Assembly: GCF_030818415.1 (NCBI RefSeq)
Contig: NZ_JAUTAE010000001.1
Location: 4,056,001-4,120,000, forward strand
From: Sphingomonas sp. SORGH_AS_0950
GTDB taxonomy: Bacteria > Pseudomonadota > Alphaproteobacteria > Sphingomonadales > Sphingomonadaceae
Direction: 5' to 3'
DNA length: 64,000 bases
This document shows, one piece after another, positions 1 to 64,000 of this stretch; position 1 is the stretch's first letter; every line of letters begins with the position of its first letter. A program made the translations under genes and the position numbers. The notes under the pieces were generated by a model. It was given only the letters and a program-made list of their open reading frames with translations. It had not been told where the DNA came from and searched no databases.

Positions 1-1
1 T

Positions 2-3000
2 GATTCGGGCGGCGTGCTGAAGGGCGGCGCGGGCGACGACGTCATGGTCGCAGGCGCGGGGAATGACGTCTTCGATGGCGGTGCGGGCAATGATCTGGTC
101 AATTATTTGCGGTCAAATGCGGCCGTTACGATCAACCTGACCGCCAGAACCGCATCTGGTGGCTATGCCGCTGGCGACACGTTGACCGGTATCGAAAGCC
201 TGTGGGGATCGACGTTCAACGACACGCTGACCGGCGATGCGAACAACAACAAGATCAGCGGCGACGCAGGCAACGACGTGATCGACGGCGGTGCGGGCGA
301 CGATACGCTCGATGGCGGTGCAGGCACCGACACGCTGAGCTATGCCAGCGCGACCAGTGGTGTCAGCGTAGTCGCGAACTATAACGGGTGGTCAAATAAT
401 GTCTGGCAATATTTGCCGCGCAATACCGTCGGCGCTGGCGCAGACATCACGAGCAACTTCGAAATCCTAGTTGGTTCCGCATATAGCGACATTCTGAAGG
501 GGACTCGGGAACTCTATGGGTTCCAGGCTGGCGCGGGCAACGACCTGATCTATGCGAACAACAATGCGAACAGCATCGATGGCGGCGCAGGCATCGACAC
601 GCTGACCTATATCGAAACGAGTAGCTGGGGCGGCGTAACGGTCGATCTGGGCGCCAACAGCAATGGGGCGACCAAGGCATCGGGTGGCTGGGCCAGTAAC
701 GATCAGATCACGAATGTCGAAAACCTGATCGGGTCCAACTTCACCGACTATCTGGCGGGTGATGGCGGGGTGAATGCGCTGGACGGCGCGGCGGGCAACG
801 ACACGCTGGTCGGCGGCGGCGGCAACGACGTGCTGTTCGGCGGCGACGGGGACGACATCCTGATCGGCGGCACGGGAGCGGACGCCCTCATTGGTGGCAG
901 GGGCACCGATACCGCGAGTTGGGCGGGGTCCAGCTCCGGCGTGAACGCGAGCCTCGCGACGGGCGTCGCCTCTGGCGGCGATGCGGGCACGCCCGGCGCG
1001 GCAACGCCCTATGCCAATGCCAGCCTGATCGCCGGCTGGAGCTTTTCGGAAGGATCGGGCAATACCGCCACCGCGATTGGCGGGACGCAGAGCATCGTGC
1101 TGAGCAACGCCAACTGGGTTGCCGACGATCATGGCGGCAAGGCGATCGATTTCGCGGGGAACAGCAACAGCACTGCAAGGGTAGGCGCGCTGACCTTCGG
1201 CGAGAGCTTCACGATCGCTACCAAGGTCAATTTCGATCAGCCTGCCGGCTCGAACGAGGGAATATTCCGCTTCGGGATCAGCAACTCCACCAATTCCGCC
1301 GGCCAGATCTTTCTGAACCGCACCACGTCGGGGGGGCTGTACTTCGAGATTCGTGATGGTGTGACCGGCAACGTTTTTGGGGCCCAGACGGCCGCCGGCC
1401 TTACAACCCCAGGCACTTGGTACGACGTGGCGGTGACCTATCAGGCTGGTCGCATGACGATCTATCTGAACGGGAATGTGGTCGCCAATTCGGAAAACAC
1501 CGTGGTATTGGCGAACGCCAACCTATTCCGACAACTATATCGGTCGGGACTGGTCGAACACGCGCGCGCTCGATGGGAAGATGGACGACTTCGCCGTCTT
1601 CAAATCCGCGCTGACCCAGGCGGAGATTCAGCAGCTCGCGACGCAGACCAAGGGGCAGGAAGGTTCCGGCCTGGTGACCGACACGCTGTCGGGGATCGAA
1701 AACCTGACCGGTACCGATTATGCCGACACGCTGACCGGTGATGCCGGTAACAACGTGCTGGACGGCGGTCTGGGCAACGATACGCTTTCCGGCGGTGCGG
1801 GGGACGATGTCCTGATCGGTGGCATCGGCGCGGACCGGCTGGATGGCGGGGCGGGTTCGGACACCGCATCCTATGCGGGATCCGCAGCGCCTGTCACTGT
1901 CAACCTCGCCACGGGCGCTGTCCTGGGCGGGGATGCGCAGGGTGATACGCTGATCAGCATGGAAAGCGTCACCGGGTCGGTCGGCAACGATACGTTGACC
2001 GGCGACGGTAACGCCAATGTCCTGACAGGTGGGCTGGGCGACGACACGATCGCTGGTGGCGATGGAAACGACACCATCTATGGTGACGGGGCGATCCCTG
2101 GCGATCTCAGGAACCTGATCACCTATGGCAATCCGGCCAATTTGTTGGTGAACGGGAATTTCGAATCCTATACCGGCGCGGCGCGTGGTAGCAATACGTC
2201 CTTTGCAGCGACCGCCGCGACCGGCTGGAGCAGTCCGGCCGGAAGAATCGATATCTTCAGTAACTATACCAACTCCGACGGAACGCCGCTGAATCAGGCG
2301 ATGCGCCTTCAGTCGGGGCAAGTCGCCGATGTCTGGCAGAACGTCACGACGACCGCCGGTGAAACCTATATCCTGAAATTTGATCTGGGGAACTGGAACG
2401 CAACTACAACTGGTACGGTCAACGTGCTGTTCAACGGCACGGTCATCGCCACAATTGATACGGCCAATGCGGCCAATAGCTGGCAGAGCTTCGCCTATCT
2501 CGTCACCGGCACGGGGGGCAGCGACAAGATCGAATTCACCACGGCAGGCGGCGGCCTCCTGATCGACAAGGTGGTCTTTGCCGATGCCGGCGGCAACGAC
2601 ACCCTGTCGGGCGGCGGTGGCGACGACGTTATGGATGGCGGATTCGGCAACGACCGGATCTCTGGCGACGACGGCAATGATACGATCATCGGCGGCAGCG
2701 GCAACGACGTCATAAATGGTGGTGACGGCGACGACACGATCAGCGGCGACACTAATGCCTTTGGAACCAGCGGTCTGGAAACCTTCGATACCGGAGCATC
2801 GGGCTGGAAGAATGCGGCTGGGTCGGTTCCTGCCACCTACACCCTGCTAGACGGCAGCGTGGTTCTGGGACCGTTCGCCGGTTCGGGCAACACCAACGTC
2901 TATTCGCAGCAGATCAGCAAGAGTTACATTCTGGATGCCCCCGGGGCGGGGACGACTCAGGTCAGTTTCGATCTTTACTTGCTCGACTCGTACGACACGA

Positions 3001-6000
3001 ACGAAGGCGTGTATGTCTATGTGAACGGCGTCGCAACGCTGATGATCGTTGCGCCGCGCGGGATGAGTTCGTCCAGCCTCTCCGACTTCACGATCACGCC
3101 CGTCAACGGTGCCACCTGGACCGGCAGCATGACGTCGGGGAACTATTCGAATAGCTGGAGTGGGGGTGGGCTCGATACCAAGCTGACACTGACGCTGACG
3201 GTTCCGACCCCGGCTTCGGGAGTCCTGACGCTTGGCTTCGGATCCAACATGAACGAGGCGGTGACGAACGAAAGCTTCGTGATCGACAACGTCGCTGTCC
3301 CAGGCAAGGGCACCGACCCCATCACCGGGGGTGGCGACGATGTCATCCGCGGCGGCGCCGGTGACGATCGTATCGACGGGGGTGGGGGCGTGGACACCGC
3401 CATCTATTCCGGCAATCGCGCCGCCTATACCGTCACCTATAATATCGACACTCGGACCTATACGATCAACGGGCCGGACGGAAACGACACCGTCACCAAT
3501 GTCGAAAGGTTCCGGTTCGACGACGGCACGCTAAGCGCGGCGCGGTTGATTGCGGGCATGACGATCACGCCGACCGGCACCATCGCCGAGAACAGCGCCG
3601 CCGGCACCGTCGCCGCGACGCTGGCGATGGCGGACGGCAACAGCGCGACCTATGCGATCACCGGGGGTCCCGATGCGGCGTCCTTCACGGTGTCGGGCAA
3701 CACCATCGTCCTCGCCAACGGGGTGGCGCTGGATTACGAAGCGGGGGCGACCCGCAGCGTCCAGGTGACCGCGACCGATGCGGACGGATCGACCCATATC
3801 CAGACAGTGACCATCGCCGTCACCAACGTCAACGAAGTGCCCGTCATCACCTCGCCAGCGACCCTCTCGATGGCGGAGAACGGAACGGTAGTGGGAACGC
3901 TGACCGCCAGCGATCCCGATGCGGGCACGACGCTGAACTGGGCGATCGCGGGCGGCGCGGATGCCAATCTCTTCACGATCAACCCCAACACGGGGGCGTT
4001 GACCTTCCGCTCCGCGCCCGATTTCGAGGTCCCGCATGATGCGGGCGGCGACAATGTCTACAACCTGACGGTATCGGCGAGCGACGGCACCAACGTCACG
4101 ACGCAGAACCTGGCTGTGACCCTCACGAACGTCAACGAGTCCCCGTCGCTGACGCTGAGCGGTGTCGGCACGGTGATGGAGAACCAGATCGCGGCGACGG
4201 TGGCGACGTTCGTGGCCAGCGATCCCGATGCCGGGGATACGCTGACCTATACGCTGGGCGGTACGGATGCGGCGCTTTTCATGGTGGACGGCAATACCGT
4301 ACGCCTGAAGGACGGCATCAGCCTCGACTATGAGCAGGCGGCGACCCGCAGCCTGACGCTGACCGTGACGGACTCGCATGGCCTGTCGCAGACGCGGGCG
4401 CTGACCTTCAATGTCGGCGACGTCAACGAAGCGCCGGTGTTCACGACGCCGACGACGGTATCGATGGCGGAGAACGGCATGGCGGTGCAGGTGGCGCATG
4501 CCAGCGACCCCGATGCGGGCGCGGTCATCACCTATTCGCTGGGCGGCACCGACGCGGCACTGTTCGCGATCGATGCGCAGACCGGCGCGATCACCTTCCG
4601 CACCGCCCCCGATTTCGAGGCACCGCGTGATGCGGGCGGCGACAATGTCTACAACCTGACGGTGTCGGCGAGCGACGGCACCAACGTCGTGACGCAGAAC
4701 CTGGCGGTGACCCTCACCAATATCAACGAGACCCCGTCGCTGACGCTGAGCGGTGTCGGCACGGTGATGGAGAACCAGGTCGCGGCGACGGTGGCGACGT
4801 TCGTGGCCAGCGATCCCGATGCCGGGGACGCGCTGACCTATACGCTGGGCGGTGCGGATGCGGCGCTTTTCATGGTGGACGGCAATATTGTACGGCTGAA
4901 GGACGGCGTCAGCCTCGACTATGAGCAGGCGGCGACCCACAGCCTGACGCTGACCGTGGCGGACTCGCACGGTCTGTCGCAGACGCGGGCGCTGACCTTC
5001 AATGTCGGCGACGTCAACGAAGCGCCGGTGTTCACGACACCGACGACGGTATCGATGGCGGAGAACGGCATGGCGGTGCAGGTGGCGCATGCCAGCGACC
5101 CCGATGCGGGCGCGGTCGTCACCTATTCGCTGGGCGGCACCGACGCGGCATTGTTCGCGATCGATGCGCAGACCGGCGCGATCACCTTCCGCACCGCGCC
5201 CGACTTTGAGGCACCGCAGGATGCGGGCGGTGACAATGTCTATAATCTGACGGTGTCGGCGAGCGACGGCACCAACGTCACGACGCAGAACCTGGCCGTG
5301 ACCCTCACCAACGTCAACGAGGCCCCGTCGCTGACGCTGAGCGGCGTCGGTACGGTGATGGAGAACCAGGTCGCAGCGACGGTGGCGACGTTCGTGGCCA
5401 GCGACCCCGATGCCGGGGATACGCTGACCTATACGCTGGGCGGTACGGATGCGGCGCTTTTCATGGTGGACGGCAATAGCGTACGCCTGAAGGACGGCGT
5501 CAGCCTCGACTATGAGCAGGCGGCGACCCGCAGCCTGACGCTGACCGTGACGGACTCGCACGGTCTGTCGCAGACGCGGGCGCTGACCTTCAATGTCGGC
5601 GACGTCAACGAAGCGCCGGTGTTCACGACACCGACGACGGTATCGATGGCGGAGAACGGCACGGCGGTGCAGGTGGCGCATGCCAGCGACCCCGATGCGG
5701 GCGCGGTCCTCACCTATTCGCTGGGCGGCGTCGACGCGGCACTGTTCGCGATCGATGCGCAGACCGGTGCGATCACCTTCCGCACCGCGCCCGACTTTGA
5801 GGCACCGCGTGATGCGGGCGGCGACAATGTCTATAATCTGACGGTGTCGGCGAGCGACGGCACCAACGTCGTGACGCAGAACCTGGCCGTGACCCTCACC
5901 AACGTCAACGAGACCCCGTCGCTGACGTTGAGCGGCGTCGGCACGGTGATGGAGAACCAGGTCGCGGCGACGGTGGCAACGTTCGTGGCCAGCGATCCCG

Positions 6001-9000
6001 ATGCCGGGGATACGCTGACCTATACGCTGGGCGGTACGGATGCGGCGCTTTTCATGGTCGACGGCAATACCGTACGTCTGAAAGACGGCGTCAGCCTCGA
6101 CTATGAGCAGGCGGCGACGCGCAGCCTGACGCTGACCGTGGCGGATTCGCATGGCCTGTCGCAGATGCGGACGCTGACCTTCAATGTCGGCGACGTCAAC
6201 GAAGCGCCGGTGTTCACGACACCGACGACGGTATCGATGGCGGAGAACGGCATGGCGGTGCAGGTGGCGCATGCCAGCGACCCCGATGCGGGCGCGGTCC
6301 TCACCTATTCGCTGGGCGGCACCGACGCGGCACTGTTCGCGATCGATGCGCAGACCGGCGCGATCACCTTCCGCACCGCCCCCGACTTTGAAGCACCGCA
6401 GGATGCGGGCGGCGACAATGTCTACAATCTGACGGTGTCGGCAAGCGACGGCACCAACGTCACGACGCAGAACCTGGCCGTGACGGTAACCAATGTGAAC
6501 GAGGCGCCCCAGATCACTTCCACCACGGCGGCTACCGTGGTGGAAGGGACGACGGCGGTCGCCACCGTGGCTAGCACGGACCCGGAGGGACAGACGCTGC
6601 GCTATGGCCTGTCCGGCACCGACGCGGCACGGTTCACGATCGACCCGACGACGGGCGTGTTGCGGTTCATCGCGGCGCCCGATTTCGATCACCCGACGGA
6701 CCTGGGCGGCAACAACCGCTATGACATCGTCGTCTCGGCCAGTGACGGCACCAATGTCACCACACAGGCGATGACCATCGACGTGGTGCGCGATCAGCGG
6801 CCGCCGACGATCACCTCGCCAACGACGTTCACGATCGCCGAGAATGGGACCAGTGTCGCGACGGCCACCGCGACCGATCCCAATGCGGGCGATACGATCA
6901 GCTGGTCGATCGCAAGTGGAGCGGATGCGGCACGCTTTACGATCGACAGCAGCACGGGAGCTTTGCGCTTCGTCGCGGCACCGGATTACGACGCCCCCTC
7001 CGATGCGAATGGCGATAATCAGTATCAGGTCGTGTTGCGTGCGACAGACCAGACCGGGCTCTTCAGCGACAAGGCGGTCACCGTGACCGTGACCGATGTC
7101 AACGAGGCTCCCGCTTTCGTGACGGGCGCAGCGCTCAGCGTGCCGGAAAACAGCACGGCGGTCGGGACGATCCTGGCCGTCGATCCAGAGCATGGCGCGG
7201 TCAGCTATTCGATCGTCAATGGCGGCGATTCCGCCCTGTTCACGATCGACAGCCGGACAGGCGCCCTGTCGCTGGTGTCGCCACAGGACTATGAGACGGT
7301 CGGAGCGGCCCATTATCAGGTCACCATCGCGGCGTCCGATGGCACGCTGAATGCGACGCAGACCTTCGATGTGGCGATTACGAACGTCAATGAAGCGCCT
7401 GTGCTGACCCCGACCGCGACGGTGACGGTGGCGGAAAACCAGACGGCGGTGACGACGATCGTCGCGCATGATCCCGATGCGGGTGCGCAACTGGTCTACG
7501 CCATCGCAGGGGGTGCGGACGCCAATGTCTTCGCCATCGACTCGCGTACCGGTGCGCTCAGCTTCCGCACCGCTCCCGATTACGATGCCGGCCAGCATAG
7601 CTACGAGGTGAAGGTGCTCGCCTCCGATGGCTCGCTGGCGACGACGCAGACGCTGACGGTCAACGTCACCGACGTGGACGAAGCGCCTGTAATCACCTCG
7701 CCCAACAGCGCGACCGTGGCGGAGAACGGCACGACGGTCATGACGATCGCGGCGCGCGATCCCGAAGGGCATGCGCTGCAATATTCCATCACGGGCGGGG
7801 CGGATCGGTCGCTGTTCTCGATCTCGTCCACCGGCGTTCTATCGTACAAGACCGCGCCGGATTATGAGACCGGCAGCCATCTGAACGAAGTGCAGGTGTC
7901 CGTATCGGACGGCACGCTAACCACCAGCCAGATGATCCGCGTTGCCGTCACCGACGTCAACGAGGCTCCGGTCATCACCTCCGGCGATTTCACGATCGAC
8001 GAGAACCAGCTTGTGGTCGGAACGATCCAGGCGCGTGATCCAGAGGGCGCGTCGTTGATCTACGCGGTGGGCGGCGGCAATGATGGCGCGCTCTTCAATG
8101 TGGACTCCGCCACGGGGGCGATCAGTTTCCGTAACGCCCCCGACTTCGAGGCGCCCAGTGACGCTGATGGCAACAACATTTATGACGTCGATGTGCTGGT
8201 GTCGGACGGCACGCTGGTGACGATTCAGCATGCCCATGTCACCGTGCGTGACGTGCAAGGTGAGGTGGTTGTCGGCACCAGCGGCGACGATTTTCTGAAT
8301 GGCGGCGTCGGCAACGACAGCCTTTCGGGTTTGGGCGGAAACGATATCCTGATCGGCGGTGTCGGCGCGGACCGGCTCGATGGCGGAGATGGCAGCGACC
8401 AAGTAGATTATGGCCAGTCGTCCGCGGGCGTGACGGTCTATCTGGACGGAACACCGGGGGTCGGCGGCGATGCCCAGGGCGACGTGCTCGCGGGGATCGA
8501 GAACATAAACGGATCGTTGTACAACGACGTCCTGCTCGGCAGCAGCGGTAGCAACGTCATCGATGCTGGACCCGGAGACGATGTGCTGAACGGTCATGGC
8601 GGGGGCGACACGCTGATCGGCGGTACCGGTACCGATACCGTCAGTTACGCCGATGCCACGACCGGCATCGGGATGACGCTCGGCATGGGGCCGGGGCAGG
8701 GTGTCGGTACGAGCGGAGCCGCCAATGGCGACACGCTGAACGGTATCGAGCGGGTCATCGGGACGGATTATGACGACCAGTTCGTCCTCAGCCTGTCGGG
8801 AGGAATTTCGATCGACGGCGGGGCGGGGAACGACATGGTGACGCTTGCGTCCGGAAGCGGTTCAGTCACGAACACCGATCTCACGTCCGTGCTAAGCCAT
8901 GTGGAAGAGATATCGTTCACGCAGAACAATGTCAGGGCGAACCTGACCGTGGATGCGGATTTCATTCGCGCTCTGGCTGGTGCAGGCAATAGTTCTCATT

Positions 9001-9131
9001 TGACGTTGCATACGGACGGGAACGACACCCTGACGATGGGCGCGAACGTGGTTCAGAACGGCAACGAATACACCTTCTATAGCGATAGCAGTCACCAGCT
9101 TCAGATCGCATCCTTGACACTTGCGGGATGA
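2..9131 (+). CDS. Giant RTX / cadherin-repeat surface protein (5' partial, one frame break)
   Basis: The reading frame is open at the left edge, so the N-terminus lies outside. Visible order: nonapeptide RTX repeats of GGxGxDxLx type (about nt 14-350 and 770-900), a LamG-like carbohydrate-binding fold (about 1000-1640), more RTX (1690-2090), a DUF642-like beta-sandwich beginning NLLVNGNFE (2130-2580), RTX, a second beta-sandwich (2760-3300), then a long run of cadherin-type domains with DVNEAPVF and DPDAGDTLTY calcium motifs (about 3560-8260), and final RTX repeats (8270-8650) with an uncleaved C-terminal tail. This is the architecture of type I-secreted calcium-binding adhesins, so a role in surface attachment is inferred. 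The frame changes by +1 near 1523, inside the LamG-like domain; sense resumes as YSDNYIGRDWS. No secretion genes are in the window. Confidence 0.85.
4141..6504 (+). repeat. Four tandem 591-bp units within the adhesin gene
   Basis: Units begin at 4141, 4732, 5323 and 5914, each exactly 591 bp (197 codons), starting CCCCGTCGCTGACG. They are nearly identical, differing mostly at scattered single bases. Each encodes two cadherin-type domains. The unit before 4141 and the domains after 6504 are related but clearly diverged, so the array looks recently amplified or homogenised. Copy number could vary by recombination or be miscounted in assembly. Confidence 0.93.
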
Positions 9132-10155
9132 ATCGAGTGCCTGTTGCTGCGCCAGCCGTCCGAAGCCTCGGCAATTCGCCGTGACGTTCGTCGTCAGCGG
9201 TCGTGTGCCGGGCGTCGATTGGTTCTATGATGCAATACGCGGCACCACCGCTGTTCCGACGAAAACTTCGCCCGCTTATCATCCTGTGGTGCGATCCGCA
9301 GGACGAGGCGGGCGAGCGCTTCAGGAATCCTTATCCGGGATGTGGATATTCTGGGGCCAAGATCGCAGGTCGGCGAAGCTGTCCGATCGCTGGAAACCGA
9401 ACAATCGGGACGAGGAGAGCTTCAAAATAGAGGCTGGTGTGGAGTTGCGTGGATTACTGCTCATCCGTGATGGGATAGGCGTTTGCCGCAAGCCATATCC
9501 CTCAGACATATGCGGCGAGAATGGCCGCCGAATGTGCCGTGCCCGCTATTTTACCAAGGATGTCGGCCAGCAGGAGTCACGACCTGTGTGAGGTGTTCAA
9601 CGTCCTTTGCAGCTTCGTAAAGACAATCGCCCCGTGGCGGTGGACGCCCAACGATTTGCCGCCTGGGTAACGATGTAACAATGCAGGGCTGGTTGACGGC
9701 CGGGGCCAAGCCGAAGAAGGCCTCGAAGATCCACATGGCCGTCACTTTGCCGGGTCATCTGCTGGCTGTCCTTATAGCGCGGCTTTGTCCGTTTGCCATA
9801 AGGTTGGGGCGAGCGGTGATCTGCATCGGCAACCCGCTTCGCCGCCTCGACGAAGACTATAAGCGTTACGCCGAAGCTCGCCGGACTACATCATGATGAA
9901 CCAGGCTTCCGCCCTCGCTGCAGGTGCATAACAACCTTCAGGCCGAGTGGCATAATTCGGTCAGGATCAACCTGTTCTCGAACATGGCTAGCGCGGGAAT
10001 GTGAGACGCAATGGCATGCCCGAAGCGACAAATTTCGATCGATGAGGGGGCGCCTTGAGCCATCGCGGTCAGACTATTTTGAATGGACCAGACGATGTCG
10101 CTAATCGCACCATGTCCGCAAAAAGCGCAGATTTCTGCGGCTTTCGCCTTGACAA
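9132..10155. other. About 1 kb with no supportable gene
   Basis: This stretch separates the adhesin from the left end of the integrated element. Open frames exist (for example 9121-9591 and 9681-9896, plus strand), but none shows a recognisable family, convincing ribosome site or conserved motif. It may be degenerate sequence. Before the element inserted, this DNA would have lain directly downstream of the tRNA-Glu gene. Confidence 0.5.
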
Positions 10156-10172
10156 TGGTGACCCCTACGGGA
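10156..10172 (+). other. Left attachment site (att repeat)
   Basis: A 17-bp copy of the tRNA-Glu 3' end (TGGTGACCCCTACGGGA) without the rest of the tRNA. This is the displaced copy expected at the far end of a tRNA-integrated element. Confidence 0.85.
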
Positions 10173-10223
10173 GGCGTTTATCCAGCATAAAAAGCATGTA
10201 ATTCTGCGGTTTTCGTGGGTTGC

Positions 10224-10243
10224 TTACCCATCAGTTTGTACAC
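10224..10243 (-). promoter_or_regulatory. Possible integrase arm-type site, left end
   Basis: TTACCCATCAGTTTGTACAC matches the reverse complement of 41833-41852 at 16 of 20 positions. The two lie 52 bp and 53 bp inside their respective att repeats. Matching sites in opposite orientation near both ends are what a tyrosine recombinase or its directionality factor would bind. Binding is inferred. Confidence 0.5.
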
Positions 10244-10402
10244 ACGGCCTGTACCCGTGTGCATGACGATATGAGCCCGCTACTTGCCATCCGTCAAGAC
10301 AAAGCTGGTGGATAGGGGCTTGTCCGCTTTCGGCCAGCGGTCGATCTAAGCTGCCGCCCGTTGATATGGCGAGCTGAGGCATGAAGGGAAGGGGCTGCAG
10401 AG

Positions 10403-12511
10403 CTACGCCGGTGTCGAAGACGTGTCGTCCGGCGTTATGCCATGATAAAAAAACTTGAGAACGAATCTGTCGAACGCCGTGAGGCCTTCAACCTTGAGTG
10501 CAGCGTCGAGACCCTTGCTGCGGAAGAGATCCAGCGCGCCCCTGAGGTCGAGATCGGGCTGCGAGAAACTCACGAAGCGTGCTTTGTGCAGCTTACGCGA
10601 GATCATCCGCGGAAGGCCGTACTCCTCCAGATTGTGGACGGCCGGAGGCAAGAACGCATGGCTCACCTTTCCAAGGAAGCCACTGATGTCAACGGAGGGG
10701 TTTACAATCATCTTATGAAGTTCGTTGACGTCACTCAGAAGAGCGGAAAGCTTGAACGTGACCGTCCTCTCGAGCTGGAAGAAGGCTTCGATGTCGATCC
10801 CTTCGACTGACAGTCGCCTGAGCATCGTCGGCATGTCCGTCGTCCAATTCGCAGCAAGAGCCTTGACCACGGCGACCACGCGACTATGGGGAGCGTCCCA
10901 TCCGGAGGGCTTGAGCGCAATCACCTTGTAGAGCATTCGCTCCCACTCGGAGGGATTACTCGAGTTCAAGTAGCCGAAGCCTTTCCAATCCTCGGGGTTG
11001 TCCTTCATGTCACTGGCCGTCTTGAGCAGGAAGTCTGCGTCGCTGTCTTGCAGCAGGTTGTCTCTCTTGATCCGCGCGAGGTTGTCCGCACCAACGATGT
11101 CTAAAAGCTTACGCTTGTACTCGATGATCCTCTCAATCTGGCGCTCGGTCAGGCTTTCGCGGTCTTGGGTCTCGTCGAGGCCTCCTAGAAGCGAATCAGG
11201 AAACTCGATCTGAAGCTGCGTATCCTCCTCCTTCGGCGGCGAATCCAACAGGTAGATGTGGCCTACGAAGTGCTTGAACATTCGACCACCTCGACCGATG
11301 ATGTTCTTGTACGTGAAATCCTTTAGGTTGTTCTGTCCAAGCTTGCTCTTCCAGATAACGACGTTCTGTGCGGATGTGTTGACGCCTTCGATGATCGAAG
11401 ACGTTGAAATGATGCTGTCGAACCCCTTCTCATGCTCGAACAGCAGGACCTGAAGCTGGCTGAGACACCTGTGCATCCGGCCGTTATGGACGCCGACACC
11501 CCGCTCCACGAGGTCGGCCAGAACCCAATCCCGCTGATAGTTGTCTCGAAGCCAACGTGCGAAATGGTTGGTGTGAAGTCGATCGACCTTGTCCAGTCGG
11601 GCCACGACAAGATCGGCGATCCTTCTTATCTCTGCGTAGGTCCCGGCGTAGATGAGCGACTTCTCCTTCCGCGACGAGATGATCGACAGAAGGGCCTCGG
11701 ACTTCCTCTGCGCGTCGCCGTTAATCTCCTTGTAGATCTCGTGCTTTTCGAGGAAGACGGTGTTGAAATCGAGTAGCTCCAGGAACTCCATGTCACGCGT
11801 GAAGACGTTGTCTTGTAGTTTCTTAATGTTTGGAGCCAAGTAGTAGCGCTGTTCAGACCTGCGAGACAGCTGAACGATTGCCTTAATGAGTGACGGGGCC
11901 CGCTCCTTGTCGTGGACGATACTCGCTTTGTAAAACTCGTCGATGACTAGGAGGTCGATCTTTTTTAGCTTTTGAATGTAGCCGAAGGCGCGTTCCTGCG
12001 GAAAGATCAGGATGTTCCGCGCTTCGAGCGGGGCGTCAGGCGCGGTGATGATGCCGTATTGGCGCGCGAACTTCTTGTACAGGCGACGTCGGGTCTCGTC
12101 CATCAACGCGATCGTGGGCACTATGATCACGACGGTGTCCGGTCGCTTCGCCGCGATGAACGCGTCGATAATGAAGCTCTTTCCGAAGCTCGTAGGGGCG
12201 CTCACGGCTATGCTCCTGCCGTCGAGAAGCTTCGACAGGACCGTGGACTGCTCGCGATGCAGCGTGGCGGTCCGGTTGCCGACATCCACCGCGAACGCCT
12301 CATGGACGAACTTCTGATCCCATGACGCAGTCTCAAGCTGCAGATAGGGGAAGAGGCCCGCCGTCCGGATCAGCTGGTTCAGGACCTGAGGGTAGGGGGT
12401 CCTGCTACGGTCCAGATCGCCCAGAAGCCGTATCAGCATGTTTCGCGCGGCGAGGTCGTTACCGCCTTCGATGAGGTCGTTCACTTCTGAACATGCGGCG
12501 AAAACCTCCAT
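10403..12511 (-). CDS. hamB: HamB, Hachiman defence helicase
   Basis: This 702-residue superfamily 2 helicase is the ATPase partner of the nuclease HamA in the Hachiman anti-phage system. Walker A is PTSFGKS (residues 106-112, K111). Motif II is the unusual DEFY (191-194) instead of DEAD/DEAH. Later motifs include STSSIIEGVN (369-378) and the arginine-finger motif IGRGGR (405-410). The C-terminal third is helical without a recognised domain. Its ATG overlaps the stop of hamA by one base (TAATG), so the two are translationally coupled. The family is known to act with HamA on DNA; which phages it would target cannot be read from sequence. Confidence 0.88.
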   Translation of the reverse strand: MEVFAACSEVNDLIEGGNDLAARNMLIRLLGDLDRSRTPYPQVLNQLIRTAGLFPYLQLETASWDQKFVHEAFAVDVGNRTATLHREQSTVLSKLLDGRSIAVSAPTSFGKSFIIDAFIAAKRPDTVVIIVPTIALMDETRRRLYKKFARQYGIITAPDAPLEARNILIFPQERAFGYIQKLKKIDLLVIDEFYKASIVHDKERAPSLIKAIVQLSRRSEQRYYLAPNIKKLQDNVFTRDMEFLELLDFNTVFLEKHEIYKEINGDAQRKSEALLSIISSRKEKSLIYAGTYAEIRRIADLVVARLDKVDRLHTNHFARWLRDNYQRDWVLADLVERGVGVHNGRMHRCLSQLQVLLFEHEKGFDSIISTSSIIEGVNTSAQNVVIWKSKLGQNNLKDFTYKNIIGRGGRMFKHFVGHIYLLDSPPKEEDTQLQIEFPDSLLGGLDETQDRESLTERQIERIIEYKRKLLDIVGADNLARIKRDNLLQDSDADFLLKTASDMKDNPEDWKGFGYLNSSNPSEWERMLYKVIALKPSGWDAPHSRVVAVVKALAANWTTDMPTMLRRLSVEGIDIEAFFQLERTVTFKLSALLSDVNELHKMIVNPSVDISGFLGKVSHAFLPPAVHNLEEYGLPRMISRKLHKARFVSFSQPDLDLRGALDLFRSKGLDAALKVEGLTAFDRFVLKFFYHGITPDDTSSTPA

Positions 12512-13602
12512 TACACCGCTCCCTTGAAGTAGGAAACCGCTCCTAGGAAGGTCTCCACAACCGCCTTCTTATCGGGAACTGGGAAGAGGATCAGATGGAA
12601 GTGGATGTCGCCGTACCTGTGAACCCGTGACGATCCGGATATCTGTTTTGAGAAGTAGGCTTCGGCCCTCTCCCTATGCTGGGCGGATATCGCATTCCGA
12701 TACTCGCTCGAGAGCTGGACGCATTTTGCTGTCTCTGCGCACTGGTGAAGAATAAGAATCGGTACGTGGATTTTTGGCTTCAGATGGTCGATCGAAACCT
12801 GGCTACTAAGTGCCGCCTTGATCTTCATCCGAAGGGGTCCGGATAGCACTAGCCGGTCAAGATCTGACACGTTAGTTATAATGGCGTTTTCTTTTTTTAG
12901 CTTGCCCGTGTCGAGGCTTGCGTAGACTGAATTCACCACTGCATCCAAACGTGCATCGACGATTGAATTATAAAATTTAGCTTCACCGAACCACAGCGTG
13001 AAGTCCTGGCTATCTTCGCTGATAACGATGTGGACGCTATCAGCACCTTTCGCATTATCCTGAACATTCTGCTTGTAGAATATCTTCGGCACGACTGGCA
13101 GCGCTCCGAAGTGATTTTTCATTATTCCGTAGAGGAAAACCTCCGCAATCTCGCTTCCCTGGCCAACCTCGTCCTTGTCGGTGAGTCTGAGATTCCGAGC
13201 AGCAGCCACAAGAGCCGAGTGGCTCTGATCCGCCAAGGCAAGCCTTTCGCGCTCCGAAAGCGCGGTTTGAGCGATGTTATCCCATAGATAGCTTTGGAAA
13301 CGACTACTGCGCCATTTGCCGTCCTCGAAGTCATTTACTAAGCTCAGGAGGCGCTTGTTTATCATAGCCTTCAACTGGACGACATTCGTGATCGTCGACA
13401 GTGAGTCGTCTATAACGGTCTCGAAGGCGATGGCGGTCATCCAGCGGAATACCTCTGACCAGATCGAAGCAAGACAATGAACCGCGTGTCTAAAGGATTG
13501 ATTACCTGCTGCATCAAGATAAGCACCAGCCCCCAATCGCCTGATGTACGGCTCCCAAGAAAAAGAGTGGGTGTCAAGCATGTTAGGTGCGACCACTTGC
13601 AT
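12511..13602 (-). CDS. hamA: HamA, Hachiman nuclease subunit (DUF1837)
   Basis: A 363-residue protein with the DUF1837 core near residues 145-215. Likely PD-(D/E)XK residues are E151 in GSEIAEVFL, D188 in KGADSVH and E207/K209 in FGEAKFY. The size and motif spacing fit HamA, the nuclease effector that partners the downstream helicase. I place the start at ATG 13602; a GTG immediately before it (13605) is equally in frame, and a purine-rich stretch (GAAGAAAGG) lies upstream. A 20-bp inverted repeat lies about 40 bp upstream. Base composition is less GC-rich than the flanking chromosome, consistent with import. The Hachiman assignment rests on the pair, not on this protein alone. Confidence 0.85.
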   Translation of the reverse strand: MQVVAPNMLDTHSFSWEPYIRRLGAGAYLDAAGNQSFRHAVHCLASIWSEVFRWMTAIAFETVIDDSLSTITNVVQLKAMINKRLLSLVNDFEDGKWRSSRFQSYLWDNIAQTALSERERLALADQSHSALVAAARNLRLTDKDEVGQGSEIAEVFLYGIMKNHFGALPVVPKIFYKQNVQDNAKGADSVHIVISEDSQDFTLWFGEAKFYNSIVDARLDAVVNSVYASLDTGKLKKENAIITNVSDLDRLVLSGPLRMKIKAALSSQVSIDHLKPKIHVPILILHQCAETAKCVQLSSEYRNAISAQHRERAEAYFSKQISGSSRVHRYGDIHFHLILFPVPDKKAVVETFLGAVSYFKGAV

Positions 13603-13642
13603 CACCTTTCTTCGTCGATGCCGTTTAAGATTTGTACGGCAG

Positions 13643-13662
13643 GTTTCGTTCTGGAACGAAAC
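13643..13662 (-). promoter_or_regulatory. Inverted repeat upstream of hamA
   Basis: GTTTCGTTC-TG-GAACGAAAC is a perfect 9-bp-arm palindrome centred about 50 bp before the hamA start. It is placed where an operator would control the hamA-hamB operon. No dedicated repressor gene is adjacent, though the IS1182 insertion at 13859 could have displaced one. Function is inferred. Confidence 0.45.
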
Positions 13663-13858
13663 CGGAACAAGTTATGGGTCAAGCTTCCGTTGCGGACAAT
13701 GGGCATTTGCATCGCCGTTCGGAGGATCGCCGTCCTGCAAGCTTTGATGCGGCGCATAGGGTCTGAAACGGCCAATCGCCGGTGCTGGAAAGCGAAGCGG
13801 CGGCCTGAATAGCGGCTTCTGGGTCAGCGCCAGTACGAAGCGGGTGGCAGCTATCGCC

Positions 13859-15387
13859 CGATTGTGTTGAAAAACGCCGGCTTGCAGTCGTGTCGATGGT
13901 TTGATTCAATCTCTGCGAGGCAAGCGGAGACGGGCCGATGATGGGCGAGCGGACGGTGGCGCAGGAGGCGGTGTTCTACAGCTTCAGCCTGGAGCGGCAC
14001 GTGCCGGCGGACGATCTGCTGCGCTCGATCGACCGGTTCGTGGATCTGTCGGGCATCCGCGAGGAGCTGAAACCCTTCTACAGCGAGACGGGCCGCCCCT
14101 CGATCGACCCCGAGCTGATGATCCGGATGCTCATCATCGGCTATTGCATGGGCATTGGGTCCGAGCGGCGGCTGTGCGACGAGGTGCATTTGAACCTGGC
14201 CTATCGCTGGTTCTGCCGGCTGGGGCTGGACGGCGACGTGCCCGACCACTCGACCTTCTCGAAGAACCGGCACGGGCGCTTCCGCGACAGCGATCTGCTC
14301 CGCCGGTTGTTCGAGACGACGGTCGCGCGCTGCATGGCCGAGGGGCTAGTGGGTGGCGAAGGGTTCGCGGTCGACGCCAGCCTGATCCGCGCCGATGCCA
14401 ATCGCCAGACCGGCGGCCCGGGCCGCGACGGCTTGGCACCGGACGCCGACAGCCGTGCGGTACGCGAGTATCTGGCCGTGCTCGACGATGCCGCATTTGG
14501 TGCTGCGACACCGGTGGAGCCCAAGTATCTGGCGCCGGCCGATCCGGCAGCGCGCTGGACCAGCGCGCATCGCGGGCCGGCCTTCTATGCCTATTCGACC
14601 AACTATCTCATCGACCTCGACCACGCCGTCATCATGGACGTGGAAGCGAGCACCGCAGTGCGCCAGGCCGAGGTCACCGCGTGCAAGCGCATGATCGCGC
14701 GGGTGCAAGACCGCTTCGGCGTCTGGCCCGAGCGGCTGGCCGCCGACACCGCCTACGGCTCGGCGGAGATGCTCGCCTGGCTGGTCCACGAACGCGACAT
14801 CCAGGCGCACATACCGATGTTCGACAAGTCCGCGCGCCGCGACGGCACGTTCGAGCGCGATGCCTTCACCTACGACCATGACGACGACAGCTACGTCTGC
14901 CCTGGCGGCAAACGCCTGCGCCCCAGGAACCGCAACTTCGCAACCGCCCGGGGCGATGTCAGCCAGGACGGCTTCATCCGTTATCGCGCGCGACAGCAGG
15001 ACTGCGGCGGCTGTGCCTTGCGGGAACGCTGCACGCCCAACATGCCGGCGCAAGGACACCCGCTCGATCCACGAAGGGGCTCGCGACCTGGCCCGCGACA
15101 TTGCCACCACCGACGCTTACGTCACTTCGCGGCGCCAGAGAAAGAAGGTCGAGATGCTGTTCGCGCACCTCAAACGCATCCTGAAGCTCGACCGATTGCG
15201 ACTGCGCGGGCCGAATGGTGCCAGGGGCGCGTTCCATATGGCAGCCACCGCCCATAACCTGCGCAAGATGGCAAAGCTCGTCCCCATGCCGGCGCAGCCA
15301 CTACCCGTCTGAGCCGATCAGCGGCTTCCGCCGCAGCTCAGCCGCCACTTGCCTCCGGTCTGCACCCCGACTTCTTCAACACAATCG
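13859..15387 (+). mobile_element. IS1182-family insertion sequence
   Basis: About 1.53 kb. The ends carry an inverted repeat, CGATTGTGTTGAA at 13859 and its complement TTCAACACAATCG ending at 15387. One transposase frame fills the interior. I see no obvious target duplication. It lies between hamA and the giant nuclease gene. Confidence 0.8.
13938..15312 (+). pseudogene. IS1182-family transposase, frameshifted
   Basis: The DDE transposase of the insertion sequence. It opens with VFYSFSLERHVP, typical of the IS1182 group, and runs in one frame to about 15050 (ERCTPNMPA). The conserved continuation, KDTRSIHEGARDLARDIA then RRQRKKVEMLFAHLKRIL, is in the next frame. One base too many, or two too few, at about 15051 explains it. 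IS1182 elements are not known to need frameshifting, so this copy is probably inactive unless the base is a sequence error. ATG 13938 is chosen as start because the family N-terminus follows directly. Confidence 0.8.
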
Positions 15388-15768
15388 ACGAAAGGCGGTC
15401 GTTCAGCTCAGCTACCGCGAATGTCTGCTACTGACGGAAGCTGCCTATGACCCGCTCCGTCAGGAAAGCGCCCGCAATTTGGATCATTCAACAGCCGCGG
15501 CATCAATTTCAAGCGCGGACATTCCCGCAAAGATAGCAATTGATCGCTTGCCGGCCTCCATTTTTCGGCGCTTATCGAGGGAGTTGGGGTGATAAGAAGC
15601 AGGCATCGCATCCCAAACAATTTCATCGCCTTCGATGCACGGGCTTGCTTTTCCCGCAACGCATCAAGCAGATGAAGCGATGTTTATTGGCGGTAAATTT
15701 CCCGGCAACTCACGGTCGTGCAATGGCCGGAGAACCAGCAATCGCGGCGGGATGTCTGGACGCGACTG
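15388..15768. other. Intergenic, no gene seen
   Basis: 380 bp between the insertion sequence and the giant nuclease gene. It holds no convincing coding frame. The promoter of the downstream gene should be here, but no clear -35/-10 pair stands out. Confidence 0.4.
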
Positions 15769-18700
15769 ATGGACCAGCCACCCAATATCAATCTGCCTCA
15801 GCAGGAGACGCGTCCACCCCGGCTTGAAGGCTGGGACTGGCAGCAGCTCGAACGTCTGACCGAAGCTTTGCTAAACCACGAACCGTACGTGGTGACGGCA
15901 AATCAATATGGCACTCCCGGCCAAACGCAGTTCGGGATCGATACTAAGGCCGATTTAAAGGGCGGGGGCTGCGATGTCGCCTCCTGCAAGGCGTATATCG
16001 AGATCAAGAAGGGCGACCTCGCCAAATGGTCGACGGCCTTCCTCGATCACTGGACGAGCAAGTGGCAGGCCAAGGGCGTCAAGCGCTTCATCCTTACGAC
16101 CACCGCGCCTATCGCGCCCACGCACGTCAGCGATGAGGCCGACACCGAACGCGAAAGGTTTAGCGCGATCGGCGTCGATTATGAACTGTGGGGGCAAACC
16201 CAGCTGATTGAGCGGATGCGGCCGCACCGCGGCATCGTCGCGACCTACCTTGGCACCTTTTGGGTCGACATCATCTGCGGACCTCAGCAGCGCGAGGCGC
16301 TGCAACCGGTCGGATCGTCGGTCGGCACGCAGCCGGTCGGCGCCAGTCAGATCGCCGAATTGCGGGCGCTACTGTCGGGCGAGGCCGAGCAGAAGGTTGC
16401 GCGTGCGCTCGACGACTTACGCGCTGGCGATCTCGGTGCGGTCGAACGCTCGCTCGCCGAACTGCGCGCGGAACCGCTCTGGTCGCAGCTCGATCCCGGC
16501 GCCCAAGCTCGCGTCCTGCGCTTCGCCGCCTCGGCGGCGCTGCATCGCGACGACCTTGACGGCGCTGCCACACTCGATGCCGAAGCGACCGCGATCCAGC
16601 CGGCGGCCGAACCCCGTATCGCCGCGCGGATCGCGATGCAGCGTGAGGGTACCACTGCCGGGCTTGCCGTGCTCGGCACGCCATCGACGCGCGACGGACG
16701 CCAGCTGCAGACGGCTCTCCTGCTATCGAGCGGCGATGTCGATGGGGCGGAAGACGTGCTCGCCATCCTCGCGAGCGACGAGCTCGATCCTGAAACCGTC
16801 CGATTGCAAGCCTGGGCGCTGCTCATGCGCAACAAGCGCGTCGAAGCACTCGCTTTGGTCGAGCAACTCGAACGCGAGGCCGGGCATTGGACCGCGACGA
16901 TCCGCACCGTCGCGATCGCCCGTTATGCTGCGGCCTTGTCTCCGGTCCTTACTCCCGAATGGTTCCTCAACGCGAGTCCGGTCGATTTCGATCTCGTCCG
17001 CGACGACGACGAGGCTCATGACTTGCTGGTGGGAGCCACGCAGGGTTTTCAGTCGCTCGTCGACCGGGTCGGCGACCGCGGCGATCGCCATTGGCTGCTT
17101 GCCGCTCTGTCAAACCAGCTCGACAGGCGCGAGGATGCCGAAGCGCTGGCCCGGACGCTGATCGCCGAGGATGCCAGCGATCCGATGCCGATCGCTTGGT
17201 CGTTGTCGCGTCGCTTCGATGTGGATCTCGCGGAGAGTCGACGCCGCTATACCGATATCTATGCCAAGGGCACGACCGAACAGATCGATGTTCGCATTCA
17301 CGCGCTTCTGCTGGTTTCCGGGGGCGATACCCGGTCGGCGCGGGCCGCCCTCGAGACCCATCTCGACGCGCAGTCCGGCGAGGCGCACACTGAGGCCGAG
17401 ACCTGGATCGCGCGGCTCGCCGCAGACGCAGGCGAGGACGATACGGGCACGCCGGTGCTGGCGACCGATACGTTCGTCGACGATATTCAGGCCGCGCGCG
17501 CCAGCGACGACTGGTCGGGCGTAAAGGCTGGGTTCGACGTCTTGGCGGGAGGTGGGCACCCACAGACGCTTGCCGCTGCACAGTTGATTGCCGCCGAAGG
17601 TCAATGGGCCATCCTGCAGCCGCACCGCGATACGATCCTGGCATTCGCGACCGCTGAGGCGGTGCGGATCGTCGCCTATCTAGTTGCCTCAACGGGCGTT
17701 GAGGGTGAACTCGTCACCTTTGTCGAAGAACATCGTCACGTCTTCCGCAATGGCGCACCACCACCGGACGTGCGGCGCCTCATCGCCGATCAGCAGCAGC
17801 GCGCCGGCGACTTGGTCGGCGCGCTCGAAACTGCGCGGGCGCTCAGCGCCGAATCCGGCGCTGCGGTCGACCGCCACCTCGAAGCCCGACTCCGCGCCAG
17901 CATTGGCGACACCGGGGGTGCCGCGCGGATCGTGCGCGACCTTATGCGGAGCGCCGACCTTGCGCCTGATGCCGCTATGGTCTGGGTCGAGACCTTGCGG
18001 GCCAGCGACATGGCGCTGGCCCGGGAATTATGGCGCTTCGCGGTCGCCCGCGACGGGCAGCGCAATCTTGCCGTCTCGGCCTATATTCAGGCCTTCTCGC
18101 TCGGCCTGGAAAGAGAAGCCGCGCCGTTCCACCTCGACGTTGCGCGCGCGGCAGAAGATGGTACCGGCTCGATCCGCACATTCGATGTTGCCGATCTGCC
18201 CGACTTCATTGCGTCGCAGAATGCCACCGCTGAGGAGCATTGGGCTCTCTATCTCGACGGCCGCATCCCCGCGCATTTGCTTGCCGAGAACCAGAATGTG
18301 ACACTCGACGCGTTGCTGCTCGAGTCACCCAACAGCGAGCGCGGACCACTCAAGTTGCGCCTATGGCGCAATGGCGCACGCCCTCGCCATCTCGATGTTG
18401 GGCTGCCCTGGTCTCGGTGGCGCTTGCACATGGACATCTCGGCGTTGCTCGTCGCCGCGCACGCCGACCTCCTCGATATCGTTGAGCGTCATCCCAACCC
18501 AATACGTATATCGCCTGCGGTGCCCGCGGCGCTAGTCGACATGCATCGGCGTGTTGCGCCGAGTCAGCCAACCCGGCTCGCCCTGTTGCGCCGGCTGACC
18601 GACATGATCGGCAATAGTCTAGCCGAGCGAGCGCGCAGAGATACCGATCGCGTCGTCGCATTGCGCGATACCGACGGCGATCGGGATATGGATTTTGATG

Positions 18701-21700
18701 TGCGGCAGCTGGTCGATGCCGCCTTTGCCGCAGGCGTGATCGACGAGACCATGGCCTTGCAGGCGCGCGCTGCGATGGCGGCACCAGACACAGAATCCCG
18801 CGAAGTGCTCACACCGTTGGTCGCGGGCGAAGGCCTATGGCTCGCGGGCGCGGCCGCGGAGCAACTCCTCGAAATTGATATCCTTCCAGCCCTGTGTCTC
18901 GGTTTCGATATCGCAATCGATCCCGCGGTCGCGCGCGGGATTCGCCAATATGCTGCCGCCGAAGAAGCCAAGGCGACGCGGGCCGCGTTCCTGGATAACT
19001 TGCGCGAGCGCATCCGCCTCGGCATCGAGGCCGGCCGTTACGAACTGATCCGGCGCCATGCCGATCGCGAGATCGACACGCTTAATACCCGCAATCCAAC
19101 AACCCTGTGCCTCATCGACCTGCTCAACGCCGAGGAGATCGACGGGGCCGTATCATGGTATCAGGACCGCAATCTCACCGGCTATCCTGCCAATCGCACG
19201 CATGTCATTGTCGAGCTGCTCGACGTCCTCGACGCGCTCGTTGCCGATGGCGTGCTGAGCGAAGCCGACGCGCGCGCGCGGCTGAGCCGGTTGCTCGGAC
19301 AGGGCGCGGGGCTGAACCAACTCGAAACCGCCGACGTGATCCCGGCGATCCTTGCCGCGCCGGTGGTCGATGGCACGCTGCGCGAAACGCCAGCGCTCCG
19401 CGCGCTGCGCCGCAACCGCGCGGCGCAGCGGCTGATGGACGCGCGGCTGAAGGTCGGGGCAGGCGACGATCCAGACGATCGCCGGCCCGACGAAACCCGC
19501 CTCGTTCTCGCCGACATGAAGCTCGCAGAGGAATGCCTCGCGGCGATTTGGTCGGACCCCGCGCAGACGGCGGAGACCTGCGTCGCGCGGTCCGAATGGG
19601 TGTGGGCGGCCCTGCGGATCGAACGGTCGCTCCGCGCTATCCCCGAGGAGAAGCCTGGTGACTCGGCGAGCATGCTCGCCTCGCTTTGCTTCCAGTCCGC
19701 TGTCGAGACGCTGGCGTTCCCGAGCAACTTGCCGCCGGGTCTGCGCCGAGTACGGCGGCGCACCTTCTCCAATTGGTTCTGGCTGTCAGCCCTTGCGCCC
19801 CATCAGAAGGGCGATCCCGACATCCTCGAACGCATCGCCGATCACATCGAGGAGCTCTATCTGCCGCGGCTGACGGGCCGTGATCCGACCGCCACGCGGC
19901 CCAACCTCGAACTTCGATTGTTCAAGCTGCGCGCAGCGGCCTTGCCGCAGCCGCTGTTGAGCGCGCTCGCAACACGCCCGATCGGCGCCTATCTCGGCCT
20001 GCGCTCTGACGAAGTCGTCACCATTCGTGACAAACGGTTTGAAGCCGATCGCTTTTGGCGCGCGGTGCGGACCGCGAGGTGTTATGGCCCAACCAATGTC
20101 CGCACCCTCGACGGCAAGAAGTGCCGGATCGTGCGCATTGACAGTGGCGTTGCGATCAGCGGCGGGGTCCGCGCCCGGCTCGCCGATACCCTCTGCAGCC
20201 TGTTCGATCCGCAGGTGCGTCCGCTCGATCGCTACGATCAGTTGCTCGCCGAACTCGAACTCACGCCTGCTGAACTTGAGAAATTTGCGGCCGACGGCCG
20301 CGCGGCGCGCACCCCCAATCACTTGATCAGCGCGCTGATTGCGGCACGCAAGCGCAGCGCCAAAGCGGTCTATGTCGACCTCGACGCGGCCTTCCAGTCC
20401 AAACTGCGGATCTCGCTCGGCGCGTTTTTCCCGCCGCCTGCAAGCGCCCTGCTGAACTATCTGCGGCTCGAGCCCGGCGACGCGCCATTCACCGACCGGC
20501 TGCGCGCAGCGGCAGCGCGGCTGGTCGGCGACGTCGGTTCGGTCGTGGCGTTGCGTCGGCTGAGCGGCCTGCCGATCGCGGGTCTGCTCGATCTGTGCGA
20601 CTTGGCGCTCACCCCCGACATCCAGGCTGAGCTCGATCGCGCAGTAACGCCGGTCGCGCTCTATCGGCAGACCGAGATCGCCTTGCCGACAGTTGCGGAC
20701 GCCGCGGCGCGGCAGGCGCTGCTCGGCGCGCTGATCGCGAAGGTTCGCGTCGCAGGGCCGTCTTTCTCCGCCATCCTGCGCTGGACGGTGCGGGCATTTT
20801 GGCAGGATCAGGAGTTCCGAGCGCTGGGCATGGCGGATCGTCTGGTGCTGACCTGGGTCCATGCCAATAGCGTCCTCGACACGTTCCTGCGGTGGCGGGC
20901 CGATCCGTACCTCTTGACCCGCTTTTTCTCCGAAGGGCATTTCGACGAAAATATCGCCGATCGCATCAACATCGAACGCTTCGGTGATCGCGACGCGGCA
21001 TCATCAAGCGCGATGACCGCGGACGCTTTGCTGTTCCACATGCTCGGCGCGCTGATCGGCGATGCACCGGTGGCTGATTTTGTCGATGACGCCGAACTCG
21101 AGAAGCTCGTCGCGGGGTTTAGCGTGGTAGAAATGGGAGAGCCTTTGGCAATACCTGCGCTGATCCTGCGTAACTTTATCGGTCAAAATTTGCTCGGCAG
21201 CTTCCTGACCGCGCATGCCCCGGCGCTCGACGCGCTGATCGGCGATCCAATGGAGAAGCGGGAGAGCCTGGGCTATGACGCGATCCGCGACATCCGGGCC
21301 AATCGCGAGGACGGCCTCGCTTGGTCGATGCTGATGCAGCATTCCAGGACCGGTCTGTCGCCAGAGCAAGAAGCAGTCGTGCAGGACCTAGTACGGACGA
21401 TGGATCTCGACGGACTGACCTTTGGGCCACGCGACGGATTGCTGGTGCCGCGGGCGATGATCCGCACGATCGGGCTGTTGTTGCCGCAGGCCGAGCACGG
21501 TCGCGCGCTCGACGTGATCCGGGCGCTGGCGCGGCAGGCGGCCTTGTCGGGTGTTTCTACGGACCTCACCAATGACACCGAGGAGGGCAGTCCGCTCGAT
21601 CCGGTGCATGAGATACTCGAACTCGCCGCGTGCTACGCCGGGATCGAGGAAGCGGGGGCCTTCGAACGGTTCGAGGCCGGGATAGTCGCCGCGGTCGAGG

Positions 21701-21819
21701 AATGGCCGGCAGCGGTGACGACGTTGCGCCAACTTGTCGACCGGCTGATCCGCAGCAATGGTGTGATCCACGCCGAAGCGCTCTGGCGGCTCTATCTCTA
21801 TCTCAATGCATGCCCTTGA
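15769..21819 (+). CDS. Giant PD-(D/E)XK nuclease / PIN-like helical-repeat protein
   Basis: 2016 residues. Residues 20-135 resemble an Mrr-type restriction endonuclease: QYGTPGQTQFGID then YIEIKKG gives D58, E78 and K80 as likely metal ligands. The rest is almost wholly alpha-helical, with TPR-like A/L-rich pairs (about 200-800). A PIN-like pattern follows: MDISALLVAAHADLLDIVE (D889) and, after a long insert, WYQDRNLTGYP (D1133) then VELLDVLDALVADG. I see no Walker A motif, so it is not an obvious NACHT/STAND ATPase. The start is uncertain: ATG 15769 is preferred because the nuclease fold begins soon after; GTG 15718 would add 17 residues. It ends convergent with another nuclease gene 67 bp away. 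A defence role is inferred from domains and location; I do not recognise the family. Confidence 0.75.
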   Translation: MDQPPNINLPQQETRPPRLEGWDWQQLERLTEALLNHEPYVVTANQYGTPGQTQFGIDTKADLKGGGCDVASCKAYIEIKKGDLAKWSTAFLDHWTSKWQAKGVKRFILTTTAPIAPTHVSDEADTERERFSAIGVDYELWGQTQLIERMRPHRGIVATYLGTFWVDIICGPQQREALQPVGSSVGTQPVGASQIAELRALLSGEAEQKVARALDDLRAGDLGAVERSLAELRAEPLWSQLDPGAQARVLRFAASAALHRDDLDGAATLDAEATAIQPAAEPRIAARIAMQREGTTAGLAVLGTPSTRDGRQLQTALLLSSGDVDGAEDVLAILASDELDPETVRLQAWALLMRNKRVEALALVEQLEREAGHWTATIRTVAIARYAAALSPVLTPEWFLNASPVDFDLVRDDDEAHDLLVGATQGFQSLVDRVGDRGDRHWLLAALSNQLDRREDAEALARTLIAEDASDPMPIAWSLSRRFDVDLAESRRRYTDIYAKGTTEQIDVRIHALLLVSGGDTRSARAALETHLDAQSGEAHTEAETWIARLAADAGEDDTGTPVLATDTFVDDIQAARASDDWSGVKAGFDVLAGGGHPQTLAAAQLIAAEGQWAILQPHRDTILAFATAEAVRIVAYLVASTGVEGELVTFVEEHRHVFRNGAPPPDVRRLIADQQQRAGDLVGALETARALSAESGAAVDRHLEARLRASIGDTGGAARIVRDLMRSADLAPDAAMVWVETLRASDMALARELWRFAVARDGQRNLAVSAYIQAFSLGLEREAAPFHLDVARAAEDGTGSIRTFDVADLPDFIASQNATAEEHWALYLDGRIPAHLLAENQNVTLDALLLESPNSERGPLKLRLWRNGARPRHLDVGLPWSRWRLHMDISALLVAAHADLLDIVERHPNPIRISPAVPAALVDMHRRVAPSQPTRLALLRRLTDMIGNSLAERARRDTDRVVALRDTDGDRDMDFDVRQLVDAAFAAGVIDETMALQARAAMAAPDTESREVLTPLVAGEGLWLAGAAAEQLLEIDILPALCLGFDIAIDPAVARGIRQYAAAEEAKATRAAFLDNLRERIRLGIEAGRYELIRRHADREIDTLNTRNPTTLCLIDLLNAEEIDGAVSWYQDRNLTGYPANRTHVIVELLDVLDALVADGVLSEADARARLSRLLGQGAGLNQLETADVIPAILAAPVVDGTLRETPALRALRRNRAAQRLMDARLKVGAGDDPDDRRPDETRLVLADMKLAEECLAAIWSDPAQTAETCVARSEWVWAALRIERSLRAIPEEKPGDSASMLASLCFQSAVETLAFPSNLPPGLRRVRRRTFSNWFWLSALAPHQKGDPDILERIADHIEELYLPRLTGRDPTATRPNLELRLFKLRAAALPQPLLSALATRPIGAYLGLRSDEVVTIRDKRFEADRFWRAVRTARCYGPTNVRTLDGKKCRIVRIDSGVAISGGVRARLADTLCSLFDPQVRPLDRYDQLLAELELTPAELEKFAADGRAARTPNHLISALIAARKRSAKAVYVDLDAAFQSKLRISLGAFFPPPASALLNYLRLEPGDAPFTDRLRAAAARLVGDVGSVVALRRLSGLPIAGLLDLCDLALTPDIQAELDRAVTPVALYRQTEIALPTVADAAARQALLGALIAKVRVAGPSFSAILRWTVRAFWQDQEFRALGMADRLVLTWVHANSVLDTFLRWRADPYLLTRFFSEGHFDENIADRINIERFGDRDAASSSAMTADALLFHMLGALIGDAPVADFVDDAELEKLVAGFSVVEMGEPLAIPALILRNFIGQNLLGSFLTAHAPALDALIGDPMEKRESLGYDAIRDIRANREDGLAWSMLMQHSRTGLSPEQEAVVQDLVRTMDLDGLTFGPRDGLLVPRAMIRTIGLLLPQAEHGRALDVIRALARQAALSGVSTDLTNDTEEGSPLDPVHEILELAACYAGIEEAGAFERFEAGIVAAVEEWPAAVTTLRQLVDRLIRSNGVIHAEALWRLYLYLNACP

Positions 21820-21886
21820 AGAATGGCGAGGAGCGGTGCGATCAGATCGAGGTTTAGCAAGGTACCCTTTTGTTCGTTCCTGCCTG

Positions 21887-22912
21887 CTATGGACTGAGCG
21901 TGCGGAAAAACTCTTCAAGCTGCGCGTCGATCGCGTTAAACGGCTCTTCGCCATTCTCGCGCATCTCGAGCATCCCGATGAGGTCGGCCGCGGTAAGGAA
22001 AACGATCATCTTCTGCTGCTCAAGCCAGGCCCGGCGCCGTTGAATAATCGCCTGAGGCGCTGGCCCCTCGCGCGACACCAGCAAGCCAAATTGCCGCTTC
22101 GCCGGGATCCAGAGATATTGCTGGATGGACTCGACCTGCTTGGGCCCAATCGGCTCCGTGTAGTTCTTATACTCAGCGACAGCGAAGCGCGTTCCGTACT
22201 CGGCGCGCACCAGCGCCCATGGCGGGCTTCCGCTACGGATCGGGAAAATTGCGTCCATAATGTCTAGGCCATCGTCGCTACGCGTCTGCTGATCTGGTGG
22301 CCCTAGATCAGGTTTGAAGATTTCGCTCAGGATATCAGTCCCCCAATCCTCGAACTTCCTCCAATCGTCCTTGCCTGCCTTGATGGCGTCGAGACGGTCT
22401 TCGAATTGCGCGAAAACCGGGCGCGGGGGTTGGGTCGAGGCCGCTGCCATCATAATCTGGAGCGACTGCGATGCCGCTACGCTCGAGAACGCAGCTTGCG
22501 CAACATCTGGAAAGCGCTGCAGGAGGTGCCTAAGGTCGTCTCCTGTCCATACATCCAGTCCATCCTGCTTCTCTATAGCTTGCCGCGCCCGCGGGGACAG
22601 GTCGCCGGACACGACCAACAGACCCTTGGTATCGGGCGTCTGGATCCTCGCGCGAGCCACGTCGCTGGCAAACTGGTTCACGATCGCACTCGGGATCGGT
22701 CGCCTATAGTTTTTTACTTCGACGATCATGCGTTCGCCGGTGGAGGATACTAGTTCGAAGTCAGGGGCGTTTTGGCCCAGCCGTGCTTGTGCGATTATAG
22801 ACAACCCGGATCGTGAGAGCAGCGCGCCCACGAGAAGCTCGAAATCCTGATAATTGAGTGCGTTGAAGTCGAAGGGCTCGCCACTCGATGCTAGATTCGA
22901 CAATCGCGCCAC
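21887..22912 (-). CDS. Protein with two restriction-endonuclease-like domains
   Basis: 341 residues with two PD-(D/E)XK-type cores. Domain 1 (about 20-130) is Mrr-like, with APDFEL (D51) and VEVKNY (E65, K67), followed by a region ending WTGDDLRHLL. Domain 2 (about 185-325) has DDGLDIMD (D217) and AEYKNY (E247, K249). Both sets of catalytic residues look intact. The start is ATG 22912, with GGAG 8 bp upstream. It points towards the giant nuclease gene, separated by 67 bp. Mrr-family enzymes usually cut modified DNA; the target of this tandem form is unknown. Confidence 0.75.
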   Translation of the reverse strand: MARLSNLASSGEPFDFNALNYQDFELLVGALLSRSGLSIIAQARLGQNAPDFELVSSTGERMIVEVKNYRRPIPSAIVNQFASDVARARIQTPDTKGLLVVSGDLSPRARQAIEKQDGLDVWTGDDLRHLLQRFPDVAQAAFSSVAASQSLQIMMAAASTQPPRPVFAQFEDRLDAIKAGKDDWRKFEDWGTDILSEIFKPDLGPPDQQTRSDDGLDIMDAIFPIRSGSPPWALVRAEYGTRFAVAEYKNYTEPIGPKQVESIQQYLWIPAKRQFGLLVSREGPAPQAIIQRRRAWLEQQKMIVFLTAADLIGMLEMRENGEEPFNAIDAQLEEFFRTLSP

Positions 22913-22949
22913 TCCGTTTGAACGCCAAGCGCTGAGCTAAGCGGTGGGG

Positions 22950-23306
22950 TTACCACCTCGTCGCTTCAATGATCAATTCCGAACGCTGCCGTTCAACGCG
23001 CAAGTGAGGCATCTGCCACGGGGGAACGTAGATATCGACGCCGCGGTCGCCGAGGTTGGATATATGAACGAGCGGCAGCTTCCGGGAAGCGAGAAGGCAC
23101 GTGCGAACAGCCAAGTTTGGGTCGTTAGCGTCGAGGTGGAGCTGCGTGAACCGGTCGCGAGCATCTCGGCGCCACGGCCTCAGGCTACAGCGGATCCCCG
23201 GGGGAGCCAACGCGCGCCGCAGCAGTAGCGGCTTGTTGGAAGGCGCCGCGATCCTATGACTGGCGGCGGAGGCGCATAGAACGGATCGATTTGCCAGCAC
23301 GTCCAT
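22950..23306 (-). CDS. Hypothetical small protein (doubtful)
   Basis: A 118-residue frame ending 37 bp before the two-nuclease gene on the same strand, so it could be the first gene of that operon. The C-terminal half (LPLVHISNLGDRGVDIYVPP) reads like real protein; the N-terminal half is low in character and rich in C and R. I recognise no family. It may be a truncated remnant. Confidence 0.3.
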   Translation of the reverse strand: MDVLANRSVLCASAASHRIAAPSNKPLLLRRALAPPGIRCSLRPWRRDARDRFTQLHLDANDPNLAVRTCLLASRKLPLVHISNLGDRGVDIYVPPWQMPHLRVERQRSELIIEATRW

Positions 23307-23341
23307 GCGATCGGCGGTGAACCGACCAGCGAATCAAGACG

Positions 23342-23857
23342 ATGATCCAGAAAAGCGCGACCCACCGCACCGAAGCTTGGTACAGTGATGACGAACGGCA
23401 CCGCTTCGACCTGCATTGGAGATGGGGCGACGGACGGCTGCTGGTGGGCTGGCTGCTGAACCCGTCGACCGCGACCGAGATCGTTCTTGATCCGACGGTG
23501 CGGCGGATCATGGTCGAAGCCGACAGGCTGAAACTCGACGGCTTCAGGATCATCAACCTGTATGCGTTGAGGTCCAGCAAGGTCGGCCCAGCCCTTCGCG
23601 AGACGATCGCTATTCGGGAGGCGAACGAGGGACGCATCGTCGAGGTCCTGAGTGAGGCGGCGCGTGAGGGCTGGCCCGTCCTAGCCGGCTGGGGCGAGAG
23701 CGGCAGGCACAAGCAGGATTGGGCGCTCGCGGCGGCCCGCGGGGCGGGCGTCGAGCTACATCGGTTCGGCGATCTGACGAAGGCCAACCGGACGCCAAGG
23801 CATCCGAGCAGATCGGGCGACGGTGACAGGCACCCATACGTACGGTGGGATTATTGA
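23342..23857 (+). CDS. DUF1643 domain protein
   Basis: 171 residues matching the DUF1643 pattern: LLVGWLLNPSTATEIVLDPTVRR near the N-terminus, then FRIINLYALRSSK, WGESGRHKQ, and LTKANRTPRHPSRSG at the end, where the family typically has PRHP. The biochemical role of DUF1643 is not established. The family is found in phages and mobile elements, which fits this setting. It stands alone, transcribed away from the nuclease operon. Confidence 0.75.
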   Translation: MIQKSATHRTEAWYSDDERHRFDLHWRWGDGRLLVGWLLNPSTATEIVLDPTVRRIMVEADRLKLDGFRIINLYALRSSKVGPALRETIAIREANEGRIVEVLSEAAREGWPVLAGWGESGRHKQDWALAAARGAGVELHRFGDLTKANRTPRHPSRSGDGDRHPYVRWDY

Positions 23858-24214
23858 AGCTGGTGATCCTCAAGGAGGAAGCCGTTCCACCGGGGTGAGT
23901 GCCTAGTCGTCAGCGCCAGCGACGGGTTCCAGGGCGAGGCTCCTAGCCGGCATCCCATCGAGCCCTAAGTGCTCGATCACGGTCTCGAGCAGCTACTTGG
24001 CCACCCAGCTCGATTCGGCAGCCCAAGCCGAGGAATTAACGTCCGAACTCGGGAAACTGAAAGCGGGCTGCGAATGACCGGAGATGATTTTTTCTTGACG
24101 CTGCTCAACGGCTTTTGATCGACCAGCAAGTCCGTTTAACGCTTGTCACATCGCCCGCCCGCATTAGCCTTGAAACGACGTGCTCAATATCAAGAGAAGG
24201 TCACCGGAGATCCA
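23858..24214. other. Intergenic with possible promoter
   Basis: 357 bp without a convincing gene. TTGACG near 24096 followed about 17 bp later by TTTGAT is a fair promoter-like pair for the gene starting at 24215. Nothing else stands out. Confidence 0.35.
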
Positions 24215-25456
24215 ATGTCGACCAAGACCCATCTGAGAATTGCTGCTGCGCATCTATGCGAACCGCTGGATGCTGCGACTTGGTACGATTTGACCACTGG
24301 GCCAAAGGCTCAGCTCGCTGACCCGCTACAACTCGCTGACGGGGTGGACGAATTGAGCGCCGCGGTGCCCCTCTCGGATCACGATCTACTCGATTGGGTG
24401 GAGAAGCATCTGAATGGCCGGCTGCACGGCAAGAACGGCCGTCTGCATTTCAAGGTCGCTGAACCGGCGGGACACATCATCTCGGCCGATTACTTTGTTG
24501 AAGCGCTGCTGGGCGCGGCCAATCGGATCGACAATGCGCTGCGTGGCCTCACCAAGGCCGTAACCGGCACCGCATGGACGCTGGAGATGGAAGAGGAACT
24601 GCTCGCAATCATCGACGGCGTGCGCGACGGTAAGGTCGACGCAACGGCTTTTGCTGCCCGCGTTGCGAAGCCTGACTTCGCGATTGGGACCGCCGGCTAC
24701 CACCATTTATTCGCACGGAACGCCCACATTCTCATCGAGCAAACCCGAACCGCATTGTTGCGCGCCTTCGATCATGCTGACAGGATGATAGCGCAGATCC
24801 GAATCCTTCTCGCAAACGAGGGGAGTCGTTACTATCCGCCGCTCGCGCTCGGCGAGGAGATCGTCAACAGTTCTATGACGGCCGAGCGGGTGCATGGCGC
24901 CTTTGCCGACGGGGTCGGCGCGGTGGCGACCGCGTTGGATCTCTTGTATCGAGTCTTCGTCTATCTGGTGAGTGAGCCGTTTGGCATGGCCGATCTCCCT
25001 GGCAAGCTCTACTTCCCGTACCATGAGGCCGGCAAGGCCTATAAGCCGTTTCCGAAGGGCGCCGCAGCGGAGCCGACTGATATCGGTGCCGCTTACCTGC
25101 CTTATGCGCTGCCGAATGTGGAGTCCGGCAATTTCTTCGCGCTGCGCGTGATGCGGAACGATCTCACCCACAATATGATGTCGGGCCATATCCAGCCCAG
25201 CTGCTTTGTTGGCCGCGGTACAGCTCTCGTTGCCAATATCCCGATCCGCTATGTCCAGGCGGTTGCGCCGGACATCGACGGTGACGGCAAGCCGCTCAAG
25301 CATGCTTACATAGAGCGCTTCTACCAACAGCAGCGCGACGCGGCCGTGCAGCTTCACGATCTAATCGAAGAGCTCGCGCTGACCGCTGATCACTCTTTCC
25401 ACTGGCTGGCGCATCGTCTCGAACAGCGTTTGGCGCGCACAACGTCTGGGACCTGA
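24215..25456 (+). CDS. Unknown protein with HEPN-like R-x4-H motif
   Basis: 413 residues, soluble and mostly helical, of no family I recognise. RVMRNDLTHNM contains R314-x4-H319, the spacing and context (RND.xH) used by HEPN ribonucleases, and the surrounding helices (NFFALRVMRNDLTH, ERFYQQQRDAAVQLHDLIEE) suit that fold. ATG 24215 is preferred because GGAGA lies 6 bp upstream; a TTG at 24143 would add 24 weak residues. It is monocistronic between two gene-free stretches. A toxin or RNase effector role is inferred only from the motif and from the defence-rich neighbourhood. Confidence 0.65.
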   Translation: MSTKTHLRIAAAHLCEPLDAATWYDLTTGPKAQLADPLQLADGVDELSAAVPLSDHDLLDWVEKHLNGRLHGKNGRLHFKVAEPAGHIISADYFVEALLGAANRIDNALRGLTKAVTGTAWTLEMEEELLAIIDGVRDGKVDATAFAARVAKPDFAIGTAGYHHLFARNAHILIEQTRTALLRAFDHADRMIAQIRILLANEGSRYYPPLALGEEIVNSSMTAERVHGAFADGVGAVATALDLLYRVFVYLVSEPFGMADLPGKLYFPYHEAGKAYKPFPKGAAAEPTDIGAAYLPYALPNVESGNFFALRVMRNDLTHNMMSGHIQPSCFVGRGTALVANIPIRYVQAVAPDIDGDGKPLKHAYIERFYQQQRDAAVQLHDLIEELALTADHSFHWLAHRLEQRLARTTSGT

Positions 25457-25789
25457 CGCTTCTGGGGGGTGGAAGAGAAGCTCGCTAAGCCGCCAAATCC
25501 GAACGTCGCCGCTGGCATCAGCATTAAATGGTGTTCGCGATTCGGTTTGAATTTTGCGGGGACCGTAGCGGGCGTCGGTTCTGACCTTCCCTCTGTAACC
25601 GCGAATGCCCCAAACCGGACGGTATATCCGTACCGGAGCGACCGCTTTCGCGGGATGAACCAATTGCCGAAGTTGAGAAGCTGAGAGTAAGCCGTGAACG
25701 GCCGAAAGTGGGTCATTCTTCTAGCCAGCGGTCCAGTCATTTTGGCGTTGCGAAGTTAAGCTGGTTGCCGAGGCCAGTCGCTGGACGTT
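25457..25789. other. Intergenic, no gene seen
   Basis: 333 bp between convergent genes. No coding frame with character, no strong hairpin and no recognised site. Confidence 0.4.
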
Positions 25790-26029
25790 TCAGAGTGCGT
25801 CGGATTTTCCGAAAAGCAGCCGAGCATTGTGAAAAGATGCCTTCCACAAGACGTCCTTTTCGCGCTCGAAAACGGCGCGGATGCGCCGCAGCTTCGACTT
25901 TTCGGCCGCCGCGACTGCTTGTTCGAGTTCGGCGTCAAATGCCTCGTTTGGGAGGGGATTATCGCTGTCGCCCTCGAGGAAGTCGTCGATTAGCCGTAGC
26001 TGCTCGAGTTCAACATCCTGCGGCATCAC
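25790..26029 (-). CDS. Small charged protein coupled to sigma-like gene
   Basis: 79 residues, acidic N-terminal half (LIDDFLEGDSDNPLPNEAFDAELEQ) and basic helical C-terminal half (KSKLRRIRAVFEREKDVLWKA). Its start overlaps the end of the sigma-like gene by four bases, so the two are co-translated. It could bind or regulate that protein, as small anti-sigma partners do, but no known anti-sigma motif is visible. Function unknown. Confidence 0.6.
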   Translation of the reverse strand: MMPQDVELEQLRLIDDFLEGDSDNPLPNEAFDAELEQAVAAAEKSKLRRIRAVFEREKDVLWKASFHNARLLFGKSDAL

Positions 26030-26634
26030 GGTACGCTCCTGTTCGCTGTAGCGTTATTCAACACGCGCTTGAGCTGCCTGCGGCGTGAAGCAAGCTCGGT
26101 CGCATCGATGTCCAACCGCCGCTGAAGCTCGGCACCTTTGGCCCCATCCAGCAACGCGTCGACCAGCGCCATCAGGCGGGGGTCGCGGTCGATCGCCTCG
26201 CGGATCGCAGCGATCGTGCGGCGGTAATATATGGCGTCATGTCCAAGCTGCTCTGGCGAGGGCGCAAGTGAAGCCAGATCAATGCCACCCTCACCGAATG
26301 TGCCGATTAGCACTGGACGGTGGCCGGCCATATCAGCTTCACGCTCAGCGGAGGTCAGGCTGCGCATGATCCCGACGAGGAAGTCGGTGACGTTCCAGCT
26401 ACGCTGGCACTTGCGCCGCCCTTCAAGGGCTCGGACGAAGGCTTCCTGACGTAAATCCGCGGCGAAGATATACCGGTCGCGTGCCAGATAGCGCGACGAA
26501 GCAAGGAGCCGCTGCCTGTCCGAATCGGTGAGCGCGCCCAGCATTACGCCGATCTCGGCCCGCGTATAATGGCTTTCGCCGGCAGGTTCGTCGACGATTG
26601 AGGGGGGAGCGGACGAGATGACGATGCCTCCCAA
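26026..26634 (-). CDS. Sigma-70-like regulator
   Basis: 202 residues resembling a compact ECF-type sigma factor. Residues about 30-100 look like region 2: SDRQRLLASSRYLARD, AADLRQEAFVRALEGRR, FLVGIMRSLTSAEREAD. The C-terminal part (LMALVDALLDGAKGAELQRRLDIDATELASRRRQLKRVL) has helix-turn-helix character in the position of region 4. The start is uncertain: TTG at 26634 is the longest frame and there is no ATG close to the GGGAGG that overlaps it. It may control element genes; no target promoter was identified. Confidence 0.6.
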   Translation of the reverse strand: MGGIVISSAPPSIVDEPAGESHYTRAEIGVMLGALTDSDRQRLLASSRYLARDRYIFAADLRQEAFVRALEGRRKCQRSWNVTDFLVGIMRSLTSAEREADMAGHRPVLIGTFGEGGIDLASLAPSPEQLGHDAIYYRRTIAAIREAIDRDPRLMALVDALLDGAKGAELQRRLDIDATELASRRRQLKRVLNNATANRSVP

Positions 26635-27159
26635 TCATAAAAGCGGACCAGCCGGCATATTCGGACAGAAGGATGAAAAAATTGCTTCGGCTGTCTGAAT
26701 TTTTGAGGTCGTCCGCTTTATGGATTGAAGGATGCTGTTCTCGCTTGTTGGCAGGAATGCCGCAGCAGTCGGCCGGTTTTTTTTCGGGCGAAACTGGCCA
26801 CCATGCCACCTCAAATAATGCATGGTCTCGTCCACGAGTTACGCCCGATAACGTCGTAGCTGCAGTTCAGCGCTTGAGATTGTTAACCCGCTCGGCGTAG
26901 GAGTGCTCTGTTCGCCAGCAGGCGGACCGAGGCGTGACAACCTCGTCGGTAAGTAGCCGTAAGCCCGGCCCGAATTCCATTCGGCCGGGAAGCGGGCGTG
27001 CATGTCCAGGGCTCTCTCGAGGGCCTAAAGACGCTCGCGCCTGTCTTACCGCAGGTTGTCACCTCCCGGCTCATGGGCCGGCACCGCCTCGTTTTTCACA
27101 TGGGGCGGTGCCGCCGGCTGGAATCAGCTTGCCGGCACCGCGCGAACGGGGGTTCGGGC
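26635..27159. other. Intergenic, contains a GC-rich hairpin
   Basis: 525 bp between divergent genes. A hairpin at about 26967-26992 pairs CCCGGCC with GGCCGGG and GAAT with ATTC around a short loop. It has no T run, so it is more likely a regulatory or repeat structure than a terminator. No gene is supportable. Confidence 0.4.
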
Positions 27160-29451
27160 GTGGGTGCAAATTATAGATGCCGCAGCAGGCGGCTTGCCAT
27201 CATCAGGAATTCGACTGCGGCAACGGCGGCGCTGTTGCTCGCCGCATGCGGCGGGGGCGGCAGTGGCGTGAACACACCCGGTGGGAATGCCCCGCCGACC
27301 GGTACGCCTTCGCCAACCCCGGCGGCAACGCCGACGCCATCCCCTACGCCTTCACCAACACCAACGGCTGCCGACACCGCTGAGTACAAAGCATCCACCG
27401 CCGTTGTGAGCGCAAAGGCGGCTTATGCCTATGATCGCGGGATCACCGGCAAGGGCGTGACGATCGCGGTCATCGACAGCGGAATCGCGCGGTCCTTGCC
27501 CGAGTTCGCCGGTCGCATCTCGGCCGACAGCACCGGCTTCGAGCAGCGCATCGCCCGCTGCGCGACCTGTCCCGGCGAGACGGTGCCGCCCTTCGCGATC
27601 GACGACAATGATGGCCACGGCAGCAAGGTCGCCTCGATCGCAGCGGCGGCGCGCAACGGATCCGGCATGCAGGGACTGGCACCCGATGCGATGATCCTTG
27701 CGCTCAAGGTGACGGGGCCTGACCTGGACGGCGTTGCCGCGGGTAGCACGACACCGATCCGCGAGGGCACACAGCCGAACGCGGGTCTGATTGCCCCGGC
27801 GCTGCGCGAGGCCGTCGCCAGGGGCGCGTTCGTCACGGTGATGTCGCTGAACGGTTTTGGGGGTGGACAGGTCGCGACAGAACAGCGGGCGGCGATGGAT
27901 GCATTGCGCGCCGCCGACCGGCTGCTGGTCGAGTCCGTCGCGAACGAGACGGGCAAGGACAGCTTCGCCGGCCAGTTCGCCGAGACGCTCGTCGGCAGCG
28001 ACCGCGCCAACGCCGACTGGTTCCTGTTCGCGATCGGGGTGGACGCGAACGGCAACCCGCGTTCCGCCAATGGCAATGCGGGCGTGCTCGCCGACCGCAT
28101 GATCGCAGCGGTGGGGGTGAACGTGCAGGCGGTCGACAAGGACGGCAGCATCACCACCGTCACCGGCAACAGCTTCGCGGCACCGGCCGTCGGCGGGGCG
28201 GCGGCGCTGCTGAAACAATACTGGCCGCAGCTCGGCGGCAAGGCGATCGCCCGTATTCTGCTCGATACCGCCACCGACATGGGCGCGCCCGGTGTCGATC
28301 CGATCTATGGCGCGGGGCTGCTCAACGTCGAGAAGGCGATGCAGGCGCAAGCACCGGCCTCGTCGTTCGCCGCGGCGCAGGCGGTGCTCGCTCGCTATTC
28401 GTCGCTCGACGTCTCCGCACCGTTCGGTGGGGCGGCGACAGCGTCGATGCTCGCGACGGCGGCAGGCAGCATGACGGTGTTCGACCGCTACGGCCGCAAC
28501 TTCGCGATGACGGGCACGACGGGCATCCGCGCACGCTCGTCGGGACTGCTGGCCAGCGGTATGACCGGGTCGATCGATCCGCTGCCCGTCCGCCGCTGGT
28601 CGGTCAGCGAAGCACGGCTGGGCTTCGCCGGGCAGGACGTGGTCGGCCCGTGGCAGGGCGCGACGGCCAACCGACCGGCGGTGGCGAGCTTCTCGCCCGC
28701 AGCCGGCCAGACGGTGACAATCGGCGCGAACACCGCAGTCGGCGGTGGCTTCTCGCTCACCGACTCCCCACTGCGCGGCGTGGTCGGCCAGCCCATTGGC
28801 CTGTGGTCGTCTTGGAGAGACGGCGGCTGGTCGGCATCGTTCGCCTCAGGCTCGTCGCGCGACCGCAGTGCGGACCTGCGCGGTGTCACCTTCTTCACCC
28901 CGCTTGGCATCGGCCTGGAGGTAACCGACCTCGTCGAACATGGGCGCGTGCTGGGGTTCGGCGGTGGTATGGCCGCATCAGGCTTACGTGGCGGTCGGAC
29001 GACGCTCGCCACCCTCGTCACACGCCGCACCGTAGCGGGTGTCGCGCTGACCGCGCGGGCCACGACGGGTAGAACCAGTGTCGACGGTGGCGGTGACGGC
29101 CCGATCCGTTTCGACGGTCGCATCGTTAGCACCGCCTTCGCAGTAGAGGGCGTGCGTCCACTGCTCGGCGGCCTGGCGACGCTCGGCCTGTCGTCGCCGC
29201 TGCGCGTCGAACGAGCGCGGGCGTCGCTGCTGGTGCCGGTCGCCTATGACCTGATGTCGGGCGTGCTAGCCGAAGAGCGTCGAACCTTCGATCTGTCGCC
29301 GACGGCGCGGGAACTCGATCTCGAGCTCGGCTGGTCGACCGCGCTGGCGCCCACCTCGACGCTGCGGGTCGGCGTCGCGCGGGCCTTCGACGCCGGCCAT
29401 GTTCGCGGCGCGTCCGATGTCGCCGCCTTCTTTAATTTCGTCGTCCGCTGA
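27160..29451 (+). CDS. Subtilisin-type (S8) serine protease lipoprotein
   Basis: 763 residues from GTG 27160, the start that gives a clean lipoprotein signal: basic n-region, hydrophobic stretch, then lipobox LLAAC followed by GGGG and a P/T-rich linker. The S8 catalytic triad is complete: D106 in AVIDSGI, H153 in DGHGS, S338 in GNSFAAP. Residues about 440-763 are rich in alternating polar/hydrophobic beta-like strands and resemble the C-terminal part of autotransporter-type subtilases, so the protein may be surface-exposed or barrel-anchored. It heads a run of same-strand genes for exported proteins. Frames extend upstream to 26998 but lack signal-peptide sense. Confidence 0.85.
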   Translation: MGANYRCRSRRLAIIRNSTAATAALLLAACGGGGSGVNTPGGNAPPTGTPSPTPAATPTPSPTPSPTPTAADTAEYKASTAVVSAKAAYAYDRGITGKGVTIAVIDSGIARSLPEFAGRISADSTGFEQRIARCATCPGETVPPFAIDDNDGHGSKVASIAAAARNGSGMQGLAPDAMILALKVTGPDLDGVAAGSTTPIREGTQPNAGLIAPALREAVARGAFVTVMSLNGFGGGQVATEQRAAMDALRAADRLLVESVANETGKDSFAGQFAETLVGSDRANADWFLFAIGVDANGNPRSANGNAGVLADRMIAAVGVNVQAVDKDGSITTVTGNSFAAPAVGGAAALLKQYWPQLGGKAIARILLDTATDMGAPGVDPIYGAGLLNVEKAMQAQAPASSFAAAQAVLARYSSLDVSAPFGGAATASMLATAAGSMTVFDRYGRNFAMTGTTGIRARSSGLLASGMTGSIDPLPVRRWSVSEARLGFAGQDVVGPWQGATANRPAVASFSPAAGQTVTIGANTAVGGGFSLTDSPLRGVVGQPIGLWSSWRDGGWSASFASGSSRDRSADLRGVTFFTPLGIGLEVTDLVEHGRVLGFGGGMAASGLRGGRTTLATLVTRRTVAGVALTARATTGRTSVDGGGDGPIRFDGRIVSTAFAVEGVRPLLGGLATLGLSSPLRVERARASLLVPVAYDLMSGVLAEERRTFDLSPTARELDLELGWSTALAPTSTLRVGVARAFDAGHVRGASDVAAFFNFVVR

Positions 29452-29467
29452 ATCCTAAGGAACGCCC

Positions 29468-30130
29468 ATGTTTAGATCATCCCTGTCCGCCGCTGTCCTG
29501 CTCTTCGCAACCGCCACCGGCTTGAGCGGGTGCGGCCAATCCAAAGCCCCGAGCAAGGAGGCGTTCGCCGTCGCGCTCGATTCCGTCGTCCGCGACGTCT
29601 TCTGCCATCCCATCGATGTGATGCGGTACGAGGTCGAAGGCGAGCCCGGCGGATCGGGGTTCCCGATCATCACCTCGCCGAAGCCGACGCTCGCGGGACC
29701 GGGCTCTGACGGGAAGGCGGTCGCAATGCTGGACGGTCTGGTAGGCGTCGGACTCGTCACGCGCACGACGTTCGAGAAGCCCGCGCGGTGGAGCGGGTCC
29801 ACTAACGCGTTCGTGCGGCAGCCGTTGATCTCCTACGCGCCGACGCGAAAAGGCGCGCCCTATCTGCATACGGTCGAGCGTAAGGCAACGAACGCCATGG
29901 TTTCGGTGCCGTCCTTCTGCCTCGCAAAAGGCGAGGTCGTCGAGGTGGTGCGCTGGACCGAGCCGACCGACTTTGCCGGTCATCGTGTCAGCCAGGTCAC
30001 CTACACCTATCACGGCGTCGATCCGATCCCCGTCATGCCGCCGGCAGAACAAGCGCAGATGGCCGAGCCGAAGGAGGCGACGATGCCGTTCGAGCTGCAG
30101 AGCGATGGCTGGCGACCGATGCCGCGCTGA
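29468..30130 (+). CDS. Hypothetical lipoprotein
   Basis: 220 residues. A signal peptide with lipobox (LSGCG, Cys22) predicts lipid anchoring. The mature part has no family I recognise; FCHPIDVMRYEVEG and SFCLAKGEVVEVVRWTEP suggest a small beta-rich domain with two cysteines. It begins 16 bp after the protease gene, preceded by AAGGAA, and is probably in its operon. Confidence 0.7.
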   Translation: MFRSSLSAAVLLFATATGLSGCGQSKAPSKEAFAVALDSVVRDVFCHPIDVMRYEVEGEPGGSGFPIITSPKPTLAGPGSDGKAVAMLDGLVGVGLVTRTTFEKPARWSGSTNAFVRQPLISYAPTRKGAPYLHTVERKATNAMVSVPSFCLAKGEVVEVVRWTEPTDFAGHRVSQVTYTYHGVDPIPVMPPAEQAQMAEPKEATMPFELQSDGWRPMPR

Positions 30131-30216
30131 CGATGGACGTGACCGTCACCATCCCATCCATTTCGACCGACACCATGACCCGGGCGCCGAGCGCCGGGCC
30201 GTGAAGGGACACTACC

Positions 30217-30891
30217 ATGAAAATGACCAGGGCCGCCGCCATTGTTGCCGTGATGGCGCTGTCGCCCGCCACTGCTCCCGCCATAGCGCAGAAGGCGAGA
30301 GTGCCCGCACAACCCGCGTCTGCCATGGCCAAACCGCTGGCGATGGACGTCGCCGGCGTCCGCCTAGGCATGCCGCTGGCCGCGGTGCAGGCAGCGCTGG
30401 CGGGAACCTACCGTTGCTCGACTTACCAGGTGGCCTCCTTCCGGCAACTTGTCGAGCGGGAGGTCCGCAAGCGCAAAGGCGTCCCCGATGGCTTCGGCCC
30501 TGATGGCACTGCCGTTGGTGACCTGACTTGCCAGGGTCCTGCTGGTGAACATCTCCGTCTGTTCATGGCGCAGACGCCAGCGGGCGAGATCGTCGACCGG
30601 ATCGACCTGACGGTGTCGACCAACCGCGTCGATCCGGCGACTCTCCTTGCGCAGGTCGAGGCCAAGTTCGGGCGGCCAACTGAGGGCGTCCCGTCGAACG
30701 GATCGTGGTGCACGAGCCGATGCGGCGGCGATCTGACCATGGAGCCCAATCCGCGCATCACCGTCAGGTCCGACGCCTGGTCCCTCAAGATATTCGGCAC
30801 CCGGGGAAGCAACGCGCGTCTTGCCGATGAGGCTGCGGTGAAGGCGGCAGCGGCCCGCGAAGCACCTGCTGCGGCGCGCGGGGCTTTTTGA
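30217..30891 (+). CDS. Hypothetical exported protein
   Basis: 224 residues with a Sec signal peptide (MKMTRAAAIVAVMAL, cleavage near AIAQKA). The mature protein starts with MDVAGVRLGMPLAAVQAAL, a motif common at the start of small periplasmic domains, and has four cysteines (CSTYQ, LTCQG, SWCTSRCGG) that may form disulfides. No known function. It follows the lipoprotein gene on the same strand. Confidence 0.68.
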   Translation: MKMTRAAAIVAVMALSPATAPAIAQKARVPAQPASAMAKPLAMDVAGVRLGMPLAAVQAALAGTYRCSTYQVASFRQLVEREVRKRKGVPDGFGPDGTAVGDLTCQGPAGEHLRLFMAQTPAGEIVDRIDLTVSTNRVDPATLLAQVEAKFGRPTEGVPSNGSWCTSRCGGDLTMEPNPRITVRSDAWSLKIFGTRGSNARLADEAAVKAAAAREAPAAARGAF

Positions 30892-30899
30892 GGTCGGGC

Positions 30900-31379
30900 A
30901 TGAACACGGCCATTGTGTCGCTACTCGTGCCTGTCGCCGCCGCGTTATCGCTGTTGGCCGCCGCGCCAACGCTCGCGAACATGCCAGTAGGCGTCCCGCG
31001 AAACGGCGTCGGGGCCACTGCGTCCGTAGCACCGCTGCGGCCGCTGTCGATGCCGATGGTCATGAAGGCGGGAGCCGCGGGGACCGGCTGCTCGTGGTCG
31101 CTGGCGACTGATAGGCACATGCGCTTCGCCGCGGCCGACGACCTTGCCGTGATCCGTCTGGCCCGCGGCATCATGCACCTTCGGCCTGCGGCCGGCGCTG
31201 GCGACCTGTTCCCGTTTACCCATGATCGCTGGGTCGGGGACAGCATCACCGTGACGGTCACGCCCATCGGCCCATCAAGGTGGAAGGGCACCGAGGTGAA
31301 CGAGGGGGCGGCCGACATCGAGGTTCGCAACGGTCGCCGCCGATGGATCGCGCGGGGGCGCCTGACCTGCGGATCCTGA
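30900..31379 (+). CDS. Hypothetical exported protein
   Basis: 159 residues from ATG 30900, 9 bp after the previous stop, with AGGTCGGG upstream. An N-terminal signal peptide (LLVPVAAALSLLAAAPTLAN) is clear. The C-terminal part (DSITVTVTPIGPSRWKGTEVNEGAADIEV) looks beta-rich. I recognise no family. It is the last of the exported-protein genes before the relaxase. Confidence 0.65.
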   Translation: MNTAIVSLLVPVAAALSLLAAAPTLANMPVGVPRNGVGATASVAPLRPLSMPMVMKAGAAGTGCSWSLATDRHMRFAAADDLAVIRLARGIMHLRPAAGAGDLFPFTHDRWVGDSITVTVTPIGPSRWKGTEVNEGAADIEVRNGRRRWIARGRLTCGS

Positions 31380-31471
31380 CCCCAGCCGATGAGGATCGGC
31401 GAGCTTCGGATGCCTTTCGGATCAGATAGGAGGAAACAGAAGAAGCCCGGGCAAGATTTAAGGCGCAACAG

Positions 31472-31500
31472 CGCAAAAAGGTGGTGACCACCTTTTTGCG
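31472..31500. repeat. Perfect 13-bp-arm palindrome upstream of relaxase (possible oriT or terminator)
   Basis: CGCAAAAAGGTGG-TGA-CCACCTTTTTGCG. It lies 129 bp before the relaxase ATG, with a smaller CCGACC/GGTCGG repeat at about 31509. Such clustered inverted repeats are typical of oriT regions next to MOB genes. Because the arms carry A5 and T5 runs, a bidirectional terminator is the alternative. Confidence 0.55.
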
Positions 31501-31543
31501 GGGGCTCACCGACCGTTGGTCGGCGACATCCCCTATATCCTCC

Positions 31544-31571
31544 ACCTTCGGCTCCGGAAGGCATTTTTTGT
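31544..31571 (+). terminator. Weak rho-independent terminator candidate
   Basis: CCTTC and GAAGG pair around a short loop and are followed by a run of six T. It would end transcription of the exported-protein genes ahead of the relaxase. The stem is short. Confidence 0.4.
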
Positions 31572-31628
31572 TCGAGGCCAAGAGGCGCCCCCTTGAGAAT
31601 AGGGCGGCGCCACGGGACACTGTACGCC

Positions 31629-34325
31629 ATGACCAGCGGCGCCGACCCACTACCTGCCTATCCGCAATATGCGCATCAGCTACAGGCGCTGCTGCGGCGG
31701 CTGGCGCGCGAGGATCGCGAGGCGATCGGAGCGAGCTTGCGACGCGGTGGCTTCGGCAAGTGGGAGATCGAGCCCAAGCGAAGTGTCGTGCGCGGTCGCA
31801 CGCGGGTCACATCCGACGCCGGTTTCGATATTCTTTCGCCCTTTTCCAAAGCCGCCCACGCGCGCCAGCGCGTCGCTAATACTGGCAGCGGTGGCGGACG
31901 AGCGACGTCGGTCGACTTCTCACGGGCTAGCCCGCTTTCGGTGAGCCCGCGCCAGACCGGACCTGTGCGGATCCCGCATTTCGACATGGTTCGGATCAGC
32001 CGCACCGTCGTCCCACGCGCGAAGGACGGCCGTACCCACCCGCGCTATCCTGACCGAAGCGGCATCGCCGCTGCCCATCACGCTTATGTGACGCGCGGCG
32101 GTGTCGCCGACTTCGAAACGCATCTCGACTATATCACCCGTACCACCGCCGTGGAGAAGAATGACACCGCGCGGCTGATCGACATGCTCGACATGGACGA
32201 AGATCGCCGGCTGCAGAACCACCTCGCCATTATCAGCAACATTCCCGGCGGGCGCGGACGGGAACGCAGCCTGTTCGAGGCAGCCGAGCGTTGCGAGCGG
32301 CAGGCGAAGGGCGGGACGCTGCACGTCTCGACGCAATATGCCGATGACTGGATGCTGCTGGCCACCCGGCATGATGCACCGGGATGGGTGCGCAAGGCTG
32401 CGGTGACGCTGCAGCAGAAACGGCTTGCCCAGCAGACGAAGGCGAAAGCTAAAGGCAAGGCCCTTGTCGACACCATCGTCGACATCGCCAAGGTCAACCT
32501 GGAAGAGGCCTATGACCGGCTGGTGTGGTGTGATGACCAGCCTGGCTTACCCGCGGCTGCGCGACCGAACTGGAAGGCGGGACCATGCGGGCGCACCCAG
32601 ACCCGCTTCGTCGGCGAGTTTCCACGCGGATTGAAGCCGGCCGAGCGGCGCCTGGTGCTCGAACGTTTTTGTGAGGCGCTCAACGCGGAAGGCTGGATGT
32701 ACGTCGCCGCGATCCATCGCCCTGATGCGACGAACGACCCCGACAACTTCCACTTCCACATCGATGGGTATGATCGGCCAGCACGCTGGCTGACGGCGAA
32801 GGAGATCAATGACGAGCGCAACCCCCGCAAGCCGTTCGAAGGCGAGGGTTGCTGGGATTTCGAATATTCCGAGCGCAAGCGGAACGGCAAGTTCTGTTAC
32901 CCTTATCGCCAGGACAAGATCGCAGAGCCGACCCGGGACGTGCCGAAGGACGGCGAAAAGGCCGTTTCCCATTTTGTGGCTGGTCAACGCTACGTCAAAG
33001 CGTTGCGCAAACGCTATGTCGACATCGTCAACAAGGTCGTGAATGGCCGGGCGGGCAGCCCCGTCTACGCGACGGGGACGTTTAAGGACGCCAGGATCCG
33101 GCTGACGCCGATGGAGCATCTCGGCCCCGCCATCACCGCCAGCGAGGCCAGGGGCGAGGTCACGGCTGCCGGTACGCGAAACGCTCATATCCGGTACGAT
33201 GATGAGATGCGACTGCTTCTGGAGCAGGCCGATCGCGACCGGCTCGAGAATCGTCTCAGGGCCGCGATCCAGCTCGGTCGACGGGCTTCGGCGGCTTCCC
33301 TGAAGGCGACTGCGCACTGGCGGGAACTCGCAAACGCCGCCGTGACGCGGCGGTGCCAGGCAAGGCTGGTCGTCATCGTCGAGCGGATGGTGCGCTCACG
33401 GGCTGAGACCGTGCTGCGTGTCGGCACCGCCAGTCTGGAAATCCAGGAAGAAGCGCGCGCTTGGCTGGGCGAAATCAACGCCATCGTGGCACCGACCCCG
33501 CAGCAGGCCCGCGCGGCAGCGCGGCTGGAGGACCTCGACGGCAAGGTCGAGAAGGCGTGGGCTGAGGTTGTCGCGGTCACGGACAATTGGCGTGAAAGGT
33601 TGCGATACGTCCCAGCTGATCCTGCCAAGCTGAAACCGCTCAAGCCGATATCGCCGGCCTATCGACCGCAGGTCGAAGAACGCTTGTACACATGGCTGAT
33701 CAAGCATCGCCGAAGCCATGGACACCTGCGTTTCGTCCCGGGCGGATATGTGATCGACAAGACGGTCCCGCCCGCGATCCACCGGCTGTTCCGCCTGCTC
33801 GGCGACGAACCTGAAATTCAGAAACTGCTGTTGAAAGAACGCCAGCGGCGTAAGGTCATGGCGGCATCGGCAGCTGTGTCCCGTGACCTGATGCATCAGC
33901 ACCATGGCGGCAGGTCGGGTCTGCCCGGCGAGGACGTTTGGCAAACGCTCACCGTCGCGGATCGTGGTGCCGACGGCGGACAATCACGCACGCTGGCGGA
34001 TATCGGCAGCCTGCAGCATGTCGAGCTGCTCCAGACGCTGTCGACAATCCAGGCCAAGCGCCGACGCAAGGCGACGGGTGCGCCGCCCACTGGCCCTGAT
34101 GAGCCCGCCGCCACGTCGCCCATAGCCGTTCCGGAGCCATCGCCCGCCAATCGTGCGTCGAAAGGCAAGTCGACCGGCTTGCTCGTCCAGGCGGTCGCAG
34201 CCGTTGGCGACCGGCAAGCGGCTCAGCCTCAATCCGGTATGTCGGGTGGAAAACGACATACCGGAAGCAGAGGCCCTGCCGTTGGCGTGACAAGCCAGAC
34301 AAGTAAGAAAGGACAGGAAAGGTAG
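31629..34325 (+). CDS. MobA/MobL-type relaxase
   Basis: 898 residues. The MobA/MobL HUH signature is visible around residues 345-375: EGWMYVAAIHRPDATNDPDN followed by FHFHIDGYDRP, with the H-x-H metal-binding pair. It should nick oriT and lead the strand during mobilisation. The C-terminal half is long, helical and basic, ending in a disordered P/A/S-rich tail. ATG 31629 is chosen; a TTG at 31593 would add 12 residues. It leads a same-strand series of small genes ending at 37096. No coupling protein or type IV secretion gene is seen, so transfer would depend on a helper. Confidence 0.75.
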   Translation: MTSGADPLPAYPQYAHQLQALLRRLAREDREAIGASLRRGGFGKWEIEPKRSVVRGRTRVTSDAGFDILSPFSKAAHARQRVANTGSGGGRATSVDFSRASPLSVSPRQTGPVRIPHFDMVRISRTVVPRAKDGRTHPRYPDRSGIAAAHHAYVTRGGVADFETHLDYITRTTAVEKNDTARLIDMLDMDEDRRLQNHLAIISNIPGGRGRERSLFEAAERCERQAKGGTLHVSTQYADDWMLLATRHDAPGWVRKAAVTLQQKRLAQQTKAKAKGKALVDTIVDIAKVNLEEAYDRLVWCDDQPGLPAAARPNWKAGPCGRTQTRFVGEFPRGLKPAERRLVLERFCEALNAEGWMYVAAIHRPDATNDPDNFHFHIDGYDRPARWLTAKEINDERNPRKPFEGEGCWDFEYSERKRNGKFCYPYRQDKIAEPTRDVPKDGEKAVSHFVAGQRYVKALRKRYVDIVNKVVNGRAGSPVYATGTFKDARIRLTPMEHLGPAITASEARGEVTAAGTRNAHIRYDDEMRLLLEQADRDRLENRLRAAIQLGRRASAASLKATAHWRELANAAVTRRCQARLVVIVERMVRSRAETVLRVGTASLEIQEEARAWLGEINAIVAPTPQQARAAARLEDLDGKVEKAWAEVVAVTDNWRERLRYVPADPAKLKPLKPISPAYRPQVEERLYTWLIKHRRSHGHLRFVPGGYVIDKTVPPAIHRLFRLLGDEPEIQKLLLKERQRRKVMAASAAVSRDLMHQHHGGRSGLPGEDVWQTLTVADRGADGGQSRTLADIGSLQHVELLQTLSTIQAKRRRKATGAPPTGPDEPAATSPIAVPEPSPANRASKGKSTGLLVQAVAAVGDRQAAQPQSGMSGGKRHTGSRGPAVGVTSQTSKKGQER

Positions 34326-34436
34326 GCGTTGCAGTAAGGGGGAAGCTGGGCTTTTGAGCCGCTGAAGATCGATGAAAAAGATTGGAGGTGCTTGTCCGGA
34401 CCGCTCGGTTCGCGACCCTTAAGCTTCGGAACCACA

Positions 34437-34958
34437 ATGGATTTCCTGACTACCCCCGTGCACTCGCTGCCGCACGTGCTTCTTCATTATATCTCCTCCG
34501 CCTTCGGCAAGCCCGAGGTGCCCGTCCTGGTTTCGGGCGGCGGTATGCCCGCCGACAGCGTTCTGTACGACGCCCAGTCGGTCGTCGTCTCGCTGAGCTG
34601 TGTCGCCGCACCTATGTTCCGCAGCAAGATCGAACGGCTCGCGGCGGATCAGTCGATCGACGTGATGCTGGTACGCTGCTGCCTGACCGGCGGTGACCTG
34701 CTGCCGGTGTCGATCGACGTCGTGCTGGCGGGCGGCGGCCTTACCCCCTTCAAGCTTGAGGACCTGGCGCTCTACCGCCACGATGATGGCGGCCTGTGGC
34801 TGGTGCCGTTCGGGTTCGGTGGGGCGATCCGGCTGGAAGCGCACGGCCTCGAACTCTATCTGGTGCCACCCTATGCAACGCTCGCCGAACGCGCCGACGG
34901 CATCTACCGCGCTGCGTCCGATCTGGCCGAACGCCTCTACCCGCAAGGTGCGTTCTGA
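34437..34958 (+). CDS. Hypothetical protein, GLWLVP family (first member)
   Basis: 173 residues, no known family. The C-terminal segment DGGLWLVPFGF...LAERADGIYRAASDLAERL closely resembles DAGLWLVPTPD...HERADGLVRAIRML in the protein at 35665, so the two are probably paralogues. Soluble, mixed alpha/beta. Its TGA overlaps the next ATG (TGATG), indicating coupling. Confidence 0.65.
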   Translation: MDFLTTPVHSLPHVLLHYISSAFGKPEVPVLVSGGGMPADSVLYDAQSVVVSLSCVAAPMFRSKIERLAADQSIDVMLVRCCLTGGDLLPVSIDVVLAGGGLTPFKLEDLALYRHDDGGLWLVPFGFGGAIRLEAHGLELYLVPPYATLAERADGIYRAASDLAERLYPQGAF

Positions 34959-35617
34959 TGCGGACCAAGGCCAAGCGCGCAGCCGCAACACCCAGCGTCG
35001 AGGTCAACCCGGGCTGCCTGCCGGATCCGGCAAACCCGCATAGCTGGCTGGTGCTGACCGGCGACGATGCCCATCGTGATGCGACCCGTGTCATGTATGG
35101 CTGCCTGCGACCCAGCTTTCGCGGCCACCTGAACAGCGCGGCGGCCTTTGCCGCCGCCAAACTGACCGTCGGTGCACCACCCGACACGCCGCCATGGACG
35201 CTGACCGCCGCACGGGCCGAGGTGCTGCTGCCGCCGGGGGCGGATGACCGGCTGTCCGACGCGCGTATCCTGATGGAGACGGTCGACGCGGAACTGCCGG
35301 TCAAGGCCAAGGCCCTGCTCGCCTATCTGACCTTCACCTTCCCGACCGCGCGACTGCACGAGCAATATGAACTGGTCCGCGACTTCACCCGCCAACTGCT
35401 CGTTGTGCCGTTCGAGGTGGCCGCACTGCTGGTCCAGCATGCGCCCCACCGGGCCGGAAGTGCCAGCCCGCCGCATGTTCATGTTCTCCTTGCTGGCCCC
35501 AGGCGACTGACGCCGCTGGGCTTTGGCGAATGGGTGACACCGCTCGCCACCGACAAGGCCCATGCCCTGGTCGGCAACGCCTTTCGGGCATTCCAGGCCG
35601 ACTGGCGGCAAGCCTGA
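34958..35617 (+). CDS. Small HUH-like / MobA-like protein
   Basis: 219 residues from ATG 34958, translationally coupled to the previous gene. The segment FEVAALLVQHAPHRAGSASP followed by PHVHVLLAGPRRLTPLGFGEW has the H...PHxHVL pattern of MobA/MobL-type HUH endonucleases. It lacks the long helical tail of a full relaxase. It may be an accessory relaxase-like protein for the same element. The assignment rests on the one motif. Confidence 0.55.
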   Translation: MRTKAKRAAATPSVEVNPGCLPDPANPHSWLVLTGDDAHRDATRVMYGCLRPSFRGHLNSAAAFAAAKLTVGAPPDTPPWTLTAARAEVLLPPGADDRLSDARILMETVDAELPVKAKALLAYLTFTFPTARLHEQYELVRDFTRQLLVVPFEVAALLVQHAPHRAGSASPPHVHVLLAGPRRLTPLGFGEWVTPLATDKAHALVGNAFRAFQADWRQA

Positions 35618-35664
35618 ACACGCTGGCGCCCGCCGGCGAACCAACACCATCATCGGGAAACATC

Positions 35665-36222
35665 ATGAACGATAACGAACCCTGGCCGCGGATCGGCCAG
35701 GCGATGAACTCGCACGTCGTGCGGACACTGGCGCAGGGAGCGGAGTGGCGGCTCACCGACATGCCGGCCGACCTCGGCCTGCCGCTCGCTGGCTGCCTGT
35801 ATAGCGAGGCGAACCACCTGCTGGTCACGACAACGGTCGGCAATCTCGCCGCGTCCATCGCCGCGATGGACAGCGCGCTGCTCGCGACCCGGTCGGACGC
35901 GCTGATCGTCAGGGCTACAGCCGAGGACGGGATGCCGGGCTTTGCGTTGGGTGTGTGGCATAGCGGGCGGGTTACCTGGCACTGGATGCTGACGCTCTGG
36001 GTTGGTGTCGACGCTGGCCTGTGGCTCGTGCCGACACCGGACAAGCGGGATGGCACGGCTGCTTCGGGGTTCCGGCTGACGGCGCGACATCTTCGTGTCG
36101 AAGAGGTGCCGTGGCGAACGGCACACGAACGCGCCGATGGCTTGGTCCGGGCCATCCGCATGCTGGTCCACGGCGAGCGCGGCCTGGCATCCGGCCCTGC
36201 GGACGGGGAGGATCGGTCATGA
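35665..36222 (+). CDS. Hypothetical protein, GLWLVP family (second member)
   Basis: 185 residues from ATG 35665. It shares the GLWLVP and ERADG motifs with the protein at 34437 and a similar upstream strand pattern (SDALIVRATAEDG versus SIDVMLVRCCLTGG). No function known. The next gene starts inside its last codons. Confidence 0.62.
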   Translation: MNDNEPWPRIGQAMNSHVVRTLAQGAEWRLTDMPADLGLPLAGCLYSEANHLLVTTTVGNLAASIAAMDSALLATRSDALIVRATAEDGMPGFALGVWHSGRVTWHWMLTLWVGVDAGLWLVPTPDKRDGTAASGFRLTARHLRVEEVPWRTAHERADGLVRAIRMLVHGERGLASGPADGEDRS

Positions 36223-36572
36223 CGGTGCCGATGCCCCGCCTGCTGCGGCAGGCGTGCTGGGCGCTCGTCATCGCCTTCCCGCTGCTCGTGCTGGCCGGCC
36301 AGCACTGGCAGCACGCGGCGGCGGGGCCGAGTACGCGAGGCGTGATGGCGGTCGCCGCCGTCATATGCCCGTCGGCCGTCGAGCGGGTCCGGGCGGTGCG
36401 CGTCGCTGATGGGGCGCACGCGCTTGACCGTGCTGTCCTGCGGCGGATCACGGCGCAGCTTCACATGGGATCGGGTTGCTCGATCCCGCACGAACCGCCT
36501 GCCGCGCGGGCTGATCAACAGCGCGATCGCGGTGGAGGGGAGAAGATGAGGGGGATGGGCAAGTCGATGTGA
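36219..36572 (+). CDS. Small membrane or exported protein
   Basis: 117 residues with one N-terminal hydrophobic segment (ACWALVIAFPLLVLAG), a membrane anchor or signal peptide. The rest is basic and polar. ATG 36219 overlaps the previous TGA by four bases (ATGA). No family recognised. Confidence 0.55.
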   Translation: MTVPMPRLLRQACWALVIAFPLLVLAGQHWQHAAAGPSTRGVMAVAAVICPSAVERVRAVRVADGAHALDRAVLRRITAQLHMGSGCSIPHEPPAARADQQRDRGGGEKMRGMGKSM

Positions 36573-36607
36573 TCCCCGTGGTGGGGATGAAACAAGGAAG
36601 ACACACC

Positions 36608-37096
36608 ATGAACCCCGACCAGACCGCCCATGTCCGCGCCCATGTCGCTGCCGTTTCCAAGCTCTTGCTCGACAACAAGATCATGAACCCCGGCCTGATG
36701 ATCATGGCCGGTGATCCGCTCGACCATCTCCAGCAGATCGCGTTCGGTCGCACGGCCGTTGAGGCACAGGTTGATCTCATCTATCTCGAATTCGCCGTCG
36801 GCGAAGACGACGTCCCCGTCATGACCGGGATCACCGTCATGCTGCCGCGCGACACCGTCTGCTACGTTTCGACGAGATGCCGCCTGTCGCTCATCCCCGG
36901 CAAGGCTCGCGCGGTGATCGTGCCGCAGGACGGGGCTCAGTCCCACTTCAAGGTGCTGCCGGGCGAGATCGTGCAGGTGCGGGGGTGGCCGGCGTCGCTG
37001 GCGGCCGGATGTGACCGCGCGACCGCGAAGCTGGCGGCGCTGGTTCGCGACGGCGCCGACCTGGGAGGCCAAGTCAATTTGCAGACCTGGTGTTGA
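36608..37096 (+). CDS. Hypothetical protein
   Basis: 162 residues from ATG 36608, with AAGGAAG about 8 bp upstream. The core EAQVDLIYLEFAVGEDDVPVM is similar in pattern to the matching part of the two GLWLVP-family proteins upstream and may be a more distant relative. A strong hairpin follows its stop, so it probably ends the operon. Function unknown. Confidence 0.6.
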   Translation: MNPDQTAHVRAHVAAVSKLLLDNKIMNPGLMIMAGDPLDHLQQIAFGRTAVEAQVDLIYLEFAVGEDDVPVMTGITVMLPRDTVCYVSTRCRLSLIPGKARAVIVPQDGAQSHFKVLPGEIVQVRGWPASLAAGCDRATAKLAALVRDGADLGGQVNLQTWC

Positions 37097-37104
37097 TATT
37101 CAAA

Positions 37105-37130
37105 GCTGCTGCCGCCCAGTCGGCAGCAGC
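37105..37130 (+). terminator. Hairpin after the mobilisation-region operon
   Basis: GCTGCTGCCG and CGGCAGCAGC form a perfect 10-bp stem with a 6-base loop, 9 bp past the stop at 37096. It lacks a long T run, so it may be an imperfect terminator or an RNA-stabilising hairpin. Confidence 0.5.
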
Positions 37131-37624
37131 ATTATCATTCCCATCCGACTGACGCACTTTTGCAAGAATAAATCGCTATCCTTTTTCGCGGAGCAGGGTC
37201 GATCGTCTGTTTCAAGGGTTATTGTATGCTGGAATGCCAACATTGTTTGATAAGGGCATGATGTGGGACAAAGCCGTCGTTTGCATTACACAGGCTGAAC
37301 GTCAGCTCTTGTAAGAGGCTGACGTTCAGCGCTTGCTCGAGCGGCGTCGCGTTATGACAAAAGCTGGGCCGGTGGCCGACAGGCGGAAGTTTATCCGAAG
37401 CGGCTGCTACAATCGGGGGCTGTCGTATAGAAACACCCGGGCCCAGAGTCCTCCGAGGTGAACAGCGTCGGCGACTGCACGACCCTTCAGAATGCGAAAA
37501 ATTGCGGCGCCGCTAACACGGACTGGGAAGCTTCTCCTTTCCGATCACGCCTACGTCTATAGGCGACAGGTGGGACACGTTTATGACCTTACCGAACAAG
37601 GGGCACTGGAACGCGCCTGCTCTA
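37131..37624. other. Gene-free stretch holding a long inverted repeat
   Basis: About 490 bp before the IS5-type insertion. I see no coding frame. The notable feature is the 37-nt inverted repeat at 37294-37330, listed separately. Confidence 0.5.
37294..37330. repeat. Near-perfect 17-bp-arm inverted repeat
   Basis: Left arm GCTGAACGTCAGCTCTT, 2-base centre GT, right arm AAGAGGCTGACGTTCAGC, with one unpaired base. Such a long arm in noncoding DNA suggests a protein-binding, recombination or replication-related site, or a structured RNA. No T run follows, so a plain terminator is unlikely. Confidence 0.6.
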
Positions 37625-38460
37625 GGGTCAGGACCCATTGATGTGAGCGTCGCGATCTGATTCAGGCTTCCGCAAGGAGACCGGGATGAGCGACCTGTTT
37701 TGGCTGACGGACGAGCAGATGGAGCGCCTGCAGCCGTTCTTTCCCAAGAGCCACGGCAAGCCGAGGGTGGACGACCGGCGGGTGCTGAGCGGCATCGTGT
37801 TCGTCAACAAGAACGGGCTGCGCTGGCGAGATGCGCCCAGCGCCTACGGCCCGCACAAGACGCTGTATAACCGGTGGAAGCGCTGGGGCGAGCGAGGCGT
37901 GTTCACGCGCATGATGGAGGGGTTAGCTGCGGGCGATGCCGAGCCCAAGACCGTGATGATCGACGCGACCTACCTGAAGGCGCACCGCACGGCATCGAGC
38001 TTGCGGGTTAAAAAGGGGATCTCGGCCGCCTGATCGGTCGGACCAAAGGCGGCATGAACACCAAGCTCCATGCCGTTGCCGATGCGAACGGCCGCCCCTT
38101 GAGCTTCTTCATGACCGCCGGCCAAGTCAGCGACTACACCGGCGCGGCAGCGCTGCTGGACGAACTGCCAAAAGCGCAGTGGCTGCTCGGGGACCGCGGC
38201 TACGACGCCGACTGGTTCCGCGACGCCCTCCAGGCCAAGGGCATCCAGCCCTGCATCCCGGGCCGGCGATCACGCAACGAGCCGGTCAGGTACGACAAGC
38301 GTCGCTACCGGCGTCGCAGCCGCATCGAGATCATGTTCGGCCGCCTTAAGGACTGGAGGCGCGTCGCTACCCGCTACGATCGCTGCCCCACGGCCTTCTT
38401 CTCCGCCGTCGCTCTCGCTGCCACCGTTATCTTCTGGCTGTGATCAACGAGTCCTGACCC
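37625..38460 (+). mobile_element. IS5-family (IS427 group) insertion sequence
   Basis: 836 bp with terminal inverted repeats GGGTCAGGAC / GTCCTGACCC, flanked by TA on both sides, the usual target duplication of this group. The two-frame transposase inside is intact apart from the expected frameshift. Confidence 0.88.
37686..38443 (+). CDS. IS5/IS427-type transposase (programmed -1 frameshift)
   Basis: The first frame (37686-38033) begins MSDLFWLTDEQMERL, typical of the group, and ends soon after LRVKKG. The second frame continues GDLGRLIGRTKGGMNTKLHA, with LLGDRGYDADWFRD and FGRLKDWRRVATRYDR as the DDE region. A -1 slip on TTAAAAAGGGG at about 38008-38018 joins them without loss of conserved residues, as known for IS427-group elements. 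This copy therefore looks functional. Confidence 0.85.
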
Positions 38461-38656
38461 TAGCAAAAAGCGGATCGGTAGTCCGCGTCGCAGGCGTAGC
38501 GCATCTATACGCGCAATTGGCGCAGGTTATCTCGGCGGACACGAGGGCCGTATTCGACTTCCTGACCGCGCTGGTACGCCACCAAGTGCTCGATGCGATC
38601 GAGCGGCATCCGCGACCGAGCAGCGCCAGAACGTGTAGATCGGTCCTAGCCGACGC

Positions 38657-39682
38657 TCATACCCGCATCACAAAGCCGGCGTTGAGTTCGAATGGCGCGT
38701 CGAGCAGCAGTCCCCACAGGTCGCGCACCATGGTCTGCAGGTCGCCGGATGCGGTGACGGCGACGGGGATCGCGCCATGCATGAGATCGTTGCGCGCCAG
38801 CCGCGCCGTCTGCAGCCGCTGGCCGAGATAGGACGAAATCAATCCGCCACCCTCCAAATCCTCGATCTTCGTTTTCAAATTGCGTTCGCGCAGCGTCTTG
38901 CGGGATACCGGGGCCATCGTGTGATGGTGCGCGGCGAAGGCCTGGCGGGGCACCGTAGTAACGGCGCCATAGGCGAAGAAGACTTCGTTGATGAGCGCTT
39001 CGGCCACCGAGAAATTGATGGCGAAGCTGGCGGGGGCCAACTGCGCATGGTGCAGAACCGCCGCCTGATAGTTCATGGCCATGCAGACCTGCAGATTTGC
39101 GTAAGCGAAGGCCGACGCGCGGGCCGCGAGACTTTCGGTAAAGCGCGCCGCATCGGACAGATCGCCGGCACTGATCAGCTGCATGCGCGGTGCATTCTGC
39201 CTGGCGGCGGCGAGTTTCGGGCCAAGCACTGCGGTCGCATACGCGGTGTTTTCGACGGCGATCACGTCGCCTCGACGCTCGAACGCCAGAATGTCATTCA
39301 TGCTCGCGCTGACCGCGCCCGATAGGGCGGTATGGCGGATGGCGCAGATGCGTCCGAACACCGCGCCGGCGATGAAGTTGGCGAAGAGCAGCCGCCGGCC
39401 TTGCAGGACGAGAATCTCGTCGCGCCGCTCGGTGACATGGTCGGGAATCGCGAAGGCGCCCGGCCCGACCGCGTCGAACTGCTCGATCGACGCCAGTTCC
39501 CCGCTGTCGAGGAACTGGATCGCGATGGCGCCAAGCTCGGTCAGATAGATCGTCGCGATATCGCCGAAGGTCAGTTGGGCGACGATCGCCAGCGGTGCGG
39601 CGGCAGCGTCGGTGCCGAACACATGTTCGGTGTTCGGCATGATGAGGATCGAGTCGACAAGGCGTTTTGCGATTATCTGCAT
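38657..39682 (-). CDS. Unknown protein with C-terminal HEPN-like motif
   Basis: 341 residues, no known family. The N-terminal 170 residues are alpha/beta (LAIVAQLTFGDIATIYL, RRDEILVLQGRRLLF). The C-terminal part is helical (SFAINFSVAEALINEVFFAYG) and includes ARLARNDLMHG, giving R297-x4-H302, the HEPN spacing also seen in the protein at 24215. The motif followed by helix DLQTMVRDLWGLLL is consistent with a HEPN-type bundle. It lies between an insertion sequence and the integrase, a usual place for cargo. An effector or toxin role is inference. Confidence 0.6.
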   Translation of the reverse strand: MQIIAKRLVDSILIMPNTEHVFGTDAAAAPLAIVAQLTFGDIATIYLTELGAIAIQFLDSGELASIEQFDAVGPGAFAIPDHVTERRDEILVLQGRRLLFANFIAGAVFGRICAIRHTALSGAVSASMNDILAFERRGDVIAVENTAYATAVLGPKLAAARQNAPRMQLISAGDLSDAARFTESLAARASAFAYANLQVCMAMNYQAAVLHHAQLAPASFAINFSVAEALINEVFFAYGAVTTVPRQAFAAHHHTMAPVSRKTLRERNLKTKIEDLEGGGLISSYLGQRLQTARLARNDLMHGAIPVAVTASGDLQTMVRDLWGLLLDAPFELNAGFVMRV

Positions 39683-39991
39683 CGCGACCGTCTAATGGTT
39701 CGGTCCGGCATTGGAACCTATCAACGGTAGATCCAGACAACAACACCCGCGGTTGCGGCCTCTCAGATAGTGGCAGCTTTCCCGACAGTCGACGCCGCGT
39801 TAAAAGGCTAATACCGGGGCGCCTTGCTGACAGCTCGATTAAAGCCTTCTTGGCAAGTTCCGCTAGAAGCGGACATTCACGGTGTCTGAGTTGGACGACC
39901 GGCCTTGGTCGGTAGCCGCCGCTCATTGTCGTCCATCAGGGCGAGATACATATCATGCAGCGACGTGAAGTTTGGCTCGCCGCGCTGGTTC
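39683..39991. other. Intergenic, no gene seen
   Basis: 309 bp between the HEPN-motif gene and the 3' end of the integrase gene. No coding frame, hairpin or known site that I can support. Confidence 0.4.
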
Positions 39992-41809
39992 TCATGTCAT
40001 TTTTCGGCCCGTTGCGATCACCGGTTGCCAATCGACCGAAGGGTATTGAATCTTCTCTACGGCGTCGCGGAGTACCGTCATTTCGGCGCCGCGCCCATAC
40101 AGCGTGCTGACGGATCCATCTGCATGGCCGAAGAGCAAATCGACGATTTCTCTCAGAACCTTGCCGCGCACGGCGCGCTTCCCGGTGTGACGAAACGAGT
40201 AGAACACCAGTTCCGGATCGGACAGGCCGATTGCATCGAGGAAATCGTTCAACACGCGCGACAGGCGTTGCGTCCGGCTGCCATAGGCATTGGCTTCGAG
40301 TTCGGGGAACAGCCATTCCGCGCCTTCCGCGCGGCGCGCATTCACCATATCAAGGAAGCCCGCTTCGAGCAGCGTCGAATGCAACGGGATGTCCCGCTTG
40401 GCGCTGGCAGTCTTCATCCGCTTGGCTGGCCCCTCTTGCTCCTGGCGGACGCGCAGACGATCGGGTTCGATGGCAATGTATGGGATGCCATCGTCGGTCT
40501 TGATGTTGCCCGGCCGCAGTTTGCCCAGTTCTTCGAGGCGGCAACCGGTGAATGCGGCGAGCATCAGTACCCAGAACAGCGTTCGCGGCGCTACCCCGTC
40601 ACGTTCAGGCAGAGGAGCGTTGAAGATTCTTGCCATATCCTCCGGCTCGAACGGGAGGCGCGGATCCTGCAAAGAGTTTGTTGGCAAGGATTTCACCGTC
40701 TTGGCAACATTGTCCTCGATGACCTCCATTTCCTCGACTGCGTGTTCGAGGGTCACCCTTATGGCTGAAAGTGCCTTATTGACGGTACCATTCGCTAGCT
40801 TCGGTAATCCCTCAGCTTCGGCTAATTCGACCTGTTCTAACAAGGGGAGCGCGGTAACCTTCTTCTTTGCCCGACTGGGAAGTCCGGAACAGGTGCGGCG
40901 ATAGGCGCGTACCATCGATGCCGTGATCTGATCGACGGGTGGGTCGTCATGAAGCTGGGCGAACCGATTCACGGCGGTTCGCCACTCGTCGACGAGTTTG
41001 GCCTCGCGCGGCTCGAACTTTGCCCAGGCTTCATAGACCTGGGTGATTGTCGGCATCGTCTTGGCTGGCGGCGTCGGCAGCTGTGATTTTTTCGAAGGTG
41101 GGGATAGCGCGGGGAGGACCGCCCCGGAGCCCGTCACAAGGACCGAGGGTGGTAGGATGCGGCTCCGTGCCGGATCGATGCTGAGAGCACAGGCAGCGCA
41201 GAGCCTGTCAAGGTAAGCGCGACCAATTGCCTCGTAGAGTTCGGGCGCCAGCGGCCAGCCCAGGGCGTTGGCGGAGGCTACCGCTGCGATCAACCACTCG
41301 ATTGGATCGAGGGTGGGGAGGGCGGCAACCCGCTGTAGCGTCTCGAGCCAGGGCAGGGGCATGAAGTCGGGCACCGCATTCAACATAACGGTTCGGCTTG
41401 TGTGGTCCCGCAGATCATCAAGGCCCGGCGGCGCGCCGAAGTCGTAGCGTGCACCGGGCGCATGGTCAGTCAGGCCGTTGGCATATTCGAATGCCCCGAG
41501 CTCGAGCGCGGCGAGCTTCTGCGCCGCGCCGCGGAGTTGCTCATCCGATTGTCCGTCGAGAAAATCGTCGACCATCACACGTGCCGAGCGGAGTTGCCGG
41601 CTGGCCAAGGCGCGACGGGCGGCGGCAAGCTTCTGCTCATAGATCACGGCATGCGGATGGTAGCGCTGACGGGCTTCGTCGGGATCGCGGGTATCGAGGG
41701 TGCGCTTGTACTCGCTCGACGCGCCATCGAAGAACGGGCGGAGCGCGGCGGGGACGACCCGTCGAAAGTAGAAAATGCCGGTGCGAGGATCTTTGAAAGG
41801 GGTGGCCAT
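39992..41809 (-). CDS. int: Tyrosine recombinase / integrase
   Basis: 605 residues from ATG 41809 (MATPFKDPRTGIFYFRRVVP, the typical start of this integrase type); a TTG at 41842 would add 11. The catalytic domain is C-terminal: FTGCRLEELGKL holds the first arginine, YSFRHTGKRAVRGK the H-x-x-R pair, and LFGHADGSVSTLYG the final H/W-position residue and tyrosine. It lies 95 bp from the tRNA-Glu 3' end that forms the att site, the standard position for the enzyme that inserted the element. A possible arm-type site overlaps its promoter region, so binding there might also control its expression. Confidence 0.9.
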   Translation of the reverse strand: MATPFKDPRTGIFYFRRVVPAALRPFFDGASSEYKRTLDTRDPDEARQRYHPHAVIYEQKLAAARRALASRQLRSARVMVDDFLDGQSDEQLRGAAQKLAALELGAFEYANGLTDHAPGARYDFGAPPGLDDLRDHTSRTVMLNAVPDFMPLPWLETLQRVAALPTLDPIEWLIAAVASANALGWPLAPELYEAIGRAYLDRLCAACALSIDPARSRILPPSVLVTGSGAVLPALSPPSKKSQLPTPPAKTMPTITQVYEAWAKFEPREAKLVDEWRTAVNRFAQLHDDPPVDQITASMVRAYRRTCSGLPSRAKKKVTALPLLEQVELAEAEGLPKLANGTVNKALSAIRVTLEHAVEEMEVIEDNVAKTVKSLPTNSLQDPRLPFEPEDMARIFNAPLPERDGVAPRTLFWVLMLAAFTGCRLEELGKLRPGNIKTDDGIPYIAIEPDRLRVRQEQEGPAKRMKTASAKRDIPLHSTLLEAGFLDMVNARRAEGAEWLFPELEANAYGSRTQRLSRVLNDFLDAIGLSDPELVFYSFRHTGKRAVRGKVLREIVDLLFGHADGSVSTLYGRGAEMTVLRDAVEKIQYPSVDWQPVIATGRKMT

Positions 41810-41832
41810 ACGGATCACTTTGTACGCATCCT

Positions 41833-41852
41833 TTGTACACAAGGATGGGTAA
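41833..41852 (+). promoter_or_regulatory. Possible integrase arm-type site, right end
   Basis: TTGTACACAAGGATGGGTAA matches the reverse complement of 10224-10243 at 16 of 20 positions. A second TTTGTACGCA lies 16 bp to its left. The site is just upstream of int. Confidence 0.5.
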
Positions 41853-41904
41853 AGCGTCCATGAAGACCGCCAAAACCGCGCAAATCCGCCATTCTGGCGG
41901 ATGC

Positions 41905-41921
41905 TGGTGACCCCTACGGGA
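41905..41921 (+). other. Right attachment site (within tRNA-Glu)
   Basis: TGGTGACCCCTACGGGA, identical to 10156-10172. It begins exactly at the CCA end of the tRNA gene. Confidence 0.85.
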
Positions 41922-41979
41922 ATCGAACCCGTGTTTCAGCCGTGAAAGGGCCGCGTCCTAACCGCTAGACGAAGGGGCC
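41905..41979 (-). tRNA. tRNA-Glu (UUC)
   Basis: 75 nt including an encoded CCA. The acceptor stem GGCCCCT pairs with AGGGGTC, the anticodon loop CTTTCAC carries UUC, and the T arm contains GGTTCGATTC. All four arms fold. The 3' 17 bases double as the attachment site of the element to its left; integration preserves an intact tRNA. Confidence 0.95.
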
Positions 41980-42036
41980 GCCGGGTGGCGTGGAGGGGCC
42001 TCTAAGGGAGGTTGTGGAATCGGTCAACAACTTTTT

Positions 42037-43791
42037 TCAGTCGGCCCATGCGGCGTCCTCGATATGGAGTTCTGCGACGTCGCGGCCCGACCAGTCGTCG
42101 ACCTTGGCGCGGCCTGCCAGCCACAGGCGGCGCGTGCTGCCTGCCCCCAGCAAAGCCTGTCCCAGCGCGGTGTCGGCCTGGCGGAAGGCCATCGCCTTCA
42201 GGCTGCGGCCGTCCGCGCCGGCGACGATGGCGCGGACATGGTTGGTGCCGACCAGATCGGCGCGGATCACGCGAAAGGGGCCGGCGGCGATGCGCGGGGC
42301 AGGCCAGCCCATGCCGTAAGGGCCGCCCGCCTCCATCGCGCCGACCAAAGCGGGATTGACCCCGCCGGGTGCCAGCACGGCGTCGACCAGCAGCGCGCGC
42401 CCCGCGCTGGCGCGGACCACTGCTTCGGCCAGGCGCTCCTCCAGAAACTCGGCGAACTCGGCGATCCGATCCGCCTCCACGGTCAGGCCCGCCGCCATGG
42501 CATGGCCCCCTCCGGCGATCAGCAGGCCCTGTTCCTTGGCGGACAATATGGCGGCGCCCAGATCGACCCCGGCGATCGAGCGGCCCGATCCCTTGCCGAT
42601 CCCATGCTCGTCGATGGCGATGACGATGGCGGGGCGGTCGAGCTTTTCCTTCAGCCGCCCCGCGACGATGCCGATGACGCCGGGATGCCAGCCCGCGCCG
42701 GAGACGACCGCGACCTGCCGCGCGCGGTCGACGATGGTCTCGGCGGTGGCCTGGACCCCGGCCTCGATCGCGCGGCGTTCGTCGTTGAAATGGTTGAGCT
42801 CCTCGGCGATGGCGCGCGCCTCGGCGGGGTCTTCGGTGGTGAGCAGCCGCACCCCCAGATCGGCGCGACCGACCCGTCCGCCCGCATTGATGCGCGGACC
42901 CAGCGCAAAGCCGAGGTCGGAACAGGTCGGCGCGCGGGTCAGCCGTGCCGCCTCGGTCAGCGCGGCCAAGCCGATATTGCGCCGCTGCGCCATCACCTTC
43001 AGCCCCTGGGCGACGAAGGCGCGGTTGAGGCCGCGCAAGGGGGCCACATCGGCCACCGTGCCCAGCGCGACGAGATCGAGCAGATCGAGCAAACGCGGCT
43101 CGGCCCGGTCGGCGAAGAAGCCGCGGGTGCGAAGCGTCCGGATCAGCGCCGCGCCCAGCAGGAAGCAGACGCCGACCGCCGCCAGATGGCCGTGCGCCGC
43201 GCCCTCGGTCTCGTCCAGCCGGTTAGGGTTCACCACCGCATGGGCGCGCGGCAGCTCGGTCGCGCATTTATGGTGGTCGACCACCAGTATCTCGATCCCG
43301 GCGGCCTGGGCGGCGGCGAGCGGCTCGAACGCCTGCGCGCCGCAATCGACAGTGACGATCAGGTTCGCACCCTCCGCCTGGAGGCGCAGCAGCGCCGCCT
43401 CGGTCGGGCCATAGCCTTCGCTGAGACGGTCGGGGATATAGGCGCGGGGCGCCAGGCCGAGGTCGCGCAGCAGGCGGACCATCACCGCCGCCGAGGTCGC
43501 GCCGTCCACGTCATAATCGCCGAAGATGGCGACCGCCTCTCGCGCCATCACCGCATCGGCCAGGCGCGCGGCGGCGCGGTCCATGTCGCGGAAGATCGAG
43601 GGATCGGGCATGAACCCCCGGATCGAAGGCGTGCGATGTTCCTCGACCGCATCGGGCGGGCAGCCGCGTGCGAGCAACAGCTGCGCGACCAGATCGTCAT
43701 GGCCCAGCCCGTCGCGCGCATCGGCGGCCAGGGCACGCCAGCGCCAGGGCTGGCCGAGAATCGATTGGCCGATGCCGAGGACTTCGGTCAT
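42037..43791 (-). CDS. recJ: Single-stranded-DNA exonuclease RecJ
   Basis: 584 residues. RecJ is the 5'-to-3' ssDNA exonuclease of recombination and repair. The DHH phosphoesterase motifs are present: FGDYDVDGATSA, VDCGAQAF, VVDHHKCATE (DHH), and the DHHA1 region with GHAMAAGLT. ATG 43791 (MTEVLGIGQS) is chosen over a frame extending to 43836. This is the first chromosomal protein gene beyond the tRNA-Glu target. Confidence 0.93.
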   Translation of the reverse strand: MTEVLGIGQSILGQPWRWRALAADARDGLGHDDLVAQLLLARGCPPDAVEEHRTPSIRGFMPDPSIFRDMDRAAARLADAVMAREAVAIFGDYDVDGATSAAVMVRLLRDLGLAPRAYIPDRLSEGYGPTEAALLRLQAEGANLIVTVDCGAQAFEPLAAAQAAGIEILVVDHHKCATELPRAHAVVNPNRLDETEGAAHGHLAAVGVCFLLGAALIRTLRTRGFFADRAEPRLLDLLDLVALGTVADVAPLRGLNRAFVAQGLKVMAQRRNIGLAALTEAARLTRAPTCSDLGFALGPRINAGGRVGRADLGVRLLTTEDPAEARAIAEELNHFNDERRAIEAGVQATAETIVDRARQVAVVSGAGWHPGVIGIVAGRLKEKLDRPAIVIAIDEHGIGKGSGRSIAGVDLGAAILSAKEQGLLIAGGGHAMAAGLTVEADRIAEFAEFLEERLAEAVVRASAGRALLVDAVLAPGGVNPALVGAMEAGGPYGMGWPAPRIAAGPFRVIRADLVGTNHVRAIVAGADGRSLKAMAFRQADTALGQALLGAGSTRRLWLAGRAKVDDWSGRDVAELHIEDAAWAD

Positions 43792-43875
43792 GGGCGAGCG
43801 GCGAAAGCGGAGAACGTCACGCGAACGCCATGCCATGCCGCGCGGAGTCGCGACAAGGGGGGATGGGGCGCCGGG

Positions 43876-44562
43876 TCAGCTGACCCAGTTGCCCTCGCGA
43901 AACCATTTGGTGATGACGTATTTGACGCCCTCGACCACCGGCATCCCTTCATGCAGGGTCATCTCGTTGGGGCTGCCGTCCAGCTTCATGTTGTTCCAGG
44001 CGAGAAGCAGGCCCCGGCGCGGCGCGACGCGGATGCCCGCCTGCGGAAACCAGGTCGCGCCGCCCTCCGGCACGTCGTTGAGATAGATCATCGCGGTCCA
44101 GGTACGCTGGCCGCCATGGACCCGGACCTTTTCCCAATAGCTTTCGCTTTCGTGGAAATAATCGTGATGCGCGCGGAATTGCTGGCCGGGGGCATAACGC
44201 TGGCCCTGCATCGTCTCGCCCTGTTCGGGGGCGATGCCGAGCAGATCGGCGATCGACTCATCGATCGGCTGCACATCGGGGGACCAGCGATTCATGTCGC
44301 AGCTTTCCGAGGTGCGGAATCCGTAATCGGGCCGGTCGGACAACAGGGTCGAGGGCCGCCGATTGGAATCGATCATCGCGATCAGCGCGTCGCACTGGGC
44401 GGGCGTGAGGAAGTCATGCTGATAATAGATTTGCGCGGTGTCGGTCACCACGCGCTGGACCGCGGGGTTGGCGTCCAGCCGTTCGGGCACGCTGACCCCG
44501 AAGCGGGCGCGGACGGGGGAGGCGGCGGGATTGCCCTTCGGCTTCCTCGAAAACAACGACAT
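43876..44562 (-). CDS. 2-oxoglutarate/Fe(II) prolyl 4-hydroxylase-like protein
   Basis: 228 residues. The double-stranded beta-helix core carries the iron ligands H-x-D in FRAHHDYF and the distal H in TLHEGMPVVEG, with the 2-oxoglutarate-binding K in YVITKWF. NDVPEGGATWFP is a P4H-family hallmark. It likely hydroxylates protein prolines; the substrate is unknown. ATG 44562 gives the start MSLFSRKPKG. It lies 84 bp downstream of the recJ start on the same strand. Confidence 0.85.
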   Translation of the reverse strand: MSLFSRKPKGNPAASPVRARFGVSVPERLDANPAVQRVVTDTAQIYYQHDFLTPAQCDALIAMIDSNRRPSTLLSDRPDYGFRTSESCDMNRWSPDVQPIDESIADLLGIAPEQGETMQGQRYAPGQQFRAHHDYFHESESYWEKVRVHGGQRTWTAMIYLNDVPEGGATWFPQAGIRVAPRRGLLLAWNNMKLDGSPNEMTLHEGMPVVEGVKYVITKWFREGNWVS

Positions 44563-44642
44563 GCCCCGGATGTGCGACGATGGGCGGCCAAAGACAAGAG
44601 GCTGGAGAGGGAGGGGGCGCGTCCACCCCCTCCGTCCCGCCA

Positions 44643-45584
44643 TTACCAGAAGATGTCGTACACGATGTCGACCACCAGCCCGCTGCGCAGGTCGACCAGC
44701 ACCGCATCGTTATAATAGCGGACCCAGCGATACGAGCCGTAAGCGGGCGGCAGGCGATAGGCATAGGGATCGTCCAGCCAATAGCTCTGGCCGAAATACA
44801 TCGGCTCCAGGATCACGCCGCTGGAGAAACGCTGATAGCCATAGCCGCCATAGGGCGAATAATAGCGGGGCAGGTGATAGGCGCCGCGATTGAGCGAGCG
44901 CCAGCCCAGCCAGTCATAGCGGCGGTCGCGACGCCAGCTGCGGTTCCACTGATCGGCCCAGGCGCGCCGTTCGGCAAAGCCGTAATTCTGGTCGTTCTGG
45001 TCCCGCCAGTCGCCGAAGCTGCGGCCCCAGCGGTCGCGATCCTCGCGCCGACGCCGTTCCTCGTCGCGCCAGCGCTGGTTCTGCGCCTGGTCCCGCCATT
45101 CCCTTTGACGCCATTCCTGCTGGCGGCGGTCATCGTCCGGCGTCCGCCAGCCCGCCGGGTCGCGCGGGCGGTCACCGCGCCAGTCGCCGCGATCGGGACG
45201 CGGCCGGTCCGGGCCGGGTCCGTCCGGGCCGGGGCGGTCATAATCGCGTGGTCCGCCATCGGGACCGCCGGGGCGGCCGGGTGCGGGGCCGGGTTCGGGA
45301 CGCTGCGGGCGCGGCGCCTCGGCATGGTCCGGGCGGAAGGCCGGGCGGTTCTCGGGAAAGGATTCGCGGTCGTGGAAGATCGGCCGCCCCTCGCTGCGCT
45401 CCAGCCGACCGGCCGGGCCGCCCGGATTGCCCGGACCGGGGGCAGGGCCGCCGGGGCGCGGTCCGCCCTCGGGACGGCCGCGCGGGCCATCCATGATCAT
45501 CGCCTGCGCGCCGACCATCGCGGGGGCCATGCCCGCCGCCATCGCCGCCGTCGCCAGCAAGCCCGCCATCCAGTTCCTGCTCAT
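44643..45584 (-). CDS. RcnB-family periplasmic protein
   Basis: 313 residues. After a signal peptide (GLLATAAMAAGMAP, cleavage near VGAQA) comes a long G/R/P/D-rich, low-complexity stretch (about 30-210) and a C-terminal RcnB-type domain (YWLDDPYAYRLPPAYGSYRWVRYYNDAVLVD). RcnB in enterobacteria affects nickel/cobalt homeostasis, but this wider family is mostly uncharacterised, so metal handling should not be assumed. ATG 45584 is chosen because it gives a proper signal peptide. Confidence 0.75.
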   Translation of the reverse strand: MSRNWMAGLLATAAMAAGMAPAMVGAQAMIMDGPRGRPEGGPRPGGPAPGPGNPGGPAGRLERSEGRPIFHDRESFPENRPAFRPDHAEAPRPQRPEPGPAPGRPGGPDGGPRDYDRPGPDGPGPDRPRPDRGDWRGDRPRDPAGWRTPDDDRRQQEWRQREWRDQAQNQRWRDEERRRREDRDRWGRSFGDWRDQNDQNYGFAERRAWADQWNRSWRRDRRYDWLGWRSLNRGAYHLPRYYSPYGGYGYQRFSSGVILEPMYFGQSYWLDDPYAYRLPPAYGSYRWVRYYNDAVLVDLRSGLVVDIVYDIFW

Positions 45585-45698
45585 CGCTCGTATCCCCATC
45601 CGTCGGCGCACGAGCCGACCCCGATCATGCGATGCACCTTGCCCCATGGCCGTTGAGCGGATGCTGAACCCGTCCGTCAGCATTGTGAAAGAATCGGG

Positions 45699-46256
45699 TC
45701 ATGGCGTGTCATGAACGCCCGCAGGCGCAAGGAGCGCAGGAACGGCACGCGCGGCGTCGGCGGGATCGGTGCCGGGCAGGGGGGCGGCGTGGATCGTCTC
45801 CTCGCCACGCGCGGCACGGGCGGCGCGCTGGATCGCCTCGACCAGCCGGGGATAGACGCCGCAGCGGCACAAATTGGTGATCTGCGCGCGGATCGTCGCT
45901 TCGGAGGGGGCGGGATCGCGGCGGAGCAGCGCGGCGGCGGCCATCACCAGGCCGGGGATGCAAAAGCCGCACTGGCTGACATTGGCGGCCAGGAACGCCT
46001 GCTGCACGGGGTGCGAGCGGTCGCGCGACAGTCCCTCGATCGTGGTGACGACGCTGCCCTCGATCCGGCCGATGGGGATCTGGCAACTGCGCACCGCCCG
46101 CCCGTCCAGATCGACCGTGCACGCGCCGCAATCGCCCGTGCCGCAGCCATATTTGGTGCCGGTCAGGTTGGACGCGTCGCGCAGCGCCCAGAGCAGCGGC
46201 GTGTCCGGGGGCAGGCGATAGCGGACGGGCTGGTTGTTGACGGTCAGGCTGGTCAT
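45699..46256 (-). CDS. [2Fe-2S] subunit of a molybdenum hydroxylase (orphan)
   Basis: 185 residues with both iron-sulfur motifs of the xanthine dehydrogenase small subunits: CGTGDCGACTV with an upstream cysteine, and CGFCIPG paired with NLCRCGVYPRL. It most resembles the alpha subunit of isoquinoline 1-oxidoreductase. The molybdopterin-binding large subunit that normally follows is absent; an RcnB-like gene follows instead. The C-terminal 30 residues are a low-complexity extension. It may use a large subunit encoded elsewhere. Confidence 0.8.
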   Translation of the reverse strand: MTSLTVNNQPVRYRLPPDTPLLWALRDASNLTGTKYGCGTGDCGACTVDLDGRAVRSCQIPIGRIEGSVVTTIEGLSRDRSHPVQQAFLAANVSQCGFCIPGLVMAAAALLRRDPAPSEATIRAQITNLCRCGVYPRLVEAIQRAARAARGEETIHAAPLPGTDPADAARAVPALLAPAGVHDTP

Positions 46257-46304
46257 CGGGGGCCAGGCATAGGCGATCGACCAGCCCCGCTCAATCGAGG
46301 CGGG

Positions 46305-47444
46305 TCACGTCGTCGGCCGGTCGCATCCCAGCAGCGGCGCGGCGCGGTCGAGCATCAGGTCGGCGTCGGAAAAGCGGATCGGGGTGCGGACGCCGGGGAC
46401 GGTGGAGCCGTCGGGCCGCTGCGGATGGATGGCCAGTCCGCGCGCGACGACCTGCGGATCGGCAAAGGCCTGTTCCACCGTATTGATCGGCCCGGCGGGG
46501 ACGCCCTCCGCCGCCAGCCGGGCGAGCAGCGTGTCGCGCGGCCAGACCCGCGTCGCCGCTTCGATCATCGGGGTCAGCGTGTCGCGATGCTCGCAGCGCA
46601 AGGCGTTGGTCGCGAAGCGGGGATCGTCGCCATCGATCCCGACCAGCGCGGCGAAGCGCCGGAACTGCGTGTCGTTGCCGACCGCCAGGATGAACCAGCC
46701 GTCGCTGGCGGGAAAGGCGGCATAGGGCACGATATTGGGATGCGCATTGCCCAGCCGGGTCGGCGTCGTGCCCGAGGCGAGATAGTTCATCGCCTGGTTG
46801 GCGAGCACCCCGGTCATCGTGTCGAGCAGCGCCATGTCGATCCGCTGCCCACGGCCCGTGCGCTCCCGCATGTGCAGCGCCGCCTGGATCGCGATCACGG
46901 CATAGAGCCCGGTCATGATGTCGGCCAGCGCCACGCCGATCTTCTGTGGCGGACCGTCGGGCTCGCCGGTCAGGTCCATGATCCCGCTCATGCCCTGGAC
47001 GATGAAGTCATAGCCCGCGCGCGGGGCATAGGGGCCGTCCTGCCCGAAGCCGGTGATCGAGCAATAGATCAGGCGCGGGTTGATCGCCGACAGGCTGTCA
47101 TGGTCGAGGCCGTAGCGGGCAAGGCCGCCCAGCTTGAAATTCTCGATTACCACATCGGCATCGGCGACCAGGTCGCGGACGATCCGCTGCCCCTCCGGCG
47201 TCGCGAAGTCGGCGACGACCGAGGATTTGCCGCGATTGGCGGCGTGGAAATAGGCCGCGTCGCGGCTGCCGTCCGGGTTGGCGATGAAGGGCGGGCCCCA
47301 GCGGCGGGTGTCGTCGCCCTCGGGGCTCTCGACCTTGACGACCTGCGCGCCGAGATCGGCCAGCACCTGCCCCGCCCAGGGACCGGCGAGGATGCGGGCC
47401 AACTCGACGACCTTCAGTCCGGTCAGGGGTGGGGGATTTGCCAT
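46305..47444 (-). CDS. Class III (CaiB/BaiF) CoA-transferase
   Basis: 379 residues. Family III CoA-transferases move CoA between organic acids via an enzyme aspartyl-CoA. LAGPWAGQVLADLGAQVVKVE, ADVVIENFK and SGIMDLTGEPDGPPQKIGVALADI (catalytic Asp region) are clear. ATG 47444 has an excellent ribosome site (GGGGAGGATTGAGG). It follows glutaryl-CoA dehydrogenase on the same strand, suggesting it activates glutarate as its CoA ester for that enzyme. Confidence 0.88.
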   Translation of the reverse strand: MANPPPLTGLKVVELARILAGPWAGQVLADLGAQVVKVESPEGDDTRRWGPPFIANPDGSRDAAYFHAANRGKSSVVADFATPEGQRIVRDLVADADVVIENFKLGGLARYGLDHDSLSAINPRLIYCSITGFGQDGPYAPRAGYDFIVQGMSGIMDLTGEPDGPPQKIGVALADIMTGLYAVIAIQAALHMRERTGRGQRIDMALLDTMTGVLANQAMNYLASGTTPTRLGNAHPNIVPYAAFPASDGWFILAVGNDTQFRRFAALVGIDGDDPRFATNALRCEHRDTLTPMIEAATRVWPRDTLLARLAAEGVPAGPINTVEQAFADPQVVARGLAIHPQRPDGSTVPGVRTPIRFSDADLMLDRAAPLLGCDRPTT

Positions 47445-47497
47445 CCTCAATCCTCCCCATCGCAAGATGGAGAGGGGGACCGCGCCCGCAGGGCGTG

Positions 47498-47570
47498 GTG
47501 GAGGGGCAGGGGCATAAGCCCCTCCACCATCCTTCGGATGGTTCCCCTCCCCAAGCCGAGCTTGGGGAGG
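47498..47570. repeat. Cluster of three GC-rich palindromes (REP-like)
   Basis: Three adjacent perfect stems: GTGGAGGGGC/GCCCCTCCAC (47498-47527), ACCATCC/GGATGGT (47526-47542) and CCTCCCCAAGC/GCTTGGGGAGG (47546-47570). They fill the gap between gcdH and the CoA-transferase gene. Composite palindromes of this look are dispersed in sphingomonad genomes. Confidence 0.7.
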
Positions 47571-47583
47571 AATGGGGACGGGA

Positions 47584-48768
47584 TCAAAATGCCGCGATCC
47601 CGGTGATGGCACGGCCCAAGATCAGCGCGTGGACGTCATGCGCGCCTTCATAGGTGTTGACCGTCTCCAGGTTCAGCATGTGGCGCATCACCTGATACTC
47701 GCCCGAAATGCCGTTGCCGCCATGCATGTCGCGCGACGCCCGCGCGATGTCGAGCGCCTTGCCGACATTGTTGCGCTTGACGATCGAGATCATCTCGGGC
47801 GCGAACCGGCCCTCGTCCATCAGCCGTCCGACGCGCAGCGAGGCTTGCAGGCCCAGCGCGATCTCGGTCTCCATATCGGCCAGCTTCTTCTGATAGAGCT
47901 GTGTCGCCGCCAGCGGCCGCCCGAACTGCTTGCGGTCCAGGCCATATTGGCGCGCGGCGTGGAAACAGAATTCCGCCGCCCCCATCGCGCCCCAGCTGAT
48001 CCCGTAGCGCGCGCGGTTGAGGCAGCCGAACGGGCCCTTCAGCCCCTCGACATGCGGCAGCAGCGCGTCCTCGCCCACCGCCACCTCGTCCATCATCACC
48101 ATGCCGGTGATCGAGGCGCGCAGGGACAGCTTGTTGTCGATCTTGGGCGCGGACAGCCCCTTCATGCCCTTTTCCAGCACGAAGCCCCGGATCGCGCCGC
48201 CATGCGCATCCGACTTGGCCCAGATCACGAAGACATCGGCGATCGGCGAATTGGAGATCCAGGTCTTGGCGCCCGACAGGACATAGCCGGCATCGACCTT
48301 CTTGGCGGTGGTGCGCATGCCGCCGGGATCGGAGCCCGCATCGGGTTCGGTCAGCCCGAAACAGCCGATCCATTCGCCGCTCGCCAGCCTGGGCAGATAG
48401 CGGCTTTTCTGTTCGTCCGAGCCATAGGCATGGATCGGATACATGACGAGGCTCGACTGCACGCTCATCATCGAGCGATAGCCGCTGTCGATCCGCTCCA
48501 CCTCGCGCGCGATCAGGCCATAGGCGACATAGGATGCGCCGACGCCGCCGAATTCCTCCGGGATGGTGGGGCCAAGCAGCCCGAGTTCGCCCATCTCGCG
48601 GAAGATCGCGGGATCGGTATGCTCGTTGGCGAAGGCGTCGATGATGCGCGGCGCCAGCCGGTCGTCGGCATAGGCGCGCGCGGTGTCGCGGATCATCCGC
48701 TCGTCATCGGTCAGCTGGTCGTCGAGCAGCAACGGATCCGCCCAGTCGAACTTGCCCATTCGGGACAT
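47584..48768 (-). CDS. gcdH: Glutaryl-CoA dehydrogenase
   Basis: 394 residues, the standard length. It is an FAD acyl-CoA dehydrogenase that oxidises and decarboxylates glutaryl-CoA to crotonyl-CoA in lysine, tryptophan and glutarate breakdown. Evidence: [17 protein letters not shown] and [16 protein letters not shown], with the C-terminal [20 protein letters not shown] carrying the active-site Glu (TYEG). The arrangement with the CoA-transferase supports a glutarate catabolic pair. Confidence 0.92.
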
Positions 48769-48845
48769 GTCTTCTCTCCTTATCCTCCCGCTTCTCCCGA
48801 AGGCGGCCTGGTTTGTCCACCCCCGGCGGGGGCGGGCGGGGATAT

Positions 48846-48881
48846 GAAAAAGGGCCCCTCCCGCCGGAACGGGAAGGGCCC
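48846..48881 (-). terminator. Rho-independent terminator of the TonB receptor gene
   Basis: On the minus strand a GGGCCCTTCCCG / CGGGAGGGGCCC stem (one mismatch) is followed by TTTTT, 24 bp after the stop at 48905. Confidence 0.8.
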
Positions 48882-48904
48882 AGGTCTGAACGCTCGAGGG
48901 GGCG

Positions 48905-51034
48905 TCAGAGCTTGAAGCTGAGCGTCGCGCGCAGATCGCGACCGGCCAGCGGCGCGAAGTCCTTCAGCACGCTGGCATGGCGGCGCGCGTCGACGTCGAA
49001 GATGTTGTTGGCCGATAGGGTCAGCGTCGTCGGGTTCACCGCGCCCCAGGGCTTGAGCTGGACCGAGGCGTTGACCAGCGTGAAGCCGTTGGTCGGCGTC
49101 TCCAGCCCCAGCACGCGGCTCTGGCGGAAGCTGCGCTCCACCTCGACGCGGGCGTTCACCCGGTCCGACTGCGCTTCCAGCCCGCCGAGCAGCCGCAGCG
49201 GCGGGATGCGCGGGGCGGGGCCGGTGTTCAGGATCTGGGCATGGACATAGTCGCCCAGCAGGTCGGCGTTGATCGCATAGGTGCCGATCGTCGCGAGGCG
49301 CACCGAACCCTCCGCCTCGATCCCGTAATAGCGGGCATCGGCCTGCGCATATTGGAAGCAGGGCAGGTCGACGGTGCGGCCCGAAGGCGCCGCCGCCGCC
49401 ACGCAGGGGCTCTGGGTGACCAGCGCGTCATAGATATAGTTGGAGAAGCGGTTGTAATAGGCCGAGGCGTCGAAGCTATAGCCCTCGCCATGGCCGTGGA
49501 CGGTCGCCTCGATGCCCCAGCTCGCTTCCTTCTTGAAATTGGGGTTGCCCAGTTCATAGGCCTCGGTCCCGGCGTGCGGGCCGTTGGCGAACAGTTCCTC
49601 GGCCGACGGCGCGCGTTCGGTGCGCGACAGGTTCAGGCCCGCACGCCAGTCGGGCGCGAAGCCGTAGCTGGCGCCAACCGAGCCCGAAAAGGCGTCGAAG
49701 CTGCGCTGGCCCCGGAAGAAGCGGTTGTCGGCGACGGCGGTGCGCGCGGTCAGCGAGGTATGCTCGTAACGGGCACCCGCCTCCATCTTGAAGGCGCCGC
49801 GATCCAGCTGTTGCAGGGTGAACAGGCCGACCTGCGCGGTGTTGTTGCGCGGCAGGAACGCCTCGTCGCCGCGCACGTCGAAGTCGCGGTTGAAGAACTG
49901 GACGCCCGACGCGCCCTGCCAGCCGTCGCGCTTCGACTGGACCAGCTCCAGGCGGCTCTCGATGCCCTTGTTGTAGAAGGCGGTGCCGATGCCGCCATCT
50001 TCCTCCAGCTCGTAATGGCGATATTGCGCCGCGCCCGCGCGCAGGCGGATGCGGTCGAGGAAGCCGCCGCCCGTCTCGATCTCGCCGCGCAGGTCGAGGC
50101 GGTTCTGGACGAGGCTGAGACGCGGCGCCTCGGGCTTTTCGCCGCCGGGGGTGAGGGTATAGCGGATCGGCACGCCGTACAGGCTGTCATAATGGCTATA
50201 GGCGATGCCCAGCGAGCCCGTATCGGTGATCAGCGCACCGCCGACCCCCGCCGTCCAGGTCTCGCTGGCGGTGTTGGGCAGGCGACCGCTAAGATTGGCG
50301 AGCCGGCCGAAGTTGAGCGGGTCGCGGGGCGCCTGCGCCGCCGCCGCCTGCGCCTCGGCGCGGGCGCGCGGAGACAGGACATAGCCGCCGATCTTCAGAT
50401 TGTCGGTCTTCAGATACGAACCGTCCGCGTGCACCACGAACTGCTTGCCGACCGCGACATCGGTCGCGCCCGCCACCGACCGTTCGGTCGCGGCCGAGCC
50501 ATAGGTCGCCATGCCCGACAGGCGATAGCCATTTTCGGGCACGGTGCGCGGGATGCGGGTGTCGATGACGTTGACCACGCCGCCCACCGCCGACGATCCG
50601 AACAGCAGCGCGGAGGGGCCGCGCAGCACCTCGATCCGCTCGGCGAGCAGCGGGTTGATGACGACGGCATGGTCGACGCTGGTGTTCGACACGTCGATCG
50701 ATCCGATGCCGTCGGTCAGCACGCGGATACGCTCGCCCTGGAAGCCGCGCAGCACCGGGCGCGAGGCGTTGGGGCCGAACGAGGTGGCCGACACGCCTGG
50801 CTGACGGGCCAGCGTCTCGCCGATGGTCGGCCGGATCGAGCGTTGCAGTTCCTCGCCCGTCACGATCGAGGTGCCCGACAGCACGTCCGCTTCCGACTGC
50901 TGGACCGGCGCGGTCACCACGATCTCGCGGCCGCGATTGGTCGGCTGGCCTGCGGTCTGCGCGGCGGCGGGAAGGGCGAACAGGGCGGCGACGGCGGTGG
51001 CCGACAGGCCGGACAGCAGGACGGACTTGGGCAA
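48905..51034 (-). CDS. TonB-dependent outer-membrane receptor (ZnuD-like)
   Basis: 709 residues. Signal peptide, TonB-box-like REIVVTAP, plug domain ([59 protein letters not shown]) and a 22-strand barrel ending in LRATLSFKL. The C-terminal [20 protein letters not shown] is characteristic of the zinc receptor ZnuD group, so zinc uptake is a reasonable inference. The 78-bp region upstream is locally AT-rich (GTTGATATGTTGTAACA on the minus strand), but I cannot call a Zur operator with confidence. It is a single gene with its own terminator. Confidence 0.88.
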
Positions 51035-51112
51035 GGACAGGGCTCCGATGATTGGCGAAGCCCCGTCGGTAGCGTAGTGTTACAACATATCAACAGAAAA
51101 ATGACCGACCGT

Positions 51113-51478
51113 TCATCCGTTTGCCGCATCCGCACAGGTCAGGACGCGCAGCAGCCACCCCTCCGCCGCCGGTTCGACCGACAGATCGGCGACGATATCG
51201 CGACCCAGCGGAATATCCGCCTCCGCCAGATCGGCCAGCCAGGCGGCCAGGGCCGGGGAGGAGGGCGCGGCCAGCGACAGGGTCGCCACCGATCCGCTGA
51301 ATGTCGCCGAAGACCATGGCTCGACCGCCTGGACCGCGATCGTAACCGTACACCCCGCCTGCGCGGCATGGGCGGCAAGGACGCGGGCCAGCCTTTCGCC
51401 GCGATCGGCGGGACGCGGACGGGTGCGGCACAGGCCAGCGGAGCGGCGGGCGGGGTCCGACCAGGCGAGCGCGGTCAT
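51113..51478 (-). CDS. Conserved-looking hypothetical protein
   Basis: 121 residues from ATG 51478, overlapping the stop of the preceding 58-residue gene (ATGA). Alpha/beta character with no known motif. Co-transcribed with that gene from the divergent region that carries a LexA-type box. Function unknown. Confidence 0.6.
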   Translation of the reverse strand: MTALAWSDPARRSAGLCRTRPRPADRGERLARVLAAHAAQAGCTVTIAVQAVEPWSSATFSGSVATLSLAAPSSPALAAWLADLAEADIPLGRDIVADLSVEPAAEGWLLRVLTCADAANG

Positions 51479-51651
51479 GCGCGATGCTCCGCGATGAAGC
51501 TGCGGACGCGCTGGACCATCTCCGGCCCCGGCTCGCGCCCGCGCCGCAGGTCGCCCACCAGTCGCGGGTCGTTGACCGCCATGCGGCCGAACTTGGTTTC
51601 CGGCATGTGGCTGGCCTTCAGATAGCGTTCGATCAACCCCAGCAATTCCAT
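51475..51651 (-). CDS. Small 58-residue protein, divergent from S24 regulator
   Basis: MELLGLIERYLKASHMPETK followed by FGRMAVNDPRLVGDLRRGRE: small, basic and helical, resembling short conserved sphingomonad proteins. The ATGA overlap with the next gene and the clean ATG support it. The divergent S24 gene starts 74 bp away and the shared gap holds a LexA-type operator, so DNA-damage control is plausible. Its role is unknown. Confidence 0.7.
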   Translation of the reverse strand: MELLGLIERYLKASHMPETKFGRMAVNDPRLVGDLRRGREPGPEMVQRVRSFIAEHRA

Positions 51652-51681
51652 GGACGTTCTCCCATTGTCCGAATCTCCGCT

Positions 51682-51696
51682 GTTCTTGTTCTGTTC
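51682..51696 (+). promoter_or_regulatory. LexA-type SOS box (GTTC-N7-GTTC)
   Basis: GTTCTTGTTCTGTTC is an exact match to the alphaproteobacterial LexA operator GTTC-N7-GTTC. It lies between the divergent genes starting at 51651 and 51726 and could repress either or both. Confidence 0.6.
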
Positions 51697-51725
51697 TAAT
51701 TTCCAACTTGTCTAGGAAAAATCCT

Positions 51726-52361
51726 ATGCCTATATCGGAGGCCATGTCGGGATCGGAGATCAGGGCCACGCTCCAGGCGCTGGCGGAGCAGGCGGGCGTC
51801 AGCTTGGCCGCGCTGTCGCGCATGCTGGGGCGCAACGAGGCCTATCTCCACCAGTTCGTCCATCGCGGATCGCCGCGCATGCTGGCCGAGGGCGATCGCC
51901 GTCAGCTGGCCGAGTTCTTCGGCATCGCTGAAACGCGGCTGGGCGCGTCGGTGGAGGCGGGGCCGATGCTGGTCCGGCGGCTCGCGGTGGCTGCCTCGGC
52001 GGGGCCGGGGGCGACCGTGGATGACGAGGTGATGATCGGGGTCGAGGCGCTCGATCGCCAGTTGGCGCGGCGGCTGGGGCTGCACGAGGGCGCCGCCTCG
52101 GTCATCCGGGTGCGGGGCGACTCGATGGCGCCGGGGCTGATGGACGGCGATCACCTGGTCGTCGATCAGCAGGATGTCCGCCCGCCCGCGCGGGGCGGCC
52201 TCTATATCATCCGGATCGGCGAGGTGTTGATGGTCAAGCGCCTCCGTGCCGGGCCCGAGGGGCTGGTCGCCTCAAGCGACAATCCCGCCGCGCCGCCGGT
52301 GCCGCAGGGGCCGATCACGGTGATCGGGCGGGTGGTGTGGCAGATGCGCCTGCCCAGCTGA
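51726..52361 (+). CDS. S24-family (LexA/CI-like) repressor-peptidase
   Basis: 211 residues from ATG 51726 (AGGAAAA 8 bp upstream). The N-terminal segment (SEIRATLQALAEQAGVSLAA, LSRMLGRNEAYLHQFVHRG) is a helix-turn-helix of XRE type. The C-terminal S24 domain has the catalytic Ser in VRGDSMAPG and Lys in LMVKRL, the dyad for RecA-stimulated self-cleavage in relatives. It is likely a transcriptional regulator of the divergent locus. The adjacent GTTC-N7-GTTC box may be its own or LexA's operator. Confidence 0.8.
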   Translation: MPISEAMSGSEIRATLQALAEQAGVSLAALSRMLGRNEAYLHQFVHRGSPRMLAEGDRRQLAEFFGIAETRLGASVEAGPMLVRRLAVAASAGPGATVDDEVMIGVEALDRQLARRLGLHEGAASVIRVRGDSMAPGLMDGDHLVVDQQDVRPPARGGLYIIRIGEVLMVKRLRAGPEGLVASSDNPAAPPVPQGPITVIGRVVWQMRLPS

Positions 52362-52366
52362 CGGCC

Positions 52367-52573
52367 TCAGCGGCTCCGCCACCAGAGCAGCAGCGCGACG
52401 AGGATGCCGAACCCCAGTCCGGCCAGCACGCCCAGCGTCACCTGTCCCGTCGCCAGCCCGGCAAGGATGCCGCCCACCACGCCGACCGCGATGAAGAACC
52501 CGCCCGCGGGCGCGGACGGCCGCGACGCGCGGGGCGGGGACGGCGGGGCGGAAGGGCGCTGGGGATCGGTCAT
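52367..52573 (-). CDS. Small two-helix membrane protein
   Basis: 68 residues: a P/S-rich N-terminus, then two glycine-rich hydrophobic segments (FFIAVGVVGGILAGLATG and LGVLAGLGFGILVALLLWW). ATG 52573 is chosen. Function unknown; convergent with the S24 gene five bases away. Confidence 0.6.
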   Translation of the reverse strand: MTDPQRPSAPPSPPRASRPSAPAGGFFIAVGVVGGILAGLATGQVTLGVLAGLGFGILVALLLWWRSR

Positions 52574-52710
52574 GGTGACCGTCCTCGCACGATGCGCCGG
52601 GCGAGGCCAGCCGTCCCGCGACGGGGCGCGCGGCACAGGCCAAGGGGACTGGCGAAAAACGGAAATCCGGATTAGGGACGCCAGCGAAACGGCACGGTTC
52701 AGGAGTGTAT

Positions 52711-52941
52711 ATGCCCGATCGCGGCGGCGGCTTTCAGGTTCCTCCCTTCGTCACCGACACCGATGTGGCGACTGCGGCGGAGATGATGGAGACGTTCGGC
52801 GAATCGGCGGGCGGAGAAGCGGCGGCGCGCGCGGGGCGTAGCCGCGACCTGGGCAACCACATCCATTTCTGCCGCTGGCGCCAGATCGAGCGTCTGATCG
52901 GCCTGTTGTCCAGCGAAGAGGCGTTCGGCACCGTTCATTGA
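52711..52941 (+). CDS. Small hypothetical protein
   Basis: 76 residues from ATG 52711, with AGGAG 5 bp upstream, a strong reason for this start. GNHIHFCRWRQIERLIGLLS is the most distinctive segment. No family I can name. It precedes tamA on the same strand. Confidence 0.6.
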   Translation: MPDRGGGFQVPPFVTDTDVATAAEMMETFGESAGGEAAARAGRSRDLGNHIHFCRWRQIERLIGLLSSEEAFGTVH

Positions 52942-53054
52942 TGCGGGCCGGGCGGCACGCGGACCATGGCGCGCGACGTCCGGCGCGGCAAATCTGTTCA
53001 ACCGAGCGTGCCGGGGGGTGTCGCTGCCGCTCCGTCGCGGCTAGGGACTGGGCC

Positions 53055-55070
53055 ATGATGGTCCGCGTCGGGCGGCCGCGCCGATCGGTCGCCATCCTTT
53101 GTATTGCCATGGAAATGGGCGGAATCGCCTGGACGGGCCAGGCGCGTGCCCAGACGGTCCCGGTCGGTGCCAACCCCGCGCCGTCCTCGACCGCGCCCGC
53201 CGCGCAGACGACGCCGGACGCCATCGATCCGACGATGCTCGACCCGTCCGCGCCGCTTGCGCCGCTGCCCGAGATCGGGGTGGCCTGGCCCGACCTGTCG
53301 ACCGCGCCGGGCGATCCGTCCGCGACGATCGCGGCGACGGTCGATGCGGCGGCGGAGCGGCGTTATCGCTGGCGGGTCGAGGGGATCGACGGCGCGGGGG
53401 ACCTGCTCCGCAAGCGGTTCGACGAGCTGTCCAGCCTCCACACCAATGACAGCGATCCCGCCAACGCCGCGCAGCTCGACCGCCGCGCGCGCGAGGATGC
53501 CGCGCTGCTGACCAATTTGCTGCGCGGCGCGGGCTATTATGATGCGCAGGTCGCGACGCGGATCGAACCCGGCGAGGTGCCGACCGTGCTGCTGCAGGCG
53601 ACGCCGGGCACTCTGTACCGTTTCGCCGGGGTGACGCTCGACGGGGTGCAGAGGGCGGGGGACAAGGCCGCGCCGCTGACGCAGGCGTTCGGCATCAAGC
53701 CGGGCGATCCGGTCGACGCCGATACCATCGTCGCGGGCGAGGCGGCCCTGAAGGCGGCGGTGGGCGAGGCGGGCTTTCCCTTCGCCAAGGTCGGCGATCC
53801 GCAGATCGTGGTCGATCGCGCCGCGCGCACCGCGACGCTGGACCTGTCGATCGCACCGGGCACGCCGCGCCGTTACGGGCGGATCGTCACGACCAGCGAC
53901 CGGCTGTTCGACGCGGAGCATGTCCAGGACATTGCGCGCTTCCGCCCCGGCGATCCCTATGACTCGGCCGGGCTGGACGATCTGCGCCGCGCGCTGGTGC
54001 AGACCGGGCTCGTCTCCTCGGTCCAGGTCAAGCCGGTGCCCGGCGACACGCCCGAGACGGTCAATGTCGCGGTCACGCTGGAACCCGCGCCGTCGCATAC
54101 CATCGCGGGCGAGCTGGGCTATGGCACCGGCGAGGGCGCGCGCGCGGCGATCAACTGGACCGATCGCAACCTCTTCCCGCCCGAGGGCGCGCTGACCCTG
54201 CGCAGTGTGCTGGGCACGCGCGAGCAGCTCGGCTCGGTGGTGTTCCGGCGCAACAACTTCAACGGCCGCGACCGGGTGCTGACCGCGCAGTTCGCCGCCG
54301 CGCATCTGCTGCGCGACGCCTATGAGGCCAAGACGCTGTCGCTGTCGGCCAGCCTGGAGCGGCAGACCAACATCTTCTTCCAGAAGACCTGGACCTGGTC
54401 GCTGGGCGGCGAGCTGCTGACCTCGGACGAGCGCGACGTGATCGAGTCGACCGGCCAGCCGCGCCGACGGACCTTCTTCATCGGCGCATTGCCGACCAGC
54501 CTCAACTATGACGGATCGGACGACCTGCTGAACCCGACGCGCGGCTTCCGGCTGGGCGGGCGGCTGAGCCCCGAATTGTCGTTGCAGGGGGCGGCGTTCG
54601 GCTATGCGCGGACGCAGGTCGATGCCAGCATCTATCGCCCGTTCGGCGACCGGGTGGTGCTGGCGGCGCGCACCCGGCTGGGGACGATCCTGGGCGCGCC
54701 GCGCGACCAGATCGCGCCGTCGCGGCGTTTCTATGCGGGCGGCGGCGCGTCGGTGCGCGGCTATGGCTTTCAGGCGATCGGGCCGCGCGATGCCAATAAC
54801 GACCCCATTGGCGGGCGCAGCCTAGCGGAATTCTCGATCGAGGCGCGGGTCAGGGCGTTCGGCAATTTCGGCATCGTGCCCTTTCTCGACGCGGGCAATA
54901 TCGCGACCTCGCCGCTGCCGCGCCTGACCGGGCTGCGCTTCGGCACCGGACTGGGAGTGCGCTATTACTCCAATTTCGGACCGATCCGCCTCGATCTCGG
55001 CACGCCGCTCAACCCGCAAAAGGGGGATAGCCGGGTCGCCGTCTATGTCTCGCTGGGACAGGCATTTTGA
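53055..55070 (+). CDS. tamA: Translocation and assembly module outer-membrane protein TamA
   Basis: 671 residues of the Omp85 superfamily. A signal peptide (about 1-32) is followed by POTRA domains (about 95-340: YRFAGVTLDGVQ, RRYGRIVTTSDRLFDAEHV) and a 16-strand barrel with RRFYAGGGASVRGYGFQ (the conserved RGY/F loop motif) and a final strand ending LGQAF. TamA works with TamB in inserting outer-membrane proteins and in envelope lipid homeostasis. The tamB start overlaps its stop by four bases. ATG 53055 is chosen for the signal peptide. Confidence 0.9.
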   Translation: MMVRVGRPRRSVAILCIAMEMGGIAWTGQARAQTVPVGANPAPSSTAPAAQTTPDAIDPTMLDPSAPLAPLPEIGVAWPDLSTAPGDPSATIAATVDAAAERRYRWRVEGIDGAGDLLRKRFDELSSLHTNDSDPANAAQLDRRAREDAALLTNLLRGAGYYDAQVATRIEPGEVPTVLLQATPGTLYRFAGVTLDGVQRAGDKAAPLTQAFGIKPGDPVDADTIVAGEAALKAAVGEAGFPFAKVGDPQIVVDRAARTATLDLSIAPGTPRRYGRIVTTSDRLFDAEHVQDIARFRPGDPYDSAGLDDLRRALVQTGLVSSVQVKPVPGDTPETVNVAVTLEPAPSHTIAGELGYGTGEGARAAINWTDRNLFPPEGALTLRSVLGTREQLGSVVFRRNNFNGRDRVLTAQFAAAHLLRDAYEAKTLSLSASLERQTNIFFQKTWTWSLGGELLTSDERDVIESTGQPRRRTFFIGALPTSLNYDGSDDLLNPTRGFRLGGRLSPELSLQGAAFGYARTQVDASIYRPFGDRVVLAARTRLGTILGAPRDQIAPSRRFYAGGGASVRGYGFQAIGPRDANNDPIGGRSLAEFSIEARVRAFGNFGIVPFLDAGNIATSPLPRLTGLRFGTGLGVRYYSNFGPIRLDLGTPLNPQKGDSRVAVYVSLGQAF

Positions 55071-58000
55071 ACGAGGGGGAGGATCTGCCCGCCGATCCGC
55101 CGGTGATCGCGCGCCGGTTCCGCTGGGGTCGGGCGCTGGCGATCCTGACGGCGCTGGTGCTGGCCACGATCGGCGCCGCGCTGATGATCGTCGATACCGC
55201 GATCGGCCATCGCTGGGTCGCCGACCGGATCGGGGCGATCCGCACCCCGACTGGCCTGCGCTTCTCGGTCGGACGGATCGAAGGGTCGCTCTATTCGGAC
55301 ATGCGGCTGGTCGATCTGCGCGTCTATGATCTGGACGGCCTGCTGGTCCGGGTGCCGCGGGCGCGGCTGGACTGGCGGCCGTTGAACTGGGCGCGGGGGG
55401 CGCTCGACATCCGCGCGGTCGAAGCGCCGCTCGCCACGCTCTATCATGTGCCGCACACCCGCCGCACCGGGCGCGACACGCCGATCCTGCCCGATTTCGA
55501 TATCCGCATCGACCGGCTCCATCTCGACCGGCTGGTCCTCGCGCCCGCCGTGCTGGGCCGTCGGCGGGTGGCGCGGATCGATGGACGCGCGGACATTCGC
55601 GACGGCCGGGCGCTCGTCGCGCTCGACGGCGCGGTGGCGGGCAGCGACCGGCTTCGCCTGCGGCTGGACGCGCAGCCCGACCGCGACCGGTTCGACCTGG
55701 CGGTTCAGGCGCGGGGGCGGGCCGGGGGCGTGTTGTCGCGGCTGTCGGGCGCGCGCGCGCCGGTGTCGCTCGACGTTGCGGGCAAGGGCAGCTGGACCCG
55801 CTGGGACGGGCGCGCGCATGGCCTGATCGCGCAGCGGCGCGCGGCCGACCTGACGCTGTCGGCGCGGGCGGGGCACTATGCCCTATCGGGTTATCTCACC
55901 CCCTCGCTGATCCTGCGCGGGCGGTTGCAGCGCCTGACCGCGCCGCGCGTGACGCTGGCCGGGCAAGCCGATTTCGCCGACCGCCGCCTGACCGGCGCGC
56001 TGGCGCTGCGCTCGGCCGCCTTGCGGGCGCGGGCGACGGGGACGGTCGATCTGGGCGCCAACCGTTTCGACGGCCTGCGGGTGGAGGCGCGCCTGCTCCG
56101 GCCCGAAGCGTTGTTCGCCAATATGCGCGGACAGGCGATCGCGCTGCGCCTGCGGCTGGACGGCGCGTTGGACCGGGCGGCCTTCGACTATCGGCTGGCG
56201 GCCACCCGCTTCTCGTTCGATCGCACGGGGTTCGACGGCGCGCTGGCTGAGGGGCGGGGGCGGTTGAGCGGCGGCTGGCCGCTGACCCTGCCGGTCCGGT
56301 TCACCGCCGCGCGGGTGACGGGGGTCGGCGAAGCGGCGGGCGGCATATTGCGCCGCCTGTCGGTGGCGGGCGACCTGCGCATCACGCCGCGGGCGATCGT
56401 CGGACAGGGGCTTGCGCTGCGCTCGGACAGGCTGGCGGGGCGGCTGGGCCTGCGGATCGACCTGACCAACGGCCGCTACGATGTCGCGCTGGACGGCGCG
56501 CTCCAGCGTTATCTGATCCCCGGCCTGGGCATCGTCGACGTCCGCTCCAAACTGACCGCCGTGCCGGGTGCGGGCGGCCATGGCACGCGCATCGTCGGGC
56601 GCGGCGAGGCGCAGGTCCGTCGCCTCGACAACAGCTTCCTGCGGTCGCTGGCGGGTGGATTGCCGCGCCTGACCACCGATCTGGAGCGCGGGCCGGACGG
56701 CGTCTTTCATTTCCATCGGCTGGTGCTGACCGGCCCGGATATCCGGCTGACCGGCGAGGCGATCCGCCGGACCGACGGCAGCTTCCGCTTCGTCGGGGGC
56801 GGGCGGCAGCGCAGCTATGGCCCGGTGCAGATGACGCTGGACGGGCGGATCGACCGGCCGACGCTGGACCTGATCCTTGCCCAGCCCAATGCCGCGCTGG
56901 GCCTTGCCAATGTCCGCGCGCATCTCGACCCCACCGACCAGGGCTTTGCGGTCCGCGCCAATGGCGGATCGCGCCTGGGCCCGTTCCGCCTGACCGGCGC
57001 GATCCTGCTGCCGCGCGGGCAGGATGCGGTGATCCAGTTCCAGCCGCTGGAGGTCGCCGGTGCCAGGGCGACCGGCGCGCTAACCGTGGCGCAGGGCGGC
57101 TTTGTCGGACAGCTGGGCGTGGCGGGCGGCGGGCTGTCGGGCGAATTGCTGTTCCGGCCCGCCAATGGCGTGCAGCGGATCGAAACCCATCTGGCGGCGC
57201 GACAGGCGCAGATCGCGGGCGTGGCGGTCCGTCAGGGGCGGCTCGACCTGATCGCGCTGCTCGATCCCGCCGGGGCCTCGGTCGAGGCGTCGGCGCGTGC
57301 GCAGGGGGTGCGGCACGGTGCCTTCCACATCGCGCAGATGACCGGCACCGCGCGACTGCGTGGCGGGACGGGCGAGGTGCGGGTCGGCATTTCGGGGTCG
57401 CGCGGTCGCGCTTTCGCGATCCAGACCGTGACGCAGGTGACGCCGGGGCGGCTGTCGATGACCGCGCAGGGCACGCTCGACCGGCGTCCGCTGCAATTCC
57501 TGTCGCCCGCCGTGGTCACGCGCGCGACGGCGACAGCTGGACCCTGGCACCGACACGGTTGGCTTTTGCGGGGGGCGAGGCGAAGCTGGCCGGGCGGCTC
57601 GACGCCGATGGCGTGGAGGTGCAGGCGGGGCTGTCCCGGATGCCGCTGGCCGTGCTCGACATCGGTTATCCGGGCCTCGGGCTGGGGGGCAGCGCCAGCG
57701 GGACGCTGACCCTGCGCCGGGCGGGCGGGGCGCCGACCGGCAAGGTCGACCTGACCATTCGCGGGCTGACGCGCGCGGGACTGGTGCTGAATTCGCGGCC
57801 GATCGACATGGGGGTGGCGGGGGTATTGTCCGCCGACCGGCTGGGCGTGCGCGCGGTCATGGCGTCGGGCGGGCGGATCGTCGGGCGCGGCCAGGCGCTG
57901 CTGGTGCCTGCCGGACAGGGCGATTGGGCCAGCCGGATGCAGACCGGGCAGCTGATCGCGCAGCTACGCTATGCCGGGCCCGCCGATACGCTGTGGCGGC

Positions 58001-59232
58001 TGACCGGGGTCGAGCTGTTCGATCTGTCGGGGCCGGTGGCGATCGGCGCGGATGTCGGCGGCTCGCTTCGCCAGCCGGTCATCCGGGGGGCGGTGCGCGC
58101 GACCGGCGCGCGGATCGAAAGCGCGACGACCGGCACCGTCCTGACCGACGTCCAGGCCAGCGGCCGGTTCGGCGGATCGCGGCTGGTGATCGACCGGTTC
58201 GCCGCGCAGGCGGGGCGCGAGGGGCGGGTCAGCGGCAACGGCCAGTTCGACTTCGCCGCCGCCCATGGCATCGGCCTCGACCTCTCGCTCCAGGCCAGCC
58301 GCGCGGCGATGATCGCGCGTGACGATATTGCCGCGACGGTGACCGGGCCGCTGACCTTCCATTCGGACGGGACGGGCGGCACGATCGCGGGCGACGTGGT
58401 GCTCGACAGCAGCCGTTATCGCCTGGGCCGCGCCTCCGCCGCGACGGCGGTGCCGCAGCTCAACATCCGCGAGATCAACGTTCCCGGCGGCGGCGAGGAG
58501 GACGATGCTCCGCGCAAGCCCTGGACGCTGGACGTCCGCGCGCGCGCCTCGGGCGGGTTGATCGTCTCCGGGCTGGGCCTCAACAGCGAATGGTCGGCGG
58601 ACCTGAAGATCGGCGGCACGCCCGACAATCCCGCGATCACCGGACAGGCGACGCTGATCCGCGGCGATTACGACTTTGCGGGCCGCGAGTTCGATCTGGC
58701 GCGCGGCATCATCCGCTTCGGCGGCGAGGTGCCCGCCAACCCCGCGCTCGACATCGCGGCCAATGCCAATGTCCAGGGGCTGAGCGCCTCGATCCGCGTC
58801 ACCGGCACCGCGCTGAAGCCCGAGATCGGCTTTTCCAGCACCCCCGCGCTGCCCAATGACGAGCTGTTGTCGCGCCTGTTGTTCGGCACCTCGATCGCCA
58901 AGCTGTCCGCGCCCGAGGCGTTGCAGCTTGCCGCCGCCGTCGCCGCGCTTCAGGATGGCGGGGGCGGGCTGAACCCGATCAACGCGGTGCGCCGGGCGGC
59001 GGGGCTCGATCGGCTGCGCGTGCTGCCCGCCGATGTGCAGCTGGGGCGCGGCACGTCGGTGGCGGCGGGCAAATATATCACCCGGCGCCTCTATGCCGAG
59101 ATCGTGACCGACGGTCAGGGCTATTCCGCGACCCAGGTCGAGTTCCAGGTCACCCGCTGGCTTTCGCTGCTCTCCAGCATCTCGACGCTGGGGCGGCAGA
59201 GCCTGAACGTGCGCATCTCGAAGGATTATTGA
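55067..59232 (+). CDS. tamB: TamB (DUF490) inner-membrane/periplasmic partner, with one frame break
   Basis: About 1388 residues in two frames. The first (to about 57520) starts at TTG 55067 with one transmembrane helix (LAILTALVLATIGAALMIVDT) and long beta-helical AsmA-like repeats. The frame changes inside a CGCGCGCG run (57519-57526), after FLSPAVVTR; conserved sense resumes as DGDSWTLAPTRLAFAGG and continues through the DUF490 domain to the C-terminus (SLLSSISTLGRQSLNVRISK). A 2-base gain or 1-base loss in the dinucleotide run explains it. TamB spans the periplasm and partners TamA. Given full conservation on both sides, a sequence error is at least as likely as a real mutation. Confidence 0.85.
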
Positions 59233-59274
59233 GGCGTTGCGCTTGCCACCATGTCGAACAGGAGCCTGAACCCC

Positions 59275-60249
59275 ATGGAAAAGACCGCGTTCATCGACAA
59301 GACCGGCGGCCCCGAGGTGATCCGGTGGCGCGAGCACGAACTGCCCCCGCCCGGCCCCGGCGAGGTTCGCATGCGTCACCATGCGGTGGGCCTGAACTAT
59401 ATCGACACCTATCACCGCAGCGGGCTCTATCCCATCGACCTGCCGGGCGGGCTGGGCTCGGAGGCGGCGGGCGTGGTCGAGGCGCTGGGCGAAGGCGTGA
59501 CCGATTTCGCGGTGGGCGACCGCGTCGGCGTGTTCGGCCCGGCGCGCGGCGCCTATGCGACGGCCCGCAATGTCGCGGCCGATTTGCTGGTGCCCTTGCC
59601 CGACGGGGTGGATGATCGCACGGCCGCGGCGATTCTGCTGAAGGGCGCGACGACCGCGTTCCTGATCGAGGATTGCGCCGCCGTCCAGCCGGGCTGGCCC
59701 GTGCTGGTCCATGCGGCGGCGGGTGGGGTCGGGCACCTGGCGGTCGGCTGGTTGAAAGCGATCGGCGCGACCGTCATCGCCACGGTGGGCAGTGAGGCGA
59801 AGGCCGAAAAGGCGCGCGCGGCCGGGGCCGATCACGTCATCCTGAACCGGACCGAGGATGTCGCCGCCCGGGTTCGCGAGATCACCCAGGGCCAGGGCGT
59901 GCCGGTGGCGCTGGACGGCGTGGGCAAGGCGACCTGGGGCGCCTCGCTCGACAGCATGGCGCGGCGCGGACTGGTGGTCAGCTTCGGCAATGCCTCGGGG
60001 CCGGTCGACGGGGTCCATCTGGGCCTATTGGCGGCCAAGGGCTCGCTGTTCGTCACCCGGCCGACGCTGTTCGACTATGCGGTGACCGCCGGGGACAAGC
60101 GGCGTCTGATCGCGCGGGTCTTCGCGATGCTGGAGAAAGGCGCAATCACGCCCGAGATCGGCCAGAGCTTCGCCCTGACCGACGCGGCCGAGGCGCACCG
60201 CGCGATCGAGGCAGGCGAGACGGTGGGGAGCACGGTGCTGATCCCCTGA
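59275..60249 (+). CDS. NADPH:quinone oxidoreductase
   Basis: 324 residues, medium-chain dehydrogenase/reductase superfamily, zinc-less QOR type. It has the N-terminal GroES-like domain (GEVRMRHHAVGLNYIDTYHR) and the Rossmann motif VLVHAAAGGVGHLAVGWLKA. It reduces quinones with NADPH. ATG 59275 follows CAGGAGCC by 10 bp. Confidence 0.88.
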   Translation: MEKTAFIDKTGGPEVIRWREHELPPPGPGEVRMRHHAVGLNYIDTYHRSGLYPIDLPGGLGSEAAGVVEALGEGVTDFAVGDRVGVFGPARGAYATARNVAADLLVPLPDGVDDRTAAAILLKGATTAFLIEDCAAVQPGWPVLVHAAAGGVGHLAVGWLKAIGATVIATVGSEAKAEKARAAGADHVILNRTEDVAARVREITQGQGVPVALDGVGKATWGASLDSMARRGLVVSFGNASGPVDGVHLGLLAAKGSLFVTRPTLFDYAVTAGDKRRLIARVFAMLEKGAITPEIGQSFALTDAAEAHRAIEAGETVGSTVLIP

Positions 60250-60326
60250 CCAAAGTCGAAGCGCCAGGAATATTCCTCGTCCGACATTCCCGTTAAGCTG
60301 GCTGAAATCGCCCATCGGAGACCCAT

Positions 60327-60944
60327 ATGATCGCGCTCCTCCCGCTCGCTCTGCTGGCCATTCAGGCCGCGCCCGCCACGCCGACGGCACCGGCCACGGT
60401 CGAAGCCCCCAGGCCCGTCATGGTCCGGGTCGCGATGCAGACCAGCCTGGGGCCGGTCGTCCTCGACCTCGATCGCACCCATGCGCCGATCACCACCGCC
60501 AATTTCCTGCGCTATGTCGACCAGCACCGGCTGGACGGCGTGACCTTCTATCGCTCGGTCCGCGTCGCGCCCGATTTCGGCTTCGTCCAGTTCGGCATCC
60601 AGAACGAGCCCAAGCGCATCCTGCCCCCGATCGCGCATGAGCCGACGACGAAGACCGGCCTGAAGCATCTGGACGGCACCATCTCGATCGCGCGGCTGGC
60701 GCCGGGCAGCGCGCGGGGCGACTTCACCATCATGGTGGGCGCACAGCCCTCGCTCGATGCCGATCCCTCCAAGCCCGGCGACAATCTGGGCTATGCCGCC
60801 TTTGGTCATGTGGTCGAGGGGATGGACGTGATCCACAAGATCCTCGACGCGCAGACCGACGCCGCCAAGGGGCCGTTCAAGGGCGAGATGCTGGCGGCAC
60901 CGGTGAAGATCCTGTCGGCCAAGCGGGTGTCGGTGACGCCGTGA
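60327..60944 (+). CDS. Cyclophilin-type peptidyl-prolyl isomerase, exported
   Basis: 205 residues. A signal peptide (MIALLPLALLAIQAAPA) precedes a cyclophilin fold: LGPVVLDLDRTHAPITTANF, FYRSVRV, GDFTIMVG and FGHVVEGMDVIHKI. It assists folding by proline isomerisation in the periplasm. Some active-site positions differ from the PpiB consensus, so activity may be low. The next gene starts at its stop (GTGA). Confidence 0.82.
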   Translation: MIALLPLALLAIQAAPATPTAPATVEAPRPVMVRVAMQTSLGPVVLDLDRTHAPITTANFLRYVDQHRLDGVTFYRSVRVAPDFGFVQFGIQNEPKRILPPIAHEPTTKTGLKHLDGTISIARLAPGSARGDFTIMVGAQPSLDADPSKPGDNLGYAAFGHVVEGMDVIHKILDAQTDAAKGPFKGEMLAAPVKILSAKRVSVTP

Positions 60945-61249
60945 GCGACAGGCTGCTGATCATCGGCACGGTGCGGCTGCCGCCGGACAATCTGGACGCC
61001 GCCCGCCCCGTCATGCGCCGCATGGTCGAGGCCAGCCGCGCCGAGCCGGGATGCCTGGAATATGGCTATGCCGAGGACGTGCTCGACCCCGGCCTCATCC
61101 ATGTGAAGGAGATATGGGCCGATCAGGCGGCGCTGGATGCGCATTTCGCGTCGCCGCATATCGCCGAATGGCGGGCGGCATGGCCGGCATTGGGCATCGG
61201 TGAGCGTGATCTGCGGGTCTATACGGTCGGGGAAGCCCGCCCTGTGTGA
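60941..61249 (+). CDS. Antibiotic biosynthesis monooxygenase (ABM) domain protein
   Basis: 102 residues with the ABM ferredoxin-like fold: GTVRLPPDNLDAARPVMRRM, EPGCLEYGYAEDVLDPGLIH and VKEIWADQAALDAHFASPHI. Relatives include quinol monooxygenases such as YgiN. GTG 60941 overlaps the preceding stop. Confidence 0.8.
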   Translation: MSDRLLIIGTVRLPPDNLDAARPVMRRMVEASRAEPGCLEYGYAEDVLDPGLIHVKEIWADQAALDAHFASPHIAEWRAAWPALGIGERDLRVYTVGEARPV

Positions 61250-61448
61250 TGCTCGGACCGACATTCGATCCGCCTATTCTTCCCTCTGCCCTCGCTGATT
61301 CTAAAGTGGACAATGCCCCTGAAGGGCAGGGGGCGGGTGCTTATGTCATCCTGCTCTATTTGCGGACGACGGGAAGTGCCGTCTTTCCGCCAGTCCGAGA
61401 GCCTTGACGTCATCCGTTTTGGACGGGTGTATCGGCGGCCGTCGTCCC

Positions 61449-61476
61449 AAAAAGAAAGGGGCCTCGCGGCCCCTTT
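61449..61476 (-). terminator. Rho-independent terminator of glnA
   Basis: AAAGGGGCC / GGCCCCTTT form a perfect 9-bp stem with a 4-base loop, followed on the minus strand by CTTTTT. It lies 30 bp past the glnA stop. Confidence 0.88.
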
Positions 61477-61505
61477 CCCCGTAGTGACATCGGTCCGTGG
61501 CTGGA

Positions 61506-62918
61506 TCAGCCGCTGTAGTACATGTCGTATTCGACCGGGCTGGGGGTCATTTCCCAGCGCATCACTTCGCTCATCTTCAGCTCGATATAGCTTTCGATCT
61601 GGTCCTTGGTGAACACGTCGCCCTTCAGCAGGAAGTCGTGGTCGGCGGCCAGCGAGTCGAGCGCTTCGCGGAGCGAACCGGCGACCGTGGGAACCTGGGC
61701 CAGCTCGGCGGGCGGCAGGTCGTACAGGTTCTTGTCCATCGCCTCGCCCGGATGGATCTTGTTCTGGATACCGTCCAGACCCGCCATCAGCAGCGCCGCA
61801 TAGGCGAGATACGGGTTCGCCAGCGCGTCGGGGAAGCGCACCTCGACGCGCTTCGACTTCGGGCCGGTGCCGTATGGGATGCGGCACGAAGCCGAGCGGT
61901 TGCGCGCCGAGTAAGCGAGCAGCACCGGCGCTTCATAACCCGGCACCAGACGCTTGTAGCTGTTGGTGGTCGGGTTGGTGAAGGCGTTCACCGCCTTGGC
62001 GTGCTTGATGATGCCGCCGATGAAGTAGAGGCACATTTCCGACAGACCCGCATAGCCATTGCCGGCGAACAGCGGGTTCTTGCCTTCCCAGATCGAGAAG
62101 TGGGTGTGCATGCCCGAGCCGTTATCTTCCTTGATCGGCTTGGGCATGAAGGTCGCGGTCTTGCCATAGGCATGGGCGACCTGGTGCACGACATACTTGT
62201 AGATCTGCATGCGGTCGGCGGTCTGGGTCAGCGTGCCGAAGGTCAGGCCCAGCTCGTGCTGCGCGGCGGCGACCTCGTGATGGTGCTTGTCGCAGGGCAG
62301 GCCCATTTCGAGCATGGTGGTGACCATCTCGCCGCGGATGTCGACCGCCGAGTCGACCGGCGCGACGGGGAAATAGCCGCCCTTGGCGCGCGGACGGTGG
62401 CCGAGATTGCCGCCCTCATATTCGCGGCCGGTGTTGGTCGGCAGCTCGATATCGTCGATCTTGAAGTAGGAGGACGAATAGTTCGTGTCGAACTGCACGT
62501 CGTCGAACATGAAGAATTCGGCTTCCGGGCCGACATAGACGGTGTCGCCGATGCCGGTGGTCTTCACGAATGCCTCGGCGCGCTTGGCGGTCGAGCGCGG
62601 ATCGCGGGCGTAGAGCTCGCCAGTCGACGGCTCGACGATGTCGCAGAACACGATCAGCATCGGGGTGGCCGAGAACGGATCGGTGTACACGGCGTCGAGG
62701 TCGGGCTTGAGGACCATGTCCGACTCGTTGATCGCCTTCCAGCCCTCGATCGAGGAGCCGTCGAACATCAGGCCGTCGGTCAGCTCATCCTCACCCAGGA
62801 TCGAGGCGACCATGGTCAGGTGCTGCCACTTGCCCTTGGGATCGGTGAAGCGCAGGTCGATCCACTCGATCTCTTCGTCCTTGATCTTCTTCAGGATGTC
62901 GCTGGCCGTATTCGCCAT
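61506..62918 (-). CDS. glnA: Glutamine synthetase type I
   Basis: 470 residues, standard GSI-beta length. It makes glutamine from glutamate, ammonia and ATP. Motifs: [48 protein letters not shown], and [10 protein letters not shown], whose Tyr is the adenylylation site. It lies downstream of glnB and is probably co-transcribed from the sigma-54-type promoter ahead of glnB. Confidence 0.96.
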
Positions 62919-63025
62919 GTGCCGTTCTCTCTCTGCTTGGCCGCCCTCCGGCGAAAGGCCGGGGCCGGTGATACGTGTTTAGCCGGGCCGAATGTCAGCC
63001 CGGTGACGGATGAGTGTCGGGTGCG

Positions 63026-63406
<381 letters not shown>

Positions 63407-63414
63407 TCACGCGT

Positions 63415-63430
63415 TGCAGAGATCGTGCCA
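63415..63430 (-). promoter_or_regulatory. Sigma-54 (RpoN) promoter of glnB-glnA
   Basis: TGGCACGATCTCTGCA on the minus strand differs at one position from the -24/-12 consensus TGGCACG-N4-TTGCA. It lies about 50 bp before the glnB ATG, the expected place for nitrogen-controlled transcription. Confidence 0.75.
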
Positions 63431-63524
63431 ACTGGCTTCCCCTCCTGCGAGGGTAAGAAAATGGTCAGATTTGCGCCCGAAAAGCGGGCAAAAGGATGGA
63501 TGCTGCTCAAATAATGGGCAGCGA

Positions 63525-63866
63525 TCACAGGATGCCCCGCACGGCTTCGGGCGGGCGGCCGATGACCACGCCCTTGGGCGTCTCGACCAGCGGCCGCTCG
63601 ATCAGGATGGGATTGGCGGCCATTGCGGCCAGCACGGTGGCGTCGTCCGCCTGTGCGAGCGCCTTCGCTTCGGCCTCCGCCCTGCGAAGCCCGTCGCGGG
63701 GCGCCAGGCCAGCCTTGGCATAGAGGCGCGCGAGTTCTTCGACGGAGGGCGGCGACTTGAGATATTCGACCACCGTCACATCGGCACCGGCGTCGTTCAG
63801 CAGGGCCAGCGCCTCGCGCGATTTGGAGCATCGCGGATTGTGATAGATGGTCGCACGAATGGCCAT
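63525..63866 (-). CDS. arsC: Glutaredoxin-dependent arsenate reductase
   Basis: 113 residues of the ArsC family. The catalytic Cys lies in YHNPRCSKSRE near residue 13, and NPILIERPLVE is the family's C-terminal substrate loop. It reduces arsenate to arsenite for export. No ars regulator or pump is adjacent. Confidence 0.88.
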   Translation of the reverse strand: MAIRATIYHNPRCSKSREALALLNDAGADVTVVEYLKSPPSVEELARLYAKAGLAPRDGLRRAEAEAKALAQADDATVLAAMAANPILIERPLVETPKGVVIGRPPEAVRGIL

Positions 63867-63960
63867 GAGCGGCTTATGCGCTCCGCAGCGGTGAAAGCCA
63901 AGGCTCTCGTGACCGGAAAGAGCGGGACTGGCAGGGGGCCCGACCCGCTCGGAAATCCGC

Positions 63961-64000
63961 TTAGTGCTTGGCGGCGACCGGCATCCGCTTGAGCGCGCGG
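63961..64000 (-). CDS. C-terminal end of an unidentified gene (partial)
   Basis: A TAA at 63961-63963 ends an open minus-strand frame, RALKRMPVAAKH, that runs off the right edge. Too short to identify, and it may not be real. Confidence 0.3.
   Translation of the reverse strand, partial: RALKRMPVAAKH

What the first reader, a model, noticed from the sequence alone, without database searches (positions are those of the whole stretch)
15769..21819. 2016-residue protein combining a PD-(D/E)XK nuclease, helical repeats and a PIN-like region
The N-terminus has Mrr-type catalytic residues (D58, E78, K80), and the middle shows a PIN-like pattern (D889; D1133 in WYQDR) split by a large insert. There is no ATPase motif. 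A protein with two different nuclease folds and a long helical scaffold, in a defence island, fits no system I can name.
Basis: partly seen in the sequence, partly recalled or inferred. Interest (0 to 1): 0.78.

Follow-up and report, generated by a model that had tools for sequence, protein, structure and literature searches.

The report
Two-nuclease TPR–PIN defence-type protein
This is one very large bacterial protein, carried on a mobile DNA island, that probably guards the cell against invaders with two nuclease parts; it belongs to a family already predicted on computers, whose function I found no published test of.

Summary
The ORF is real (2016 aa, one copy in its genome). It is an outlying "long form" of the TPR–GreA/B-C–PIN conflict system predicted by Kaur et al. 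2021 (PMC8195603), a mostly stand-alone gene with swappable N-terminal effectors. D889 and D1133 are invariant in 22 of 22 long forms. The N-terminal PD-(D/E)XK call is right, but the catalytic residues were misread: conserved are D58 and K74 (15 of 15), with Ser72 where Gln/Glu is usual; E78 and K80 occur in none of the other 14. Relatives carry caspase, phosphorylase or Death-like domains in the same N-terminal slot, so the nuclease is best read as the output module. The gene lies on a 31.8-kb island in tRNA-Glu (17-bp att repeats, integrase) with Hachiman; the closest relative's locus shares only this gene. GreA/B-C is not established. Structure prediction was never available. Anti-phage activity is inferred.

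The parts
15769..21819 (+). the gene: 2016-aa long-form TPR-(GreA/B-C)-PIN protein with an N-terminal REase
15832..16308 (+). residues 22-180: PD-(D/E)XK (Mrr-like) effector; D58, K74 invariant in 15 of 15, Ser72 in the usual Gln/Glu place
   Evidence: same module at the N-terminus of annotated NACHT proteins
16366..18168 (+). residues 200-800: helical (TPR-like) scaffold
   Evidence: TPR_19 in 5 and TPR_14 in 3 of 10 scanned members at E <= 1, none in this protein
18187..18381 (+). residues 807-871: HTH upstream of double PIN (PF24407)
   Evidence: 25.2 bits against cut-off 27; 28.9 bits, over the cut-off, in the genome search; 7 of 10 scanned members, this one included
18421..18570 (+). residues 885-934: N-terminal half of the PIN domain, D889
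   Evidence: D889 in 22 of 22; profile match 888-931, only 9-12% alone
18571..18963 (+). residues 935-1065: insert in the PIN domain; 1024-1056 weakly resembles a second, D-less PIN N-half
   Evidence: absent from 3 of 22 long forms
18964..19356 (+). residues 1066-1196: C-terminal half of the PIN domain, W-x-x-D1133-R1134
   Evidence: profile match 87-90% with the longer query; D1133 and R1134 in 22 of 22
20023..20157 (+). residues 1419-1463: candidate permuted GreA/B-C domain (unproven)
   Evidence: sub-threshold PF24388 matches of three relatives map to 1419-1463, 1419-1438 and 1425-1445; segment 1415-1510 has the lowest Ka/Ks, 0.07; but the model also rings in 3 of 14 control genomes at that level
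20299..21816 (+). residues 1511-2016: C-terminal region without a Pfam match
10156..10172 (+). left att repeat, 17-bp copy of the tRNA-Glu 3' end
41905..41921 (+). right att repeat inside tRNA-Glu (41905-41979, -)
39992..41842 (-). tyrosine integrase of the island
   Evidence: PF00589 and PF20172
10403..12511 (-). Hachiman HamB on the same island (neighbouring system, not part of the protein)
12511..13605 (-). Hachiman HamA on the same island

Best explanation
It is a single-gene invader-response protein of the TPR-GreA/B-C-PIN kind, long form. Shown: the modular layout, a PIN domain related to that system's with two invariant acidic residues, the swappable N-terminal slot, the stand-alone mobile gene. 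Inferred: the C-terminal core (helical scaffold, HTH, split PIN, perhaps a GreA/B-C-like segment) is the sensor and first-line RNase, probably acting on a hijacked transcription or RNA complex; when it is engaged or overwhelmed, the N-terminal PD-(D/E)XK domain is released from autoinhibition and cuts DNA, of the invader or of the host as abortive infection. No NTP hydrolysis is expected, as no NTPase was found. Membership about 0.9; the sensor/effector division of labour about 0.65; RNA polymerase as the trigger (Kaur et al.'s proposal) about 0.3.
For: Pfam at E <= 1, ten members scanned with the window protein among them: PF24407 in 7, PF20698 in 4, PF24388 in 2 (details). Profile of 9 PF20698-bearing proteins (PIN plus about 60 residues) against the 22-row long-form alignment with L032 as master: 189 columns, 96.4%, score 67.1, while the 12 of 15 windows that do not overlap the PIN score at most 18.7; with Pfam's own bounds 52-85%. 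D889 and D1133 in 22 of 22. N-terminal slot among 22 long forms: REase in 15, a caspase in 1 (PF00656, 1.9e-9), phosphorylase in 1 (3.9e-16), Death-like bDLD3 in 2 (L032 4.4e-27; L070 by 50% identity to it), another predicted nuclease type in 2 (L007, L016; likeness to Cap4-type nucleases is recalled), unassigned in 1 (L030). In L032 a separate gene just upstream carries phosphorylase + bDLD3, matching the bDLD3 on the core protein, the effector-adaptor logic of Kaur et al. Same REase module on annotated NACHT proteins. Mobile, stand-alone gene.
Against: Ser72 replaces the usual Gln/Glu of the REase motif in 8 of 15, so DNA cutting may be weak or lost. The second PIN acidic residue is not conserved (by eye). 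PF20698 is below its cut-off in every long form whose score I saw and unseen in this protein. With this protein as master the two half-matches depend on the query: N-half 9-12% with Pfam bounds and 0.1% with the longer query, C-half 87-90% with the longer query and 0.4-0.6% with Pfam bounds. PF24407 misses 3 of 6 genomes known to hold a relative. GreA/B-C is undetected in this protein; PF24388 is over its cut-off in 0 of 16 genomes, and rings at the same low level in 3 of 14 control genomes and elsewhere in the genomes G000 and G801; a profile of the GreA/B-C stretch of the nine proteins has its best match at 738-853, not at 1415-1510. No structure could be predicted. No phage data.
Confidence: 0.66

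Rival explanations
1. One active nuclease only: the PIN core is a catalytically poor RNA- or protein-binding sensor and the N-terminal REase is the sole enzyme.
For: Long-form PIN lacks a conserved second acidic residue and carries an insert whose own PIN-like half has no Asp (by eye); other relatives put quite different enzymes in the N-terminal slot, so the output seems to lie there.
Against: D889, D1133 and R1134 are invariant in 22 of 22 long forms and the equivalent D/D pair is kept, by eye, in 9 of 9 PF20698-bearing proteins, which a dead domain would not need.
Confidence: 0.2
2. The REase of this clade is inactive (Ser72) and serves as a DNA-binding or dimerising part; the PIN RNase is the effector.
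For: Position 72 is S in 8 of 15, Q in 6, D in 1; four REase relatives outside the family that I read, two of them annotated NACHT proteins, all have Q.
Against: D58 and K74 are kept in 15 of 15 and Ka/Ks of the domain is 0.17, like the rest.
Confidence: 0.12
3. It acts in competition between mobile elements (plasmid or island maintenance, exclusion of other plasmids) rather than against phages.
For: Sits on an integrative island; 12 of 21 matching plasmid records match beyond the REase domain; 0 of 50,697 phage records match.
Against: Stands near Hachiman; one relative follows HmaB- and HmaC-like genes and one a gene that looks like a type I restriction subunit by eye. This does not exclude it.
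Confidence: 0.2

Closest known systems
TPR-GreA/B-C-PIN conflict system (Kaur et al. 2021, PMC8195603; Pfam PF20698)
   Same: Variable N-terminal effector including REase, helical scaffold, PIN domain, mostly stand-alone gene
   Different: Published order is TPR, GreA/B-C, PIN; in L062 Pfam places GreA_GreB (weak, 19.3 bits) at 817-888 before PIN at 1001-1139. Here the PIN is interrupted by a span of 131 residues, the GreA/B-C candidate (unproven) follows it, and about 500 further residues end the protein
Pfam PF24407 HTH_upst_double_PIN and PF24388 Permuted_GreAB-C
   Same: PF24407 matches this protein; both match some relatives (PF24388 only below its cut-off)
   Different: 'Double PIN' suggests two PINs; three uninterrupted relatives suggest one PIN with an insert that faintly resembles half a PIN. 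I read no text behind these Pfam entries, only their names
REase-NACHT (STAND NTPase) proteins
   Same: Same N-terminal REase module, 28-30% identity over about 155-178 residues
   Different: No NTPase here
Split PIN of DS-3 (DefensePredictor, PMC13092281; passages seen)
   Different: Split between N and C termini; homology not tested

Membership tests
TPR-GreA/B-C-PIN system | PIN domain of the PF20698 kind | tested here: met
   Met by the family's profile (96.4% with L032 as master; windows control), not by this sequence alone (no PF20698 hit; half-matches depend on the query)
TPR-GreA/B-C-PIN system | GreA/B-C domain | tested here: inconclusive
   Not detected in this protein; sub-threshold PF24388 matches in 3 relatives at the same columns, but the model rings equally in 3 of 14 controls and the own genome's only match lies elsewhere
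TPR-GreA/B-C-PIN system | TPR repeats | tested here: inconclusive
   None in this protein; TPR_19 in 5 of 10 scanned members at E <= 1
TPR-GreA/B-C-PIN system | Swappable N-terminal effector or adaptor domain | tested here: met
   REase, caspase, phosphorylase, bDLD3 in relatives
TPR-GreA/B-C-PIN system | Mostly stand-alone gene | tested here: met
   Only the gene is shared with 20 kb around the closest relative; none of six neighbours recurs in 33 loci
TPR-GreA/B-C-PIN system | Acts against invaders | not testable with these tools
   Prediction only in the section of the paper that I read
PD-(D/E)XK (Mrr-like) nuclease | D ... (D/E/Q)xK active site | tested here: inconclusive
   D58 and K74 in 15 of 15; middle residue is Ser in this protein and 7 others
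STAND NTPase / Avs-like | P-loop NTPase domain | tested here: not met
   No Walker A, no NTPase family
Hachiman | HamA + HamB | tested here: not met
   The protein has no PADLOC match; HamA and HamB are separate neighbours

The most novel reading that the evidence does not exclude
The long form is a separate subtype, not just a member: its sensor has no GreA/B-C in the RNA-polymerase-docking position, its PIN is interrupted by a decayed second PIN half that could act as a built-in gate, and the same core is wired either directly to nucleases, caspases or phosphorylases or, through paired Death-like domains, to a phosphorylase made by a neighbouring gene. The trigger would then not be RNA polymerase, and an NTPase-free large sensor would share effectors with NACHT-type immune proteins.
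Probability: 0.35. Interest if true: 0.62.

Novelty: new member of a known kind. Interest (0 to 1): 0.42.

Why it matters
The family is a predicted immune type for which my searches (open-licence PubMed Central only) showed no experiment. This gene is a clean test case: one gene, no obvious partner, two point-mutable nuclease sites, on a mobile island with a known defence system. It also shows one REase module used by an NTPase-free protein and by NACHT proteins, and the same core coupled to a Death-like adaptor pair.

Tried and rejected
Rejected: a novel unnamed system (it falls in a predicted one); E78/K80 as catalytic (not conserved); recurrent linkage with the Mrr-type neighbour or Hachiman (not seen in 33 loci); STAND NTPase (no P-loop). 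Led nowhere: PDB sequence searches (0 hits for the protein; profiles gave ankyrin designs, magnetosome, carrier and a few other proteins, the best 1.6e-5 for an ankyrin design; judged spurious, not tested further); viral contigs (16 pattern matches, none a relative); phages (0); PADLOC (0 for the protein; for the 10 members scanned one weak DpdH and one weak Csx1); papers naming the Pfam entries (0).

Rows dropped: of 21 plasmid records with a match, 13 were fetched. Left out of core counts: L010 (H8, a 799-aa CDS matching 25-754), the nine hits that cover only the REase end (H13-H21), H9 (twin of H8), H6 (twin of H7) and H11 (not fetched). L033 (1411 aa, G520) matches the core but was left out of the 22-row alignment; so were two short matches (G535, G590; frames of 199 and 229 aa), and L034/L003 (REase only). 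L050 ends shortly after the PIN. In one search, the N-termini of L063 and L065 could not be assigned. Of the two members that match PF24388 I located one only. The PIN N-half query was residues 880-945, although its printed label says 885-934.
Full report
What is there. The ORF at 15769-21819 (+) is intact: 2016 residues and a stop. It is single-copy in its 4.39-Mb genome. Of 296 genomes of its order, 3 match at E <= 0.001: itself, one same-genus genome with a full-length 80% identical copy, and one that matches only at residues 22-178. Between the two full copies Ka/Ks is 0.144 over 2012 codons and 0.07-0.23 in each of eleven segments, so the whole protein is under purifying selection.

Distribution. 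Relatives of similar length are rare and scattered. A core profile (A4) matches 4 of 337 class genomes: itself, G520, and two only by short frames. PF24407 matches 4 of 398 phylum genomes and 2 of 244 genomes of the phylum of a cyanobacterial relative; it misses 3 of 6 genomes that are known to hold a relative, so these are lower bounds. 21 of 72,556 plasmid records match, 12 of them beyond the REase domain; 0 of 50,697 phage records match. A scan of genome contigs gave 7 loci.

Which family. In the protein itself Pfam sees PF24407, HTH upstream of double PIN, at 809-856 (25.2 bits against a cut-off of 27; 28.9 bits and over the cut-off in the genome search, 0 of 14 controls), besides one insignificant match. 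Scanning ten members, the window protein included, gave at E <= 1 PF24407 in 7, PF20698 (PIN of the TPR-GreAB-C-PIN system) in 4, TPR_19 in 5 and PF24388 (permuted GreAB-C) in 2; the PF20698 and PF24388 scores that I saw in long forms are below the curated cut-offs. Kaur et al. 2021 (PMC8195603; passages and section 7 read) describe this system: a constant, fast-evolving region of TPRs, a GreA/B-C domain and a PIN domain, with EAD10 or one of 13 other domains at the N-terminus, mostly stand-alone genes, proposed to act on RNA polymerase hijacked by a virus. A later paper lists 'TPR-GreA/B-PIN systems' (PMC9503650, passages).

The PIN domain. I collected nine proteins of 1100-1459 aa that carry PF20698 over its cut-off (eight from 229 phylum genomes; one from 244 others; sequences). 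Among long forms, 3 of 22 (L031, L032, L070) have an uninterrupted PIN; the other 19, the window protein included, carry an insert, residues 935-1065 here. The nine-protein profile (PIN plus about 60 residues) matches the long-form alignment over 189 columns (96.4%, score 67.1, L032 as master), while the 12 of 15 windows of the same alignment that do not overlap the PIN score at most 18.7; with Pfam's own bounds the probability is 52-85%. With the window protein as master the match splits: 888-931 (9-12% with Pfam bounds, 0.1% with the longer query) and 1067-1196 (87-90% with the longer query, 0.4-0.6% with Pfam bounds). D889, D1133 and R1134 are identical in 22 of 22. Inside the insert, 1024-1056 is the best match of the PIN N-half outside the PIN itself (score 19.3-19.7 against at most 14.6 in 16 other windows), yet only 11-13% in probability, and it lacks the Asp: weak evidence that the insert is a decayed half of a second PIN, which may be what Pfam's 'double PIN' refers to.

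The N-terminal nuclease. In 15 REase-type long forms G51, Q54, G56, D58, V70 and K74 are invariant; position 72 is S in 8, Q in 6, D in 1; E78 and K80 occur in the window protein only. Four REase relatives outside this family that I read (L039-L042, two of them annotated NACHT proteins) have Q at that place. The chemistry is therefore plausible but not assured. Five of the 21 plasmid hits are annotated as NACHT-domain proteins and share only this module (two looked at).

The slot is swappable. Among the 22 long forms the N-terminus is REase in 15, caspase in 1, phosphorylase in 1, bDLD3 Death-like domain in 2, a further predicted nuclease in 2 (L007, L016: no significant Pfam family; L016 matches PADLOC DUF626_VIII at 7.7e-13, L007 nothing; the likeness to Cap4-type nucleases is recalled), unassigned in 1. 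In L032 the gene just upstream is phosphorylase plus bDLD3, the same adaptor as on the core protein. This pattern makes the N-terminal domain the output and the rest the regulator.

GreA/B-C. It is not detected in the window protein. Sub-threshold PF24388 matches in L005, L031 and L032 fall on window columns 1425-1445, 1419-1463 and 1419-1438, and segment 1415-1510 has the lowest Ka/Ks (0.07). Against it: the model is over its cut-off in 0 of 16 genomes, rings at a like level in 3 of 14 control genomes, and in the own genome and in G801 it rings elsewhere than in the gene; a profile of the GreA/B-C stretch of the nine proteins has its best match at 738-853 and none of note at 1415-1510. In the published order, as in L062 (GreA_GreB, 19.3 bits, 817-888; PIN 1001-1139), GreA/B-C precedes the PIN; here the candidate follows it. 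I treat it as unproven.

Surroundings. A 17-bp copy of the tRNA-Glu 3' end lies at 10156-10172, the original at 41905-41921; about 0.001 such exact matches are expected in a uniform random sequence. A tyrosine integrase abuts the tRNA, and a MobA/MobL-like relaxase matches weakly, below cut-off. GC is 55-69% inside, 60-66% to the left and 64-74% to the right, so composition alone does not mark the borders. The island holds Hachiman (HamA, HamB), an IS1182 transposase with a shifted frame by eye, this gene, a protein with an Mrr domain and a second half like candidate defence proteins PDC-M36A, and a DUF1643 gene. None of six neighbours recurs near relatives (33 loci with varying flanks); 20 kb around the closest relative shares only the gene with the window (15787-21806, 78% DNA identity).

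Verdict. A real, mobile, single-gene, two-nuclease protein of a predicted but, in the papers I could search, untested immune type; an outlying long form of it. Membership is well supported by the PIN and the modular layout; the mechanism is inferred; the decisive structural test could not be run.

Noticed in passing
window 10156-41921: 31.8-kb integrative island in tRNA-Glu with 17-bp att repeats, tyrosine integrase and a weakly matching MobA/MobL-like relaxase.
   Followed up: partly
window 21887-22912 (-): 341-aa protein with an Mrr domain (18-131) and a second half (176-338) like PADLOC PDC-M36A; 28 plasmid records match, 3 of them over at least 80% of it.
   Followed up: partly
L032 561-7512: Phosphorylase + bDLD3 gene directly upstream of a core protein that starts with bDLD3: a Death-like adaptor pair.
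   Followed up: partly
L030 25-11088: A long-form gene about 20 bp after HmaC-like and HmaB-like genes.
   Followed up: partly
L016 7409-9037: A PIN_4 protein gene ends about 15 bp before the long-form gene.
   Followed up: no
window 1476-9131 (+): 2551-aa protein with many near-identical cadherin-like repeats and RTX-like glycine-rich repeats (by eye).
   Followed up: no
window 26029-29451: Sigma-70 region 2-like protein (below cut-off) and a subtilase with an autotransporter-like C-terminus by eye.
   Followed up: no
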